Shown here: positions 1 through 64,000 of the stretch, in pieces
How the letters are laid out: every line of letters starts with the position of its first letter
How positions within the stretch are numbered: position 1 is the first letter of the stretch
Source of the DNA: Leptolyngbya sp. SIOISBB
GTDB lineage: Bacteria > Cyanobacteriota > Cyanobacteriia > Phormidesmidales > Phormidesmidaceae
NCBI GenBank assembly: GCA_010671905.1
Contig: JAAHII010000002.1
Coordinates: 1 to 64,000, forward strand
DNA: 64,000 nucleotides
Reading direction: 5' to 3'
Notes under the pieces: generated by a model
What the model was told of the DNA's origin: nothing
The model's database searches: none
Seen by the model: the letters and a program-made list of their open reading frames with translations, nothing else
Program-made: the position numbers and the translations under genes

Positions 1-387
1 CGCCGCCGCCCCTCATCAGCCCAAACTGCTCAGGCGATAGCACCTGGAGAAACAGTCCTGGTGAGAAAGAGGACACGAAACAACGCGATCGTATCGATCG
101 CAAGCCAAGGTCGAGGCCATTGTGCAGACATCATCAACTGAACACGCTCAAGAGAGCAAACGATACTTTCGGCTGCGGATTGCAGTTTCCATCATCAAAA
201 GCGCTGGGTAGCTTGGTGGGGCGACCTATCAGCCGGTCATCATAAAAGTGTTGAAGGAGACGATTTGCGAAATCCATCAGCGCTTTATGCCGGGGGCTCG
301 GCATAATACCTGATAAGTGATAGATTTTGCAAGACATTGCCTGTGATTACATATGTTGCGAACTGGCAAGAAGCGACCATTAAGAGG
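1..387 (+). pseudogene. Broken copy of coiled-coil plasmid protein, C-terminal part
   Basis: Inverted-arm copy of the 3' part of the gene at 20,538-21,405. Segments such as HKALMDFA and QHFYDDRLIGRP appear on the opposite strand just as in the right arm, and the coding frame is interrupted several times. No independent function can be claimed. It runs off the start of the window. Confidence 0.6.
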
Positions 388-392
388 ATGAT

Positions 393-1413
393 ATGTCGGA
401 AGTCCGATTTAGTTCCAGATGATGACTATCGAGAGTTGCTGGAGAATTGAAGGACGAATTCGCTCATCCCAGATTAAAAGCCGCGATCACGGGTCAATCG
501 CGAACCGATCCGGTTGTACTGGCAAGTGGGGCGCGATATCCTGTTCCGGCAACTCAAGAAGGCTGGGGGGCAGCAAGGTTAAATCGCTCCATCCACTGAC
601 GGCGGCGAGAGTTCCCCTGATATGACGGGATTCTCTCCCCGCCTGAAACCCGAAATATATGCGGCCTTGCAGAGCCTGATGAGCAAATTGTGCTGCAAGT
701 TGTAGCACAACCTGGGTGGGGCATAGTCAGGTACCGCCTGGCAAACTCGATGACCTAGAACAACGGCTTTGGTACGCTCAGCAAACCTTGAGCCTGGCTG
801 GAGCCGCAGCACCTGACAGCGCAGATTGAAGCGATCAAAGTCGCTGCGAGGCTGGCGTGATCAACAATTTTGAGACCACCTGCCGCCCCTGCAATCGGAT
901 TTAGTCTCTATCAAACGCCAAAGATCCCTTACAATCTAGACTTTTGACGATAACAGAGGGATACACAGTGGTGAAAGACTCAAGCGTAGCTGCTCATATG
1001 CGGGAATTCTGCTAGAGCTAGGTTTCGATTCCTCCTTCATCAAGCAAAATTATCGTATTTGACGTGGGGACCGAGAGTTCATATTACCGATTTGTTGTTT
1101 TACCATATTCGGTTGCGATGTTTTGTGGTCATCCAATTGAGATGGACAGCTTTCAGCCGGAACAGTCAATCATGAACTTCTATTTATCAGTAGTGTGGAT
1201 GAGCAGAAAGACAAAGTGAGGATCAACCGACGATTGGCATTATTTTATGCAAAGACAAAGACGGACGATGGCGGGAGTATTCAAGCGTGAGGTTTGAGTA
1301 ATCCAATGCTATTGCTGAGCACGTTCTCGTTTGTTACCGAGCACTGAACAATTAGAACTGAATTGGAGCAAAGCAGGTGAAGAAGGAACTGGACGATGAC
1401 GAAGAGCCTTTGA
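393..1413 (+). pseudogene. Broken copy of DUF1016 (YhcG-type) nuclease gene
   Basis: Counterpart of 19,495-20,528. The start ATG and the opening residues match, but frame is lost within about 60 codons and again many times. The final DDDEEP-type codons are still recognisable near 1,395-1,413. Treated as a damaged duplicate. Confidence 0.6.
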
Positions 1414-1967
1414 GGGAATTGACAGATAGCGTACATTACCGACGGTTGGGTGCGTTCGCGTCGTTTTTGAGGATTGGCGCGGCGAGTACGCGGTTTAGAG
1501 GACATCACGGGGTTCGTCCGCTTCCCAGTTCAGGTCAATGGTTGTGATAACAAAGACCCGACAGCCATCGGTAGCGCGATAGAGACTTGTTGTGAAGCAG
1601 AAATGCCCTGATTGATCAGGTTTGCAGCCCGGGCGTCCCCTGATAGAGATCGCGTCATTGAGGGTGTCTTAGTCGGTTTCAAGGATGACGATGGGGGCAT
1701 AGCATCAGGATTAATAGAGCGTTTTTACGTTAACGCTGATAGCCCTTGAGGTGAGCCATGGGACGAGCTGAATTTGGCTGAGTTGGACTATCCGATACCA
1801 GTCCGACGGTGGGACTACCGCTGAGGTGTACACAAGTGTCGCGTAACCTGGGGATGATCGCCCGGTGGAGTAGGGAATGTCAGCCCCGTAGCGGATCAGT
1901 CGCTGCGAGAGATTGCGCGATGGGTGAATGAGATGAGATGGGGTTATGGGATTGAGGTTGGGACGGG
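1414..1967. other. Damaged copy of the 18,930-19,494 interval
   Basis: Mirrors the right-arm interval between the DUF1016 gene and the DUF6788-like gene. No intact reading frame of interest is visible. It contains the degraded counterpart of the short reading frame described at 19,229-19,480. Confidence 0.5.
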
Positions 1968-2245
1968 ATGAGGCCGAGATCGCGCCACCGAGTCGATGAG
2001 TTGCCGCGAGAGTTAGCGACCTGGGAACCGGGAAAGAGCTGCGGAATTGCAGGCGGCGTTAGGGGGGCTTACAGACAGCCCTGGAGCGAGAGTCGTCGAA
2101 GATCGCTCTGGCAGCCGTCACCGGGCCATATTGAGGAGAAATACATCCAGCGGGGAAACAAACGACACGGTTCTTATCTGTACCTGCGGTATTGGGAAGC
2201 TGGGGAAGCTGGTGGTCGAAGTATTTGGGAAAGAAGCCGGAGTGA
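1968..2245 (+). pseudogene. Broken copy of DUF6788-like gene
   Basis: Counterpart of 18,657-18,929. The start (MRPRSRHRVDEL) and the end (GKKPE-type, stop at 2,243-2,245) are recognisable, but insertions around 2,030 and 2,200 move the middle through different frames. Confidence 0.6.
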
Positions 2246-2285
2246 TCGCGTGATGGTGGTCGCGTTGTCTTGTCTTTATCTTTGT

Positions 2286-2933
2286 CTACCGCAGAGATTC
2301 GGCCAAGCGAGGCCATCATCATCGCCGTCGAGTCGATGGGGGTCACCAGGGAAGGCATTGAGGACTGGGGTTAGTTTGTTCCTGGTCGAGAAATCACCAC
2401 AGTCGCAATCGCTATTGACGCAGGCTGGTAGATGACTGGTGTGGGCTCAGGTGCAGTTTCTGCGGGGGGTGCTAGTTCCGATGTGGTTTCTGTGGATGTG
2501 TCGCGATCGCCCTGGCGGCAGTCCCAGGGCATGACGGGGTTGTCTTGGCTCCAAAGTTGAGCTGAGCGGCCATCGCCCTGGCCTCGGCTTGCAAGTAGTC
2601 GTCGCGGGTTTCAGTACAGCCATGGAGATAGCGATCGTAGACCACGGCATAGCCTTCCGTGACGAGCTGGAGGCCGACTGATTGACCCGCTTTTGTAGAC
2701 TTCGGCCACGGTACGACCATAGCGGTCCGTATCGACTTCGCGGACAGTGACCGGAGAGCCTCAGGTAAAAGCTGAGCGAGTCGGGCACTGGCGTCAGAGC
2801 CAACGGTTTGGTTAGACTCGGGGCGTCAATGGCAGGCGAGGCGAAGGTGGCGCTGCCCCTTGAGTTGCAGCCGAAGCGCATCGCCATCGCCCGTGCTGAT
2901 GACCGTGGCGGTGGTTGCTGTTAGAGTGCCCAT
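2286..2933 (-). pseudogene. Broken copy of SNase-Excalibur gene
   Basis: Counterpart of 17,968-18,615. The length is the same to within a few bases, but compensating indels disrupt the frame throughout: only blocks such as the segment around [18 protein letters not shown] can be read. It is read as a damaged duplicate of the intact gene. Confidence 0.65.
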
Positions 2934-2966
2934 GCCGCAGGAGTGCGCTCGCGAGAATTACCCCGA

Positions 2967-3175
2967 ATGATGAGTGAGCGTCCTGGCCGTTACGATGGCG
3001 CAGTGATTCCAGTGTCCCCGATGCGACTGACGCCCGAGGAGCAACTCGCGCTGTTGGACTGGCACCCCATCTTCACAGGTCGGTGTCCTGAGTGCGAGAT
3101 ACCGATCAAAGCGCGATCGCAGAGGCCAGTGCGTTGGACGCGATCGCTGTGGCTGGCTGGATGAGCGTGCGCGAG
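2967..3175 (+). pseudogene. Broken copy of zinc-ribbon small protein
   Basis: Counterpart of 17,725-17,934. The frame is intact through the first CPEC motif and is then lost just before the second cysteine pair, so the CDRCG motif of the right-arm gene is not encoded. The natural stop has also changed. Confidence 0.65.
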
Positions 3176-3527
3176 CGGTGTGGTGTCGGTCAAGGGGAAC
3201 GCTCGTCTGGGTGGATGAGATCGTTCTTCAGGCAAAGAGCTGATTGTGCAACCGTTTGGGGGGATAACTTGGTCCGGCCACACCCCAAAGCGCGACGTTT
3301 GGTGCGACTTGTTGCAAGCAGGGGTTATGCAGCCTTGGACGGTTGTGGTCTGGAGGAAGCGATCGCCCCCTTCCTCCCAGTGCCGGTTGTTGGGAGCTGC
3401 GCGGCCAGCGGTGGGGCAGGCCTTCGGGGTTAGTGATGAGCGCTGTAATTATCTCTGTACAAAGAGTTCAGGGTTTAGGGCATAGCATCGAGGCCGGTTG
3501 CGCCAGTGAGGGGGTGATCGCGAAAGT

Positions 3528-3573
3528 GTTAGGGGAACATCCAAAGCGAAGCGAGGCCGATTTATACCCCAAC
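3528..3573 (-). repeat. GTTAGGGAA...TTCCCTAAC hairpin element (left-arm copy)
   Basis: Imperfect palindrome, the inverted-arm copy of the element at 17,329-17,373. An extra G in the G-run and changed terminal bases weaken the pairing here. Confidence 0.5.
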
Positions 3574-3705
3574 AAATTGAATGATGTGATCGGGTGGGTG
3601 GCCTCTAACGGTGATTACCCTGTGGTGGGAGGTTATGATCTGAGGGGTGGCTTTGTTGCTCTAATGCACTGCCCCAGAGTCATCGTGACAGGGTTGGGAG
3701 AGGAC

Positions 3706-4276
3706 ATGAGCCAGTCAAAAATTCCTCCGCCGTTATTGCGATCGCTGTGGTTATCGTGAGCCGTTCTGGCATGAGGGTCAATGGTGGGCGTATCCAGTTG
3801 CGGCGGTCATCCCGGTACCCGTGCCGAGCTCGATGCTGCGACTGAACTATTCAATACAGCAGGTGCTCCCCTTATTGCTCTGTCGCTTCCTCGGAGCGGC
3901 AGCGGCCAGTATTGGCATCCGCGCCCTGGCCGATACCCCTTCGGGGCCATACCCTTCTGTTCACTGTATTTGCGGGGCCTCATGGGCAGCCTGGGCTTTG
4001 CATCAATTGTCTGTTTTTCCGTTCCGGCTAGCTGTATCCTTGCGACCTTCCGGCCCCGCGAACGGCACCCCATGAGCGTCATTGCCATCGTTCTGACCAC
4101 TATCCTGTAGCTCACGCTGGTCGCCTTTGCCCCACCAGCCGCGCTCATCATCTCCTTGAGTGTTGAGTTCAGCGTCAATCGACACCGTTCTGGCGGGTGC
4201 TCTGGTCGGCGGCATTTTGGCGTCATTGCCGGTTCTAACCGCACTGCTCATTGCTTGGGCTCAATGTGCAGTGTGA
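3706..4276 (+). pseudogene. Broken copy of zinc-ribbon membrane protein
   Basis: Counterpart of the already broken gene at 16,627-17,196. It shares the same five-A run and in-frame stop and adds further indels. The hydrophobic segments around 3,850-4,110 are still readable in pieces. Confidence 0.5.
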
Positions 4277-4430
4277 TCACGCTATTCAGATTGACAGCGA
4301 CGCAGCCCAAGTTATGCCCCATCCGCGATCACCCCTTCCCGTTGACGGCCATGAGATGCCTCTAAAAACTGGTACATTTATACGCCTCCTCAAGATAAGC
4401 TGGTGATGGTCTTGTGAGGGGCGAACGCGG

Positions 4431-5256
4431 ATGCAAACCGATAGCTTGTTCTATGCGTTGTTTCAGTCGGTGCCGTCGTTGCTGTTTGAGCTGTTAGAGC
4501 GCGACCCCACCGAAGCGGAGGGGTATCAATTTGCCTCAGTAGAGTTGAAGCAGACAGCGTTCCGCATTGATGGAGTGTTCCGGCCCCCGGAGGACACCCC
4601 GGACGCGCCCATTTATTTCGTGGAAGTACAGTTTCAGCGTGACCCGCAACTGTACCGTCGGTTGTTGTCGGAAGTGCTGCTGTATCTGCGCCAAAATCCG
4701 GTAGTGGAAGACTGGCGCGCAGTGGTGCTGTACCCTGATCCCAGTATCGAAGTGGCCGAGCGATCATTGCAGGAATTCCTGGAGACGAGCCGGGTGGAAG
4801 TCATCTACCTGAATGAGTTGGGAGCGATGGCGGAGTTGACACCAGGCTTAGGCATCCTCCGATTGTTAATAGAGCCTGTCGAGACCGTGCCTGAAGCGGC
4901 CAGAGGACTGATTGAGCGGGTGCAGCAGGGGTCGCGTTCGGCGGTGGATACGGCGCGGCTTATAGAATTAATTGAGACGATAGTGGTGTACACATTTCCG
5001 CGCCGGTCGCGGGAGGAGATCGCGGCAATGTTAGGGCTCAGTGAATTGAGAGAGACCCGTGTGTATCAAGAGGGTCGAGAGGAGTGAAGCGCGATCGCTG
5101 ATTTCCCGCCAACTGACGCGGAAGCTAGGCCATTGCCGGACTCGTTGCAGGCGCAAGTGAAGGCGCTGTCTTTAGAGCAGCTTGAAGCGCTGGGAGAAGC
5201 GTTGTTTGATTTTTGCTGAGGCCTCTGATTTAGAGACGTGGTTGGCCCAGCCGTGA
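4431..5256 (+). pseudogene. DUF2887/DUF4351 protein, copy frameshifted near codon 219
   Basis: The first 218 codons are identical to the intact gene at 15,646-16,470. A T inserted near 5,087 (GGAGTGAAG instead of GGAGGAAG) then introduces an early stop. A G is lost near 5,128 and a T gained near 5,214. The remaining DUF4351-type codons follow in other frames to 5,256. It is the best-preserved gene in the left arm and shows that damage is patchy. Confidence 0.75.
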
Positions 5257-5656
5257 GCGGTGAAGCCAGCGATCGCCTCCCCCCATCCGTTTGCCTCTGG
5301 TCACCCCCCCCAATAGTTGAGGCAAAAGCGCGACGCCTGTTTCCCGCCAGCGCGACGCCGGCACCAGCATCACGAGGAGCGATGGCGGATTTCCAGTCCC
5401 CTGACCCTGATATTGAGAGCGCAGCGATCGCGGTTTCAAGGCGGTCGTTCTTCCCCGCCGCGATCGCTTCCGATTGTGCCTGAGAGCCGTTCTGAGGAGC
5501 GTAGGGCCAATGTTGTGTACCCCTTCTCCAACAGTCCTGCGGTCGCTGCTAGAAGTCGCTCTAATGCCCGGTTGGGATTGAGGTGAACGCGCTTCCAGGG
5601 AGTGCCACGAAAATTGTCATCTAACCGCTAGAATAGCCGCGCGGAATTTCACTACT
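5257..5656. other. Damaged copy of the 15,246-15,645 interval
   Basis: Mirrors the right-arm interval that holds a degraded hypothetical reading frame. No intact gene is seen. Two HIP1 octamers of the right arm have lost their T here (5,328-5,337 and 5,350-5,359). Confidence 0.5.
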
Positions 5657-5688
5657 GCCCCTACCGTTTTGGTGGGGGCTTTGTTTTT
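5657..5688 (+). terminator. Rho-independent terminator (left-arm copy)
   Basis: GC-rich hairpin (GCCCCTACC, loop GTTTT, GGTGGGGGC) followed by TTTGTTTTT. It is the copy of the terminator at 15,214-15,245. Confidence 0.6.
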
Positions 5689-5977
5689 GCCCACTACAGC
5701 CCTAGTGCGATTGGGGGGGCAAACCGGGCTGATATGAACTGCCAGTATTGCAATGCTGCGGTCTGGCGGTCGCGACGCCTTGGTGCGAGTTGGTGCAAGT
5801 GAGGTTATCAAGAGTGATCGCCTTTCTCCCTTTGTGCCAGTAGTGGAGCTGCACGGCCAGCGCTGGTGGGGGGCCTTCGAGGTTAGTCATGAGTGCTATA
5901 TTTTTCTCGATGTCAGGCTTCCAGGGTTTAGTCGTGGCGCTGTGATGGGTTGTGCCAGTTGGAGTGCTCGCGGCAGT

Positions 5978-6024
5978 GTTAGGGGGAACAAATCAGGAGG
6001 AGGACGGGCGCTTCATTCCCCAAC
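5978..6024 (-). repeat. GTTAGGGAA...TTCCCTAAC hairpin element (left-arm copy)
   Basis: Inverted-arm copy of the 44-bp element at 14,883-14,926. G-runs and C-runs are one base longer at both ends, the usual look of homopolymer miscalls. Confidence 0.5.
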
Positions 6025-6051
6025 AGTTTGTGTGTGAGCGATCGCCGTTTG

Positions 6052-7908
6052 TCATTCACCGGGATTCCATTGAAAGTCAGGATGCAGTTGTTTGAGTTGC
6101 TGTAGCTGTGGTTCCAGGATTTGGACAGGCACGTCAAGCTTCTGGGATAACTCCAGAACGTTGTTAGCGAAGTCGGTCGCAGGCGATGAGTACCGGAGAG
6201 CGGACGCGACAGTGAGTAAGGAGACGATTCGAGTTTTAAGTTTGGTTGGTTGCGGCTGGGCTAACGCGGCTTTGGTTTGCTGGACACAATCTAGTGCTGC
6301 TTCCTTCTCTTCCTCTGGGAACGCTTGAGCGGCCTCACGCAGCGAGGTCAGCAGTTGAATGATGTCGTCGGCCTGGGCTCCGTAGTTCTGGTTGATGGTG
6401 GCAGTCATGTTGCCCCAGTTGGTATCAGCGAGATTGCCAATGTTGCCGTGAATGGTGTATCTGGAAGTCATAGCTAAGATCTCCACTACTTTGTCGAGGG
6501 AATGTTCTGCGCGGTCACGAGATCGCTTTAATTCCTTCATTTCACCCCGAGCTTCCGCTAACTGAAGTGCATAAGAAGTTTTGACTTCACTTGTCTCCAC
6601 TGCTTTGTCAAGAGAACGTTCTGAGCGGTCGATCTCTCCAATGCCTTCATTTCACCCCGAGCTTCCGCTAACTGAAGTGCATAAGAAGCTTTGACTTCAT
6701 TCTCTACGGTTGCTTTTAGTTGGTCTAAAGCTTCCCCGACAACTTCGGTTTCGAGCTGTAGTGACGCGACGTAGGAGCCGTTGACTTTTTGACTGCCGCA
6801 TTCGTACCGCCGCTTCGGGATGCTGTTGCCGGACGGTCTGAAGGGACTGAAAGAAGGCTTGCCAATCGATGCCGCTCGCGAAGGTGATGTCGATGGTATC
6901 CAGGGCACCTTGCCTGACCTTTATCCACTGCTCGAATTCACCGGGCTGAAAGGTGCTGTTAGGGTCTACTGGCAGTCGGTTCGCGAATGCTTTCTGTTCG
7001 AGTCGAAGTTGCGAAAGATGTAATCGCATTGGACGCCGTTGAAGGTTGTAGAGCTGTTGATATGCCAGTCCGCCATGCAGATGCCCGTGAGCACCGTGTT
7101 GTCGAAATTAGTGCCGAGTACCTGGGCTTCACTGAGGTTTGTGTGGCTGAGGTCAAGCTCACTAAGGTCAAATTGATTGAGGGTCGCACCCTCAAGTCTC
7201 TACCGACTCCACCTTCATTGACTAAGGAGTGGAAATTGCGCCAATCGTCATCAATAACGTGCGGTTGCCAATGAGGGCGTTACTGAGGATGACCCCTGCT
7301 GAGTGTGGCATTACTGGGAGGTCAGCACCGCTGAGGTCAGCACCGCTGAGATTGGCTTTGAGGTCGGCGTTATTGAGGCTGGCGTGACTGAGGTCGGTGT
7401 CTATGAGGCTGGCGCTGCTGAGGATGGCCTTGCTGAGGTCGGCGTTATTGGAGGCTGGCGTTGAGGCTGGCATGACTGAGGCTGGCGTTGCAGAGGTTGC
7501 CTCCACCGAGGCGGGCATGACTGAGGTTGGCGTTGCAGAGGTTGGCGTGTGAGGTTGGCTCCACCGAGGATGGCTCCTTTGAGTTTAGCTCCATTGAGGG
7601 TCGGCGTCTCTGAGGTCAGTTGTAGAACTTGGCGTGTGTGAGGTCGGCCTTCTGAGGTTTACTCCTTCGAGGTCGGCGAAGTTGAGGATGGCGTTGCAGA
7701 GGTCGGCTTCTCTGAGTTCAGCCCTATTGGAGTTCGGCTCTGCTGAGGTCAGTGTCTCTGAGTTCAGTCCCCCACTGAGGTTAGCTCCACTGAGGTTGGG
7801 CCTTGTAGAGGCTGGCCCCACTGAGGTCTACTTCACGTCAGGATGCTCCTCTCCAGTGATTCCATTCTGACGCTCCTTATGAGCCGTTCTGTTGCTCTGA
7901 TTCGCCAT
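6052..7908 (-). pseudogene. Broken copy of pentapeptide-repeat protein gene
   Basis: Counterpart of 12,970-14,853. Start and stop are both recognisable, but many indels split the repeat region into short frames, and the segment between about 7,240 and 7,860 is especially degraded. The last 180 codons (MTSRYTIHG onwards) are nearly intact. Confidence 0.7.
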
Positions 7909-7965
7909 CCCGCGTTTCCCGCGTGTTGTTCCGTTCAACTATAGCTGTGAGCCTGTTTTGCTCAA

Positions 7966-8754
7966 CTATAGCCGTCCCCCGCCACTGATCGAGACTTCCG
8001 ATTTGATTGCCCCAGGCACAGCTGGGGTTGTGGTGACGACTAAAGAGTTCGAGCCGGCTGTGTTGGGGCAGAGGGTTGATGAGCTGCCGAAAGACGGCAG
8101 GCTTCTCTGAATTGTTGCTGGTGGGGGGTTCCATGATGACGGTGGGTTGACTCATGCCAGTTCTGAGACCGCGATCGCCAAAGCTTTTCGGTTTGCCTTA
8201 ACGGCCAGGAGTAGGTGTTCGGTGGCATTGTGGCCCCAATCGCCCATGCCCATGCGAACTTTGGTGCGATCGCTTTGCAGACTTTAACCCAAGTGAATAT
8301 GGTTTTCTGTTCAAAGTCCCAGTGGTCATGAGTTGGCAGGCTTCACCGAAATGGCTGTTGGTGGCCCAGTGAGCCAAAGATAAGCGTTAGTTTCGGCCAG
8401 CTCCAGGATCGGCAGTGCCACCAGCTCGTCAAAGGTCATGCGGGGGTAGTCTGGCATGTTGCGCCGGGTTTGGTATTGGCCTTGATTGCGTCGGTGTGCC
8501 CACGGCGGATCGATGTAAAGCACTGGAAAGCGCTGGTGGGGTAACCCGGGCTGTCCTTAAGGGAGTAACGCCCTTCCAGCCGAGCGAGCTGGATGAGGTA
8601 GTCCCTGTTTGTCTGGATAGCGAGATTTTTCGAGTTTGGCCCGTGCGTTGTCGCAGGTGCCGAGCCATTGAAGTTGTTGCTGAGTGCGGCCCTGAGCTTC
8701 CACGAGGGCGTAATAGCGGTGGTTGCCTCGGAGGTGCCGGCGGAGGTAGGGCAT
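7966..8754 (-). pseudogene. Broken copy of MT-A70 adenine methyltransferase gene
   Basis: Counterpart of 12,115-12,912. The catalytic block (LYIDPPWAHRRNQGQ) is readable, but the frame changes before and after it. The upstream 12-bp palindrome is preserved at about 8,772-8,805. Confidence 0.7.
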
Positions 8755-8805
8755 GGGTTGCAGCGTGGCATTACGTGGAAAGAATAGCATTAATCTTTCC
8801 ACGTA

Positions 8806-9199
8806 GCTCGTTTTTCTATCTCCATTCATATCTATATCTTCCTGAAGCCTTAGGTGTCGATTGGGTCACCGGAGCGGTGAAGCTGATCGCTCGCAGTGCA
8901 AAAAGTCGTTCATGGTGGTGCGAGTTGGTGCGAGTTTGGTGAGAGGAGGTTATCCAGAGTGATCGCCTTTCCCTTGTGCCAGTGGGGCAGCTGTGCGGCC
9001 AGTGCCGGGGGGGCCTTGAGGTAGGGTTGATTCTCTACAGGAGAAAATTAGCTATGATCCGGCATCTCTGTTAGACCTCAAAATGAACGCAACATAAAAA
9101 ATGAGGGTTTCACCTTTTTCTTTGTCGAGAGAATCAGCCCTAGGGCCTTGAGGGGTGAGGGTTGCGCTGTGCCCTTGCTGTGAGGGAAATTGGATTTGG
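8806..9199. other. Damaged copy of the 11,657-12,063 interval
   Basis: Inverted copy of the intergenic stretch upstream of the methyltransferase gene, including dispersed-repeat copy A (about 8,900-9,020). No intact gene is visible. Confidence 0.45.
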
Positions 9200-9569
9200 C
9201 TACGGCGTTATGGGTTGGTGTGCCAGTTGTACCTCCTGTGATGGTCGGGGAGCGGTTGACGATTCGATCGAGTGAGCCTTGAAAGCGTTGAGGATGGCTT
9301 TGGAGACATGGCGGCTAATTGTTCGAGTTTGGCCTTGGCCTGAACCCCGTTGAAGCTGTTGCCACGGCTGAGGGCGTGAGCCAGGGGCAGCAGAGCATGG
9401 CAAATGTCATCGGATAGCCGTCAGAGCCCCGTAGTGCTTCGGAGCATGGAGACCGGTATGCCTGGGCAGTAGGGCATCATAGAGCGCCTGCTGGGGCTGG
9501 TGCGCGATGGGTGAGCGATCGCGGTTTTATCGACCGTGCTTGAGGTCAGTCGTGTGTGAAGAGTTTCAT
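9200..9569 (-). pseudogene. Broken copy of 124-residue hypothetical protein
   Basis: Counterpart of 11,282-11,656. Start and stop codons are retained, but internal indels near 9,260, 9,420 and 9,540 break the frame. Confidence 0.6.
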
Positions 9570-9902
9570 GGAGGCACCCGGATAAGGAACGTGGCTGCTG
9601 TGCTGTGCTGTGTCGCGACGCTCTCCCCCTTTACGAAGAGCGATCGCCACCCATCGTCATTGACCAGGGTTTGATAGACATGGGGATAAGCGTTCAAAGC
9701 CCGTTTAATCTGCTGATTGAGCAGATGTTGCCAGCCGCGAGCATTGCGCCATGTGATGTCATAGAAGCCAGCGAGGAGCATGGCGGTCGCAACAAAGATA
9801 TGTCGATGAGTTCGCCCTTTGTGAGGGGAGAGTTGGAGGTGGAGCCCAGTCAATGGTCGGGGCAGCCATCAGGGGTTGCCCAAGACATCGATCCGGTAGG
9901 TC
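9570..9902 (-). pseudogene. Fragment of the 186-residue hypothetical gene, cut at the repeat border
   Basis: Matches only the 3' half of 10,631-11,191 (codons after the CLDTS segment are readable in pieces, for example TWRNARGWQHLLNQQIK). The homology ends at about 9,902, so the 5' half of the gene lies outside the repeat. Confidence 0.6.
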
Positions 9903-10630
9903 GCCCGATGTCAATAGAATAAGCGGCTTGCGGAGAACGCACTCATCAAAATTCACCCGAGCTTATATCAAAAAGCGTTTGGAGTGTTCCGAGCCGTTGG
10001 GAGGTAAATGCTGATAGCTCGATAGATGATGGTCGACAGAGAAAAGTTTTAGGTAGATGGCGAGGAAATCGCATCTTCTTTTTGGAAAAGACCCAAAAGA
10101 AGATAGACAGTAAGAGTGAAAAGCAGGGGTAACAGACAAAGAGCAAAAGACATTCGAACGGGGCTTAAGGAAGCTGAAATAGGTGAATATTCATTTTCAA
10201 AAGTATAGAAACTTAAAAATAGATACAGAAGCCAGCGATCCCCAGAATCTTAATAATCTCCCAAACCTATATATATCAACGCTTTCAGCTATTCTAGCGA
10301 TCCCTCCTGCGTTCTGCAATCATTAAATATCTCTATCTATAGCCATCATAATCATAAAAAACAGCCTCGATAGATAAGAATATTCTATCTATATTTCTTT
10401 ACACTTGCGTTTACCTAGGTTTTATCTATATCTTTTTAAGCACCTATCTGCATTCATTATTTCTTAGATCCCTGAAAGCATTACCCTGTATAGGTTTCAG
10501 ATTATCAGATATCTTTATCTGTTACACCCCTACTATATCTATTGCATCTTTATCTATTACATCTATACTTGACTCTCTGTATCTAGTTCGCTAGAATGGA
10601 TGCAGATTCCCTCCGCTTCACCGGGAGTCA
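9903..10630. other. Spacer between repeat arms, AT-rich, no gene recognised
   Basis: The repeat arms stop at about 9,902 and about 10,913, and this sequence is unique. There is a hairpin at 10,074-10,103 (TCTTCTTTTTGG against CCCAAAAGAAGA). From 10,160 to 10,580 the DNA is AT-rich with many copies of ATCTAT/TATCTAT. It immediately precedes the gene at 10,631 and could hold its promoter. I see no convincing coding frame. Confidence 0.5.
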
Positions 10631-11191
10631 ATGACATCACAACCACGAAAGAAAAGGAAGATGTTACCCATGCTTTTCACTACCCTCGCTAAACCCTACC
10701 AGATCGCCGCTCACGCCCTCTGTCAGGGGGCCATCATGGCCTATCAAGCAGTTACCTCAAAGACGGCTCAAGACCTCTACAAAACCCTTTGGATCATCGC
10801 TCAGGTGGCTTTCTGGATGACCGTTCTGGCCGTTCTCTACACACGGCAGGTAGTCCGGTCGTTGAGAGCCTACTATCAGGCGGAATGGGCCGATACCGTC
10901 CAGTTGATAATCACCTACCCGGATCGATGTCTTGACACCTCTCCGGCCCTGCTAGACACCGCTGACAGCTCATCTGAGCCTCCAGCTCTATCCCTCGACT
11001 CTCTCCCCTCACAAGTCAGACTCATCCTCGACAGCGATCGCAAACCGACCGCCATGCTTAGAGCGATCGCTAGCTTCTATGACATCACATGGCGCAATGC
11101 TCGCGGCCCTGGCAAACATCTGCTCAATCAACAGATTAAACAGGCTTTGAACGCTTATCCCCATGTCTATCAAGCCCTTAACAGTCAATGA
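10631..11191 (+). CDS. Hypothetical single-pass membrane protein, 186 aa
   Basis: I do not recognise a family. The N-terminus is basic (MTSQPRKKRK), followed at about residues 52-70 by a hydrophobic stretch (LWIIAQVAFWMTVLAVLYT) that looks like one membrane span. The C-terminal half contains a compact conserved-looking block (FYDITWRNARGPGKHLLNQQIKQ, in pieces) that is also present in the damaged left-arm copy. The ATG is preceded by CCGGGAGTCA, a weak ribosome site. The next gene follows in the same direction, so they may form an operon. Confidence 0.55.
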   Translation: MTSQPRKKRKMLPMLFTTLAKPYQIAAHALCQGAIMAYQAVTSKTAQDLYKTLWIIAQVAFWMTVLAVLYTRQVVRSLRAYYQAEWADTVQLIITYPDRCLDTSPALLDTADSSSEPPALSLDSLPSQVRLILDSDRKPTAMLRAIASFYDITWRNARGPGKHLLNQQIKQALNAYPHVYQALNSQ

Positions 11192-11281
11192 CGATGGGTG
11201 GCGATCGCTCTTCGTAAAGAGGGGAGAGCGATCGCGACACAGCACAGCACAGCAGCCACGTTCCCTTATCCAGGTGCCTCC

Positions 11282-11656
11282 ATGAAACTCTTCACCACAC
11301 GACTGACCACAAACACAGTCGATAAAACCGCGATCGCTCACCCATCGCGCACCAGCCCCCAGCAGGCGCTCTATGATGCCCTACTGCCCAGGCATACCGG
11401 TCTCCATGCTCCGAAGCACTACGAGGCTCTGACGGCCCTATCCGATGACATTTGCCATGCTCTGCTGCCCCTGGCTCACGCCCTCAGCCGTGGCAACAGC
11501 TTCAACGGGATTCAGGCCAAGGCCAAACTCGAACAATTAGCCGCCATGTCTCCAGAAGCCATCCTCAACGCTTTCAAGGCTCACTCGGGCGATCGCTCAA
11601 CCGCTCCCCGACCATCACAGGAGGTACAACTGGCACACCAACCCATAACGCCGTAG
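11282..11656 (+). CDS. Hypothetical protein, 124 aa
   Basis: No family is recognised. I chose the ATG at 11,282 (MKLFTTRLTTN) instead of an upstream in-frame ATG because the left-arm copy keeps the same codon and the upstream stretch looks non-coding. The protein is Ala/Leu-rich and probably helical (ALTALSDDICHALLPLAHALS), without a signal peptide or membrane span. It lies 90 bp after the 186-residue gene in the same direction. Function unknown. Confidence 0.5.
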   Translation: MKLFTTRLTTNTVDKTAIAHPSRTSPQQALYDALLPRHTGLHAPKHYEALTALSDDICHALLPLAHALSRGNSFNGIQAKAKLEQLAAMSPEAILNAFKAHSGDRSTAPRPSQEVQLAHQPITP

Positions 11657-12063
11657 CCAAATCCAGAATTTCCCTCACAGCAAGGAACACAGCCGCAACC
11701 CTCACCCCTCAAGGCCCTAGGGCTGATTCTCTCGACAAAGAAAAAAGGTGAAACCCTCATTTTTATGTTGCGTTCATTTTGAGGTCTAACGGAGATGCCG
11801 GATCATAGCTAATTTTCTCCCTGTAGAGAATCAACCCTACCTCAAGGCCCCCACCGGCGCTGGCCGCACAGCTGCCCCACTGGCACAAGGGAAAAGGCGA
11901 TCACTCTGGATAACCTCACTCGCACCAACTCGCACCAACTCGCACCACCATGAACGACTTTGCACTGCGAGCGATCGCTTCACCGCTCCCGGTGAAGACC
12001 CGCAATCACGACACCTAAGAGCTTCAGGAAGATATAGATATAGATGGAGATAGAAAAACGAGC
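11657..12063. other. Intergenic region with dispersed repeat copy A
   Basis: No gene is supported. It contains the repeat at 11,838-11,949 and a run of AGATAT/AGATAG units at 12,031-12,056 just upstream of the methyltransferase hairpin. The unit resembles the reverse complement of the ATCTAT-rich spacer at 10.2-10.6 kb. Confidence 0.45.
11838..11949 (+). repeat. Dispersed ~105-bp repeat, copy A
   Basis: Shares an ordered set of blocks with copy B (15,018-15,123) and, more loosely, copy C (17,466-17,598): ACCTC..AAGGCCCCCACC, GCGCTGGCCG, CAGCT.CC, CTGGCACA, GGCGATCACTC, ATAACCTCACT, CTCGCACCA. This copy carries the final CTCGCACCAA unit three times in tandem. No consistent reading frame is conserved. 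Confidence 0.6.
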
Positions 12064-12097
12064 TACGTGGAAAGATTAATGCTATTCTTTCCACGTA
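12064..12097 (+). promoter_or_regulatory. Perfect 12-bp palindrome upstream of methyltransferase start
   Basis: TACGTGGAAAGA and TCTTTCCACGTA pair perfectly across a 10-nt loop. The element covers two alternative in-frame starts (GTG 12,067 and ATG 12,079) and ends 18 nt before the preferred ATG at 12,115. It is preserved in the left arm even though surrounding sequence is damaged. Candidate operator or leader hairpin for autoregulation of the methyltransferase. Confidence 0.6.
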
Positions 12098-12114
12098 ATG
12101 CCACGCTGCAACCC

Positions 12115-12912
12115 ATGCCCTACCTCCGCAGGCACCTCCGAGGCAACCACCGCTATTACGCCCTCGTGGAAGCTCAGGGCCGCACTCAACAGCAACTTCA
12201 ATGGCTCGGCACCTACGACAACGCACGGGCCAAACTCGAAAAATCTCGCTATCCAGACAAACGGGACTACCTCATCCAGCTCGCTCGGCTGGAAGGGCGT
12301 TACTCCCTTAAGGACAGCCCGGAGTTACCCCACCAGCGCTTTCAAGTGCTTTACATCGATCCGCCGTGGGCACACCGACGCAATCAAGGCCAATACCAAA
12401 CCCGGCGCAACATGCCAGACTACCCCCGCATGACCTTTGACGAGCTGGTGGCACTGCCGATCCTGGAGCTGGCCGAAACTAACGCTTATCTTTGGCTCTG
12501 GGCCACCAACAGCCATTTCGGTGAAGCCTGCCAACTCATTGACCACTGGGACTTTGAACAGAAAACCATATTCACTTGGGTTAAAGTCTGCAAAAGCGAT
12601 CGCACCAAAGTTCGCATGGGCATGGGCGATTGGGGCCGCAATGCCACCGAACACCTACTCCTGGCCGTTAAAGGCAAACCGAAAAGCTTTGGCGATCGCG
12701 GTCTCAGAACTGGCATGAGTCAACCCACCGTCATCATGGAACCCCCCACCAGCAACAATTCAGAGAAGCCTGCCGTCTTTCGGCAGCTCATCGAACACCT
12801 CTGCCCCAACACAACCCGGCTCGAACTCTTTAGTCGTCACCACAACCCCGGCTGGCATGCCTGGGGCAATCAAATCGGAAGTCTCGATCAGTGGCGAGGG
12901 GGACGGCTATAG
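12115..12912 (+). CDS. MT-A70 family DNA N6-adenine methyltransferase
   Basis: Predicted to transfer a methyl group from S-adenosylmethionine to adenine N6 in DNA. The catalytic motif DPPW lies at residues 82-85 (LYIDPPW). The family C-terminal signature is present (LELFSRHHNPGW, WGNQIGS), as is an EPPTSNNSEKP stretch. The N-terminal 65 residues (GNHRYYALVEAQGR) form a separate small region. I prefer ATG 12,115: the longer reading from GTG 12,067 would be encoded by a perfect palindrome that looks regulatory. No restriction enzyme gene lies next to it, so an orphan or epigenetic role is more likely than a restriction-modification pair. Target sequence cannot be read from the protein. Confidence 0.85.
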   Translation: MPYLRRHLRGNHRYYALVEAQGRTQQQLQWLGTYDNARAKLEKSRYPDKRDYLIQLARLEGRYSLKDSPELPHQRFQVLYIDPPWAHRRNQGQYQTRRNMPDYPRMTFDELVALPILELAETNAYLWLWATNSHFGEACQLIDHWDFEQKTIFTWVKVCKSDRTKVRMGMGDWGRNATEHLLLAVKGKPKSFGDRGLRTGMSQPTVIMEPPTSNNSEKPAVFRQLIEHLCPNTTRLELFSRHHNPGWHAWGNQIGSLDQWRGGRL

Positions 12913-12969
12913 TTGAGCAAAACAGGCTCACAGCTATAGTTGAACGGAACAACACGCGGGAAACGCGGG

Positions 12970-14853
12970 ATGGCGAATCAAGAGCAACTTGAACGGCTCA
13001 TAAGGAGCGTCCAAGAATGGAATCACTGGAGAGAGGAGCATCCTGACGTAGAAGTAGACCTCAGTGGGGCCAGCCTCTACAAGGCTAACCTCAGTGGAGC
13101 TAACCTCAGTGGGACTGAACTCAGAGACACTGACCTCAGCAGAGCCGAACTCAATAGGGCTGAACTCAGAGGAGCCGACCTCTGCAACGCCATCCTCAAC
13201 TTCGCCGACCTCGAAGGAGTAAACCTCAGAAAGGCCGACCTCACACACGCCAAGTTCTACAACGCTGACCTCAGAGACGCCGACCTCAATGGAGCTAAAC
13301 TCAAAGGAGCCATCCTCGGTGGAGCCAACCTCACACACGCCAACCTCTGCAACGCCAACCTCAGTCATGCCCGCCTCGGTGGAGCCAACCTCTGCAACGC
13401 CAACCTCAGTCATGCCAGCCTCAGCAGCGCCAACCTCAATAACGCCGACCTCAGCAAGGCCATCCTCAGCAGCGCCAGCCTCATAGACACCGACCTCAGT
13501 CACGCCAACCTCAATAACGCCGACCTCAAAGAAGCCAATCTCAACGGTGCTGACCTCAACGGTGCTGACCTCAGTAATGCCACACTCAACGGGGTCATCC
13601 TCAGTAACGCCCTCATTGGCAACCGCACGATTATTGATGACGATTGGCGCAATTTCCACTCCTTAGTCAATGAAGGTGGAGTCGGTAGAGACTTGAGAGG
13701 TGCGACCCTCAATCAATTTGACCTTAGTGAGCTTGACCTCAGCCACACAAACCTCAGTGAAGCCCAGGTACTCGGCACTAATTTCGACAACACGGTGCTC
13801 ACGGGCATCTGCATGGCGGACTGGCATATCAACAGCTCTACAACCTTCAACGGCGTCCAATGCGATTACATCTTTCGCAACTACGACTCCGAACAGAAAG
13901 CATTCGCAGGCCGACTGCCAGTAGACCCTAACAGCACCTTTCAGCCCGGTGAATTCGAGCAGTGGATAAAGGTCAGGCAAGGTGCCCTGGATACCATCGA
14001 CATCACCTTCGCGAGCGGCATCGATTGGCAAGCCTTCTTTCAGTCCCTTCAGACCGTCCGGCAACAGCATCCCGAAGCGGCGGTACGAATGCAGGCAGTC
14101 CAAGAAGTCAACGGCTCCTACGTCGCGTCACTACAGCTCGAAACCGAAGTTGTCGGGGAAGCTTTAGACCAACTAAAAGCAACCGTAGAGAATGAAGTCA
14201 AAGCTTCTTATGCACTTCAGTTAGCGGAAGCTCGGGGTGAAATGAAGGCATTGGAGAGATCGCTTGACCGCTCAGAACGTTCTCTTGACAAAGCAGTGGA
14301 GACAAGTGAAGTCAAAGCTTCTTATGCACTTCAGTTAGCGGAAGCTCGGGGTGAAATGAAGGAATTAAAGCGATCTCGTGACCGCGCAGAACATTCCCTC
14401 GACAAAGTAGTGGAGATCTTAGCTATGACTTCCAGATACACCATTCACGGCAACATTGGCAATCTCGCTGATACCAACTGGGGCAACATGACTGCCACCA
14501 TCAACCAGAACTACGGAGCCCAGGCCGACGACATCATTCAACTGCTGACCTCGCTGCGTGAGGCCGCTCAAGCGTTCCCAGAGGAAGAGAAGGAAGCAGC
14601 ACTAGATTGTGTCCAGCAAACCAAAGCCGCGTTAGCCCAGCCGCAACCGAACCCAACCAAACTTAAAACTCGAATCGTCTCCTTACTCACTGTCGCGATC
14701 GCTCTCGGTACTCACATCGCCACTGCGACCGACTTCGCTAACAACGTTCTGGAGTTATCCCAGAAGCTTGACGTGCCTGTCCAAATCCTGGAACCACAGC
14801 TACAGCAACTCAAACAACTGCATCCTGACTTTCAATGGAATCCCGGTGAATGA
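12970..14853 (+). CDS. Pentapeptide-repeat protein with coiled-coil tail
   Basis: Residues about 35-215 and 240-265 are A(D/N)LXX pentapeptide repeats (e.g. LSGANLSGTELRDTDLSRAE), which fold into a right-handed quadrilateral beta-helix. A linker follows, then a charged coiled coil with a near-exact 38-residue tandem duplication (EVKASYALQLAEARGEMK; DNA copies at 14,194-14,248 and 14,308-14,362). The C-terminal part (GNIGNLADTNWGNMTATINQ, then a helical bundle) resembles tails of other cyanobacterial pentapeptide proteins. I use ATG 12,970; a TTG at 12,940 is in frame. It starts 57 bp after the methyltransferase. Biological role unknown. Confidence 0.85.
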   Translation: MANQEQLERLIRSVQEWNHWREEHPDVEVDLSGASLYKANLSGANLSGTELRDTDLSRAELNRAELRGADLCNAILNFADLEGVNLRKADLTHAKFYNADLRDADLNGAKLKGAILGGANLTHANLCNANLSHARLGGANLCNANLSHASLSSANLNNADLSKAILSSASLIDTDLSHANLNNADLKEANLNGADLNGADLSNATLNGVILSNALIGNRTIIDDDWRNFHSLVNEGGVGRDLRGATLNQFDLSELDLSHTNLSEAQVLGTNFDNTVLTGICMADWHINSSTTFNGVQCDYIFRNYDSEQKAFAGRLPVDPNSTFQPGEFEQWIKVRQGALDTIDITFASGIDWQAFFQSLQTVRQQHPEAAVRMQAVQEVNGSYVASLQLETEVVGEALDQLKATVENEVKASYALQLAEARGEMKALERSLDRSERSLDKAVETSEVKASYALQLAEARGEMKELKRSRDRAEHSLDKVVEILAMTSRYTIHGNIGNLADTNWGNMTATINQNYGAQADDIIQLLTSLREAAQAFPEEEKEAALDCVQQTKAALAQPQPNPTKLKTRIVSLLTVAIALGTHIATATDFANNVLELSQKLDVPVQILEPQLQQLKQLHPDFQWNPGE

Positions 14854-14882
14854 CAAACGGCGATCGCGCTCACACACAAACT

Positions 14883-14926
14883 GTTAGGGAATGAAGCGCC
14901 CGTCCTCCTCTGATTTGTTCCCTAAC
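14883..14926. repeat. 44-bp GTTAGGGAA...TTCCCTAAC hairpin element
   Basis: Inverted repeat of 9 bp at the ends (GTTAGGGAA / TTCCCTAAC) around a variable centre. Similar elements occur at 17,329-17,373 and 22,443-22,489. All are followed by non-coding or degenerate sequence. It could be a mobile miniature element or a plasmid-borne protein- or RNA-level signal. Confidence 0.6.
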
Positions 14927-15017
14927 ACTGCCGCGAGCACTCCAACTGGCACAACCCATCACAGCGCCACGACTAAACCCTGGAAGCCTGACATCGAGAG
15001 AAATATAGCACTCATGA

Positions 15018-15123
15018 CTAACCTCGAAGGCCCCCACCAGCGCTGGCCGTGCAGCTCCACTACTGGCACAAAGGGAGAAAGGCGATCACTCTTGATAACC
15101 TCACTTGCACCAACTCGCACCAA
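15018..15123 (+). repeat. Dispersed ~105-bp repeat, copy B
   Basis: Closest relative of copy A, with most blocks identical. It lies about 90 bp after a hairpin element, the same order seen for copy C after the hairpin at 17,329. Confidence 0.6.
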
Positions 15124-15213
15124 GGCGATCGCGACCGCCAGACCGCAGCATTGCAATACTGGCAGTTCATATCAGCCCGGTTTGCCCCCAATCGCACTAG
15201 GGCTGTAGTGGGC

Positions 15214-15245
15214 AAAAACAAAGCCCCCACCAAAACGGTAGGGGC
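15214..15245 (-). terminator. Rho-independent terminator on the minus strand
   Basis: Read on the minus strand: GCCCCTACC, loop GTTTT, GGTGGGGGC, then TTTGTTTTT. A strong hairpin followed by a U-tract. It lies about 400 bp downstream of the DUF2887 gene at 15,646-16,470, which is transcribed toward it. Confidence 0.7.
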
Positions 15246-15274
15246 AGTAGTGAAATTCCGCGCGGCTATTCTAG

Positions 15275-15660
15275 CGGTTAGATGACAATTTTCGTGGCAC
15301 TCCCTGGAAGCGCGTTCACCTCAATCCCAACCGGGCATTAGAGCGACTTCTAGCAGCGACCGCAGGACTGTTGGAGAAGGGGTACACAACATTGGCCCTA
15401 CGCTCCTCAGAACGGCTCTCAGGCACAATCGGAAACGATCGCGGCGGGGAAGAACGACCGCCTTGAAACCGCGATCGCTGCCGCTCTCAATATCAAGGGT
15501 CAGGGGACTGGGAAATCCGCCATCGCTCCTCGTGATGCTGGTGCCGGCGATCGCGCTGGCGAGAACGGGCGATCGCGCTTTTGCCTCAACTATTGGGGGG
15601 TGACCAGAGGCAAACGGATGGGGGGGCGATCGCTGGCTTCACCGCTCACGGCTGGGCCAA
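15275..15660 (+). pseudogene. Degraded hypothetical reading frame
   Basis: A protein-like frame without a proper start codon (NFRGTPWKRVHLNPNRALER, then AATAGLLEKGYTTLALRSSE) runs to a stop at 15,464. The adjacent frame continues protein-like (LETAIAAALNIKGQGTGKSA, then PRDAGAGDRAGENGRSRF) to about 15,660. Together they suggest one gene of about 120 codons with a missing start and a frameshift near 15,455. Family not recognised. It runs toward the oppositely oriented DUF2887 gene. Confidence 0.35.
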
Positions 15661-16470
15661 CCACGTCTCTAAATCAGAGGCCTCAGCAAAATCAAACAAC
15701 GCTTCTCCCAGCGCTTCAAGCTGCTCTAAAGACAGCGCCTTCACTTGCGCCTGCAACGAGTCCGGCAATGGCCCTAGCTTCCGCGTCAGTTGGCGGGAAA
15801 TCAGCGATCGCGCTTCCTCCTCTCGACCCTCTTGATACACACGGGTCTCTCTCAATTCACTGAGCCCTAACATTGCCGCGATCTCCTCCCGCGACCGGCG
15901 CGGAAATGTGTACACCACTATCGTCTCAATTAATTCTATAAGCCGCGCCGTATCCACCGCCGAACGCGACCCCTGCTGCACCCGCTCAATCAGTCCTCTG
16001 GCCGCTTCAGGCACGGTCTCGACAGGCTCTATTAACAATCGGAGGATGCCTAAGCCTGGTGTCAACTCCGCCATCGCTCCCAACTCATTCAGGTAGATGA
16101 CTTCCACCCGGCTCGTCTCCAGGAATTCCTGCAATGATCGCTCGGCCACTTCGATACTGGGATCAGGGTACAGCACCACTGCGCGCCAGTCTTCCACTAC
16201 CGGATTTTGGCGCAGATACAGCAGCACTTCCGACAACAACCGACGGTACAGTTGCGGGTCACGCTGAAACTGTACTTCCACGAAATAAATGGGCGCGTCC
16301 GGGGTGTCCTCCGGGGGCCGGAACACTCCATCAATGCGGAACGCTGTCTGCTTCAACTCTACTGAGGCAAATTGATACCCCTCCGCTTCGGTGGGGTCGC
16401 GCTCTAACAGCTCAAACAGCAACGACGGCACCGACTGAAACAACGCATAGAACAAGCTATCGGTTTGCAT
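15646..16470 (-). CDS. DUF2887/DUF4351 protein (Rpn/PD-(D/E)XK transposase-like), 274 aa
   Basis: The N-terminal ~200 residues (MQTDSLFYALFQSVPSLLFE, then FRIDGVFRPP and IYFVEVQFQRDP) match the DUF2887 family of cyanobacteria, related to Rpn recombination-promoting nucleases. The D in RIDGVF and the E..Q in FVEVQFQ fit a PD-(D/E)XK nuclease core. The C-terminal ~60 residues (SLISRQLTRKLGPLP, then LSLEQLEALGEALFDF) are a DUF4351 helical domain. It is intact here, while the left-arm copy is frameshifted. Such genes are often present in many copies per cyanobacterial genome. Cellular role unproven. Confidence 0.85.
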   Translation of the reverse strand: MQTDSLFYALFQSVPSLLFELLERDPTEAEGYQFASVELKQTAFRIDGVFRPPEDTPDAPIYFVEVQFQRDPQLYRRLLSEVLLYLRQNPVVEDWRAVVLYPDPSIEVAERSLQEFLETSRVEVIYLNELGAMAELTPGLGILRLLIEPVETVPEAARGLIERVQQGSRSAVDTARLIELIETIVVYTFPRRSREEIAAMLGLSELRETRVYQEGREEEARSLISRQLTRKLGPLPDSLQAQVKALSLEQLEALGEALFDFAEASDLETWLAQP

Positions 16471-16626
16471 CCGCGTTCGCCCCTCACAAGACCATCCTTA
16501 GCTTATCTTGAGGAGGCGTATAAATGTACCAGTTTTTAGAGGCATCTCATGGCCGTCAACGGGAAGGGGTGATCGCGGATGGGGCATAACTTGGGCTAGC
16601 GATCGCTGTCAATCTGAATAGCGTGA

Positions 16627-17196
16627 TCACACTGCACATTGAGCCCAAGCAATGAGCAGTGCGGTTAGACCGGCAATGACGCCAAAAATGCCGCCGACCA
16701 GAGCACCCGCCAGAACGGTGTCGATTGACGCTGAACTCAACACTCCAAGGAGATGATGAGCGCGGCTGGTGGGGCAAAGGCGACCAGCGTGAGCTACAGG
16801 ATAGTGGTCAGAACGATGGCAATGACGCTCATGGGGTGCCGTTCGCGGGGCCGGAAGGTCGCAAGGATACGGCTAGCCGGAACGGAAAAACAGACAATTG
16901 ATGCAAAGCCCAGGCTGCCCATGAGGCCCGCAAATACAGTGAACAGAAGGGTATGGCCCCGAAGGGTATCGGCCAGGGCGCGGATGCCAATACTGGCCGC
17001 TGCCGCTCCGAGGAAGCGACAGAGCAATAAGGGGAGCGCCTGCTGTATTGAATAGTTCAGTCGCAGCATCGAGCTCGGCACGGGTACCGGGATGACCGCC
17101 GCAACTGGATACGCCCACCATTGACCCTCATGCCAGAACGGCTCACGATAGCCACAGCGATCGCAATAACGGCGGAGGAATTTTTGACTGGCTCAT
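16627..17196 (-). pseudogene. Zinc-ribbon membrane protein, broken
   Basis: From ATG 17,196 (MSQSK) the frame is lost at a five-A run. If one A is removed, the protein continues as KFLRRYCDRCGYREPFWHEG, a zinc-ribbon-like start. Several hydrophobic segments follow (LLLCRFLGAAAASIGI, LFTVFAGLMGSLGFASIVCF, MSVIAIVLTTIL). After an in-frame TAG near 16,796 the reading continues (TLVAFAPPAALIISL) and, after another shift, IDTVLAGALVGGIFGVIAGL ends at 16,627. A four-span membrane protein of about 190 residues is inferred. Both repeat arms share the A-run and the TAG. Confidence 0.55.
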
Positions 17197-17328
17197 GTCC
17201 TCTCCCAACCCTGTCACGATGACTCTAGGGCAGGTGCATTAGAGCAGCAAGCCACCCCCTCAGATCCTTAACCTCCCACCACAGGGTAATCACCGTTAGA
17301 GGCCACCCGCGATCACATCATTCAATTT

Positions 17329-17373
17329 GTTAGGGTATAAATCGGCCTCGCTTCGCTTTGGATGTTCCCTAAC
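17329..17373. repeat. 45-bp GTTAGGG...CCCTAAC hairpin element
   Basis: Ends GTTAGGGTA and TTCCCTAAC, with an internal short palindrome (GGCCTCGCTTCGCTTTGG region). It shares the TATAAAT-GGCCTC order with the copy at 22,443. Confidence 0.6.
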
Positions 17374-17465
17374 ACTTTCGCGATCACCCCCTCACTGGCG
17401 CAACCGGCCTCGATGCTATGCCTAAACCCTGAACTCTTTGTACAGAGATAATTACAGCGCTCATC

Positions 17466-17598
17466 ACTAACCCCGAAGGCCTGCCCCACCGCTGGCCGCG
17501 CAGCTCCACAACCGGCACAGGAGGAAAGGGGCGATCGCTTCCTCCAGACCACAGCCGTCCAAGGCTGCATAACCCTGCTTGCAACAAGTCGCACCAGA
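17466..17598 (+). repeat. Dispersed repeat, divergent copy C
   Basis: Keeps the order of blocks of copies A and B (CCCGAAGGCC, CGCTGGCCG, CAGCTCCAC, CCGGCACA, GGCGATCGC, GTCGCACCA) with an insertion of about 25 bp in the second half. Confidence 0.5.
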
Positions 17599-17724
17599 GC
17601 GATCGCGCTTTAGGGTGTGGCCGGACCAAGTTATCCCCCAAACGGTTGCACAATCAGCTCTTTGCCTGAAGAACGATCTCATCCACCCAGACGAGCGTTC
17701 CCCTTGACCGACACACCACAGGGC

Positions 17725-17934
17725 TCACGCACGCTCATCCAGCCAGCCACAGCGATCGCACGTCCAACGCACTGGCCTCTGCGATCGCGCTTTGATCGGT
17801 ATCTCGCACTCAGGACACCGACCTGTGAAGATGGGGTGCCAGTCCAACAGCGCGAGTTGCTCCTCGGGCGTCAGTCGCATCGGGGACACTGGAATCACTG
17901 CGCCATCGTAACGGCCAGGACGCTCACTCATCAT
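17725..17934 (-). CDS. Small zinc-ribbon protein, 69 aa
   Basis: Two cysteine pairs (CPEC at 40-43 and CDRCG at 59-63) spaced by 15 residues form a typical treble-clef or zinc-ribbon pair. The rest is polar, with a DWHPIFTGR segment before the first pair. It is divergent from the SNase gene with 33 bp between starts, so promoters must overlap. A DNA- or RNA-binding role is possible but not shown. Confidence 0.6.
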   Translation of the reverse strand: MMSERPGRYDGAVIPVSPMRLTPEEQLALLDWHPIFTGRCPECEIPIKARSQRPVRWTCDRCGWLDERA

Positions 17935-17967
17935 TCGGGGTAATTCTCGCGAGCGCGCTCCTGCGGC

Positions 17968-18615
17968 ATGGGCACTCTAACAGCAACCACCGCCACGGTC
18001 ATCAGCACGGGCGATGGCGATACGCTACGGCTGCAACTCAAGGGCAGCGCCACCACCATTCGCCTCGCCTGCATTGACGCCCCGGAGTCTAACCAAGCCG
18101 TTGGCTCTGACGCCAGTGCCCGACTCGCTCAGCTTTTACCTGAGGGCTCTCCGGTCACTGTCCGCGAAGTCGATACGGACCGCTATGGTCGTACCGTGGC
18201 CGAAGTCTACAAAGCGGGTCAATCAGTCGGCCTCCAGCTCGTCACGGAAGGCTATGCCGTGGTCTACGATCGCTATCTCCATGGCTGTACTGAAACCCGC
18301 GACGACTACTTGCAAGCCGAGGCCAGGGCGATGGCCGCTCAGCTCAACTTTTGGAGCCAAGACAACCCCGTCATGCCCTGGGACTGCCGCCAGGGCGATC
18401 GCGACACATCCACAGAAACCACATCGGAACTAGCACCCCCCTTAGAAACTGCACCTGAGCCCACCAGTCATCTACCAGCCTGCGTCAATAGCGATTGCGA
18501 CTGTGGTGATTTCTCGACCCAGGAACAAGCCCAAGCCGTCCTCAATGCCTTCCCTGGTGACCCCCATCGACTCGACGGCGATGATGATGGCCTCGCTTGT
18601 GAATCTCTGCGGTAG
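17968..18615 (+). CDS. Thermonuclease-like (SNase) protein with Excalibur domain
   Basis: Residues 5-125 match staphylococcal-nuclease-like enzymes: D16/D18 (TGDGDT), R32 and E40 ([11 protein letters not shown]), and R75 (DTDRYGR), which correspond to the metal-binding and catalytic residues of the family. Residues 171-214 are an Excalibur calcium-binding domain ([19 protein letters not shown], then [15 protein letters not shown]). A Pro/Thr-rich linker joins them. I see no signal peptide, unlike many family members, so it may act inside the cell or the true start may lie upstream. Expected activity is sugar-nonspecific cleavage of DNA or RNA. Confidence 0.85.
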
Positions 18616-18656
18616 ACAAAAGATAAAGACAAGACAACGCGACCACCATCACGCGA

Positions 18657-18929
18657 TCACTCCGGCTTCTTTCCCAAATACTTCGACCGCAGCTTCCCAG
18701 CTTCCCAATACCGCAGGTACAGATAAGGGCCGTGTCGTTTGTTTCCCCGCTGGATGTATTTCTCCTCAATATGGCCCGGTGACGGCTGCCGAGCGGTCTT
18801 CGACGACTCTCGCTCCAGGGCTGTCTGTAAGCCCCCTAACGCCGCCTGCAATTCCCGCAGCTCTTTCGGTTCCCAGGTCGCTAACTCTCGCAGCAACTCA
18901 TCGACTCGGTGGCGCGATCTCGGCCTCAT
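18657..18929 (-). CDS. DUF6788-like small protein, 90 aa
   Basis: The pattern HIEEKYIQRGNKRHGPYLYL, then RYWEAGKLRSKYLGKKPE is characteristic of a small family in which a tyrosine-rich beta segment ends with YLG(K/R). The family match is from memory. Basic and probably nucleic-acid associated. It converges with the SNase gene (41 bp between ends). Confidence 0.55.
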   Translation of the reverse strand: MRPRSRHRVDELLRELATWEPKELRELQAALGGLQTALERESSKTARQPSPGHIEEKYIQRGNKRHGPYLYLRYWEAGKLRSKYLGKKPE

Positions 18930-19228
18930 CCCGTCCCAACCTCAATCCCATAACCCCATCATCTCATTCACCCATCGCGCAATCTCTCGCAGCGACTGAT
19001 CCGCTGTAGGGCTGACATTCGCCTACTCCACCGGGCGATCATCCCCAGGTTACGCGACCTCACTTGTGTACACCTCAGCGTAGTCCCACAGTCGGACTGG
19101 TATCGGATAGTCCAACTCAGCCAAATTCAGCTCGTCCATGGCTCACCTCAAGGGCTATCAGCGTTAACGTAGAAACGCTCTATTAATCCTGATGCTATGC
19201 CCCCATCGTCATCCTTGAAACCGACTAA

Positions 19229-19480
19229 GACACCCTCAATGACGCGATCTCTATCAGGGACGCCCAGGCTGCAAACCTGATCAATCAGGGCATTTTCTGC
19301 TCACAACAAGTCCTCTATCGCGCTACCGATGGCTGTCGGGTCTTTGTTATCACAACCATTGACCACGAACTGGAAGCGGACGAACCCCGTAGAGTGTCCT
19401 CTAAACCGCGTACTCGCCGCGCCAATCCTCAAAAAACGACGCGAACGCACCCAACAAGTCGATTATCGGTAATGTACGCT
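19229..19480 (+). pseudogene. Degraded hypothetical reading frame
   Basis: After an in-frame TAA at 19,226 the frame is protein-like without a start codon (LNDAISIRDAQAANLINQGI, then CRVFVITTIDHELEADEPR). Upstream pieces lie in other frames (for example NVETLY near 19,160). It may be one small gene broken by indels. Family not recognised. Confidence 0.35.
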
Positions 19481-19494
19481 ATCTGTCAATTCCC

Positions 19495-20528
19495 TCAAGG
19501 CTCTTCGTCATCGTCCAGTTCCTTCACTGCTTGCTCCAATTCCAGTTCTAATTGTTCAGTGCTCGGTAACAAACGAGGAACGCGATGCTCAGCAATGGCA
19601 ATTGGATTACTCAAACCTCGCAGCGAATACTCCGCCATCGTCCGATCTTTGTCTTTGCATAAAATAATGCCAATCGTCGGTTGATCCTCACTTTGTCTTT
19701 TCCTGCTCATCCACTACTGATAAATAGAAGTTCATGAGACCCGACTGTTCCGGCTGAAAGCTGTCCATCTCCAATTGGATGACCACAAAACATCGCAACC
19801 GAATATGGTAAAACAACAAATCGATAATGAACTCTCGGTCCCCCACGTCAATGCGATAATTTTGCTTGATGAAGGAGAATCCGAAACCTAGCTCTAGCAG
19901 GAATTCCCGCATATGAGCAACCACTGCACGCTTGAAGTCTTTTTCCTGTATCCCTCTTGTTATCGTCAAAAAGTCTAGATTGTAAGGATCTTTCAGCGTT
20001 TGATAGACTAAATCCGATTGCGGGGGGCGGCAAGGTGGTCTCAAAATTGTTGATCACGCCAGCCTCGCAGCGATAGCGATCCGCTTCAATCTGCGCTGTC
20101 AGGATGCTGCGGCTCCAACCATTTTCCAAGGTTTGCTGAGCGTACCAAAGCCGTTGTTCTAGGTCATCGAGTTTATTGAGCAGTACCTGACTATGCCCCC
20201 ACGGAATTTGTGCTACAACTTGCAGCACAATTTGCTCATCCGGAAACGCCTCTGCAAAGGCCCGCATATATTTCAGGTTTCGAGGCGAGAATCCCGTCAT
20301 ATCAGGGAACTCTCGCCGCAAATCAGTGGATAGACGATTTACAACCTTGCTGCCCCAGCCTTCTTGAGTTTGCCGGAACAGGATATCGCGCCCAATTTGC
20401 CAGTACAACCGGATCAGTTCATGATTGACCGTGATCGCGGCTTTAATCTGGGATGAGCGAATCCGTCCCTTCAGATTCTCCAGCAACTCTCGATAGTCAT
20501 CATCTGGAACTAAATCGGACTTCGACAT
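19495..20528 (-). pseudogene. DUF1016/YhcG-type PD-(D/E)XK nuclease, frameshifted twice
   Basis: N-terminal DUF1016 domain from ATG 20,528 (LIRLYWQIGRDILFRQ, then GFSPRNLKYMRAFAEAFPDE) reads to about 20,045. A shift follows in a run of six G/C. The nuclease half (YRIDVGDREFIIDLLFYH, an ID/E core of the PD-(D/E)XK fold) reads to 19,688. A second shift leads to the tail (TIGIILCKDKDRTMAEYSLR). Both shifts lie in or near short homopolymers, so sequencing error is possible. Intact relatives are about 340 residues and are found in mobile and defence-rich loci. Confidence 0.75.
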
Positions 20529-20537
20529 ATCATCCTC

Positions 20538-21405
20538 TTAATAGGTCGCTTCTTGCCAGTTCGCAACACCCATGTAATCACGGGCAATGTCTTTGCAAAA
20601 ATCCTATCCTTATCAACGGAGACATTATGCCGAGCCCCCAGCATAAAGCGCTGATGGATTTCGCCGATCGTCTCTTCTTGCTCCTTCAACACTTTTATGA
20701 TGACCGGCTGATAGGTCGCCCCCACCAAGCTACCCAGCGCTTTGATGATGGAAACTGAAATCCGCAGCCGAGTATCGTTGCTCTCTTGGGCGGTGTTCCA
20801 GTTGATGATGTCCTGCACAATGGCCTCGACCTTGGCTTGCGAGTCGATACGATCGCGTTGTTTCGTGTCCTCTTTCTCTGGGACTGTTTCTCAGGTGCTA
20901 TCGCCTGAGCAGTTTGGGCTGATGAGGGCGGCGGCGCTGACTTAGATGGATGCACTAGCGTTCCTAGAGGCGCAGGAATGCCCGCTAGTTGGGCCTGCGT
21001 CTCTTGAAGCTGAGCCGTGACTGGTTCGTTTTGCGATTGCCGCGCCTCCAGCTGGGTTGTGAGTTGCTCATTCTCGCTCTGAAGCTGGCCGACCTAGAAG
21101 CTCAGGTCATCGACCCTTGGTGCATCCGGCTGTCCAGTTTGGGGATGCTTCGGTGGTCGAGCCTCTAAATCACTCACCTGTTGCCTGAGCGTGTCGATTT
21201 CGCGAGTGAACCAGTTAAAGGTGTGCGCCACTTCCCCTATAGTTTCGGCCTGTCGGCTCTGTTGCTCTCCTTTGAGACTTTCGTAGGCATTCAGAAGGGC
21301 ACAGATGAGTTCGGCTGGGCTGCCTGTCCTGCCCTCCTGGGCCATCAGTTCCACCAAGCGCTCTAAGTCATCTTCATAGACTTGGGGGCGTTTAATGGGT
21401 CGCTC
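20538..21405 (-). pseudogene. Coiled-coil plasmid protein truncated by IS6-type element
   Basis: Directly at the IS border the minus strand opens as ERPIKRPQVYEDDLERLVEL, then AELICALLNAYESLK. A coiled coil with long Gln/Glu runs follows and then a globular C-terminus (WNTAQESNDTRLRISVSIIK, then GARHNVSVDKDRIFA, ending GVANWQEATY). There is an internal TAG near 21,094 and several frame changes. KfrA-like DNA-binding coiled-coil proteins are one possibility, but I cannot assign the family firmly. The 5' end lies beyond the IS and was not found. Confidence 0.5.
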
Positions 21406-22237
21406 GGGATTGTCAACTTAACTTTCGTGGTAGCCTTTGTCCGCATCTGTCAGGGCGAGTCCATGAGCGTCAGCTATAAGTACCACCGATTTCCGATTGA
21501 GATCATTCGTCATTGCGTCTGGCTTTACTACACATTTCCTTTGAGCTACCGCGACATCGAGAAAATGATGCTCTATCGGGGCATTGAGGTCACCTATGAA
21601 GCGATCCGCAAATGGTGTAAAAAGTTTGCTCAGGAGTATGCGAATCAGATCCGCCGCCGTCGCCCTAAGCCTGGGTGACAAGTGGCATCTGGACGAAGTC
21701 GTCATCACGATTAAAGGCCAGCAGTACTACCTCTGGCGCGCTGTTGATGCAGAGGGTCAAGTCCTCGATATCCTGATGTAGTCTCATCGCGATAAGCGAG
21801 CAGCGAAGAAGTTCTTTCGTAAACTGCTGAAGTCTACTGGCTTTGCCCCCAGAGTCATCGTCACCGACAAACTCAGAAGCTATGGGGCCGCTCAGAAAGA
21901 GCTAATTCCAGGTGTTGAACATAGACAGCACAAGGGTTTGAACAATCGAGCGGAGAATTCGCACAGGCCGACCCGAGTGAGGGAGAGGCGCATGGGTCGC
22001 TTCAAATCGCCTGGAGGAGCACAACAGTTCCTGGCTGCCTTTGAACCGATACGGGGTTACTTTCATCCGCACCAACATCGACAAACGGCAACTGAATATC
22101 GAGAAACGATGCGTCAGCGCTTGAGCGACTGGCGTCAATTCACACGGCTATCAGCGGTCGCTTAGAGCTGCCGTCGAAGGCGATGAACGGGAGTTTAGGG
22201 CTTGATTTTAGATACGGAAAGTCAAGTTGACAATCCC
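21406..22237 (+). mobile_element. IS6-type insertion sequence, 832 bp
   Basis: Terminal inverted repeats of about 21 bp with one mismatch: left GGGATTGTCAACTTAACTTTC (read in two pieces) at 21,406-21,426, right at 22,217-22,237. The length suits the IS6/IS26 family. Flanking 8-mers (GGTCGCTC and CTCACGCA) do not match, so there is no target duplication; IS6-type elements can lack one after recombination. Confidence 0.8.
21463..22165 (+). pseudogene. IS6 family transposase, broken
   Basis: The N-terminal helix-turn-helix region (HRFPIEIIRHCVWLYYTFPL, then YRDIEKMMLYRGI) is followed by the DDE core: D in GDKWHLDEVVI, D in VIVTDKLRSYG, E in NNRAENSHRPTR. A frameshift at about 21,675 and a TAG at 21,779 interrupt it. 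Inactive unless these are sequencing errors. Confidence 0.85.
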
Positions 22238-22700
22238 CTCACGCACCAATCCACTCAGCCCGTCTTTTGGCACTCAGGACGGACTTGCTTGAACTCTGGC
22301 AGCCCACTCTCAGCCATCTACAGAGAGCGCTCCTACTCCCCCTCAGTACGCAGCCCCCCATCACAGTGCTTATACGCTGGTATCCTCCCAGCCGCAGCAA
22401 TCGCACTCCCAAGACACCGGACGCCGCGATCGCCTCCTTCTTGGTTAGGGAATAAATGGGCCTCACTGCTCGCTAAATGTTCCCTAACCAGCACCACTCC
22501 AGACCATCGGCATAGTAATCGCTCCAGCACCCAAGCACCAGGGCCATGCCAACACTCGACTATACACACTAAGCTGATTGACATGCAATTTGCATGGTTG
22601 AGTCCCGCCAACAAGAGAGTTCAAGCAACAAAATACGCAAAGTAGGTGAGTTTTAGCTTATATACAGAAGTCGGTGTGGCGCGATCGCCTCAAAAGAAAC
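22238..22700. other. Non-coding remnant between the two IS elements
   Basis: No convincing gene. It contains the third hairpin element (22,443-22,489) and a short palindrome ATGCAAATTGCAT-like segment near 22,583. Frames here look like shadows or decayed remnants. Confidence 0.4.
22443..22489. repeat. 47-bp GGTTAGGGAA...TTCCCTAACC hairpin element
   Basis: Best-paired copy of the family: ten-base ends GGTTAGGGAA and TTCCCTAACC, with ATAAATGGGCCTC in the centre. It lies outside the inverted-repeat arms, so the family is not merely a product of that duplication. Confidence 0.65.
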
Positions 22701-22847
22701 GTATTAGATGACAATGACATCGGCGGGTAAGCCCTGCCGACGACAGCTACCGAGACGGGTTGAGAGCGACGTTCTCCATCCCTTGTTCCAGCTATCGCCC
22801 TAAAAAAGACACTGAAGGCGTTTTCCCAAGAAGTGGGGAAGCCTCCA

Positions 22848-24330
<1,483 letters not shown>

Positions 24331-24355
<25 letters not shown>

Positions 24356-25128
24356 CGCAATTGAGTCCCTACCAGAGTCTCAGCCTCCACCTCAAACGCT
24401 TGCGCCTCTCCCACATGCTCCAGCATTGGGAGACCCTGGAACATCAGGCCATGCAAGAACACTGGTCTTACGCTCAATTCTTGCTGGCACTTTGCGAATT
24501 GGAGGTGGACCGACGCTGGAGTGTGCGCCTCAAACGTGCCCTGCAAGAGGCTCAACTGCCCGCCGCCAAAACGGTTTCCAACTTTGACTGGGAACATGTC
24601 CCGAAGCTCAATCCCGCTCCTTTGATGCAACTGGCCACCGATGCTGGTTGGCTAGAGAGAGCCGAAAACTGTTTAATCTTCGGGCCTTCCGGGGTGGGGA
24701 AGACCCATTTGGCGGCAGCCCTGGCGCGGGCTATCGTCGAACTGGGTAAACGGGCGAAATTCTTCACGGCTACCGCTCTGGTGCAACAACTACAGCAGGC
24801 CAAACTCCAGTTGCAACTGCCCGCTTTGCTCAAAAAGCTGGACCGATTTGACTTGCTCGTCATTGATGACCTCGGCTACGTCAAAAAGTCGGAGGCCGAA
24901 ACCTCGGTCCTCTTTGAGCTGATTGCCCATCGCTACGAACGGCGCAGTCTTCTCATCACGGCCAATCAGCCCTTCAGTCAATGGGACACCATCTTTGCTG
25001 ATGACATGATGACCGTCGCGGCGGTAGATCGCCTCGTGCATCATGCCTTGATTGTCGAAATCCATACCGATAGCTATCGCAAACGCGCGGCCGCCTCTCG
25101 CTCAACTGCAGCCAATCCTTCAGACTGA
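24331..25128 (+). CDS. istB: IstB-type ATPase, transposition helper
   Basis: 265 residues, the usual size for IstB. Walker A is GPSGVGKT at about residues 114-121 and Walker B is LLVIDDLG at about 172-179. A sensor-like stretch ITANQPFSQW follows. IstB belongs to the AAA+ DnaA/DnaC-like family and assembles on target DNA to direct the IstA transposase. It is intact although its istA partner is broken, so it could only act in trans with another IS21 copy. Confidence 0.9.
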
Positions 25129-25263
25129 GCTTAGCGGCATTAGCGATCATCGTTGTCGTTTCGATCATTGCTGTCGCGACAAGAGGACAATGCCGTTGCC
25201 GATCGCGCTCGCGGATCCTCACACTCGACTATCTAGCTGTCGCGTCACGCTAAACGCTTGACA

Positions 25264-25464
25264 TTCAATAAAACACACACAGCACTGTCGAAAAATATCG
25301 CCAGAGGTTCGTTCTTCAAGAGCTTTTGAGATGCAGCGATGATCATCATAATCTCTCTCCAATTAACTCTCTAAGTTCTATTTTAGAGAAAACGAAACGC
25401 TGAGATTACCACCTCACACAAGGCTTCACATAGCGGTCATGCTTATTATTCCGGTAATTTTACC
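25264..25464. other. Intergenic, nothing recognised
   Basis: Lies between the IS21-type element and the end of the helicase gene. There is no clear terminator hairpin and no coding frame. Confidence 0.4.
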
Positions 25465-27006
25465 TTAAGTGGAATTCTCGGCCATTTCTTGAGCAGACAC
25501 TTCGGCTCGATAGCCCTCGCCAAACTCAACGGCCATGTATCGCTCGACCCATCGCAGATCATGACCATGCTTGGTCGCCAGAAATTCAAGATACTGTCGA
25601 TAAGCAGCCCTAGCATTCTCATCACGATTATTGAAAACCGCACCGAAACTCCACCAGTCAGCGGGGAAACAACCGTAACGATCGCGATAACTCAGAACCG
25701 CCCAGCCCGGCTTGTACCGGCGCTCATAAGCGCGGCGACAGAGCTGCCGATAATGACGTCTTTGGTCGAGTTCTTCATCGGAAAGATACTCGCTCAAATG
25801 TTCTTCAGGGACATCCTCGATCTCTGCTCCTGTGTCGGCATGGCATTCTGGGCAAACAATGCGCCACGCCAAAATTAGGGCATTGCAGTTAGGGCAAATT
25901 TTGGTAGGGGCTTCACCAGGACTGTTGCGACGTCGGGGCGGCTGGAGCGTCACATCAACTTGATCTTCCAATCGGCCAAAACGTTGCAGATTTCCAGTCC
26001 CAAAATCACTCACAATGAAGTCTGTCTTGTTGATTTCGGCACAGGTTCGAGCGGCACGCCCCAACATTTGAACATGCAGCGCATGGCTCAGCGTCGGTCG
26101 CACTACCCCTAGCCACGATACCGATGGCTGATCAAACCCTTCAGTCAGCGTTTCAATTGAAGAAATTAAGGGCAACTCACCCGACTTTTGGGCCGCATAG
26201 ATTTTTCGTCTTTGGGTATTCGGGGTCTCACCGTCGATGTGGGCACAGGGAATCCCAACGGCTTCAAATTCATCCCGGATGGCTTTGGAATGCTCAATTC
26301 CGCAGGTAAAGATGATGCCTTGCCTTCCAGCAGCGATGAGCTGATATTCTTCAACCACCCGTTGATTCAGCGCTTGAAAGTTCAGCGCTCGTTGGAGGTC
26401 ACCCTCTTTATAGTCACCTGAGCGACGTGATATTCCCACGCTGGAGAGATCAATTTCGGAGTACGCAAAGTAGCGCCCTGGAGCCAGATGGCCCTGGCGA
26501 ATAAGCAGATCCGGCTCTGGCCCCTTCACAAGGATGTCGTAGAGGTCGGTTAGTTTCTGCTTGCCACGGCGGAAGGGAGTGGCCGTAAAGCCCAGGATGA
26601 TGCGTTCCTTCTCTAGAAATAACTCTTGAAGCTTTCGATAGAAGCTCACGGAATGTGCTTCGTCAATCAGCGTCAGACCAGGTGGAATCGGTAATTTCCG
26701 CGCATCCAGAGTCTGTACACCACAGATTTGCACCGGCGCATTAGGGTTTTCAGGAAAACCTGACTTGATAATCCCGTGCGGAATATCAAAATCCGTAAAC
26801 TTCTCTGACGTTTGAGTGACTAGGGGGTCGCGATGCAGAATGAAATTAGCGCGATTACCTTTCTTGACAATCTTCTGGACAATGGCACTGGCAACAACCG
26901 TCTTGCCCCCGCCCGTGGGCAGATAGACCAAAATGCGACGATACCCTTGCGCGATCGCCAAGCGTAAATCGTGAACTAATTGTTCTTGATAATCTCTCAG
27001 CTCCAT
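25465..27006 (-). CDS. SF2 (DEAH) helicase with zinc-finger insert, 513 aa
   Basis: Superfamily 2 helicase of the SSL2/restriction-subunit type. Motif I is PTGGGKT at 30-36, motif II DEAH at 115-118, motif III TATPFRR, and motif VI QMLGRAAR. After the helicase core a CPNC...CPEC zinc finger lies at about 378-396, followed by a C-terminal domain rich in aromatic and basic residues (YGCFPADWWSFG). It lies 28 bp downstream of the giant methylase-helicase gene on the same strand and probably shares its transcript. It could assist DNA processing during transfer, phage or restriction resistance, or plasmid replication. Confidence 0.85.
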   Translation of the reverse strand: MELRDYQEQLVHDLRLAIAQGYRRILVYLPTGGGKTVVASAIVQKIVKKGNRANFILHRDPLVTQTSEKFTDFDIPHGIIKSGFPENPNAPVQICGVQTLDARKLPIPPGLTLIDEAHSVSFYRKLQELFLEKERIILGFTATPFRRGKQKLTDLYDILVKGPEPDLLIRQGHLAPGRYFAYSEIDLSSVGISRRSGDYKEGDLQRALNFQALNQRVVEEYQLIAAGRQGIIFTCGIEHSKAIRDEFEAVGIPCAHIDGETPNTQRRKIYAAQKSGELPLISSIETLTEGFDQPSVSWLGVVRPTLSHALHVQMLGRAARTCAEINKTDFIVSDFGTGNLQRFGRLEDQVDVTLQPPRRRNSPGEAPTKICPNCNALILAWRIVCPECHADTGAEIEDVPEEHLSEYLSDEELDQRRHYRQLCRRAYERRYKPGWAVLSYRDRYGCFPADWWSFGAVFNNRDENARAAYRQYLEFLATKHGHDLRWVERYMAVEFGEGYRAEVSAQEMAENST

Positions 27007-27034
27007 CCCTGTTAACCGCCAACAGCAGCTTGGC

Positions 27035-30000
27035 CTACCGAGTCATTTGTTTTGTCGGAGCGACTTTTGCCGAAGGCGCGGCATGAGGTTGCAAATAAGC
27101 AGCGACTCTGTCTACTTGCTTGCGGAACATTGAGGCATCAAAATGGCTAACCATCGCATGGTCCACTGACCCCTCACTCACATGCAGAAGTAATCGCTCT
27201 GGTGATTGCGGGGTCGGGTTGGCGGTAACGGCCATCTCTTTGCCTTGCTGAACGATTGAGTACGTTTTGCCTCGGAAGGCAAGAGCGCCTGCCTCTGGCT
27301 GACCTAGCGTTTCTATTAGATACTTCGAGGCGTCTCGCACATTTTCAGCATGACTCATCGCAATGGTGCGGTCTTCCTCTCGCATCGCCTGGTCGCGAGG
27401 CCCAAACTCATCCGAATTGCCCGCCACGACCGCCAAACCAACTTCTTTAATGCGAGCCAGATGATCGGCACTGCGACCATTGAGCAAGGCTTCGCGATAC
27501 CAACTCCGTAAATCATCTACCAATTGTTCCCGGTTAACCGGCTTTGATTCAGAGGGCGGCTCGATGGGCTCTACAGCAGAAGCTCTACCAATAGGCTCTG
27601 GTTCGGATGGCGACTCGATGGGCTCTAGGTCGGGCGCAGATTCATAGAGTTGCACCGCTCTGTTGCCTCCTCCCACAGCGACATTAAGGCCAGCAGCATT
27701 CAGAGAGGCAATCGCCTGACCAAATTCGGGCTCACTTTTCAAAACCGAAGCCCGTTCGCAAGCTTCATCCAGCGGCCAGGTCGCTGTGACAAGTGAATTC
27801 TGTGTCACCCGCGCCACAACCTGAGCATCTTGACCATAGGCTTCGTATCGAATGGGTGTACGAACCAGGGCGATCGCATCTGGATACTGCTGCTTGAGCT
27901 GCGCCTGTTGCTGTAAAAACGGATGATTGGGTTGAACTAACTCATCGGTGACAACTTCGACATCGGCTCCAGAAAAAACTTCGATTTCCCCATTGTGCTC
28001 AGCCGTTTGGTTAGCAACATCGATCTCAGCGATCGCGACATCACGCCCTTCCCGATTCAGGAGTGCAATTCCCTGGTTTAGCTTCTCAGATGACTGAGCC
28101 ACGGTGGGCGTATCGGGATCTAACCCAAATTGGGCGGTTTCAAGAGGCATCCCCGTAGCACTGGCGTAGACTTCAGCATCCGGGCCAAACGTCTCATAAC
28201 CGCTTGATGTCCGGATGAAGGCAACCGCATCTGGATAAGCCGCTTTTGCTTCAGCATGTCGTTGCAGAGAAGGGTGATATGGTCCCGTCCCCTCTGGCAG
28301 AGATTCGTCTGGCAGAGGTTCGGGGGACTCTAGAGCCGCTGTCGCCTCCAGCCCTTGAGCAACCTGATCTAAATAGGCATCGTGAGAAGCCCAATCAAAG
28401 CCTTGGTCGATTAGATTTCGAGCAAATAGTTGACCAAAGCTGGCGTCTGGGGCGTAAGTCGTCCCTCCTGTCAGGGAATTGTTGACGCCGACCTCAACAA
28501 AAGACAACTTCCCCTCAGCAGACATCGACAACCGCATATCTGTATCGATGCACAAATCTCCACCCACCTCAACGTAGTGGGTCAGCGTCATTTCACGCTG
28601 CGGTGGAGAGAGCGTTACATCATGAGCCTCGATCACCAGATCCATGTAAGGTTCATTAGGCACTCTCAAATGAAAATCACCGTCACGCTCTGGATCACCC
28701 GTTAAAATCGCCTGCTCTAGTCCGGCCCGCCTTAGCAGCTTTGCGACGTGACCCGCGATTTTATCGCCCTGCTGAGACGGCGGCAAAATCGCGGGCATGT
28801 CAGCAGAAAACGTTTCGTCCAGATGCGCCCGAGCTTCGCTTCGACGCCGCTGAACCTCTGGGGAGAGTGGGGAATTAACATCAGAATCCGGCTCTGGGGC
28901 AGAATCAGGAGTCGCTTCAATTTCCAGAATCGTTAGGCCCATCTCCTCAGCTACCTCGGCCATAGAGCGCCCCTCGTAGAGCTGGTCAGAGACCGACTGA
29001 AATATCTCTGGCTGCTCAGATGGAATAAAGTCTGGATTCCGGGCGATCTCTGCCTTGAGCAGTGGATGAATGGCTCGTTGCGATTGAGACGCCTGCCCCT
29101 GATCTGCTTCGGGCAACCAGGTTATCGCGGTTTCCCACTCCGATTTAGTTGCACCAATCACCGACTGAGCATCTTCGAGGCGAGTCAGTGCCTTGAGCCC
29201 GTGCTTGCGTTGAATTGCAGCTAATACAGCATCTTGGGTGTCTTCCCCTTTCACTGACAGCCGCATTATTGACCTAGACCCACTGCTGGAAGCGACTTTG
29301 GCATTAACGAATTGCGCTCCCCCCGCCGCGTCTAGGATGGTGGAATCTTGGGACAAGGACTTCCCTTCCTTCCCAGCGGGAACCGTTACGGTCATACACC
29401 GCCGCACATCAAACTCAATTTCCGCTCTATCATTGCGGTCAGTCAGTTTTGCGGTGCGAGCCGTTTTTGCCAGGAATGCCTGCACTTGCTCAGGGCGATC
29501 AAGGCCCACCGGGCGCTCATCAATGGTCGTATCATTGAAGCCTCTGGGAAGCAGATAGGCTGGGTGGTAGTGACCTTCATGGTCTTGCATCTGCGCGAAC
29601 TTGCCGATCAAGTCGGTGGCCAACACCTGGCCGACTACCATATAGCGCGTCTCGCGAGTTGCCTCCTGCTTCAAATCAAAGGCTTCGTAGGTGGGCAATG
29701 TGACGGCCTGATATAGGCCATTCTCCTGTCGCTGGGAGAGGCAGGCATCTTCTTGAGGTTTCAACGCAACGTTGCGGCCAATGTCACTGAATTTGACGGA
29801 GATTTCCCTGGCCTCATTCGCGACTTGCACTCGCAGCCGCCAGCTATTCGGATTGACCGGATTTGAAGCATTTTTAGCTCTTTGAGCATTGACCACTACT
29901 CCCGGTACACTCTCGCCAGTTTGCACACTGGCTAAGAGTACCGGCTGCCCTACAGGGAACTCAGTTAAACGAGTTTCGACCCCTTGACGCTGATACTGCA

Positions 30001-33000
30001 GAACTTTATCCGTGCCGCTAACTCGATGGTTGGCATCATCAAGGCGATTCTTCTGACTGGCAATGCGGCCTTTGCCCTCTTCTAGCGCCTTCTCAGTTTT
30101 GCTCAGCTCGCGATCAACCTTTTTTCGTTCACGCTCATATTTCTGTGTAAGGGCCTCTTCTGAATCCGGGTTGAGCGATTCAGTGTCTTGAAGCCGCTGC
30201 TTCTCAGCATCGTATTCTGGAACAATTTGCTCAGCCCGCTCCGTCAGTCTCGCTTTCTGCTTACTCAGAGCGTCTTGTTTGTGCTGCAGGTCAGCGAGCC
30301 GTTGTTCAAATTTCTGAACTGATGTTCCCAGCTCGGTTAGTTTAGCCTCTCGATAAGCATCATAGTCCCCTTCTAATTGCTGGATTTGCGCGGTTGCCCG
30401 TTGTTGGCCTACTTGCCGAAACGATGATGTAGGCGAAAAATCTAGGGCTTCCGGCGTGGTTGGGGGCTCCAAATTCAGGGACTTGTGAACCTCTTGCACA
30501 ACTTGAAGTGTCGGCAGCGGTTTCCCTCCAGTCTTGGCATCGACTTCTAGCGCATAGGCGGGCTGCCGAAAGGGATTAGACCCATCGCCGTCGTGTAGTA
30601 ATTTACGCCGCACCGGGATGGCATCGAGGTCGAGTTTTTGGGCATCCAAATCCCACTCCCCGATCGCCTCCTTCTGGGCCTTAATGCCCTGATACTCTTC
30701 CGTCAGCGCCGCATAGAGTTGTTCCTGCAGCTTGAGTGAAGGGTGGGGGTTTTCTGGGGTTGGCGGGCTTTGATCGGCGAGCAAAATCGCCCGCCCGGTC
30801 ACGCGGCGAACTGAGGCCGTCTTAATCTCACCATTTTCATCCGGTTTGCCAGCCGGGTAGTCCATCGCGGCATTGACTTCTGGCCACGCCGACAAGACAT
30901 TTGCTGCCGCCTGATCGCCGTACTGATTCATAAAGTCAGGGACATCAGCCCCCGAAAACTGGCTCTGCCCACTGCCAACAGTGTTGGATTTCAGATGCCG
31001 CATCTTTTTCATGAGGACCGCCAAGGGGCGCTGCTCTGTCGCTAACCCCTTGCCGTACATCAGCTTGAACTGTGGCAAGCCATAGGCACCGGCCACTTGC
31101 CCCCATTGCGGATTGCCCGCCTGATCATGAGTATCCGGTTCATGATCAGATGGATTGAGTTGCCCGCTGCGGTGTGTGCGCCCGATGCTTTGTTCGCAGC
31201 GGTTGACATCAGCATGAGGCTGGAGCATCAGCATGACGCGCTGCCGTTGGTCGGCGGCGCGACGGTCAGCGTGAATCGAGTACCCAGTGGTTAAATTCGT
31301 GATCAGGGCATCGGTTTCTCCCGACTGAAAGCGAGCGATCGCCGCCACTTTTTGCGCCGCGCCTGATTGACGAGAGGCTAAGGTCGCAAACAACTGGCCA
31401 TCGTCCCCTGGTTGATAGACACATTTTTGTTTGCGGCCAGTCATCTCTTCAACGTTGTGACCCGCCTCTTTAATGCGATACTCCATCAATGAAATGGGAT
31501 CGGCGGGTTGCTGACTCCAATCACTCTGCTCAATTTCGGTTTTGGCTTTCTCGTAGAGGGCAGTCGCCATTGGCCCCAGCTCGTCATCAGTAAGATAGTG
31601 AGGCAGAATCTTTTTCTTACCCGACTCATCCGCGTAGGCCCCAATAATCCGAATGGTGCGGGCCTTCTCTAGGTAGCGCTGAAAAAACTCTCCCGCCGTA
31701 ATATTGATCGGCTGGCCAGGTTCAAGACGAGGCATCTGATCAGGCGGATCAGGATGGAGAGCGTTGTGCAAGTCAACCGATTCATTCGTTTCCCGAATGT
31801 AATCCTGCAAGACGCTCTCAGCCGTTTGGGTCAACATAATGACCGGCTTTTTGCCCGCCTCAATCTCTTGATTCGCTAACGTTGCAGTGGCCTCTGCCTT
31901 TAACCCCAGAGCACACACTGCATGTAAATTGTGCGCGACCGACGAAAAGACGGCTGAGTCGATTCCGGCATAGCCAACATGGTTGTCATGGACAAATAAT
32001 TTTTCGCCCGACTCAGATAGTGCGTCATCCATCTCTGGCATTCGGGCCTCTCTGGCCTGATCGAACTGGTTGATCAGTTGAATCAGTCGAGCATTCTCTT
32101 CAGCCCGATCTAGATTTACGGTGACCTCTTGGGCTTCAAAGTCTATGCCACTGTAATCTTTCTGAAAGCGGATACAGCCGCCCGCTTCACTCCACAAGTC
32201 GAAGGCTGATTGCTGCATCGCCGCGCCCCCGACCTGAAGATGCTCAGCAAAGGTAGCTTGATCTTGAGCCGCATCTTTGAAATCGGTCGTGTGGTAGTAG
32301 AGGCGGGCGGCGACCACCGGCTCTTTAATCGCCGTCGCGGAGCTGGCCACAAAGCCCGCCGTCTTCTGCGTCAGGTCTTGAAAATATTCGGTTACCGGCG
32401 CCACGAAGGTGCCAGCGGCAATCTTGATCTCCCGCTGGCGTAGCTCAAACTCGCTCAGCTCAAAACTCCCCGCAGGCCCGCCCGCGTTGTGAGCCTCATC
32501 CGCGATCAGGAATAGTTGTGGCGCTAAGGTATCGAGCAGTTCTCGGCGCTTCTTACTGTTTGGCCCTTTGAGCTGATCGTAGGTGGTCAGCATCAGGTCG
32601 TGCTCGCCGATGTCCCCCGCCTGGGTAAATTGCTTAACTTGCTTATGGTTATCGTTCGGGGTTTTAATCTGAGCAACCCGATTCCCCTGTTTGTCTTCAA
32701 CGGGAATTCTGAGGCCGTTATCAGTGATGAAGGCATTGAAGTGATTGCCCGTATCCGGCCCATCTCGATACAGCAAATCCTTGTACAGCGCGGTGCTGTC
32801 AGTGACGACTGTAGGGATTAGACCTTGCTGGTTAGCATACCGACACAGCCCTGCCACGACACGGGTTTTGCCAATCCCAGTATCGTGACCAATGACGGTG
32901 GCTTGCCCCTTGTACTCATGGTTATGGATGGCTAAGGCCAGCGTATCGATTTGCTCTGCCGCGTAGTGAGCATAGAGTGACTCCAGGGAGTCCTCGCTGA

Positions 33001-34717
33001 GGCGATCTCGAACATATTCATCAACGGAGGAACCGACCTGGGCTTCAATCTGATCAAATTTCGTCTCATAGGCCGCGATCGCGGATGCCGGGGCCAGCAC
33101 ACCCAAACGTGGCCCCTGAGAGCGAGGCGTATACGGCAGCGTTACGGCCTCTTGCGTCGGTTCTTCGGGCTCAGAGACTACTTGACTAACAATTGCGACC
33201 TCCGGCCCTAAGTCACGACTTCTTCCTGATACTGTTTCAGCCAACTGCTGAAGTTCCAGCAATCCCCGATCGCCACCATCGTCCCGTTCACGGTTGTCTC
33301 CGGCCTGACGGGGAAGCAGTTCAGCCCCTCGGGAAACATCGCCTTGAGCAGAGGGTTGTAGTGGAAATTGATCAGGGTCTCGATATTCGGCTCGATCGCC
33401 CCCGGCAAGTCGGGTGGCATCACCGCGTTGAGCTCGTCGATCGACTGATCGATCGCTTGGCTCTCCGAAGCCCCCTCCAACTGCAAGTCCCGGATGTACT
33501 GCAGTTGCTTCATTTCGAGTAGCCACACTAGCAGGACTCGATACTCCTCCAGAGTGTGAAGCGTCTGCCCCTCGGGTACCGGCACCGTGGTCCACCAAAT
33601 TCCGGCTTCCTCCTGACTCATCCTCGGCCAGCGCGGAGGCGTCCAAACCTGAAGTGGGGCTTCGAGATGCTGGCGGGCGTACTCGATGGGTTTCTCTATC
33701 GCCCATAAACCGCTGGTCGTAGCTAGTGATTGCATCCTTTAGCACCTCATCTCTCAGTTGATCATAGGTTTTGTACAGTCGAGGGGGAGTCACCCCTGGT
33801 AAAGCTAAGTCAGTCTTGCCGCGACCGTTAATCACGACTAAATCAATCGGAAAGCCCGCACCCTGACGTCGGTAGAGAGAGCCCTGAATGGAAAAGTGGT
33901 CTTCAACCTTCCAGCCACTGTCTTGATAGAGATATTTAAAAAAGCCCCGTGAAGTTTGAGAACGATAGCTCTGTCGCCGTGCGGCCTCATCCCCCAATTT
34001 GCCACCGAGAATCAGCACGGCCCGACCACCAGGCTGGAGGTTTTCGAGGGCCTTGAGGGCGATCGCGTGGTCAACCTGGTTTGTATTCAATGGCCCATGC
34101 TGCCATCGGTGAGCCGGACCAGCACCATCAACTTGAACGATGCCGAAGGGCGGGTTCGCAATCAAGACGTCATATGGACGGCTGGGAGAGTATTTAGTCG
34201 CATCTTGCTCGGTGACGGAGAACCCTTGAGATCGCAATTCCGCCGCCCGAGGTTCATAAATCTCGTTGACGATCGCGTTGCTGGGGTCAGCTAGCAACAG
34301 CAGTGAACCATTGCCAGCGGTTGGCTCATAGGTTGTCTGGGAGGGATGCACCTGGGCCAGTACGCCCGCCAGGTGAGCAATCGGCAAGGGAGTCGAATAA
34401 GCTTGCCTGCGAATACTGTCTGATGTTTTAACCAACAGATTGGGCTGGCGATCGTAGAGGTCACGCAAATCATCAAACGCAGTAAGCTGGTCACCATTTG
34501 CTTGAGCCACGATCACCCTCGCGACTTGCACCAATCCTCCTTCAATGGCCTCATCGACCTCCTTTGCTAGTTCTGTGGCTGGCTCCACAGGGGTCTGTAA
34601 TACAGTCGCTGCAAACTTGCGGGCCTCAACAATGTTTTGAAACGTCTGTCCCGATTGGAAATGATCCGCAAAGCACTCTGTTAAGCGCTGGTGGCTCTGA
34701 ATATCCACGGCCCACAA
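27035..34717 (-). CDS. Giant DarB-like methyltransferase-helicase, 2,560 aa
   Basis: An N6-adenine methylase domain (motif I EPTAGNGS at 131-138, catalytic NPPF at 188-191) is followed by a disordered linker. A large SF2 helicase comes next: Walker A GHDTGIGKT at about 610-618, DEAH at about 741-744, and motif VI SIGRTHRSGQ near 1,175. A coiled coil lies at about 1,450-1,580, with several C-terminal domains. This layout resembles the P1 antirestriction protein DarB and related plasmid methylase-helicases, so protection of incoming DNA is plausible. The start is TTG 34,717, directly after the stop of the previous gene; an in-frame GTG at 34,708 is an alternative. Codons 328-503 are overlapped by another gene. 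Confidence 0.85.
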   Translation of the reverse strand: MWAVDIQSHQRLTECFADHFQSGQTFQNIVEARKFAATVLQTPVEPATELAKEVDEAIEGGLVQVARVIVAQANGDQLTAFDDLRDLYDRQPNLLVKTSDSIRRQAYSTPLPIAHLAGVLAQVHPSQTTYEPTAGNGSLLLLADPSNAIVNEIYEPRAAELRSQGFSVTEQDATKYSPSRPYDVLIANPPFGIVQVDGAGPAHRWQHGPLNTNQVDHAIALKALENLQPGGRAVLILGGKLGDEAARRQSYRSQTSRGFFKYLYQDSGWKVEDHFSIQGSLYRRQGAGFPIDLVVINGRGKTDLALPGVTPPRLYKTYDQLRDEVLKDAITSYDQRFMGDRETHRVRPPASRSPTSGLDASALAEDESGGSRNLVDHGAGTRGADASHSGGVSSPASVATRNEATAVHPGLAVGGGFGEPSDRSVDRRAQRGDATRLAGGDRAEYRDPDQFPLQPSAQGDVSRGAELLPRQAGDNRERDDGGDRGLLELQQLAETVSGRSRDLGPEVAIVSQVVSEPEEPTQEAVTLPYTPRSQGPRLGVLAPASAIAAYETKFDQIEAQVGSSVDEYVRDRLSEDSLESLYAHYAAEQIDTLALAIHNHEYKGQATVIGHDTGIGKTRVVAGLCRYANQQGLIPTVVTDSTALYKDLLYRDGPDTGNHFNAFITDNGLRIPVEDKQGNRVAQIKTPNDNHKQVKQFTQAGDIGEHDLMLTTYDQLKGPNSKKRRELLDTLAPQLFLIADEAHNAGGPAGSFELSEFELRQREIKIAAGTFVAPVTEYFQDLTQKTAGFVASSATAIKEPVVAARLYYHTTDFKDAAQDQATFAEHLQVGGAAMQQSAFDLWSEAGGCIRFQKDYSGIDFEAQEVTVNLDRAEENARLIQLINQFDQAREARMPEMDDALSESGEKLFVHDNHVGYAGIDSAVFSSVAHNLHAVCALGLKAEATATLANQEIEAGKKPVIMLTQTAESVLQDYIRETNESVDLHNALHPDPPDQMPRLEPGQPINITAGEFFQRYLEKARTIRIIGAYADESGKKKILPHYLTDDELGPMATALYEKAKTEIEQSDWSQQPADPISLMEYRIKEAGHNVEEMTGRKQKCVYQPGDDGQLFATLASRQSGAAQKVAAIARFQSGETDALITNLTTGYSIHADRRAADQRQRVMLMLQPHADVNRCEQSIGRTHRSGQLNPSDHEPDTHDQAGNPQWGQVAGAYGLPQFKLMYGKGLATEQRPLAVLMKKMRHLKSNTVGSGQSQFSGADVPDFMNQYGDQAAANVLSAWPEVNAAMDYPAGKPDENGEIKTASVRRVTGRAILLADQSPPTPENPHPSLKLQEQLYAALTEEYQGIKAQKEAIGEWDLDAQKLDLDAIPVRRKLLHDGDGSNPFRQPAYALEVDAKTGGKPLPTLQVVQEVHKSLNLEPPTTPEALDFSPTSSFRQVGQQRATAQIQQLEGDYDAYREAKLTELGTSVQKFEQRLADLQHKQDALSKQKARLTERAEQIVPEYDAEKQRLQDTESLNPDSEEALTQKYERERKKVDRELSKTEKALEEGKGRIASQKNRLDDANHRVSGTDKVLQYQRQGVETRLTEFPVGQPVLLASVQTGESVPGVVVNAQRAKNASNPVNPNSWRLRVQVANEAREISVKFSDIGRNVALKPQEDACLSQRQENGLYQAVTLPTYEAFDLKQEATRETRYMVVGQVLATDLIGKFAQMQDHEGHYHPAYLLPRGFNDTTIDERPVGLDRPEQVQAFLAKTARTAKLTDRNDRAEIEFDVRRCMTVTVPAGKEGKSLSQDSTILDAAGGAQFVNAKVASSSGSRSIMRLSVKGEDTQDAVLAAIQRKHGLKALTRLEDAQSVIGATKSEWETAITWLPEADQGQASQSQRAIHPLLKAEIARNPDFIPSEQPEIFQSVSDQLYEGRSMAEVAEEMGLTILEIEATPDSAPEPDSDVNSPLSPEVQRRRSEARAHLDETFSADMPAILPPSQQGDKIAGHVAKLLRRAGLEQAILTGDPERDGDFHLRVPNEPYMDLVIEAHDVTLSPPQREMTLTHYVEVGGDLCIDTDMRLSMSAEGKLSFVEVGVNNSLTGGTTYAPDASFGQLFARNLIDQGFDWASHDAYLDQVAQGLEATAALESPEPLPDESLPEGTGPYHPSLQRHAEAKAAYPDAVAFIRTSSGYETFGPDAEVYASATGMPLETAQFGLDPDTPTVAQSSEKLNQGIALLNREGRDVAIAEIDVANQTAEHNGEIEVFSGADVEVVTDELVQPNHPFLQQQAQLKQQYPDAIALVRTPIRYEAYGQDAQVVARVTQNSLVTATWPLDEACERASVLKSEPEFGQAIASLNAAGLNVAVGGGNRAVQLYESAPDLEPIESPSEPEPIGRASAVEPIEPPSESKPVNREQLVDDLRSWYREALLNGRSADHLARIKEVGLAVVAGNSDEFGPRDQAMREEDRTIAMSHAENVRDASKYLIETLGQPEAGALAFRGKTYSIVQQGKEMAVTANPTPQSPERLLLHVSEGSVDHAMVSHFDASMFRKQVDRVAAYLQPHAAPSAKVAPTKQMTR
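33208..33735 (-). CDS. Nested 175-aa gene inside the methylase-helicase gene (alternate frame)
   Basis: Same strand, different frame, fully inside the giant gene. The protein looks ordinary: MQSLATTSGLWAIEKPIEYA, then MSQEEAGIWWTTVPVPEGQT, HTLEEYRVLLVWLLEMKQLQ and GLNCFPVRPETTVNGTMVAI, with Trp, Cys, Tyr and hydrophobic periodicity. The overlapping frame of the giant gene is by contrast a Gly/Arg/Asp/Ser-rich linker. A Shine-Dalgarno GAGG sits 9 nt before the ATG. I infer a real gene that either overprints the linker or was fused into the open frame. Function unknown; soluble, no signal peptide. Confidence 0.65.
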   Translation of the reverse strand: MQSLATTSGLWAIEKPIEYARQHLEAPLQVWTPPRWPRMSQEEAGIWWTTVPVPEGQTLHTLEEYRVLLVWLLEMKQLQYIRDLQLEGASESQAIDQSIDELNAVMPPDLPGAIEPNIETLINFHYNPLLKAMFPEGLNCFPVRPETTVNGTMVAIGDCWNFSSWLKQYQEEVVT

Positions 34718-35098
34718 TCACCCCTCTGGCACAGGGGCAATCGACTCTAGATGGTCGAGGAAGTCCCCTGAATAGTCCGCACCCCCGCCCTCACCCAAGC
34801 GATGCCGATGATATCGAGCGAGTAATCGCTCAATAAAATGAATGTCAACGTCAGCCTCGATCGCCGCAGCGGCGGGCAAAACCCCAGCTCTCAATAGCTC
34901 GATATAGTCCACAACCTGTTCGACGGCAGGTTCATCAGGCGCAATGCGGCCCTCTTGGACAAGCAATATCAAAGCTATCTCTAAGGTCGCCCCTGGCTGC
35001 ATGACATCTGGCTCTGCATTCGCGGGGCCGCAGAACAGAGCGATGCTGACAACGATCGCCCAACCAGTGCCGCTCATCAGGGAAGAAACATAGGGCAT
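34718..35098 (-). CDS. Exported small protein, 126 aa
   Basis: Starts with a signal peptide (WAIVVSIALFCGPANA, cut after ANA). The mature part is acidic and helical (IALILLVQEGRIAPDEPAVE, then IHFIERLLARYHRHRLGEGG). The stop abuts the TTG start of the giant gene, and 15 bp separate it from the upstream gene, so it belongs to the same operon. Family not recognised. Probably a periplasmic accessory of transfer. Confidence 0.65.
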   Translation of the reverse strand: MPYVSSLMSGTGWAIVVSIALFCGPANAEPDVMQPGATLEIALILLVQEGRIAPDEPAVEQVVDYIELLRAGVLPAAAAIEADVDIHFIERLLARYHRHRLGEGGGADYSGDFLDHLESIAPVPEG

Positions 35099-35113
35099 CT
35101 CTGCCTCCCATTA

Positions 35114-35371
35114 CTAAAGAGAATGATGAGCCTGGGCAACAGCCTCCATCTCATCCCAAATCGCTTGCAAGTCCAAAACGCCACTGTGTCGATGAACATC
35201 CTGTTGTCTCTCAACAACAGGATGAGAGTTGGGATGAGCGAGAAGCGTCACCCCAACAAACCCCAAAATTTCATTCAGGACAACGACTAAACACAGGCCA
35301 AAGACCATCCACGAGAGTAGAATCTGTCCCAGCCGTCGCAGCTTAGAGGCAATTGGGAAACGCTCCATCAT
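35114..35371 (-). CDS. Small single-span membrane protein, 85 aa
   Basis: One membrane span at about residues 16-42 (ILLSWMVFGLCLVVVLNEIL, then GFVGVTLL) with a basic N-terminus, followed by a short polar tail. The start overlaps the stop of the upstream lipoprotein gene by four bases, which suggests translational coupling. No family recognised. Confidence 0.65.
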   Translation of the reverse strand: MMERFPIASKLRRLGQILLSWMVFGLCLVVVLNEILGFVGVTLLAHPNSHPVVERQQDVHRHSGVLDLQAIWDEMEAVAQAHHSL

Positions 35372-36036
35372 TCCTCCTCACCCACTGATGTTTCGTTCAG
35401 TTCGTTCGGGCTGGGTGCGTTCTCAATCATGGAGTTCGCGAGCGCGACTACCGTATCCATATCGGCCATGCGAATGCCGACAAAGTAGCGAATACCTTCT
35501 TGCTCCCAATAAACCTTGGCCGCGCTGCAGTTTGCGCCACACACCCAAGGAATAAAGATGCCTTCAATGTCACCGGTCAGTCGCACATTAGCGATCGGTT
35601 CTTCACTCCGTCTAACCGGTTGATAATTGGGGTCAAGGAAATAGGCATACTGCTCATCAACCGATGGCGTGTCTCGGGTAATGCGCTGCGCCCCCATTGC
35701 CCCGAACGTGCAATACCCAGCCCCAAAACAACCATCAATGGCATCGAAGTTGATCTCGTATTGATTTCGCTCTGCCAAATCAATCGAGGTGTATAGAGGC
35801 ACGTCGGCATCCGGTTCACGCAGCGCCTCACGGGGAAAAGCAGTCGGTACCAGCACAGGGATAGAGGTCGCGCTTGAGACTTCCTGATAGACGTCAGCAA
35901 ACGCGGGTGGTATCTGACTTGCCCCTAACACGCGATCCGACTGGGCATTGACGGCACAGCCCATCACCGGGAGAATCACCATCAATAAGAGCAGGTAGGA
36001 GGCTTTGACTAGACGTGGCCAGGTCATATTCATCAC
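35368..36036 (-). CDS. Lipoprotein, 222 aa
   Basis: The N-terminus has a lipoprotein signal (YLLLLMVILPVMGC, Cys at about 27). The mature region contains six cysteines in pairs (GCFGAGYC, CGANC), fitting disulfides in the periplasm, and ends in an acidic tail. Overlaps both neighbours by four bases (36,033-36,036 and 35,368-35,371). The operon context suggests a role in the transfer apparatus or cell-wall passage. Family not recognised. Confidence 0.65.
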   Translation of the reverse strand: MMNMTWPRLVKASYLLLLMVILPVMGCAVNAQSDRVLGASQIPPAFADVYQEVSSATSIPVLVPTAFPREALREPDADVPLYTSIDLAERNQYEINFDAIDGCFGAGYCTFGAMGAQRITRDTPSVDEQYAYFLDPNYQPVRRSEEPIANVRLTGDIEGIFIPWVCGANCSAAKVYWEQEGIRYFVGIRMADMDTVVALANSMIENAPSPNELNETSVGEEE

Positions 36037-36491
36037 AGTTCCTCTCCATAGGCAGCGTTGTACTCAGTTCGATAGACGTTCCAAAGGTCTTGAGCATCAA
36101 TGAGACTCATCTCACAAAACTCGACGAAAAAGTTTCCGCCATCCAGCCCCCCGCCACTGCCGCAAAGATTAGACCATCCTTCCGGGCTCTCTTCTAAAAC
36201 AACAAATCCGCCGCCCTCACCCCAGACATAAGGAATCACAGCATATCCGTCTGACTTTGCAATGAAGTCATAGGATGTATCAACACCGTCTGGAGCCTCC
36301 TCAAACAGAACCTCTATCCATTGCTCTGGGGTGTTTGCAAAACGAGGCGAGTCTTGGGACGTTTGACTGAAGGCAGAAGGATGTAGAAGCAAGTGACCTC
36401 CAGCCACCAGAACCAGCCCCAGAAGAAAAGGCATCAATCTGCGCCGAATCCACACAGAGCCCAAAGATAGTTGCAGAAATAAATTGAACAT
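36033..36491 (-). CDS. Exported hypothetical protein, 152 aa
   Basis: I place the start at ATG 36,491, which has an AGGTGGG ribosome site eight bases upstream, instead of the GTG at 36,503. A signal peptide follows (RLMPFLLGLVLVAGGHLLL, then HPSAFSQ). The mature part is small and Gly-rich (VWGEGGGFVVLEESPEGW, CGSGGGLDGGNFFVEFC) with a probable disulfide. It starts 13 bp after the hydrolase gene. Confidence 0.6.
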   Translation of the reverse strand: MFNLFLQLSLGSVWIRRRLMPFLLGLVLVAGGHLLLHPSAFSQTSQDSPRFANTPEQWIEVLFEEAPDGVDTSYDFIAKSDGYAVIPYVWGEGGGFVVLEESPEGWSNLCGSGGGLDGGNFFVEFCEMSLIDAQDLWNVYRTEYNAAYGEEL

Positions 36492-36503
36492 GACAATGCC
36501 CAC

Positions 36504-38981
36504 CTAATTAGTTACTCGATAAACGGCCCGTCGAGTCGTTGAAGACCGACCATAGGACGGGCTAAACCAACCATCAGATTCCCAAGTCAGTGAAGGTGCT
36601 CCAGCATTCGCTCGACTTGAAGAATTGGAGATCACACGAGTACAGCCGACGTTGATGCAGATGCCAATGTGTCCTCGCCCTCGACCTGAATAGTCATCAA
36701 TGATATTGATGTCTCCCGGCTGGGCTTCCGCAGGATTGACGGCGACACCACGTCCATTTTTAATGTCTGACTCAACAGCCAGTACACCCAAACTGCCATA
36801 GGGAGGAGCGCCACCCAATGTGGCAATCCCAGCTCGATGAAGAACATAATTGACCATGCCAGCACAAGCATAGTTGCCGTTATTTGTGCCGGGGATGCGA
36901 CTGCCAGAGAAGCCTTCTGCTTGTACTAGGCGAACGCCTTCCATAATTGCCGCATTGATGTCTCCAGCCGGAACCCCGGTTGTAGTCTCCAAAGTGGAGC
37001 AGGTATTCAGCGCGGTCAAGAATCTTTCGGCCTGTTGAGCTGTGAACTCCATCTTGTCGCCATCGTTGACAATGCGTCGAGCATTAATGAAGTCGGCATT
37101 ACCGTTGCCGATATAGTCATCTAGACCGACTCCGGTGAAGAGGCCGTCACGCATTCCAATAACGGTGATCTTCGCCGAGAGGTCTGGATCATTTGCCAGA
37201 TCCGGGTTATTTACTAAATCAACCCCCAGGACGCGGCCCATCTTGGCATAATTTTCCTCCCACGTCAGTTGCACATAGCCACGACCATAAAAGCAACCAG
37301 CCCCGTAGGTACCACACCCAACCCCCCGTTCTCCGGTCGGTGCCCAGATGCCTTCTAGCTCGGTTGAGATCGTGCCCAGAATGTACGCTATCTGAGCTTT
37401 ATCGGTGACACCCGCTTCGTTCGCAGCGGCAATGATTCTCGGAATATGCTCTCTAGCATTTGCCGCTTCGTTGGAGTGCCGCAACGCTCCGATTAAGGAG
37501 TCTAAGCAAGCATCATCCATCTGAATGGCTGAGCCACCACCGGCACCGTAATAGCTACCGCCGCCTGTTCGGGTGGCAAACTGTTGCAGTTCAGGAGGAA
37601 CCGCGATACCGCCAGTAGCTCCCCCCTTGCCCTCCAGGGGTCCGGTTAAGACAAAGCCCTTCTCTTTTGTAGACCAAAGCGGAACCGGTCCAATAAAGTA
37701 CGGAGTACAGCCTAGATCAACAAAGAATGACTTCTGGCAGTAGCGGGTGTAGAGGGCAAAATCGCCACTACCACCCGATTCATTCGTTCCGGTCAGAACG
37801 ATTTTGAAGACATCGCCAAACGGGACTCGTCCGGTCGGCTCTTTCCCGCCATTCACAATCTTTAGAAGACCCTTACCGCCCTCGACCATTTGCTGACCCT
37901 GACCATTGCCCCCCGCCATCCATTGAGCCCCGTGCATCGGCCCTGGCCCTTCTAACTCTAGATAGGCACACCCTCGCTCTTGAGCGCACTGCACGTTAAA
38001 TCCAGCCTGGTCAGAGCCGGTGATCGAACGCTTGGTCGGCGTGACCCGGTGCTCCATGTGGCCATAGGTGACATCATGGGTCGCACCAATCCCGCCAGTG
38101 ATGGCAGCGATCGGGTTGGGGAAATCGCCAAAGGGCACCTCCGATAAACCGGGCACCTGGCTCAGAACTAAATCCTGCCACCCTTCAAGCTCGCCCAACG
38201 GGATATTCTCAAACCCTGGCAAATCGCCAACCCCGAACTCCTCCAGTATTCCGGCAGGAGCATCGCTCAGGTTGATATCACCAAAAACACCGGTTCCCGA
38301 CAACAGATCAGGAGCCGAGATAATGTCACCAATCGTTCGCTCTCCGAATTTCAGCAGCTCGCTGGTAACGTAGTCCTCTGGACTCAAGAATTCATCAAAT
38401 TTCAAGTCCCCTATCTGTCCGGCTATTTGCAATAATTCAGGCCGTACAACAGAGTCAAATATTCGCTGCACCGGGGCAACTTCATTGAGCTTAAAATCTT
38501 GAATTCCGGTCAGATTTGCCAGACTCCCCAGGCTTTGCCGCGATAGCAAGCTGTCATAGTTAGACAGTGCAAAGTTCGATGGATCAACGCCTGTAGCTCT
38601 ACCAATATCGCCAATGGAGAGCGCTTGCGGATAAAAGCTATTCCCCAGGTCGCCCAACCTGATGACATCTGATAGAGGCGTTCCCGCAGACCAACTACGG
38701 CCTGTATCAAAGCCCAGCTCGGCAGCAATATCCTCGGGCAAGTTCGGGATACTCCCGTCGCGACTGGTACTCAGACTTCCGAACGTCTGAGTGCCCAGTG
38801 ATTCGTAGGCCGGGAGTTCACCGGCCACCTCTTGTAGTTGCTGAAACTCACTGAGGTCTTGTTGAGCGATCGCGGTTCTGATCTCTCCAAGGAGGCCGAG
38901 AAAGGTCAACGAGATGACGGCAGTCGCGATCAGGAGAAGGCGAAGCAATCGTCGTATTAACTTGTGATCAAAGAGGGTCAT
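36504..38981 (-). CDS. Peptidoglycan hydrolase: scaffold + GH19 + NlpC/CHAP-like domains
   Basis: Start ATG 38,981 (MTLFDHKLIRR) has AGGTGA five bases upstream; a longer reading to 39,044 would run through the promoter at 39,010-39,040. A membrane anchor comes first (LLLIATAVISLTFLGLLGEI). Then about 430 residues are paralogous to the protein at 43,167-44,687 (DLPGFENIPLGELEGWQDLV, VPFGDFPNP, VPFGDVFKIV). A GH19 lysozyme/chitinase-like domain follows (GTISTELEGIW, GRGYVQLTWEENY). The C-terminus has a Cys/His hydrolase pattern (YACAGMVNYVLHRAG, GRGHIGICINVG). Probably opens the peptidoglycan for the transfer channel, the task of VirB1 elsewhere. Confidence 0.85.
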   Translation of the reverse strand: MTLFDHKLIRRLLRLLLIATAVISLTFLGLLGEIRTAIAQQDLSEFQQLQEVAGELPAYESLGTQTFGSLSTSRDGSIPNLPEDIAAELGFDTGRSWSAGTPLSDVIRLGDLGNSFYPQALSIGDIGRATGVDPSNFALSNYDSLLSRQSLGSLANLTGIQDFKLNEVAPVQRIFDSVVRPELLQIAGQIGDLKFDEFLSPEDYVTSELLKFGERTIGDIISAPDLLSGTGVFGDINLSDAPAGILEEFGVGDLPGFENIPLGELEGWQDLVLSQVPGLSEVPFGDFPNPIAAITGGIGATHDVTYGHMEHRVTPTKRSITGSDQAGFNVQCAQERGCAYLELEGPGPMHGAQWMAGGNGQGQQMVEGGKGLLKIVNGGKEPTGRVPFGDVFKIVLTGTNESGGSGDFALYTRYCQKSFFVDLGCTPYFIGPVPLWSTKEKGFVLTGPLEGKGGATGGIAVPPELQQFATRTGGGSYYGAGGGSAIQMDDACLDSLIGALRHSNEAANAREHIPRIIAAANEAGVTDKAQIAYILGTISTELEGIWAPTGERGVGCGTYGAGCFYGRGYVQLTWEENYAKMGRVLGVDLVNNPDLANDPDLSAKITVIGMRDGLFTGVGLDDYIGNGNADFINARRIVNDGDKMEFTAQQAERFLTALNTCSTLETTTGVPAGDINAAIMEGVRLVQAEGFSGSRIPGTNNGNYACAGMVNYVLHRAGIATLGGAPPYGSLGVLAVESDIKNGRGVAVNPAEAQPGDINIIDDYSGRGRGHIGICINVGCTRVISNSSSRANAGAPSLTWESDGWFSPSYGRSSTTRRAVYRVTN

Positions 38982-39009
38982 AGAGTCACCTGTGATGAGC
39001 ACAGGCCAT

Positions 39010-39040
39010 ACTCTACGAGGTAGATATCTCTCAGATATCT
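39010..39040 (-). promoter_or_regulatory. Shared promoter module 1 (peptidoglycan-hydrolase operon)
   Basis: On the minus strand: GATAT-CTGAGA-GATAT, then 8 nt, then TAGAGT as -10. The ATG is 28 nt further on. The 11-bp direct repeat occupies the -35 position. Same layout as the four other modules in the window. Confidence 0.7.
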
Positions 39041-39113
39041 CCAAACCCCCTTGATTCAGTTAACTTCCATGTAAAAAGATTACTGGAGATGAAGGATGAT
39101 GGACTGCCAGGGA

Positions 39114-39728
39114 TTAAAACACTCTGTCGGGATCAATTTCGTCACAATCCCCCCGCAAAAACAGGAAGCCCTGAATCACCTCGCTATCTTCTTCAGGGGC
39201 CTCAATCGCAGTGAGTGATACCTGTTCGGCCGGGATAAATTTTCGATCAGCGGCAGCATCAACTTTAATGCTGACCAGTTCCCCCACTCTATAAAGCCCC
39301 TCGGCCTGTGGCCCGTTGGGATCGCACCCACGGGAGCGTGTGGCCACCTGATAGGTTTCATCCTCTCCTCGGTCCAGCATGGAAGGGCTGAGTCGGCCTC
39401 GCACGAACACGACTTCAACCGTGCCGTCTTCCAGCGGCCAAACGGTGATCCGAACATCGTTGACGCGGCAACCTTGTTCATCAACGGGGTATGAATCCCA
39501 CTCGGTTGGCTCCCGAAACAGGCCGACATCGCAGTGTTGCCAGACGACATCGACGGCAGTATCAGCCGTGATTGTGGCTGGCTCAGAGGGAGTCGCAATC
39601 TCCGATGCCGCGCTCTCTGGCGACTGAGCGACGTTCTCTGGCGACTCATCAACGACGCCAGCCCCACAAGCAGCGAGAGACAAACCCAAGGCAACAAGAC
39701 TTAGGCGAAGATGGATTTTGGCACACAT
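39114..39728 (-). CDS. Lipoprotein, 204 aa
   Basis: Lipobox LSLAACG near residue 20, followed by a Ser/Glu/Pro-rich spacer typical of lipoproteins that must reach across the periplasm. The globular remainder has beta-rich segments (VNDVRITVWPLEDGTVEVVF) and a Cys pair. It is the last gene before promoter module 1 and probably ends the T4SS operon. A VirB7-like job is possible by position, but the length is unusual and no family is recognised. Confidence 0.6.
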   Translation of the reverse strand: MCAKIHLRLSLVALGLSLAACGAGVVDESPENVAQSPESAASEIATPSEPATITADTAVDVVWQHCDVGLFREPTEWDSYPVDEQGCRVNDVRITVWPLEDGTVEVVFVRGRLSPSMLDRGEDETYQVATRSRGCDPNGPQAEGLYRVGELVSIKVDAAADRKFIPAEQVSLTAIEAPEEDSEVIQGFLFLRGDCDEIDPDRVF

Positions 39729-39741
39729 GATTCAGCTACCT

Positions 39742-39763
39742 AAACAGTTATCAAACAGTTATC
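39742..39763. repeat. Tandem 11-bp repeat AAACAGTTATC x2
   Basis: Two perfect tandem copies in the 76-bp gap between the 482-aa gene and the lipoprotein gene, just upstream of the latter's start. Possibly a slippage product or a binding site. Confidence 0.55.
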
Positions 39764-39804
39764 AACCGCACGCCGTAGACGGCGAGAACTTTTATCTTGG
39801 CGGT

Positions 39805-41253
39805 TTATTCTATCTCCGGCCCACCTCTGCCACGGCTAGACATCGTGGCTGGAGAGGGAGACTGCGGGGTAAGTGCGGGCAGAGAGGGGTGTCGATCCAG
39901 GACCTTCTGGGCCTTGCCGAGGTTTTGAACATCCATCGCCGTCAGCGAAGATTTGATCTCACCAGAGGGATCTCGCTCAAAGATGACACCTCGCCCATCT
40001 TTAGCTTCGACCGATAGCCCCCCCTGACCGTCTCGTGAAATGTTATATCGATTGCCAAAAATGGTGCTTTGTCCCTGCTCGCCATAGCAAGTGATTACGC
40101 ATTGATCGAGCATGGTGGCCAGACTCTCATTCCCCCCACCCTGCTGCTCTAATCGCTCCGCCGCCCACTGGGCCTGCTGTTGCCTCCGTTCAACTTTATC
40201 GACGGTTGCCTCCAAACCTTCCATCGTCGGGGCTCTAATGATACGCCCCCGAGCATCTTTCGTCACAGTTGCCGTCGTTGGCTGGGCCATCCAGATTGCC
40301 GCACTATCCGTCGAAACGTCACCTTCATTTTGTCCCGCCATCGCTTCTGCGACCGAGAGGGGGACAACCTCAGTCGTGAGTGTTTCCTCCGAACCGCCAT
40401 GCCAGACTTGTCTCTGAAGTTCGTTCTCTTCTGGCGATGCCAGGGTGTTCAAGCGGGTCTGGCTATTGGCGAAATAGAGTGTCCGGTCAGCCTCGATGTC
40501 GTGGATAGCGATCTCTGTGTCATGCCGCTGCCCCTCTAGGACTGATTGATGTAGGAGAGTAATCTCAGCAGGGTCTAGTTCCGTGGTTAAGACCTCAGAG
40601 AGCTGCCCGGAATCTGCCTCCAACTGAGTTTCACCGACCGCCACGGATAGCCGTTTATTCGGTGCATAAGCGCAAACTTGAGCCCCGATTGCCTTAGCCT
40701 GACTCTGGGCTTCATCGACATCCTGATCCAGCACTTTTTGGTCAACCCGACTCACGCTAGCGCCTAAAGGCGAAACACTGGTCTCAAGGACAGCTCCATC
40801 ATCCCGTTCGCTTTCGGTGTGCTCCCCGGCCTGAGCAGTCGGTGCGGAGTTAAATAAGGCCTTGAATTCACTGGGGTCAAAGTCAGGATGAACAAAGCGT
40901 TTCGGACTGCCATCTTTGTAGTAATTGGGGGTTTGATGGAACACCAACTGCCGGTTGATGGCAATCTTAGTCTCGGGGTCAGAGGGCAATGACTCATTAC
41001 TTAACGCCCTCTGAGCCACTTGTTTGGCCTCATCTGGATATTCTTTGATAGATGAAGACAGCCCATATTGGCTCGTCCTCAACGTTTCCTCTCCCACCTG
41101 GATGGTCAATGGAACATCCGCTTGCCCATCGTCTCTGAACCGCCACATAGCAGCAGCACTGAGCGCGACACCGACCGTACCCCCAGTCGCTTGGGCGGCC
41201 TTATCCGCATCCTGAGTCGTGACACCCGTGGCATTATCAATATCAGTAGACAT
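39805..41253 (-). CDS. Hypothetical transfer-region protein, 482 aa
   Basis: No catalytic motif or membrane span. Acidic and Gln-rich, with a short Ala/Gly hydrophobic stretch near the N-terminus (GGTVGVALSAAAMWRF) and a probable helix at about 345-380 (DKVERRQQQAQWAAERLEQQ). The start overlaps the stop of the coupling-protein gene by one base (TGATG), so it is co-translated with VirD4. A cytoplasmic partner of the coupling protein is a reasonable guess. Confidence 0.6.
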   Translation of the reverse strand: MSTDIDNATGVTTQDADKAAQATGGTVGVALSAAAMWRFRDDGQADVPLTIQVGEETLRTSQYGLSSSIKEYPDEAKQVAQRALSNESLPSDPETKIAINRQLVFHQTPNYYKDGSPKRFVHPDFDPSEFKALFNSAPTAQAGEHTESERDDGAVLETSVSPLGASVSRVDQKVLDQDVDEAQSQAKAIGAQVCAYAPNKRLSVAVGETQLEADSGQLSEVLTTELDPAEITLLHQSVLEGQRHDTEIAIHDIEADRTLYFANSQTRLNTLASPEENELQRQVWHGGSEETLTTEVVPLSVAEAMAGQNEGDVSTDSAAIWMAQPTTATVTKDARGRIIRAPTMEGLEATVDKVERRQQQAQWAAERLEQQGGGNESLATMLDQCVITCYGEQGQSTIFGNRYNISRDGQGGLSVEAKDGRGVIFERDPSGEIKSSLTAMDVQNLGKAQKVLDRHPSLPALTPQSPSPATMSSRGRGGPEIE

Positions 41254-43163
41254 CAGAACACCTCACTGAATTCGGCCAAGGCAATAGGATTGAGCACTTT
41301 CGCATTCGCACCGGCACCTGACGGAGATGAATCCAAGACCGGAATGGGAGCATTGAAGCGTGAGGAATGGGCATCCGATTCACCCTCTTCATCAACGGGA
41401 AGGGGTAATAGTTCCTCAACCAATGCCTGACAGATTTGCATCTGCTGATTAGCTTTGTCTGTATCTCTATACGTCTGCGGCGACCTCGATACAAGCTTTG
41501 CCCTAAGCTTCTCCCAAGTGTCTCTACTCCAATCGTCTTCTTTCAGGTCTCCTTTAGGAATTTTGATTTGAGAGATCAGAGGAATGGACGTTTCGTCTTT
41601 CCTGGCAAACCCAGGTGAGACCAAGACACAGCGCCCTGTGGGCAGACGATTAAACTGGGCTGGCTCGACAATGTGGCGCTTCTGTACCTGCTCGGAAACC
41701 GTTCGTGAGGCACCGCCTTTCCCGCCAGAGTTACGCGATTTTTGCTTAATTTTGACCTCTTCCTCACCGAGATAGTCGCTAAACATGCGAGCGCTATCGG
41801 CATCCTGGGGGTTAAAGATGGCTTTCGTTGCACAGCCGCCAAGAATGGAGCGGGCAATATCGCGCTTGTAGGCATCCTCAAGCTGCGTAATATTCTGAAA
41901 GCCGATCATGGTGCAAAGGCCATCGGAACGGTTTTCGTTGAGCCATTGAGTTAGATAAGGCAGATACAGCGTCGGCAATTCATCGATCGCTAGCAGCAGC
42001 GGATCCTTACGCCGCTTGGTAACATTCATCGTCACCATCATGTGCAGCACGGTCGCCACCAGGGGAGAAACGGCTTCGCGGCGACGGCGATCTAGCCCCA
42101 GAATGACGAGCTGCCGCCCTTCCAACTCAATCGGCAACGTCGTCTTGCCACAGAACGTTGAAATCAGCTCTGGAGCCATAAACCGGGAGAAGACTTTACC
42201 CGTTGTCCCCAGAACTCCCGCTACAGTCTTCTCTGAGTCTTTGAGCTGCATCAATTGGCTAAAGGCGTAATAGACCCAGTGAGAAATCTGCCAGCGATCT
42301 CGCAGTTGCCCGAGGTCTCCCAATCGCTTGGCTTCCATGATGCGATCGGGTAATGAACTCAGGCCCAAAGCGGCACTTGCGGACATCAAATCCGGGATGG
42401 GCATGGCCTTCGCCAACATCAAGATTGCCTGTGTCAACTGGTCACCCGCATCAGCAAAGAATTTATCTTCGCTACTGTTCGAGCTGCGGGCGAAGTTGCG
42501 GTTCATGACCGTGGCGATCTGCCTTGCCATCAGCGCATCATCCGGGTCAGTCATGAAATCGAGAGGGTTGCAAACCTCTGACTCTGGATAGCCAGGGGCG
42601 AAAATTCGCACGTCATAGCCGCGCTTAGCCGCATACGCAGCCAGACATTCCGCCTGCGAAGGATATTTGAAGTCATAGACCAGCGCCGGGTAGCCTTCAT
42701 CTAAAGCGGAGCGAATGAGGGGATTGATGATGCTGAAGGTTTTACCGGAACCTGGCCCTCCCGCAACGGCAATCCCCCTTTGGGCATCTGGCAGAAAGAG
42801 CGTTTTACCAGAGGACTTCTTCTGACCAGGGCGTTTCCGTGATCCGACATAGAGTGCGACTGAGTTGTGAACTCTCGCCTTCAATTGCTTCAGCGCTTGC
42901 TTCTTCGCCTTCGCCTGCTCCTTCGCACTACTGAGAGACCCCCGCGCAATCTTACCGGACTTGCCACCTCGACCCATGACTTGAAAAACAATGACAGCCA
43001 ATCCCAAGCCCAACAAAATGAGGCCATCAGTGCCCATAAGTGGGGTCAAAGCTGGCCCTAATGAATCAATCAGGGTCGATGATGTCGATGAAACAGGCGA
43101 TTCTTCTTCCACCTGAGCCAGCGGCAGTTCATGAAGCAAGGCATCACCTGTAAGCATCTCCAT
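41253..43163 (-). CDS. VirD4/TraG-type coupling ATPase, 636 aa
   Basis: Type IV coupling protein that would bring the relaxase-DNA complex to the secretion channel. One membrane span lies at about residues 46-62. Walker A is GGPGSGKT at 135-142 and Walker B LLLAIDE at 389-395. Further family blocks are visible (YDFKYPS, CNPLDFM, MIGFQNITQLEDAY, LGGCATKAIFNPQD). Size and layout are normal. It lies 4 bp from the upstream gene and overlaps the downstream one, inside the T4SS operon. Confidence 0.93.
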   Translation of the reverse strand: MEMLTGDALLHELPLAQVEEESPVSSTSSTLIDSLGPALTPLMGTDGLILLGLGLAVIVFQVMGRGGKSGKIARGSLSSAKEQAKAKKQALKQLKARVHNSVALYVGSRKRPGQKKSSGKTLFLPDAQRGIAVAGGPGSGKTFSIINPLIRSALDEGYPALVYDFKYPSQAECLAAYAAKRGYDVRIFAPGYPESEVCNPLDFMTDPDDALMARQIATVMNRNFARSSNSSEDKFFADAGDQLTQAILMLAKAMPIPDLMSASAALGLSSLPDRIMEAKRLGDLGQLRDRWQISHWVYYAFSQLMQLKDSEKTVAGVLGTTGKVFSRFMAPELISTFCGKTTLPIELEGRQLVILGLDRRRREAVSPLVATVLHMMVTMNVTKRRKDPLLLAIDELPTLYLPYLTQWLNENRSDGLCTMIGFQNITQLEDAYKRDIARSILGGCATKAIFNPQDADSARMFSDYLGEEEVKIKQKSRNSGGKGGASRTVSEQVQKRHIVEPAQFNRLPTGRCVLVSPGFARKDETSIPLISQIKIPKGDLKEDDWSRDTWEKLRAKLVSRSPQTYRDTDKANQQMQICQALVEELLPLPVDEEGESDAHSSRFNAPIPVLDSSPSGAGANAKVLNPIALAEFSEVF

Positions 43164-43166
43164 AGA

Positions 43167-44687
43167 TCAAAGGCTCCTAGACTTCTTGTCAGAGGGCGTA
43201 CCCAGCTGGGCCTCGGCCTCTTCGGCTGGGTTTGAGCGAAGCTTGCGTCGCCGGGATCCGGCGATCACCCAGCGAAAAGTCAACACCACAAACTGAATCG
43301 GGTCACCCTTAAGTGCCCACCACACCGTTCCACCGGCGAGGGCCAAAACAACGATGACTGTCCCGATGGGGCCTTTATTTTCGTTGGCTATCTCAACAAC
43401 CGTCTCCAGAACATTGGCCTCTTCGGTTTCGGGCACAGATTCTACAATCTCGGCCGGCGGGGCGAATGATTCAGCCAATGAGAGCGCATTCTCGCCGACG
43501 AAGAAATTGCTCCCGAAAGGAAAACTTGCCAACGGAATCGGGCCGATGCCATAGGCAGAGCAATCTAGTAAGGCTCCAGCCTGCCGACAGGAGCGGAAGT
43601 AAAGAGCCGTTTCCACCCCCACCTCTGACCGGCCAGCAGGGACCACTTGGAAGGCTGGACCATACGGAAAAGCGCCCGCCAAACCTCGTCCCTCATTGAT
43701 TTGGGAAAGTTCTCCTCTATTGTCCAGGCTTGAATTAGCCTCCGCACCGACCATCCATTCAACAGACTCCATCAAAGAGTTATGTGGCCGGAGCGTCAGA
43801 GCATCATCTGAACTCTCGGATTTCTCGACAACAACAATCTCTCCGTCAAGTTGAACGGTCTCAGGAAAATCCCACCAAGGCATCGACGACAGCATGGGAA
43901 CTTCGTTGATTACCGCATCTTCCCACTGCGAGAAAGCCTGTAGAGGCACCCTGTCGATTCCCGGCAGATCAGCCAGCGTATAGTCTTCTAAAATCTGTCG
44001 GCTCAGCTTAATCTCGCCAAACTCTTGATTGGAGGCGAGAAATTCTGATAACGTCTCATTCTGCCAAACATACGTAGGAGCAACGCTTTTAAAAACGTCT
44101 TGGATGAGGGGAAGTTTGTCGATCGGGACATCCAGCAGTGACGGCAGTGCTGCCACAAGTGTTGAAATACTTTGGCGCTCCAGCAACCTAAATTCACTGA
44201 GCTTAATTTGATAAAGAGGACTCTTTCGACCAGATTCAGAACTCAGACCCAACGAATCGCCGATCGAGGCGATCGTCAAGAGATGCAAATCGAAGGAGTC
44301 CTGAAAATCGCCCAGCGTCAGCACATCGGCAATCTGATCGCCTCTCGACCATTCAATTTCTCCCCATTGCCCCGCTTCGGCAAAAGCAGGCAAGGCATCG
44401 AAGGTAACAATTTTCCAGTCTGGGATAGGAGCTGATTGTCCTTCAATATGCAGAACTCCCATCGGAAGCCGCCGATCCAGACCGACCGGACTATCATCTC
44501 CCACCTCTTGAGAGTCATCAGCCGGGGTACCAGTAGTCGAGGGTTCTGGCTTATCAGTAACCGTTTCAGTAAGTTCAGTCAGTGGCTCTGCCGCATCGCT
44601 CTGCGCCCATGCAAATGGTGTCGCATAACTTGCTAAACACGAACACATCAGTAGAGATTGAAGCAGGAAGCTGAGTTTCATAGTCAA
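43167..44687 (-). CDS. Periplasmic/membrane scaffold-like protein, 506 aa
   Basis: A signal peptide (MTMKLSFLLQSLLMCSCLAS) is followed by a region paralogous to the N-terminal part of the peptidoglycan hydrolase (compare DLPGIDRVPLQAFSQWEDAV and IGPIPLASFPFG). A C-terminal membrane span lies at about 440-458 (IGTVIVVLALAGGTVWWAL), then a basic cytoplasmic tail. It lacks the GH19 and NlpC parts. Overlap of four bases with the VirB9-like gene. Probably a structural element of the transfer machine; family unknown to me. Confidence 0.65.
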   Translation of the reverse strand: MTMKLSFLLQSLLMCSCLASYATPFAWAQSDAAEPLTELTETVTDKPEPSTTGTPADDSQEVGDDSPVGLDRRLPMGVLHIEGQSAPIPDWKIVTFDALPAFAEAGQWGEIEWSRGDQIADVLTLGDFQDSFDLHLLTIASIGDSLGLSSESGRKSPLYQIKLSEFRLLERQSISTLVAALPSLLDVPIDKLPLIQDVFKSVAPTYVWQNETLSEFLASNQEFGEIKLSRQILEDYTLADLPGIDRVPLQAFSQWEDAVINEVPMLSSMPWWDFPETVQLDGEIVVVEKSESSDDALTLRPHNSLMESVEWMVGAEANSSLDNRGELSQINEGRGLAGAFPYGPAFQVVPAGRSEVGVETALYFRSCRQAGALLDCSAYGIGPIPLASFPFGSNFFVGENALSLAESFAPPAEIVESVPETEEANVLETVVEIANENKGPIGTVIVVLALAGGTVWWALKGDPIQFVVLTFRWVIAGSRRRKLRSNPAEEAEAQLGTPSDKKSRSL

Positions 44688-45541
44688 TTCTCCTCAATTT
44701 CCAGCTCTGACATCTGATCAACGATGCTTCTCCATAGATCAGTATTAGAGGGTTCGGTGGGTGCCTCCTCGAAGAACTCATCCTGCTGCCATTCTTCGGC
44801 GAGGGGTTCAGCTTCATCGTCTGCAAAACTCGCAGCGCTCTGCTCTGCGGCGACTTGCAAGCCAAGGCTTGAAACCGCCTCCACAACTGCCATGCTGAGA
44901 TCGACCGTCTGTGCAGCCACATCGGGACGATCACCACCCTCCACGAGAGCGACAAAATCTTTCAGACGATTGTGCATCGGCCCTTGACTCTGGATGGTGC
45001 CCTCCAGAAGTAACTGAGCAATCCCCAACCGAAAGGTTTGCCCATCCACATCAAAGGCAGCGCTAGACGGGATAGCGGCAACGTTGGCCTGAGTTCGACC
45101 CGGCAGCAGGGCAATCGTGGTATACGGAGGATTAGCGCTATAGCTAACCCTAAATTGATAGAGGTTGCGCTCTCCGGAGGGGGTGACAGTTGCCACGCTT
45201 AAAAGCGTTGTGCCGGTGGCCGGAAGTCCGTCGAAGTCAATATGCTCAATCTTCCTCAAGTGGATGATTTGGGCGTTTGCCGCCTCAATCGGAGTGTCGG
45301 TTTCCACCAAGATGCGACTCGGATCATCCAACCACGCTCGATAGATGTACTGCCCGGTGCGAGTGAAATCAAGGTTGGTGCCCAGACCAGGCCCAACCCG
45401 AATATCAATGGCTCCAGTTTGAGCCTGTTGCAGGCTGAATTCCTCTCGCAATTGGGCGATCGCGGGTCGTTCTGCGATGGGCAGGATAACCAACAGTAGA
45501 GAGAAGCTACCGGCGATCGCGAGTTGGGTTGAACGTCTCAT
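44684..45541 (-). CDS. VirB9/TrbG-like exported protein (tentative)
   Basis: Signal peptide (LAIAGSFSLLLVILPIAERP, then AIAQ) and a beta-rich domain (IDIRVGPGLGTNLDFTRTGQ, then RILVETDTPIEAANAQIIHL, FRVSYSANPPYTTIALLPG) that resembles the N-terminal beta sandwich of VirB9/TrbG. The C-terminus is acidic. It is 285 residues, close to VirB9 size. It lies directly after the VirB10-like gene, as expected for the core-complex genes although in reversed order. The assignment rests on size, position and a weak pattern. Confidence 0.55.
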   Translation of the reverse strand: MRRSTQLAIAGSFSLLLVILPIAERPAIAQLREEFSLQQAQTGAIDIRVGPGLGTNLDFTRTGQYIYRAWLDDPSRILVETDTPIEAANAQIIHLRKIEHIDFDGLPATGTTLLSVATVTPSGERNLYQFRVSYSANPPYTTIALLPGRTQANVAAIPSSAAFDVDGQTFRLGIAQLLLEGTIQSQGPMHNRLKDFVALVEGGDRPDVAAQTVDLSMAVVEAVSSLGLQVAAEQSAASFADDEAEPLAEEWQQDEFFEEAPTEPSNTDLWRSIVDQMSELEIEEN

Positions 45542-45553
45542 ATATCCTCCTCA

Positions 45554-47236
45554 TTAATCCGCTTGAAAGATAAATTCGTCGGCAACGAAGAGCATGACCG
45601 GGGCATCGCTGCCGTGGTACCAGATACGGGGTTGATTCTCGTAGTCATCAATGCGACCCTCCACCCGTGCCTGCTCAATAGGCAGTACAGCATCGGCAGC
45701 ACCGGCCAATAAGCCCGCCAGGATATTGACCGCCCCATTTTCAACGGTGCTGACACTCGTATCGCCCCCAATTATCGTCGTGGATGAATCGGGGCGATTT
45801 AGCAGTTCGCCAACGTTGCCCAATGCCCCGAGTGCCGCTAACTGAAGTTCTGCGGCCCGAATCTCACCTGTGTTCTGGATTTCGCGAGCTATTAATGGCT
45901 GGCCCTCACGTCCGGCAATCACCAGATTTTGATGCGGAATGGACATAACTTGCTGTTGTCCGTCCTGGGTGACAACCACATCTGTCACGTACATTTGCAA
46001 CAGACCGCTGCCCGCAATGACATTCACTTCGGCAACCAACAGCGTCCCAGCTTCTAGCGCTACCTCGCCCCGGCTGCCATAAAGTGGTTCAGAGAGTCTT
46101 AGCGCCGTGCGCTGCGACTGTTGCTCATTTGCCAGGTCTTGCGCCCAATAAATTGGCGTCTCTAGAGTTGCCTGAGCATAAGTCCCCGCCTGCACTGTGA
46201 TCAGGCTATTGCCGAGGATAGCGGCCTCCTCAGCCGCGTATGTATTATCAACCTGCTTCGGCCCTGCCTGAAAAGCCGGAATTGGCGCAGAGGCCACACC
46301 AGCATCACTAAACGAAGGTACTGCGGGGGGCATTTCCGCTTGTGGCGATGCGATTTCCCCAATATTCCCTGGAGCGGCGATTGGCACGGCGGCGATCGTG
46401 TTGGCTGGCAAAGCACTCCCACTGCCATAAGAACCATAGCCAGTCAGGTTGGTGAGCTGTTCTTGTGGAGAGAGCGGCGGGGGCGCTGGCGGTAGTGAGC
46501 GAGCCACAGACGTCGGCGCGACGGGAGTCGCCACGGTCGGCGGACGAGGACTCGCCACGGTCGTCGGACGAGGCACCGGCCTATTGGTGATAGTCGGCTG
46601 TGTCTGATTCGGTTGATTCGTCTGATTCGTCGCTTGCGCCTGCTGCTCTTGACGACGCTGTAGTTGATTGCGCAGCGCCAACAGGTCGGCGGCACTCACC
46701 TCTGAAGTCCCCCCCTGGCCAGCCTCGTCTTGGAGCTGCATCGCTAACTGCTGAGTCCCAAGAGCATTTTGGGTCTTGAGTGAACCAATCTGTTGCTCTT
46801 GTTGACGCAGAGCCGATTGCATCGGGTCTTCCGGCTCTTCCACTTCCACGGGTGTCACAGTAGAGGAACCCAACAAATCGCGACTGCCAGCATTTTGGAT
46901 GGACTGAACCACTAGCCCGACAATCAGCAAACAGCTCCCAGCAACGCCTCCGACAAAGATCAACTTCACCAATGGATTCGCCCAAAGTGGAGTCTTGGTC
47001 TTGCCCTGGTCATCCACTTGGAGATCGCCATCCTCGTCGTCAGATGGAGCGGCTTCGCCATTCTCGGCATCCAGAACAGGTGTAGAGACAGAAGCCTCTG
47101 ACTCACCTTCTATCCCCATCCATGACGCCATCTCCTCTGTAGATGTCCCCCTTTCAGATCGCAGAGCCGCACCCATATCAGAGGGGTCCAACAACTGCAT
47201 GTTGGGGACTGGCTCACGGCCATTCGTAACTGCCAT
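45554..47236 (-). CDS. VirB10/TrbI-like core-complex protein, 560 aa
   Basis: Cytoplasmic N-terminus, one membrane span at about 86-110 (LVKLIFVGGVAGSCLLIVGL), a coiled Gln-rich stretch, and a Pro/Thr-rich spacer (PRPTTVASPRPPTVATPVAP). The C-terminal domain shows the TrbI pattern (GTYAQATLETPIYWA, LEAGTLLVAEVNVIAGSGLL, TSVSTVENGAVNILAGLLAG). VirB10 proteins span the envelope and link inner and outer membrane complexes. Spacing to the VirB8-like gene is 2 bp. Confidence 0.85.
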   Translation of the reverse strand: MAVTNGREPVPNMQLLDPSDMGAALRSERGTSTEEMASWMGIEGESEASVSTPVLDAENGEAAPSDDEDGDLQVDDQGKTKTPLWANPLVKLIFVGGVAGSCLLIVGLVVQSIQNAGSRDLLGSSTVTPVEVEEPEDPMQSALRQQEQQIGSLKTQNALGTQQLAMQLQDEAGQGGTSEVSAADLLALRNQLQRRQEQQAQATNQTNQPNQTQPTITNRPVPRPTTVASPRPPTVATPVAPTSVARSLPPAPPPLSPQEQLTNLTGYGSYGSGSALPANTIAAVPIAAPGNIGEIASPQAEMPPAVPSFSDAGVASAPIPAFQAGPKQVDNTYAAEEAAILGNSLITVQAGTYAQATLETPIYWAQDLANEQQSQRTALRLSEPLYGSRGEVALEAGTLLVAEVNVIAGSGLLQMYVTDVVVTQDGQQQVMSIPHQNLVIAGREGQPLIAREIQNTGEIRAAELQLAALGALGNVGELLNRPDSSTTIIGGDTSVSTVENGAVNILAGLLAGAADAVLPIEQARVEGRIDDYENQPRIWYHGSDAPVMLFVADEFIFQAD

Positions 47237-47238
47237 GG

Positions 47239-47976
47239 CTACTCCTCCAGAAGTTCATGAATTTCAGTGATCTCTAGACCCGCAGCGCGAACTTGGTAAA
47301 CCGCTCGCTGAATGGGCGTAGCGTCTTCTACCAAGGGGTCGAAAGACGGTTCAATCGCCCGCACGTAAATCTTTTTATTGAACGGAATCGCCCGTCCGCG
47401 AGGGGTGGACTGGTCAAAGATGATGAGGCTTGCCACAACCTCAAGCACCCATTCGCCATCGCCAATCGCTAGAGGTTCAGATAAGGTCGTGACATTCAGA
47501 ACACTCTGCGCCTTACCTTGAAACACATCGTCAGGCGTCATTTGCCCAACGGCCTGTAGAAAGGGCCCCCGGAAATCTTCCGACAGTGCAAAACTCGCTT
47601 GCCAGCTCTTAGTCGTGGCAAGTTCGCCCCCCGCATCAACCCCCGCATCCATTGTCGAATGAGACACCCCAGCCGCATCCTGGACCTGGGAGACAGCGTT
47701 CCAAGTGAACATCATCGTTAGGGTGTTTTTGGTGAATAGGCGAATCGCCTCGGGCGATCGCTCCATATTCGCGATCGGCTCTGTCAGGACAGAGCGGCCA
47801 TCAACCAACTGCACCAATCGGGGTACGGGACGGTTGGCCATCCGCGCGGTCGAGAACACCAACCCCAAAATCATCAGAAGGTTGAGCACGCCTAGAACGA
47901 GGGAAACCACCACAAACAAGGGCAGTAGATTGTCCGGGGCTAGCAGCCCTTGTCTTTTTTGATGAAGAAGTGTCAT
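47239..47976 (-). CDS. VirB8/TraE-like inner-membrane protein, 245 aa
   Basis: N-terminal membrane span at about 18-43 (LLPLFVVVSLVLGVLNLLMI) followed by a periplasmic domain with the NTF2-like pattern of VirB8 (FTKNTLTMMFTWNA, VLEVVASLIIFDQ, VYQVRAAGLEITEIHELLEE). Position between VirB6- and VirB10-like genes supports the call. Normal size. Confidence 0.8.
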   Translation of the reverse strand: MTLLHQKRQGLLAPDNLLPLFVVVSLVLGVLNLLMILGLVFSTARMANRPVPRLVQLVDGRSVLTEPIANMERSPEAIRLFTKNTLTMMFTWNAVSQVQDAAGVSHSTMDAGVDAGGELATTKSWQASFALSEDFRGPFLQAVGQMTPDDVFQGKAQSVLNVTTLSEPLAIGDGEWVLEVVASLIIFDQSTPRGRAIPFNKKIYVRAIEPSFDPLVEDATPIQRAVYQVRAAGLEITEIHELLEE

Positions 47977-47991
47977 TTAGCCTCTGTTCTC

Positions 47992-49119
47992 CTACGAAGA
48001 TCGACGAGCAGCACTGCTGTACCCGCGCTCATGGGTATACGTCGAAACCAACAAGGTTGCCGCGCCCACAGAACCCGAGAGCATGATGTTAAAGATGGCT
48101 AACCCGCCCCCACTCGCCAAGCCCAAAGCCAGGGCTGGAGAGAGTAGGGCAATCAGAACGAGATAACCATTCGTATCGAACGTGTTGGCATTCATAATCA
48201 CCACTGCCGCCAAGCCGACGACGATGTTGTACATGATCTGAGCAAACCCCAGACTAAAGAAGCCCGTGAGCCAGGCAAAAATGGGCTTGCCGCCAAAGGG
48301 GAGTAGCGATGCAGCCAGCGCGATCGGCCCCACCAACGCTGTCAGCAACATGGAAATCTGCACCAAATTCACGAACGCCCATTGAAAAGCCATCAGCAAG
48401 GCATGAACCAGCGCCCGAGAAGTAGACCCGACAAATCCACCGAAGAACCCCGGTAGCACTTGCCCCACCGAGCCACCAGACGTTTCGTAGGCGTCAATCG
48501 CGCCCCGAATCCCCTCCGTTATCTGGTTGTAGAAAGGCGTTACCAGACTGCCCGCAGCGTGAGCAGCTCCTACTGCCCAATGCTGCTGAAAGTCTCCAAT
48601 CGTGGCCTCCACCTGTTGATAAGCCGCCTCCAGGCATTCAACCTGGCTTTCACCGATTAACGCCTGACACTGCTGAATTTGAGAGCTAATCTCGACGCCA
48701 ATCACGCCTTTGGCCAAGGCCCCCCGGATGGCTTCCTCTAGCCTCACATTCAGCATTGAGACTTTTAAGACTTGCTCAGATTTTTCGTTCAGCACATTGC
48801 GCATCGCAGTGGTCCCAGCTGCCAGCAGCTGCCCATCGTTGACTAGAAACAGGACCACAATTAAGGGCCACACCAGCATCCGCACTGGCTCCGAGTAGTC
48901 GCCTTCGTGGACAGCCGCATAGGCAAACCGCATCATGAATATCACTAGCGCCCCAACGGCAAAGATCTTGGCCAAGTCAACGATTTGCCCATACAGCTCT
49001 GACATAAATATCTGCTGCCACTGGAGGTCGTAAATCGCCCCAATGTCATCCGACATCGTCAGACCTTGTTCGAGCATTTCAGCAGCCCCTTCGACTGCTA
49101 GAAGAGAGAGAGAGAACAT
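47992..49119 (-). CDS. VirB6/TrbL-like polytopic membrane protein, 375 aa
   Basis: Five or six hydrophobic segments (IFAVGALVIFMMRFAYAAV; VRMLVWPLIVVLFLV; ALLMAFQWAFVNLVQISML; IMYNIVVGLAAVVIMN; YLVLIALLSPALALGLASGG) with a central periplasmic loop of about 100 residues holding a Cys pair (CQALIGESQVEC). VirB6 proteins form the inner-membrane part of the T4SS channel. ATG 49,119 is used; an internal ATG after about 20 residues is possible. Confidence 0.8.
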   Translation of the reverse strand: MFSLSLLAVEGAAEMLEQGLTMSDDIGAIYDLQWQQIFMSELYGQIVDLAKIFAVGALVIFMMRFAYAAVHEGDYSEPVRMLVWPLIVVLFLVNDGQLLAAGTTAMRNVLNEKSEQVLKVSMLNVRLEEAIRGALAKGVIGVEISSQIQQCQALIGESQVECLEAAYQQVEATIGDFQQHWAVGAAHAAGSLVTPFYNQITEGIRGAIDAYETSGGSVGQVLPGFFGGFVGSTSRALVHALLMAFQWAFVNLVQISMLLTALVGPIALAASLLPFGGKPIFAWLTGFFSLGFAQIMYNIVVGLAAVVIMNANTFDTNGYLVLIALLSPALALGLASGGGLAIFNIMLSGSVGAATLLVSTYTHERGYSSAARRSS

Positions 49120-49212
49120 CGTTTCCTAACCAACCTCTAAAACATCAAGAGCAGAGAGAACAGAGAGAGCAGAGAGAGTATCGTTTCCTATGGCCCTCTA
49201 AAACATCAAGAG
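49118..49212. repeat. Direct repeat flanking the 3' end of the tandem-repeat gene
   Basis: ATCGTTTCCTA followed by CCTCTAAAACATCAAGAG occurs at 49,118-49,151 and again at 49,180-49,212, separated by GAGA-rich sequence. The second copy contains the stop codon of the tandem-repeat gene, so a gene end has been duplicated into the intergenic gap. Confidence 0.7.
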
Positions 49213-50880
49213 TGTTGAAGACGACTGAATCACCTCCGCTGCCGCTGCCATCGGCTCAGTTTGCTGGCGGCGACTCATTGCGGCTAACTCCTCAGCCGCT
49301 TCAGCTTGAACCACCGCATCCGCTGCAAACTGTTGGCGCAATTGAATGGTCTGGCCATAGCCAGCAACCTCAATCGAGGACTGCTGAGCGAGCATCGCGC
49401 TCATATTTTTCATCACGTCTTGGGTGACATCGAGGTCTTGTGCCTCAGTCGCCAGATCCACAATCTCGGTCAGCGTTTCGTCCGTAGCTTCGACCTCCGC
49501 GACGATGGCTTGCTGGCCTTCCTCACTCAGCAAGGTGTGGGAAAACCCAATAGAAGCCGCCCGTGAGATTTCTTTGCCAATAGTTTCAGAGAGAGCAACC
49601 GGGTTGACGTTGAATCGGTCCACTTGCTGACTCGCGCCAGTTGGTGAACCATTTTCGACGCCGCCCATCACCGTATCCCAAACGGATAGCTGAGAAGCGA
49701 TAACATCCGGAACGCCCAATGCGCCGGTAACAATGTTTGGGGTTGTTCCAAAGGAACCAACAACGTTCTCAATCAAGGCCCCTGAAGCATTTCCGGCAAG
49801 GATATTCCAAGAGGCCAAAGAGTCCCCAAGCGCCGGGATTTTGAGGTCAATTTCGGCAGAGTAGCCGCCGCCGCCGCCGAAGAGGTCCTCCAAACCGCCG
49901 AGGCCAAGGTCTCCCAAGTCGCCTAAAATCCCCTCAAGGTCCCCCCAACCGCCATCCAAAATATCTTCCAGACCACCGCCACCGTTTAAGATCCCATCCA
50001 AGATGCCGCCCAGACCACCGCCACCGTTTAAGATCCCATCCAAGATATCTTCCAGACCACCGCCACCGTTTAAGATCCCATCCAAGATGCCGCCCAGGTC
50101 TCCATCCAAAATATCTTCCAGACCACCGCCACCGTTTAAGATCCCATCCAAGATGCCGCCCAGGTCTCCGTTCAAAATATCTTCCAGACCACCGCCACCG
50201 TTTAAGATCCCGTCCAAGATGCCGCCCAGGTCTCCGTTCAAAATATCTTCCAGACCACCGCCACCGTTTAAGATCCCGTCCAAGATGCCGCCTAGGTCTC
50301 CGTTCAAGATGCTTTGGAGGTCGCCATTCAAGATGCTGTCGAGATCGCCATTGAGGATGCTGTCGAGGCCACCGTTCAAGATGCTGTCGAGGTCGCCATT
50401 GAGAATACTTTGGAGATCGCCATTGAGGATGCTGTCGAGGCCACCGTTCAAGATGCTGTCGAGGTCGCCATTGAGAATACTTTGGAGATCGCCATTGAGG
50501 ATGCTGTCGAGGTCGCCATTCAAGATGCTGTCGAGATCGCCATTGAGGATGCTGTCGAGGTCGCCATTCAAGATGCTTTGGAGATCTCCGTTCAGAATCG
50601 ACGTTCCTTGCCCCCAAGTCCCCGACGTGGGATTACTACTAAAACTAAATAGCGCCTGTTCTTGGGGACTCAAGCTCTGATAAAACTCAAAAATCGAAAC
50701 CCCCTCTGCACTCGCTGGCTGAGGGAGAGAGCTGCTGTCCCCCGCCGATGGGGCAGTAGCCGGATCAGTAAAACCGTGTGCCCCACCACCAACACTGAAG
50801 CAGACGAGAACAGCGACAGGCAGGCTGTACGACAACAGTTGAAGAGGACTAGGTCTTTGTCTTGTGTAACTGCGTTCCAT
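49198..50880 (-). CDS. Tandem-repeat VirB5-like exported protein, 560 aa
   Basis: A signal peptide (LLSYSLPVAVLVCFSVGGGA) is followed at about residues 92-195 by 13 octapeptides SILNG(D/G)L(D/Q/G), then by about five longer units built from GGILDGILNGGGGLEDIL. The C-terminal 200 residues resemble VirB5/TrbJ proteins: an alpha-helical region with MKNMSAMLAQQSSIEVAGYG and AAEELAAMSRRQQTEPMA. The position between VirB4 and VirB6 is the normal VirB5 place. DNA repeats of 24 bp are nearly identical and likely unstable. I infer a pilus-tip or adhesion protein with an inserted repeat stalk; the family call rests on position and the C-terminal pattern. Confidence 0.65.
   Translation of the reverse strand: MERSYTRQRPSPLQLLSYSLPVAVLVCFSVGGGAHGFTDPATAPSAGDSSSLPQPASAEGVSIFEFYQSLSPQEQALFSFSSNPTSGTWGQGTSILNGDLQSILNGDLDSILNGDLDSILNGDLDSILNGDLQSILNGDLDSILNGGLDSILNGDLQSILNGDLDSILNGGLDSILNGDLDSILNGDLQSILNGDLGGILDGILNGGGGLEDILNGDLGGILDGILNGGGGLEDILNGDLGGILDGILNGGGGLEDILDGDLGGILDGILNGGGGLEDILDGILNGGGGLGGILDGILNGGGGLEDILDGGWGDLEGILGDLGDLGLGGLEDLFGGGGGYSAEIDLKIPALGDSLASWNILAGNASGALIENVVGSFGTTPNIVTGALGVPDVIASQLSVWDTVMGGVENGSPTGASQQVDRFNVNPVALSETIGKEISRAASIGFSHTLLSEEGQQAIVAEVEATDETLTEIVDLATEAQDLDVTQDVMKNMSAMLAQQSSIEVAGYGQTIQLRQQFAADAVVQAEAAEELAAMSRRQQTEPMAAAAEVIQSSSTLLMF
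49975..50600 (-). repeat. Coding tandem repeats (24-bp units and ~66-bp units)
   Basis: From about 50,284 to 50,600 there are 13 units of 24 bp, and from about 49,975 to 50,283 longer units of about 66 bp with a smaller internal period. Units differ mainly at single bases. Both repeat types encode ILNG/ILDG motifs, so the long unit seems to have evolved from the short one by gain of a GGGGLED segment. Confidence 0.85.
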
Positions 50881-50901
50881 GAGAACCTTCCTTGCTTGCG
50901 T

Positions 50902-53751
50902 TTATGCGCCTACCTTCACGGCCTCCACCACTTCAATGCCCCTCGTAGGCTCAGGGGCTGGTTGCGCCTCATACTGCTCAATCAACCCTTTCAGACCTGC
51001 GCCATTCTGAATCGATTGCGTGTAATCAACAGCAAACTCGTAGGTGGACCTGAGCTTGCTGCCACGAGATGAGGCAAGCTTTAATGACCGGGCATATTGC
51101 TCGTCGGGGTTATTCGCAACGATCGCAATTTGCACCGGCCCTGGATAATACCGGGCATAGATAGAGTGACCATCGATATCAACCAGCCAGTTGGAATACA
51201 ACCCACTACGTTTCGGGAAAAAGGCTTCTGAAGCATTTCTCGCGATAATCGTGCGTTCGTAGTTGAGTAACTTCACGAAGCTGTCAACGGCGACCGACTG
51301 AATCCGCCCAATCAACTTGATGTTCATGTTCTGCATCACCTTGGCTCCGGCGACAGAATTCATGATGGTGTCGGGATCTTGCGCGGAAAGGATAACTCGA
51401 ATACCGGCCTTCGCACCGTTGGCACACAATCGACCGACCAATTGAGAAATCACGGGATACTCAAACAGAATCGGTGACTCATCAATAAAGAAGATTGACT
51501 TTGGACTACTGAGTGCCCGACGGAGAGCCGCAGAGTAGGCTGACAAAGACAAAATCGCCGCCTCATTTTCATTGCTCAAGTTGCGGAGCGCGAAGACCAG
51601 CAGCTGGGAATCCGTCGGGAACGAGCTGGGGCGCGCGATCGCTGCACCAATGCGAGAATTCAACCAATACTCCAACTGCAAGTTGATGTGACCGAGTGCG
51701 GCCTCAATATCAGCACTGGCCTTATTTTCAACGTCCAGTACTTGAGGCGTACAGAACCGAACAAAGTCGTGAAGCGTCGGAGTGTGGCTCCAGGCAGCAG
51801 AGCCGAACCCATCTTGCTCAGCAGCTTTATATCGGGCGTTGATATCTGGATCCTTAAAATAGATAGTCAGCGCTCGCCCCAACAAACTCCGAATGGTCTG
51901 CTCCAGGAGCATTTGTCCATCAGTACTGGGCAAAACCATCGTGACCAACGCCGACTCCAGAAAGGCTTTGTAGTCTTGGAATCGCTCGTTCCGCTCTTCC
52001 GGCGAAAGCCCGGAAAAGTTGGGCATCTCCATCAGGTTGTTGCTTTCTCTACCGATATCGAAATAAGCGGCATTGGGCTCCAGAAACTTGGTGTAGTCGG
52101 TAAACGTGGATGACCCGTCTGGCTTGGGGTAGTCCAAGGCAACGATTGGGTGCCCGTGGGCTAAAAACATCGACATCATGCCGGACACGGCCACCGACTT
52201 ACCCGAACGGGTCGTTCCAAAGCAGGCAATATTACGATGTTCGTTAATAAAGTCAATGCGGATAGGGCTGCCTCCCTCATCCGCAATCAACTCGAAGCCT
52301 TGCTTACTAAGCTGGCGAGTCATCGTCAAGGGAATTAGACCAGGCGCTTCATTACTGAGATAGGTCATCGTCCTTTGGAAAGGAGAAACCAGTAACCTCT
52401 CCCAGCTCGCGAGGGGATGGCATTGCAGCCAATATTGCCACGCCAACTCTTTTTCGCGAACGACTTTTGCCGGTAGCACGAAACACTCAGCGAGTTGCCG
52501 ACAAGCTTCATCTAGTTTGCTGCGAGTCTTTCGGTGAATGAGAAAAACCGTTGCGACCTTGACAGGAATGGCTCCCTCAATGATTTGTGAAGCAGCATCA
52601 ACCGACTTCTGAGTTCTCAAAGATGCCGAAACATCAATTGACCGGTGGTCTGCCGCGCTGAGGGTAGCATTATTGCTTTGCTTGATCAGCCGCTGCATTT
52701 GCGTTTTAACCATTGCGGCGTTAGCCGGAGTGATCTGGCAAATAACTTCGGTGTCGATGACGTGAGGCCGACAGAGGACATCCCACAGGTACCGCAGTTG
52801 GGAGCGCACATTGGAAAAACCAGCCGGTTTATTCAAGGCGGTCATGACACCGACATATCGGTCTTTGACCCTCACCCAAGCGCGATCTGCCTCCGGAACA
52901 CGAGCGTTCCCATGCTCCCCTTGCACCAAGAGACTTTTAATATCGATATTGCTATTAACGTCTTCCGTAATATGTCGTCCATCAAACACCATCGGGTTAG
53001 GTATCTGGGGCGGAGAGAAAACATTAAAGACCCGATAGATATTCGCCCATAGATCAGCAGAGGAAAGCGGCGATATATCGAGCCCCATCTTTACATCCAA
53101 CAGGGACTCATATGTCAAATATCGTTCAAACGCATTTTTGAAGATCTCTTCAAACCGACCTTCTTCGACCTGATCTCCATTCCCCTTAAACCGCTCCCAA
53201 TAGCCGATTAATTTAGCCAGAATTTTTTCGATGAGATCGGCATCGGCATCAGTCGGATCATCACCACCAATTGTTATGCCGCAATAGATATTCAGCGTTT
53301 TTATTCGACGAATTCCGCCTTGAGCAAGCTCTTTTACTCGCTTTTTCTCGCTCATCAGAATCAGCTTTAGTTCATCAGATGGAGCCTTTTCAATTAGCTC
53401 GTCTAGTTCACTTTGACGATCCGAATCATCCGCGAAGCTAGACAAATGAAAGGTCAGCATACTACCTGAGAAAAGCTCTTTTAATCCAGCTTCCAATTTC
53501 TCGATAGTGGGCATCAGTTGATCGGGACGGAGGGTGTCATGAATGCCCTTGCAAGAAAACCCAAACACCAGGCGATAAACTCCTTTGTGGGTCAAGAGGG
53601 CTGCGCCAACGTCGCGCCCTTTCATCCGAAACTGAACAAAGCTTCTCAATGCGCAATAATCTTCAAACGCCCGTACAGTTTGAGGCTTTTGCTTGTTTTT
53701 TGAGAAAACTCCAACCTTCTTTCGCTTTCCAAGCAAGTATTCGGTGGGCAT
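50902..53751 (-). CDS. VirB4/TraC-type ATPase, 949 aa
   Basis: Large motor ATPase of the T4SS. Walker A GTTRSGKS at about 511-520 and Walker B SIFFIDES near 754. Other blocks are typical (YPKPDGSSTF, ILSAQDPDTI). The N-terminal 450 residues form the domain that contacts the inner-membrane complex. It starts with a basic segment instead of a membrane span. Longer than many VirB4 proteins (800-850) but in the TraC range. Confidence 0.9.
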   Translation of the reverse strand: MPTEYLLGKRKKVGVFSKNKQKPQTVRAFEDYCALRSFVQFRMKGRDVGAALLTHKGVYRLVFGFSCKGIHDTLRPDQLMPTIEKLEAGLKELFSGSMLTFHLSSFADDSDRQSELDELIEKAPSDELKLILMSEKKRVKELAQGGIRRIKTLNIYCGITIGGDDPTDADADLIEKILAKLIGYWERFKGNGDQVEEGRFEEIFKNAFERYLTYESLLDVKMGLDISPLSSADLWANIYRVFNVFSPPQIPNPMVFDGRHITEDVNSNIDIKSLLVQGEHGNARVPEADRAWVRVKDRYVGVMTALNKPAGFSNVRSQLRYLWDVLCRPHVIDTEVICQITPANAAMVKTQMQRLIKQSNNATLSAADHRSIDVSASLRTQKSVDAASQIIEGAIPVKVATVFLIHRKTRSKLDEACRQLAECFVLPAKVVREKELAWQYWLQCHPLASWERLLVSPFQRTMTYLSNEAPGLIPLTMTRQLSKQGFELIADEGGSPIRIDFINEHRNIACFGTTRSGKSVAVSGMMSMFLAHGHPIVALDYPKPDGSSTFTDYTKFLEPNAAYFDIGRESNNLMEMPNFSGLSPEERNERFQDYKAFLESALVTMVLPSTDGQMLLEQTIRSLLGRALTIYFKDPDINARYKAAEQDGFGSAAWSHTPTLHDFVRFCTPQVLDVENKASADIEAALGHINLQLEYWLNSRIGAAIARPSSFPTDSQLLVFALRNLSNENEAAILSLSAYSAALRRALSSPKSIFFIDESPILFEYPVISQLVGRLCANGAKAGIRVILSAQDPDTIMNSVAGAKVMQNMNIKLIGRIQSVAVDSFVKLLNYERTIIARNASEAFFPKRSGLYSNWLVDIDGHSIYARYYPGPVQIAIVANNPDEQYARSLKLASSRGSKLRSTYEFAVDYTQSIQNGAGLKGLIEQYEAQPAPEPTRGIEVVEAVKVGA

Positions 53752-53786
53752 ATCGTCAACCCCAGTAGAGAGTTATTCGTCTTGAG

Positions 53787-54167
53787 TTAGCTATTAATTC
53801 GTCGTCTTTTTTTCCGGTGCTTCTTACCCTTCTGGCCCTTTTTAGAGTTCTCTAAATTCCTTGGGATCGGTTCAAGGGGGCTGAAGTAAGGTAAATGACC
53901 ATACAGCCAGACCGGTGGACTGCGAAATTTTGATAGAAACCGACTAGCGTCAGAACCCGTCAAAATCCACCAGGTTCCAATCCCCCAGCCGGTGCTCAAA
54001 ATTGTGATGACCCAGCTCAATCCGAGGAGTCGATTCGCAACAAGAATATTTCCTAGGGCAATGACTCCCCATGGAATAATTTGATCGGCTGGAATGGGGC
54101 CAAAACTAGGTTTTAGATTCAATGCTCCATTCACGGAAACAAACTCATTTGGATCTCGTGCGGGCAT
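53787..54167 (-). CDS. VirB3/TrbD-like membrane protein, 126 aa
   Basis: Two close hydrophobic segments at about 30-70 (IIPWGVIALGNILVANRLLG; WVITILSTGWGIGTWWILTG) and a very basic C-terminal tail (KKGQKGKKHRKKRRR). The location just before VirB4 is where VirB3 is found in most T4SS operons. The length is slightly above normal. Confidence 0.65.
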   Translation of the reverse strand: MPARDPNEFVSVNGALNLKPSFGPIPADQIIPWGVIALGNILVANRLLGLSWVITILSTGWGIGTWWILTGSDASRFLSKFRSPPVWLYGHLPYFSPLEPIPRNLENSKKGQKGKKHRKKRRRINS

Positions 54168-54189
54168 AACCGTATCCCTCTAATAAATA

Positions 54190-54230
54190 CTTCATTTATC
54201 GAGGCGAACCTTCCACCTCGATAAATGAAG
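54190..54230 (-). promoter_or_regulatory. Perfect 15-bp hairpin between pilin and VirB3-like genes
   Basis: CTTCATTTATCGAGG at 54,190-54,204 and its exact complement at 54,216-54,230 enclose an 11-nt loop. It sits 12 bp after the end of the pilin gene. On the transcribed strand a short TATTTATT follows, too weak for a full terminator. It could partly terminate or stabilise the upstream pilin mRNA so that pilin is made in excess over the machine. Confidence 0.7.
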
Positions 54231-54241
54231 CAACGACAGCC

Positions 54242-54901
54242 TTATGCACCAACTACGAGTGTTGTCAGGACATCCCCAACGACAACGGCCATGACAGTGA
54301 TTAAAGGAGCCTTGGCCATTTGCTGCCAATCGTCGTCATTTCTAGCCGCGTTGATGATGCGGATCAGAGAGACCGCGATGTACAACAAGAAAATCGCTCG
54401 GAGAACGCCAAAAACGATTGGAATAGTGTCTCCTGCTGTATCTCCGAAAGTCGTTTCAAAAAACTCTTCTGCCCCGTTCAGAAACTGCGCGTGGACAGGG
54501 TTGTTGAGAGACCCCCACAAGGTACCGCCAAACAACAATGCGGCAATAAGACGCATGTACTTGCGCTGCCCGACCTTGGCAAACATGCGCTGAATGACTG
54601 GGTTGTTGTTCTTGGCTTTCCGGACAATCAACTTCACGGCAGCCAGTAATCCAATGCCGATCGCCAGCACTGGGGTAGAAGCGAGCAGATGAACCGCCAG
54701 CGTCCCCCCGAGGACGCAGTAGGGCAGCACCTTGGCAAGCTTCCGGAGAAACTGATTTTCTTGCAGACTACGCATCCAAGCAGGCAGAGTCACCGTAGTT
54801 GTCTGAGCACCACGATTTTGAAGTTTCAGATCGCTAATGATGCGCTCTGATAGCTTGCGTGTCTGAGCGCGTTGTTCTTGGGTCAATGTAAAAGCTGTCA
54901 T
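54242..54901 (-). CDS. VirB2/TrbC-like pilin with N-terminal extension, 219 aa
   Basis: The C-terminal ~105 residues look like a VirB2 pilin: a signal segment (MRLIAALLFGGTLWGSLNNP, ending VHAQ), a short acidic mature start (FLNGAEEFFETTFGDTAGDT), then two membrane spans (IPIVFGVLRAIFLLYIAVSL; APLITVMAVVVGDVLTTLVV). In front of it are about 115 extra residues with a basic soluble part and one hydrophobic hairpin (VLPYCVLGGTLAVHLLASTP). The extension is unusual; it could be removed by the signal peptidase encoded at 56.1 kb. First gene of the T4SS operon, 77 nt after the -10 of module 2. Confidence 0.7.
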   Translation of the reverse strand: MTAFTLTQEQRAQTRKLSERIISDLKLQNRGAQTTTVTLPAWMRSLQENQFLRKLAKVLPYCVLGGTLAVHLLASTPVLAIGIGLLAAVKLIVRKAKNNNPVIQRMFAKVGQRKYMRLIAALLFGGTLWGSLNNPVHAQFLNGAEEFFETTFGDTAGDTIPIVFGVLRAIFLLYIAVSLIRIINAARNDDDWQQMAKAPLITVMAVVVGDVLTTLVVGA

Positions 54902-54978
54902 GGGTTATCCCCCCCTTAAGAAGGTCAAGCTTTTAGGCTGGTCACCTGACTAAAGGCAGGTTATTTACCTATGGGAAG

Positions 54979-55010
54979 AATCTAGCGGGCAAATATCTCT
55001 CACATATCGC
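54979..55010 (-). promoter_or_regulatory. Shared promoter module 2 (T4SS operon)
   Basis: On the minus strand: GATAT-GTGAGA-GATAT, 8 nt, then TAGATT. The 26 bases from GCGATAT to CCCGC differ from module 5 at one position. It precedes the pilin gene and hence the whole T4SS operon. Confidence 0.75.
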
Positions 55011-55072
55011 AAATACAGCTTTTTTGGTTAAGTATTCTTGCGTTATGTAGCTAGCCGGAAATAAATCGAACA

Positions 55073-55137
55073 CTACTTCAAGTAGCCTTAAATTACGCAA
55101 AAATAGAGCGCGCAGCCCAAAAAGACGTCACTTCAAG
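55073..55137. promoter_or_regulatory. ACTTCAAG pair in the divergent intergenic region
   Basis: CTACTTCAAGTAG (55,073-55,085) is a 13-bp palindrome, and ACTTCAAG recurs at 55,130-55,137. Both lie between the T4SS operon and the regulator gene and could control the latter. Confidence 0.4.
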
Positions 55138-55256
55138 CAACGTCAAAGCCAGCCAAAATAGCGAAGAAAAAGTTAAATCTCTGCGAGGGGTTGCTGGATA
55201 AGCAAGTGTTCATGCAGAATTTATCTGTTGGTCAACTCTAGCCAATAGGTAATTTA

Positions 55257-56123
55257 ATGCGTATACTTGTTTGTGGTGATTTAGATAATTTCACGGGTGA
55301 GTATCTGCGAGTTTTCAAAACAATAGAAACTGATGTCTATTGCTGTACTCAGGCAGACTTAATTCCATTTATCTCTAGAGACAAACCTGATGTAGTCTGC
55401 GTTCAATCCGAATCCAGCTTTACTTCTTCAGCTCAAATTATACAGCTACAAGAATTGTTTTCTGTGACTGAATCACGCGGCTATCGGCCCATACTGGTGG
55501 GGATCGTTCCCCACGAGACCCAAGATGCGGAAAGCAGCACTCTGTTTGATCTGGGAGTTGATTTAGTATTCGAGAAACCGATACGACCAGCCTCGCTAAA
55601 ACAAATCTTGGCTTTTGACCGCAGAGTGAGAGAGAAAAATGAACTCACATCTCCACATCTATTACTAGATATCAAAACCCAAGACTGCTATATCAAAGCA
55701 GAGCAAGGGATGCTATTGTCAAATTTCCGGGTATCAGCGATCCAATTTATTATTATCAAGGTTCTGACTCAAACCCCTAGAGGAATTTGGAGTAGAGAAC
55801 AGCTGTTACAGAAAATAGGCAACGAGATTGAGGGAGATAATCCTTCTCAAACACTCCCAGATATTCGATTAGTGGACAAGAATATCTATCGACTTCGCCA
55901 ATCGCTCTCAAAGAAAATTGATGAGATTGAACATTGGAAATGGAGTCTCGCACCTGGCTACAAATACCCCTTTATTCAAACGGAAGAGGGGGCAGGATAT
56001 TACTTTTGCGACGCTCTTGTCCTGAAAGAGACAGTCCCCAGCCGTCATCACTACACACAGCAGTCCTCATCACTACTACTCTGGCCAAGGTCCCACTCTC
56101 AGCCACACAGACGTGAAGCCTAA
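55257..56123 (+). CDS. OmpR/PhoB-like regulator with pseudo-receiver domain, 288 aa
   Basis: Residues 1-125 have the pattern of a receiver domain (MRILVCGDLD, FEKPIRPASL with the conserved Lys), but the phosphorylated Asp is replaced: the segment reads PDVVCVQSES where PDLVLLD is expected. Residues 140-255 are a winged helix (GIWSREQLLQKIG, VDKNIYRLRQSLSKK, wing GAGYYF). It is transcribed away from the T4SS operon, with 355 bp between starts. I infer that it acts without classic phosphorylation and binds the 11-bp GATAT direct repeats of the five promoter modules, the site type used by OmpR-family activators. Confidence 0.75.
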   Translation: MRILVCGDLDNFTGEYLRVFKTIETDVYCCTQADLIPFISRDKPDVVCVQSESSFTSSAQIIQLQELFSVTESRGYRPILVGIVPHETQDAESSTLFDLGVDLVFEKPIRPASLKQILAFDRRVREKNELTSPHLLLDIKTQDCYIKAEQGMLLSNFRVSAIQFIIIKVLTQTPRGIWSREQLLQKIGNEIEGDNPSQTLPDIRLVDKNIYRLRQSLSKKIDEIEHWKWSLAPGYKYPFIQTEEGAGYYFCDALVLKETVPSRHHYTQQSSSLLLWPRSHSQPHRREA

Positions 56124-56135
56124 AACGAATGTAGA

Positions 56136-56696
56136 CTATCCATCAGATTGATTCGGCGAAGCGAAAAAACTTTTATCGAATGAAAGCAATCGGCTCACTC
56201 GACCTTCGATTTGGCTTCTAGAAATCACTCCCAGAAATCTTGAATCATAGGAATTATTTCGGTTGTCCCCCATCAGAAAGTAATGCCCTTCAGGGATAGT
56301 CACTTCAGCAAAATCATCATTGGAGACAGTCGCGTAGTCTTCAGCAATGGCCCGATTGTTGACCAATAGCTCTCCAGAGATAATTGCAACGCGATCACCG
56401 GGGATAGCAACAACTCGCTTAGTAAACATCACGGGTTCGCGATCCATGCGAAACCCCGAATCAAAAACCACCACGTCGCCACGCTCAGGGTTAACCTCAC
56501 CTCGGTAGTACAGTCGATTCACGAGCACTCTAGAGCCCGCTTTTATCGTGGGCTCCATTGACGCTGAAGGCACTGTATTAATCGGTGCAATCCAGCGCAA
56601 CGCGAGCCAGAGACAGATCCCCGGCCCAGCAATCCAGAGGGTATCCCAAAGACTCTTTCTGATGACCTGTTGGCCTTTCGGGTGAATCAGTCGCAT
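56136..56696 (-). CDS. Signal peptidase I, 186 aa
   Basis: Catalytic Ser in PSASMEPT and Lys in FTKRVVAIPGDR, plus the box GDNRNNSYDSR, all diagnostic of type I signal peptidases. One N-terminal membrane span (LWIAGPGICLWLALRWIA). I start at ATG 56,696, where it overlaps the stop of the upstream gene by one base (TGATG); the upstream extension in the same frame is spurious. A plasmid-borne copy near the pilin operon suggests processing of the T4SS pilin or other exported plasmid proteins, as TraF does in RP4. Confidence 0.9.
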   Translation of the reverse strand: MRLIHPKGQQVIRKSLWDTLWIAGPGICLWLALRWIAPINTVPSASMEPTIKAGSRVLVNRLYYRGEVNPERGDVVVFDSGFRMDREPVMFTKRVVAIPGDRVAIISGELLVNNRAIAEDYATVSNDDFAEVTIPEGHYFLMGDNRNNSYDSRFLGVISRSQIEGRVSRLLSFDKSFFASPNQSDG

Positions 56697-57013
56697 CACT
56701 CCCTTGGGGATAATAAATTCATAAACCCTTCCGCCTTGTCCTCCAGGACCGCAAAGGCAAGTTCTAACTCCGCCAAAGAACGGAGCTGCTTCTGGTTGAG
56801 AGCGCGACCGGCAAAGACTTCGCACAGCTCACCGACCTCACCCACGACATCCCGCAGGTTGGCAATCAACATCGGTTCTGCCGCGTCGGATAGATCAAAA
56901 CGACCCTCGCCATCCAGCACATCACCCAAGACAGTCGTAAGCATCGCCCCAAATTGGTCAAGCGTTTTTTGATCAACTGTGCCGATTTCAGTAGATAAAT
57001 CACTAGGTCGCAT
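56696..57013 (-). CDS. Hypothetical protein, 105 aa
   Basis: Acidic, helical protein without membrane span (LDQFGAMLTTVLGDVLDGEG, VVGEVGELCEVFAGRALNQ). A strong ribosome site GGAGGGG lies five bases before the ATG. It is translationally coupled to the signal-peptidase gene and sits 35 nt after the -10 of module 3. No family recognised. Confidence 0.65.
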   Translation of the reverse strand: MRPSDLSTEIGTVDQKTLDQFGAMLTTVLGDVLDGEGRFDLSDAAEPMLIANLRDVVGEVGELCEVFAGRALNQKQLRSLAELELAFAVLEDKAEGFMNLLSPRE

Positions 57014-57048
57014 ATTCCCCTCCAGTGCTCGTCGCTAAGCATATTCGG

Positions 57049-57079
57049 AGCCTAGCGAACCAATATCTCTGGGATATCT
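57049..57079 (-). promoter_or_regulatory. Shared promoter module 3 (signal-peptidase operon)
   Basis: On the minus strand: GATAT-CCCAGA-GATAT, 8 nt, then TAGGCT. Drives the 105-aa gene and lepB-type gene. Confidence 0.7.
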
Positions 57080-57183
57080 CAGCAGTAGACTTGTTACAAA
57101 ACAACACAAGGATTTGAGGGGAATTCCCCATCAAGACTCCTTCCAGTCAGGCGATGATAAAGGCAAGACTTTAGGATTTTTTA

Positions 57184-57411
57184 ATGCGCCTTCTGAAACG
57201 CCTCATCGAAGTTGTGCTCGCGATCGCATTTGCCGCGCTTGGGTGTATTGCTCTATCCCAAAGTGGTGGGCTGCAATTTGCGGCCGGGTTTGCCGTCGCC
57301 GCGATCGCCTTGGCCATCCCCCTCAAGTCATGGCAGAAGACATGGCGTTTTTTCGGCGGCACCTTTCGGTGGAGCCTGATCTTATTGGGACTCCTAACCT
57401 TGTCCATCTAA
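57184..57411 (+). CDS. Small membrane protein, 75 aa
   Basis: Two or three membrane spans (LIEVVLAIAFAALGCIALSQ; GFAVAAIALAIPL; WSLILLGLLTLSI). It is divergent from the 105-aa gene. Plus-strand position among minus-strand genes suggests a separate promoter in 57,080-57,180. Family unknown. Confidence 0.55.
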   Translation: MRLLKRLIEVVLAIAFAALGCIALSQSGGLQFAAGFAVAAIALAIPLKSWQKTWRFFGGTFRWSLILLGLLTLSI

Positions 57412-57413
57412 AA

Positions 57414-57439
57414 GAATCACTGCCTCTACATGGGCAGTG
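57414..57439. terminator. Hairpin between converging genes
   Basis: ATCACTGCC and GGGCAGTGAT pair around TCTACAT just after the stop of the 75-aa gene. No long T-run follows on the plus strand; on the minus strand TCTTTT follows. It could serve converging transcripts from both sides. Confidence 0.5.
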
Positions 57440-57465
57440 ATCGGGGGAATCTGTTAGCTAGCCCC

Positions 57466-58044
57466 TTAGATAGGGACTCCTTCGACAGGACCAGGCGCAT
57501 AAATCCTTGGCCCTAATGAGGAAGTGTTGTTGGCCATCGCTGTCAGCCCGCCATCAAACGACCGATACTCTAGCGTCCATTGTTCATCTTCGGGCACTTC
57601 AAAGCCAGTGAAGAAAACGTTGTAAACGAGTTCTTCCAGGCGCTCAAGCTCGTGATTAACAATCTCGCACCACCGGTCGCGATTGCTAGGATCGTGAGCC
57701 CGCGACGACCAAAACAAGACCGCCTCAACAAACGGGATGGGCGTCACCACTCGATTATTCACCCAAACTGATTCAGGTACCGACGCTGATGACGATTCCT
57801 GCCGATGAACTAGAAATTCCTGGATCGCAGAGGAAGTAACCCCGCAAACGGCATCGACTTCCCGAACAAAAATGTTGTCGTAGTCAGTCAGACCGGACTC
57901 CGGGTTGTGATAACCAGAATCATGGAGGCGGAAGAACACAATTTCGCGCTCTGCTACCAGCAGTGGCTTGATGTCTTCCTCTTTAACCCTTGGTAGGTGC
58001 GGTAGTTGGAATTGCCCTGTACTCGGTGCGTGGAAGGTGGTCAT
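57466..58044 (-). CDS. Hypothetical protein, 192 aa
   Basis: Start set at ATG 58,044 (MTTFHAPSTG), which has a GAGGG ribosome site. The longer reading to 58,128 would run through promoter module 4. The protein is soluble, acidic and rich in aromatic residues (RDRWCEIVNHELERLEELVY). No motif recognised. It is 25 nt after a -10 box of the shared type, so it belongs to the same regulon as the transfer genes. Confidence 0.6.
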   Translation of the reverse strand: MTTFHAPSTGQFQLPHLPRVKEEDIKPLLVAEREIVFFRLHDSGYHNPESGLTDYDNIFVREVDAVCGVTSSAIQEFLVHRQESSSASVPESVWVNNRVVTPIPFVEAVLFWSSRAHDPSNRDRWCEIVNHELERLEELVYNVFFTGFEVPEDEQWTLEYRSFDGGLTAMANNTSSLGPRIYAPGPVEGVPI

Positions 58045-58069
58045 CTTGATGCCCTCTAGAATCAGATGC

Positions 58070-58101
58070 AGGATACAAGACTGATATCTCTCACATATCG
58101 C
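58070..58101 (-). promoter_or_regulatory. Shared promoter module 4 (192-aa gene)
   Basis: On the minus strand: GATAT-GTGAGA-GATAT, 8 nt, then TATCCT. Confidence 0.7.
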
Positions 58102-58130
58102 AAGCAGCAAAACGCAAAGATCCTTCATGG

Positions 58131-58442
58131 TTATTTGAGCTGAAGCTCTTGCACCACAATCGCTTGCCCTAGCTCTAGTCCCAATCGACTGGCAGCTCCC
58201 CCGGTCATTTCCAATACCGCATCCACCGGCACCTCAGCGCGATACGTGGCGCACTGCCTTCCTGGCAAAGAGCAAGGGGGAGCTGCTTCGACGATTGCAA
58301 CGATCTCTCCCTCTGATAAGAAGACAATGTCCAATGCGATAGGAACATCCTTCATCCAAATCTCGGGTGTCCTAGCCTGCTCCAACGGAAAAAACATGCC
58401 GTGGTTGGGCGCGAGCGACTCCCGAAACTGCAACCCTTTCAC
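58131..58442 (-). CDS. DUF192 family protein, 103 aa, no signal peptide
   Basis: Core of the DUF192 family: GLQFRESLAPNHGMFFPLEQ, then PEIWMKDVPIALDIVFLSEG, and a VPVDAVLEMTGGAASRLGLE tail. The conserved Trp-Met-Lys is present. Relatives usually carry an export signal. Here an in-frame TAG directly precedes the GTG start, so the protein cannot extend upstream and would stay in the cytoplasm. It precedes module 4, so it does not share that promoter. Function of the family is unclear. Confidence 0.8.
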   Translation of the reverse strand: MKGLQFRESLAPNHGMFFPLEQARTPEIWMKDVPIALDIVFLSEGEIVAIVEAAPPCSLPGRQCATYRAEVPVDAVLEMTGGAASRLGLELGQAIVVQELQLK

Positions 58443-58500
58443 CTAACAATAGGATCGTGACGGACAGGCGTCGTTTTGAGCGCATCATTGACTCCCATTC

Positions 58501-59691
58501 TTAAAGTTCGAGTGGCGATCGCCCAACTTCCAATTGCCGTTGCCGCCGCTGGCGGTGCTTCTGCTCTGGCGTTTGTTGATGCTGCCAGACTTCCATCTGT
58601 TGATGCGCCAACTGCTGAGCATAGGCCACTTCCTCGCGCTGTCCGAATTCATGCCTCATTTCCCGCGCTGTCTCGCCCTGCCGGACAATTTCTACAATCT
58701 CTCGTTCGGAATAGCCTGCCGAGATCGCTTCTCTCGCCACGACTCGATCGCACTCTGGTCCCGGTTCAGTGATCGTTGAGTGAGCATACTGCTCATACAG
58801 TTCTCGTAGCCTCCGCTGATACTCCGCATAGTCATCGAGTTTTTGCTGACATTCGGCAGAACTAGCATTCGCCACTTGCTGCAAAGTATTGTCCTGAGCG
58901 GTGTCGTAATAAATAGAGTGATATTTTTGAAGCCCCTCAAAGGAGTAGGCCCGTCCCAAACGCCGCCCGGCAAAAGCAGAGCCATCAAGCCCAAAGCTGA
59001 TGCCAGTATAGCGATCGCTCCCACGCCGGAGGCGGATATCAATGTCCTGGGCCTTGAGTCGGGTGACCAGTAGTGCCATGGTGGGCTTATCAGCGATGGC
59101 AGTGTCGATCTCGGCCCACAGCTTTTCCTTGGGCAAAACCTCGCCCGTGCGTTCTTTCCGTCTGGCCTCTCCAGTGGTTAGGTTCTTCTGTTCAGTGATG
59201 GGCCGTGTCGGACAGGCAACTAAGCCAAACCGTTCTTCTAGCGATCGCTCTACTTGTCGAATCCGCAACTTGCTGAAACTATCGCTAACCCATTCATTGG
59301 CGGTGTTGACCGTGGCTGTAACGATATGCCAATGCTGCACCCCACGTTTATGTTCTTGGTCATGGTGCTGCACCGCGAAATAGGCACAGCGCTCATGCCC
59401 CATTTCTGAGAGTAGTTGCCGCGATACTGCACCCATCTGCCTCTGAGTTAATTGTTCTCCCGGAGTCAGGCTAACTGAGTAATGAGCGGCAATTTTCTGC
59501 ACAGGTTTACGCCTGGGAGCCTCAGCACTCCACTCCAATTCTCGCGTCAGCTCCTCTACGGTTTGGCCCATCATGTTAGAGGCCAGAATCGCATCCGCAG
59601 TCGATTGCTGGGAGCTCAATTGCTTCTCGGGGTTGAGCACATAGGCACAGAGACTATGAGCGTCACTTCCTTTAGTCACCTTGACAAGCAT
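58501..59691 (-). CDS. Relaxase (mobilisation nuclease), 396 aa
   Basis: Relaxase domain in the first ~250 residues. The metal-binding three-His motif is HHDQEHKRGVQHWH; a candidate catalytic Tyr is in CAYVLN at about residue 17; LTPGEQLTQRQM and QVERSLEERFGL follow. This domain matches the PF03432-type relaxases (MOBP/MOBV group; exact class not decided). The C-terminal region is Gln- and Arg-rich. The enzyme would nick oriT and pilot the strand into the T4SS. It lies 2 bp from the MobC-like gene. Confidence 0.88.
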   Translation of the reverse strand: MLVKVTKGSDAHSLCAYVLNPEKQLSSQQSTADAILASNMMGQTVEELTRELEWSAEAPRRKPVQKIAAHYSVSLTPGEQLTQRQMGAVSRQLLSEMGHERCAYFAVQHHDQEHKRGVQHWHIVTATVNTANEWVSDSFSKLRIRQVERSLEERFGLVACPTRPITEQKNLTTGEARRKERTGEVLPKEKLWAEIDTAIADKPTMALLVTRLKAQDIDIRLRRGSDRYTGISFGLDGSAFAGRRLGRAYSFEGLQKYHSIYYDTAQDNTLQQVANASSAECQQKLDDYAEYQRRLRELYEQYAHSTITEPGPECDRVVAREAISAGYSEREIVEIVRQGETAREMRHEFGQREEVAYAQQLAHQQMEVWQHQQTPEQKHRQRRQRQLEVGRSPLEL

Positions 59692-59693
59692 GG

Positions 59694-60083
59694 TTAAGAG
59701 TTTGATTCCGCTAATGGGGACAATTTGTTTTCCCCGACCGCCTCATGGAGCTGCTGCAAAATTTCCTGAATCGAAATGCGCTGCTCCATGACGGCCTGCC
59801 GCTGCAACACTCTCATCGCATCGCGCAAAGCAGAGAGCTGATGGATAAATTTGTCTGGCACTTGGCCTGCCGCTTCATCCACCAAAACACCCAGCGCCTC
59901 ATTTAAAATTGCCCCCAATGCGTAGAACTGACGGCAGGTTGGATCATCACTACCGATGTCAGCCAGCGCTAATTCTTTTAGATAAGCCGATGGTTGCCTT
60001 TTCGAGCGACCCTGAATCGCCCCTATTTCTTCTGGGGTAAAGGTCACCGTCACTCGCGGGGGTCTTGAACTTGTAGTGGCCAT
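59694..60083 (-). CDS. MobC-like relaxase accessory protein, 129 aa
   Basis: The N-terminus (VTVTFTPEEIGAIQGRSKRQ, then PSAYLKELALADI) has the beta-strand and two-helix pattern of a ribbon-helix-helix DNA-binding protein. The rest is helical (LNEALGVLVDEAAG, LRDAMRVLQRQAVMEQRISI). Directly upstream of the relaxase and co-transcribed, as for MobC. It would bind oriT and help the relaxase open it; oriT is therefore expected in 60,084-60,340. Confidence 0.75.
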   Translation of the reverse strand: MATTSSRPPRVTVTFTPEEIGAIQGRSKRQPSAYLKELALADIGSDDPTCRQFYALGAILNEALGVLVDEAAGQVPDKFIHQLSALRDAMRVLQRQAVMEQRISIQEILQQLHEAVGENKLSPLAESNS

Positions 60084-60303
60084 ATTCCCTCACCTCATAA
60101 GGTTTGCCAAAAATGCAAAACGCGACCGACCCCAGTGGGGCGATCGCGCAAACCAGAGAAGTGCTGATGAATCGAAGGAGTGGTGTGAAGTTGCAGATGT
60201 TTTTCTTGTAGCCTATCTACCCTGGCTTAGCCAATCCATTTCACAAACAGCAATAGTTGGTCTCTAGAATCATCCACATTTTTTTACAAAAAAACCTGTG
60301 ATT
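60084..60303. other. Intergenic region, expected site of oriT
   Basis: By comparison with other mob loci the nick site should lie just upstream of mobC. I see no well-known nick core. A HIP1 site at 60,140 and a purine-rich stretch are the only marks. Promoter of the mob genes must also be here. Confidence 0.35.
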
Positions 60304-60335
60304 GCGATATGTGAGAGATATCTGCCCGCTACGAT
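60304..60335 (+). promoter_or_regulatory. Shared promoter module 5 (toward the 12-bp array)
   Basis: On the plus strand: GATAT-GTGAGA-GATAT, 8 nt, then TACGAT. Orientation is reversed relative to the other four, and so is the gene direction downstream. Predicted start of transcription is near 60,342. Confidence 0.75.
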
Positions 60336-60343
60336 GCCCACCA

Positions 60344-60442
60344 ATGCCAAAAGCGATCGCCGCTGATGATGATTTTGAAGCGTTGTTCGTTGCAGATGGC
60401 GCAGACCCAGAACAGCGATCGCTCTCGGCTTCACGCTCATAG
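60344..60442 (+). CDS. Possible micro-ORF, 32 aa
   Basis: MPKAIAADDDFEALFVADGA, then DPEQRSLSASRS. Starts at or next to the predicted transcript start, so it would be nearly leaderless; no ribosome site. Its stop overlaps the ribosome site of the next micro-ORF. Low support. Confidence 0.3.
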   Translation: MPKAIAADDDFEALFVADGADPEQRSLSASRS

Positions 60443-60451
60443 AGGAACGAT

Positions 60452-60547
60452 ATGGATACAACCATTGAACGAGTCAGCAGCTACCGTCAGCATCCAGAGT
60501 TTCAGCCCAACAGGCTGGCACAACTCAACGAGATCGATCCGGAGTGA
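60452..60547 (+). CDS. Possible micro-ORF, 31 aa
   Basis: MDTTIERVSSYRQHPEFQPN, then RLAQLNEIDPE, with AGAGGA six bases before the ATG. It directly precedes the 12-bp array and is placed behind module 5. The sequence looks protein-like but is too short to classify. Confidence 0.45.
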   Translation: MDTTIERVSSYRQHPEFQPNRLAQLNEIDPE

Positions 60548-60600
60548 GCGCGATCGACAACTGCCACAACTTGCAATCACGGAAATTGCAATGAAACAGT

Positions 60601-61108
60601 CAGGTTGATGAGCAGGGGAAATGTCAGGTCGCAGGGCAGGTCACTGGTGAGGACCGCAGTTAGGGGAAACAGCAGAGATTTCGTCAGCTTTCAAGTCAGG
60701 TCAGTAGATAGGTGGGTTGTCATGCTCAGCAACAAGGCCATCGTCAGGTTGATGAGCAGCCCTGCGGCAAGGAAATTTGTCAGGCCAAATAGCAGTTGTG
60801 CTGTCAGGGAGATGAGCAGGTTGACTGCCAGGTGATCCTGCAGTTCAAGAGGAAGGGATATCGTCAGGCCGTTTTCCAGGCAGTGAGTGAGGAGACGGGG
60901 CAGGTGAATGATCAGAAGAAAAATCAGATTTTGGGTGAGGCATATTGTCAGGTTCTAAGGCATCGCAGTGGTGAAGATATCTGTCAGGAAAATTAGCAGC
61001 AAGTGCGTCAGGTCTCGATACAGGCTGATTATGAGACAGGAAGGTAGGGATATTCGCAGGTATTCATCCAGGTGTAGAAGCAGGTTAGTAGTCAGCAATT
61101 TATGCAGG
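60601..61108. repeat. Array of 43 sites spaced exactly 12 bp (CAGG-type beat)
   Basis: Starting at 60,601 every twelfth position opens a CAGG-like tetramer. By hand count 43 consecutive positions have A as second base, 39 have G as third, 30 read CAG and 21 read CAGG. Stronger units form a 24-bp pattern (GTCAGGTTGATGAG then CAGG) at 60,599, 60,743 and, with one change, 60,803. In the register where CAG is a codon there are several in-frame TAG stops (60,661; 60,709; 60,790; 60,994; 61,045), so it is not a gene. It ends right at the ribosome site of the gene at 61,123. Candidate centromere or other multi-site protein-binding array for the HTH/ParA pair that follows. Confidence 0.85.
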
Positions 61109-61122
61109 CCGAGGGTTAGCTC

Positions 61123-61731
61123 ATGAGTGATGTTGATTTACGCAGACTATTTAGTGAGAAGGCTGACAGCCTACCTGAAGATGCAGCACTAGAGATTTCG
61201 GCGATAGAGGCTGTTAGACAGTGTCTTCCAGCTATCCGTAAGGCCAAAAAAAAGAAAATGTCTTGGGAGACTGTCGCCACAATTGTTAGAGACATTGTGC
61301 AGGAGTCGCATGGAGTAGAACTTCGCCTCACCGGCAATACGGTTCGTTACTACTACTACCAGCTCACGCAGAAAAAAAAGCGAGCACACTCTACCGCTGC
61401 ATCTCCCAAACCGCGATCGCGTTCCACCTCCACCACATCTCGAAAATCTAGCGCCCCTGTCCCCGTTACAACGACGCCTCAACCCACCCAGCCTTCGGTC
61501 CCCGCCGTAACGTCAGTGCCGGAACCAGTACCGGAACCTGTGGCGCGATCGCCAGCAGTAGCACCGGAACCAGAACCCGTGATCTCGTCTGTTGTTGATG
61601 AATCACCCATCCCTGAAACCCAGCAGGCAGCACCAACGGAAGAACTGCACCCCAATCGCTTTCGAGATCGTTTCAAGAAGGTCACGAATCCCAGAACGAC
61701 GACGGGATATGAACACTGTAAATCTCTATGA
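61123..61731 (+). CDS. HTH-type DNA-binding protein with Pro-rich tail, 202 aa
   Basis: Residues 25-85 (AIEAVRQCLPAIRKAKKKKM, then SWETVATIVRDIVQ, LTGNTVRYYYYQLTQKKKR) form a helical domain with the look of a helix-turn-helix found in mobilisation and partition proteins. Residues 90-180 are Ser/Pro/Glu-rich and unstructured. The tail is basic. The GAGGG ribosome site overlaps the end of the 12-bp array. It overlaps the ParA-like gene by four bases (ATGA). I infer that it binds the array and contacts the ATPase. Confidence 0.65.
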   Translation: MSDVDLRRLFSEKADSLPEDAALEISAIEAVRQCLPAIRKAKKKKMSWETVATIVRDIVQESHGVELRLTGNTVRYYYYQLTQKKKRAHSTAASPKPRSRSTSTTSRKSSAPVPVTTTPQPTQPSVPAVTSVPEPVPEPVARSPAVAPEPEPVISSVVDESPIPETQQAAPTEELHPNRFRDRFKKVTNPRTTTGYEHCKSL

Positions 61732-62528
61732 GGAATCAACTCATGACTAACTCAACTCAACGCAAACGTGCCGTCATGCTTGTTCCTGGTAAGGGGGGCA
61801 CAGGCAAAACTTTATTTGCCCGGTTGCTCTATTACGCCCTGGTCGAAGCCGGAGTCAAGGTCATTGGGTTCGACTCAGATACCGAAAACCCAGAGCTGGC
61901 TAACTATCACTCCCAGCAAAAATATCAGGTCTACAAAGGCAACCTCCTAGAAATTGAAGGCTCCCACAAGCTGCTGGAAATGCTGGAGAAAAAGAAGCCG
62001 GATTTGGCTCTGATTGATATGCCAGCGGCCAGCGGACATCAGACCCGCGATCGCATGGAACACTTTAACCTGCTAGATCTGAGTGAAGACAAGGAGATGC
62101 CGTATCGCTTCACCTTTGTCTGTGTTTTGGATATTGGTGCCCCCTCAGTTCACTCCTTCAAAGATGTGATGGCTTTCTGCGGCGATCGCGCTGACTATGT
62201 AGCTGTCCGTAATCAATTTTGGGAAGACGGCAGCAGTTCAGAAGAGAGTAGTTTTGCAATTTGGGAGCAATCAGATGCCTACAAACTATTTGAGTCACTG
62301 AAGGGCATCGAGATTGCCATGCCTGCTTTAGATCGGCTGACCTTTCAAGAGATGCATCCCAGCACGAATTTCTTTGATGTTGCCAAGTTGTCGGTCGGCC
62401 ATCGGCTGATCACGCAGTCGTTTTTGCGGCGAGGGGTAGCTGAGTTGAACTATGCAGCCTCCTATTTGGGGCTACCTCAGCCCAAGGCTGAGCCGCAACC
62501 CGTGACTCGCGCAACAGAGGCGGCATGA
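61728..62528 (+). CDS. ParA/MinD-like ATPase, 266 aa
   Basis: Deviant Walker A PGKGGTGKT at about 20-28 and Walker B-like LALIDMPAASG near 96-106. Similar to the TraL/MobD group of ParA-type ATPases that accompany plasmid transfer genes, as well as to partition ATPases; sequence alone does not decide. The first ATG may be internal: ATG 61,743 (MTNSTQRKRAVML) is also possible. Overlaps by four bases with both neighbours, so three genes form one unit. Confidence 0.8.
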   Translation: MRNQLMTNSTQRKRAVMLVPGKGGTGKTLFARLLYYALVEAGVKVIGFDSDTENPELANYHSQQKYQVYKGNLLEIEGSHKLLEMLEKKKPDLALIDMPAASGHQTRDRMEHFNLLDLSEDKEMPYRFTFVCVLDIGAPSVHSFKDVMAFCGDRADYVAVRNQFWEDGSSSEESSFAIWEQSDAYKLFESLKGIEIAMPALDRLTFQEMHPSTNFFDVAKLSVGHRLITQSFLRRGVAELNYAASYLGLPQPKAEPQPVTRATEAA

Positions 62529-63352
62529 GCAACAATTCGATGAATGGTTCCGACCGGCAGGTTCCCGGTCGGAACACCTCAAAACGAGAACTATCACTGC
62601 CAGAGGACTCACTCATCCACGCCATTGGTGATGTCGGGCAAACTGTCGATCGGCTGCAAATTAGTGTTGAACGGCAAATTCGAGAACTCACGGAGTATGT
62701 CAACCAATGCGAGAGGAATCACCAGGAGGACATGGGCCATTGGCGGACAGTGACGGAGGAGTTGGCCCAACTCCTCCACATCAAAACGCAAGCGACCCAA
62801 GAGGTGAGCAACAGTTACATGAGACTCGCCGAACACTTGGCGAAATTCAACAACTACTTACTGATGTCCGAGTCAACATTGAGCAAGGTCGAGCAGCCTT
62901 TGCTCAGTTTGTCGAAAGCACTCCCCAGCTTGAGCGATGCTTCAGTGCTAGAACCGTCAGGGATGAGTTCATTGCAGATGCAGGAAGTCTTGCAGGCGAT
63001 CGCGGAGGTCCAAACCGCCATCCAGCAGATGCAGGAGGGCATGAAGCAGACCTTACGCCAGATACACCAAGGCGGAATCGCGTTCAGCCAGCCCAAAAAA
63101 GAAACGTCGATTTGGACTGACTTGGCGAACTGGAAAGCGGGAATGTTCTGGTTTGGAATGGGCTCACTATTCGTCGCCGGGATGATGTTTGTGGTGTTTC
63201 GCGGCAGTGGCTTTCAACAGGCGATGAGGGCCATGCAGTTACAGGGCGGAATGGTCGATGCCCGCCTGGAGCGAATTGAAATCTGGCTCGGCATCGAGGG
63301 AGTTGACGATGAAACCCCAGAATTTGAAGACCAACCCATGCCTGAAGAATAA
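62525..63352 (+). CDS. Coiled-coil membrane-anchored protein, 275 aa
   Basis: Long helical region at about 35-190 (VDRLQISVERQIRELTEYVN, LRQIHQGG) then one membrane span at about 211-233 (FWFGMGSLFVAGMMFVVF), and an acidic C-terminus. The overlap with the ParA-like gene suggests a shared complex. It could anchor a relaxosome or partition complex to the membrane. Family not recognised. Confidence 0.65.
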   Translation: MSNNSMNGSDRQVPGRNTSKRELSLPEDSLIHAIGDVGQTVDRLQISVERQIRELTEYVNQCERNHQEDMGHWRTVTEELAQLLHIKTQATQEVSNSYMRLAEHLAKFNNYLLMSESTLSKVEQPLLSLSKALPSLSDASVLEPSGMSSLQMQEVLQAIAEVQTAIQQMQEGMKQTLRQIHQGGIAFSQPKKETSIWTDLANWKAGMFWFGMGSLFVAGMMFVVFRGSGFQQAMRAMQLQGGMVDARLERIEIWLGIEGVDDETPEFEDQPMPEE

Positions 63353-63497
63353 TCGAGGGCTCCGGCATGGAGTGATAAACCTTCTCTGGCTCTGCTGGAT
63401 CGTGATCGAGCTGCCGTTGGCGCTACTCTACGACCTACTCGTGATCATCACAGCCACAAAGGATAGCAGAGTCCATCAATCAAAGCCTCAAAATTAG
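63309..63497 (+). CDS. Small membrane protein, 62 aa
   Basis: ATG 63,309 (MKPQNLKTNPCLKNNRGLRH) lies inside the 3' end of the previous gene and has GGGAG about eight bases upstream; the longer reading is less likely. One membrane span (INLLWLCWIVIELPLALLYD). No family recognised. Confidence 0.5.
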   Translation: MKPQNLKTNPCLKNNRGLRHGVINLLWLCWIVIELPLALLYDLLVIITATKDSRVHQSKPQN

Positions 63498-63533
63498 ACT
63501 CCGCACAGATATCTGTTCGGAGTCCAGGGAGAA

Positions 63534-63701
63534 TCATATGAGGGGGACAAGGAGTATCCATCCAGGTACAGAGGTGAATAGGATGAGCGCGATCAGCACC
63601 CAGCCGAAGGGACTCAGCATAAGGATGGCCGCAATTTCCATGAGGTCGCCGAGGAATTCAGCATCCTCATTAACTTCACAATTGCAATATTCACAACACA
63701 T
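63534..63701 (-). CDS. Small Cys-rich membrane protein, 55 aa
   Basis: ATG 63,701 (MCCEYCNCEVNEDAEF) has an AGG ribosome site eight bases upstream. The N-terminus has a CCEYCNC cluster, which could bind metal. Two hydrophobic segments follow (MEIAAILMLSPFGWVLIALI; LFTSVPGWILLVPLI). Converges with the previous gene. Confidence 0.55.
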   Translation of the reverse strand: MCCEYCNCEVNEDAEFLGDLMEIAAILMLSPFGWVLIALILFTSVPGWILLVPLI

Positions 63702-63766
63702 AGCTAAACCTTTTTGAGGTTGGTCATTACAGCAAGGCGTAAGCCTGGTCAGCGGTGATGACAGTA

Positions 63767-64000
63767 TTATTCTTGCTCCCAAACGCTAGGGTCAGGAGGC
63801 ACTATTTCAGCAAAAGAAAGCTCATCGATCGGATCTTCAATCTGAAGGATTACAGGGCTCCACATGGATTCGTCACTCTGCGCTTCATAACGACAGCCGA
63901 TCTTGAGCATCGCCCACGCTCTGCCAACTGACATCAAAGTATCAGCATCAATTAGTTCAGGTTTATTGAGCGCCGCCTCACACCTTGCGATCAAATCATC
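63767..64000 (-). CDS. Hypothetical protein, partial at window edge
   Basis: Open to the end of the window. The visible 78 residues are soluble and acidic (LIARCEAALNKPELIDADTL, then ELSFAEIVPPDPSVWEQE). A TTG at 63,994 is not needed as the start, since the frame continues upstream beyond the window. Family not recognised. Confidence 0.5.
   Translation of the reverse strand, partial: DDLIARCEAALNKPELIDADTLMSVGRAWAMLKIGCRYEAQSDESMWSPVILQIEDPIDELSFAEIVPPDPSVWEQE

Follow-up and report, generated by a model that had tools for sequence, protein, structure and literature searches.

Gene organisation around the array

The 64 kb of DNA analysed here (the window) form the start of a 463,482-base contig from an 8.3-Mb genome with cyanobacterial relatives. 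An array of short direct repeats lies between a relaxase/MobC-like gene pair on the minus strand and a divergent operon on the plus strand, which encodes in turn a DNA-binding (HTH) protein, a ParA-like ATPase and a third, coiled-coil-like protein. The features of the locus are:

58501–59691, minus strand: MOBP-like relaxase gene (Pfam Relaxase, E 2.6e-21; the NCBIfam MobP relaxase match is below its cut-off)
59694–60083, minus strand: small MobC-like gene, named by position
60084–60600: intergenic region running from the divergent mobilisation genes to the array, probable oriT region
60563–60574, plus strand: candidate oriT core formed by a conserved 12-base sequence, GCCACAACTTGC, with 26 bases between it and the array
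60601–61116, plus strand: the array, 43 units of 12 bp without gaps (approximate consensus (G[T/G])CAGG(T)), where the HTH protein is proposed to bind
61123–61731, plus strand: HTH protein gene (202 aa), with a DNA-binding domain at about residues 24–90, a low-complexity linker and a conserved C-terminal tail
61192–61392, plus strand: the DNA-binding domain (residues 24–90), which in close relatives varies in step with the array word; its recognition helix is predicted to begin at about residue 70
61630–61728, plus strand: the C-terminal tail (residues 170–202), conserved together with the ATPase
61728–62528, plus strand: ParA-like ATPase gene (266 aa, KGGTGKT), overlapping the HTH gene by 4 bases and homologous to R751 TraL
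62525–63352, plus strand: third gene (275 aa); its matches are weak and of coiled-coil type, and several relatives have a homologue in the corresponding position

The original prediction, made from the letters of the window, had set an HTH gene at the array end and a ParA-like ATPase gene behind it. Both are found there, with starts at 61123 and 61728 and the array ending at 61116. The last array unit holds a ribosome-binding-site-like GAGGG, and a scan of 60084–61200 found neither a sigma-70-like promoter nor a terminator. The translation of the third gene contains one hydrophobic segment near residues 205–228. Homologues of the small MobC-like gene were found at two related loci only (L068 and L069), and a mobC-annotated gene occupies the same place in PLSDB stretches including L003–L007.

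The window also carries genes for a TraD/VirD4-type coupling protein (41256–43163) and a TrbI-like protein (45557–47236; 34.6 bits against a cut-off of 35), and the plasmid is thus probably conjugative. A separate ParA (214 aa) and ParB_N-domain (316 aa) pair of ordinary type is located about 25 kb away on the same contig (C2:86793–88384, equivalent to L087:2793–4384), which suggests that the array locus is probably not the only segregation locus. Near the transfer-like genes, an 846-aa ORF (36507–39044, minus strand) matches chitinase class I (Glyco_hydro_19) at residues 584–626, and its product is perhaps a wall-lysing transfer protein. In the same neighbourhood, nested tandem repeats of 24, 36, 42, 66 and 72 bp at 49968–50594 fall within a 560-aa ORF (49201–50880, minus strand) that has no Pfam match at 1e-3. 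A 2,560-aa ORF occupies 27038–34717 on the minus strand. Elsewhere in the window, tandem pairs of 110 and 114 bp (6480–6699 and 14193–14416), whose consensus units are largely reverse complements, flank the outer sides of two stretches of 15-bp repeats (about 7318–7827 and 13084–13611), an arrangement that could possibly represent a large inverted duplication.

An AlphaFold model of the HTH protein contains four helices at residues 27–89, with mean pLDDT of 86–94 in the blocks spanning residues 31–80 and low values elsewhere. Any homology to StbA of plasmid R388 is remote. A single profile comparison with hhalign gives E 9e-6 at 83% probability, while in a PDB profile search StbA (7pc1) ranks ninth of ten (E 0.31), behind eight matches that are computer-designed helical proteins, judging by their names. 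Among structural matches, Foldseek ranks the StbA DNA-binding domain (7pc1) third (E 1.5), and VIA-align ranks it first (Z 5.4, rmsd 6.9), tied with unrelated rows. The protein at the same place in a Methylorubrum plasmid (L012) shows weak links to both the HTH family and StbA, and R751 TraK has no detectable similarity to the HTH protein.

The ATPase matches CbiA/ParA-type P-loop ATPases, and KGGTGK is invariant in all twelve aligned rows, which agrees with the Walker A form KGGxxK[T/S] that, alongside SGxxGK[T/S], marks StbB/TraL-like ATPases. Its profile aligns with R751 TraL over 206 columns (probability 98%, E 4e-14), and with R388 StbB only the Walker motif aligns. No ParB domain was found in the HTH protein by Pfam or NCBIfam and the confident part of its model is all-helical, so that it does not resemble the partner protein of a type I ParABS system. 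Type II (ParMRC) and type III (TubZRC) systems were rejected on account of the motor, which is of the CbiA/ParA P-loop type and not actin- or tubulin-like.

Structure of the 12-bp array

It was found that the 43 units follow one another in phase, as had been predicted. The A at the second position is present in every unit, the G at the third, predicted to be nearly constant, in 39 of 43, the first C in 33 and the fourth-position G in 32. Position 11 is G in 26 units and position 12 is T or G in 36, extending the word to about GTCAGGT. By comparison, the best in-phase column in 300 first-order Markov shuffles of 60401–61300 reached 26/43. The expected autocorrelation at lag 12 is also seen: over 60597–61116, same-base identity is 0.411, 0.421, 0.434, 0.426 and 0.485 at lags 12, 24, 36, 48 and 60, compared to 0.184–0.310 at all other lags from 2 to 60. 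A motif model scores 225 on the array against 124 for the best of eight shuffles, a comparison that favours real arrays since these were given 60 restarts and shuffles 15. The 5' edge of the array is sharp, the eight 12-mers before unit 1 matching GTCAGGT at 0–3 of seven positions. The 3' edge is softer, with the next two 12-mers matching at five of seven and running into the HTH gene start.

A sliding period test on its own is not specific, given that 19 of the 115 tiles of the plasmid pass it, the array's own tile included. Eighteen of the 19 do so at periods that are multiples of three, and tiles of this kind were taken to be mostly coding repeats. Confirmation of the array derives instead from the invariant column, the motif model and the comparison with relatives.

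Bases between the words match one another at 0.22–0.31 over lags 12–180, where 0.28 is expected from composition; the word is therefore not simply the trace of tandem duplication. The weaker 24-bp pattern proposed originally proved to be mostly the second harmonic of the 12-bp beat. Even- and odd-numbered units have similar profiles, and comparing spacers two units apart shows no excess similarity (p 0.95). The one exception is the GT prefix, which adjacent units share less often than expected (4 pairs against 7.2). The peak at lag 60 does not reflect a significant 60-bp super-period (p 0.07 for spacers, p 0.10 for GT prefixes).

The array is apparently non-coding, in line with the prediction, TAG stops lying in its CAG frame at 60661, 60709 and 61045. 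These stops, the lack of any Rfam match up to E 1 in 60000–61800 and the occurrence in relatives of spacings that are not multiples of three together argue against a coding or known RNA element.

Related loci and the exchange of word and DNA-binding domain

A tblastn search of PLSDB with the HTH protein found nothing, while ATPase homologues occur on 88 PLSDB records, 60 of them named Nostoc, Tolypothrix, Calothrix, Trichormus or Microchaete. Homologues were hence reached mainly through the ATPase and gene order. A sample of 388 genomes of the class contains 37 with an ATPase homologue, the window's own genome among them. By annotation, the order relaxase (minus), small gene (minus), gap, HTH gene (plus), ATPase (plus) and third gene (plus) is found in eight of twelve PLSDB stretches (L002–L007, L011 and L012); L008 and L010 lack it, L009 departs from it and L013 is truncated by the start of its record. 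At 45 of 51 loci an ORF of 100 aa or more terminates close to the start of the ATPase gene, the ORFs at L008, L130, L136 and L137 looking unlike the HTH family. Two similar HTH-like ORFs lie in tandem upstream of one ATPase gene at L082 (4252–4860 and 3841–4248, minus strand), as if the DNA-binding gene had been duplicated.

Only L009 and L010 rose above the shuffle maximum, weakly, in a period scan of 11 PLSDB gaps. A wider scan was passed by 19 of 49 loci (of 51; L013 and L072 were too short). It includes the same plasmid twice in two cases (L002/L119 and L009/L127), and the stretch scanned for L070 was extended by 250 bp into a predicted ORF. L003, L009/L127, L132 and L137, at periods of 18, 15, 21 and 9 respectively, were not taken as arrays. 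From an additional set of 46 loci, L207 was dropped as an archaeal Walker-motif match; nine of the 38 testable among the remaining 45 passed. Three of the nine (L166, L167 and L201) form a doubtful group and the other six lie at already-known places, except L168, the array of which is known from repeat finding only. Failures include L162 (same place as L070), owing to an ORF start set upstream of the array, and, narrowly, L170 and L173 (same places as L076 and L077). Of the 23 testable loci in this set that were assigned to Nostocales, none passed. Related arrays upstream of homologous genes are thus present in other cyanobacteria, as the original prediction anticipated; it had also counted homologous loci without any array against itself, and this is borne out in part, many loci of the family showing no long array. 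By eye, the gaps between mobC and the HTH gene in L003–L007 contain a few G-rich elements about 16–20 bp apart (CTAGGG, CTGGGGG), possibly a short, looser cluster of sites replacing the long array.

Motif models were built for 15 stretches, L077 being included despite failing the period test because L076 had passed. L122–L124 were left out of the comparison as their scores barely exceed the best shuffle (79/65, 85/72 and 82/68). The twelve arrays compared (window, L068, L069, L070, L073–L077, L079, L084 and L085) score 1.3- to 3.3-fold above the best of eight shuffles, these having had fewer restarts. Words at the related loci include GTGCG, AGTCAA, GTTGA, GGTGA, CTGAA and CTACTCC, mostly 10–13 bp apart. 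The commonest spacing is 12 bp in the window, L068, L069, L084 and L085, 11 or 12 bp in L070, 10–13 bp in L074, and 10–12 bp and multiples in L076 and L077. It largely alternates between 10 and 13 bp in L073 and L079, and it alternates between 11 and 13 bp in L075. The unbroken phase that had been claimed holds for the window copy and fails in L068, the nearest relative found, where alignment appears to show one 11-bp and one 13-bp unit. Identical 6-mer pairs are commonest at 33, 33, 45 and 60 bp in L076, L077, L070 and L084 (about 3, 3, 4 and 5 units), which suggests that these arrays grew by duplicating several units at a time.

A plus-strand copy of the core GCCACAACTTGC, with one mismatch or none, lies a short way 5' of the array in the window, L068, L069, L073, L074, L075, L079 and L085, whatever the array word, and likewise in L002/L119, where no long array was found. 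Two mismatches are seen in L070, L076, L084 and a few loci where chance is possible. A total of 51 loci were examined, the core having been chosen after several of them had been viewed. The core may represent all or part of the relaxase site, and possibly oriT.

Three loci allow word and protein to be compared while the ATPase hardly varies: L068 (same genome place as Oscillatoria sp. CS-180), L069 (Halomicronema sp. CCY15110) and L070 (filamentous cyanobacterium CCP5). Identities to the window, in that order, are 95%, 87% and 93% for the ATPase (residues 12–255), 85%, 76% and 79% for the HTH protein tail (last 33 residues), and 91%, 39% and 22% for the DNA-binding domain. The corresponding words are CAGG, as in the window, GNGC (read as GTGCG) and AGTCAA. 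Word and DNA-binding domain hence change together under a near-constant ATPase, and this we regard as good, though indirect, evidence for the array being read by the HTH domain. In the window–L068 comparison, differences fall at 9 of 172 sites in the four word positions and at 36 of 343 in the spacers (Fisher p 0.048). Furthermore, a table of each motif against each of the twelve arrays is close to block-diagonal, with z of 8–22 within a motif's own class and values near those of shuffles elsewhere. The exceptions are AGTC, common to L070, L074 and L079 (z 6–20), and a few other cells at z 3–4.

The close pairs window/L068, L076/L077 and L084/L085 each share a word. Overall domain identity nevertheless does not predict the word: L070 and L074 have AGTC in common with only 12 of 65 domain residues identical, yet L073 and L079, identical at 53 of 65, use GTTGA and AGTCTA. 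The predicted recognition helices of the last two are separated by two substitutions (S to Y and K to R), ten more lie elsewhere in the domain, and the alternating 10/13-bp spacing is largely the same despite the different words. The residue aligned to Arg75 of the window is arginine in the window/L068, L070, L074 and L079, the words of which contain GTC, and also in L084/L085, where CTACTCC does not. It is lysine in L069, L073 and L075 (the last with GGTGA) and glutamate in L076/L077 (CTGAA). We hypothesise that this residue tracks the word, a pattern noticed after the fact and comprising few independent cases.

These observations can tentatively be extended to a family of DNA-binding filaments with an exchangeable address, a picture we consider possible with the odds somewhat against it. 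Spacing would be set by protein contacts and the letters by a few recognition-helix residues, with domain and array replaced together under the same ATPase, giving each plasmid its own identity. For the locus itself we favour a variant of the Stb type, distinguished by its long array and exchangeable specificity, over a new category.

Proposed role and comparison with known systems

For R388, PMC3098194 describes stbDRs consisting of two sets of five 9-bp repeats with two-nucleotide spacing, which are bound by StbA and mediate its effects on stability and transfer. It relates RP4 TraK/TraL and the pTF-FC2 proteins to the Stb proteins. The R388 gap responds to our period test at period 11 (0.457, shuffle maximum 0.346). 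TTGCATCAT has no match on the R388 plus strand, the repeats there reading the other way.

We propose, with a probability of roughly 0.7, that the HTH protein encoded at 61123 binds the array as a centromere-like site, and that the locus belongs with the Stb (R388)/TraKLM (IncP) loci as a variant with a long array, placed at the origin of transfer of a cyanobacterial plasmid that is probably conjugative. The original suggestion of a centromere or relaxosome platform was a sound guess. Its claim that the array matches no known type does not hold: the layout is that of stbABC/TraKLM loci at oriT, and the R388 stbDRs are themselves direct repeats with a fixed beat of 11 bp.

Phasing and co-variation suggest that each HTH domain would read one short word (about GTCAGG), and that neighbouring HTH proteins would bind side by side at 12-bp steps, dozens of them coating about 0.5 kb. 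Disordered linkers and conserved tails would project from this filament and engage the ParA-like ATPase, a contact proposed because the tail is conserved together with the ATPase. By analogy with R388, the ATPase and the third, perhaps membrane-anchored, protein may then determine where the plasmid and its oriT lie, striking a balance between stable inheritance and presentation to the transfer machinery. Since the array covers the operon leader, autoregulation by the HTH protein is also probable.

The array and HTH protein could alternatively form a pure relaxosome or oriT accessory platform that only aids relaxase loading and nicking and has no role in segregation. The array does adjoin the candidate oriT core and mobilisation genes, the contig has its separate ParA/ParB_N pair, and NAH7 TraD, a StbA homologue, binds the oriT region according to PMC12421886. 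We nonetheless regard a platform of this kind as unlikely, as deletion of stbA from R388 leads to plasmid loss together with raised transfer, with the repeats mediating the StbA effects (PMC3098194), and 43 sites seem more than an accessory site would need.

A ParA-like ATPase, a DNA-binding adaptor and a repeat array within one operon would also fit a stand-alone ParA-type partition system with a new centromere, i.e. the main centromere of the plasmid. This appears improbable in view of the ordinary ParA/ParB_N genes some 25 kb distant, the company of relaxase genes, and R388, in which the ATPase StbB is not needed for stability (PMC3098194). That the array is solely an autoregulatory operator is less probable still. 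Its end lies 6 bases before the HTH start codon and the GAGGG falls in its last unit; however, half a kilobase of sites far exceeds an ordinary operator, and in L084 and L085 the modelled array stretch lies about 360–605 bp upstream of the HTH start. A decayed coding repeat or neutral tandem repeat that binds no protein is suggested by the period of 12, a multiple of three like the periods of other plasmid tiles, but can be set aside as highly improbable given the in-frame stops, spacers no more alike than composition predicts, spacings of 10, 11 and 13 in relatives, and words that co-vary with the HTH domain in close relatives.

The novelty lies in how long and regular the array is, in its presence in cyanobacteria, and in the swapping of word and domain while the ATPase stays almost unchanged. 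No described cyanobacterial Stb/TraKLM system or array of this type was recognised in a literature search of limited depth, covering its sources in part. If the long-array Stb/TraKLM reading is correct, the coupling of inheritance and conjugation by these systems extends to cyanobacterial plasmids, with arrays several times longer than those of R388. Near-identical ATPases with different DNA-binding domains and matching arrays would then constitute natural experiments, through which one could address the residues responsible for choosing the word, the determinants of the spacing and any role of the word in deciding which plasmids can coexist.

In the ParR/parC and TubR/tubC centromeres of type II and III partition systems, a small adaptor binds arrays of short sites about 10–12 bp apart. 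The window array resembles these in its spacing, whereas the motor is ParA-like and the confident part of the adaptor model is all-helical, unlike a ribbon-helix-helix protein. IncP plasmid R751 shares with the window a relaxase of MOBP type, the divergence of mobilisation genes (TraI/TraJ in R751) from a three-gene operon (TraK-L-M in R751) and a TraL-type ATPase of clear profile homology. It differs in that TraK is not similar to the HTH protein and that its traJ–traK gap has no phased array in the same test; phased repeats are thus not common to the whole stbABC/TraKLM group.

R388 stbABC corresponds to the window in gene order, with divergent mobilisation genes and an HTH gene followed by an ATPase gene (4-bp overlap) and a third gene, in the fixed-beat direct repeats upstream of the HTH gene, and perhaps in a remote similarity of the DNA-binding domain. 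The two differ in relaxase (MOBF in the IncW plasmid R388, MOBP-like in the window), in the ATPase motif (a divergent SGxxGK[T/S] versus KGGTGKT) and in the HTH protein, StbA comprising 141 aa and the window protein 202 aa, with a linker and a tail conserved among close relatives. They also differ in the repeats themselves, which number two sets of five on an 11-bp beat in R388 and 43 sites on a 12-bp beat in the window.
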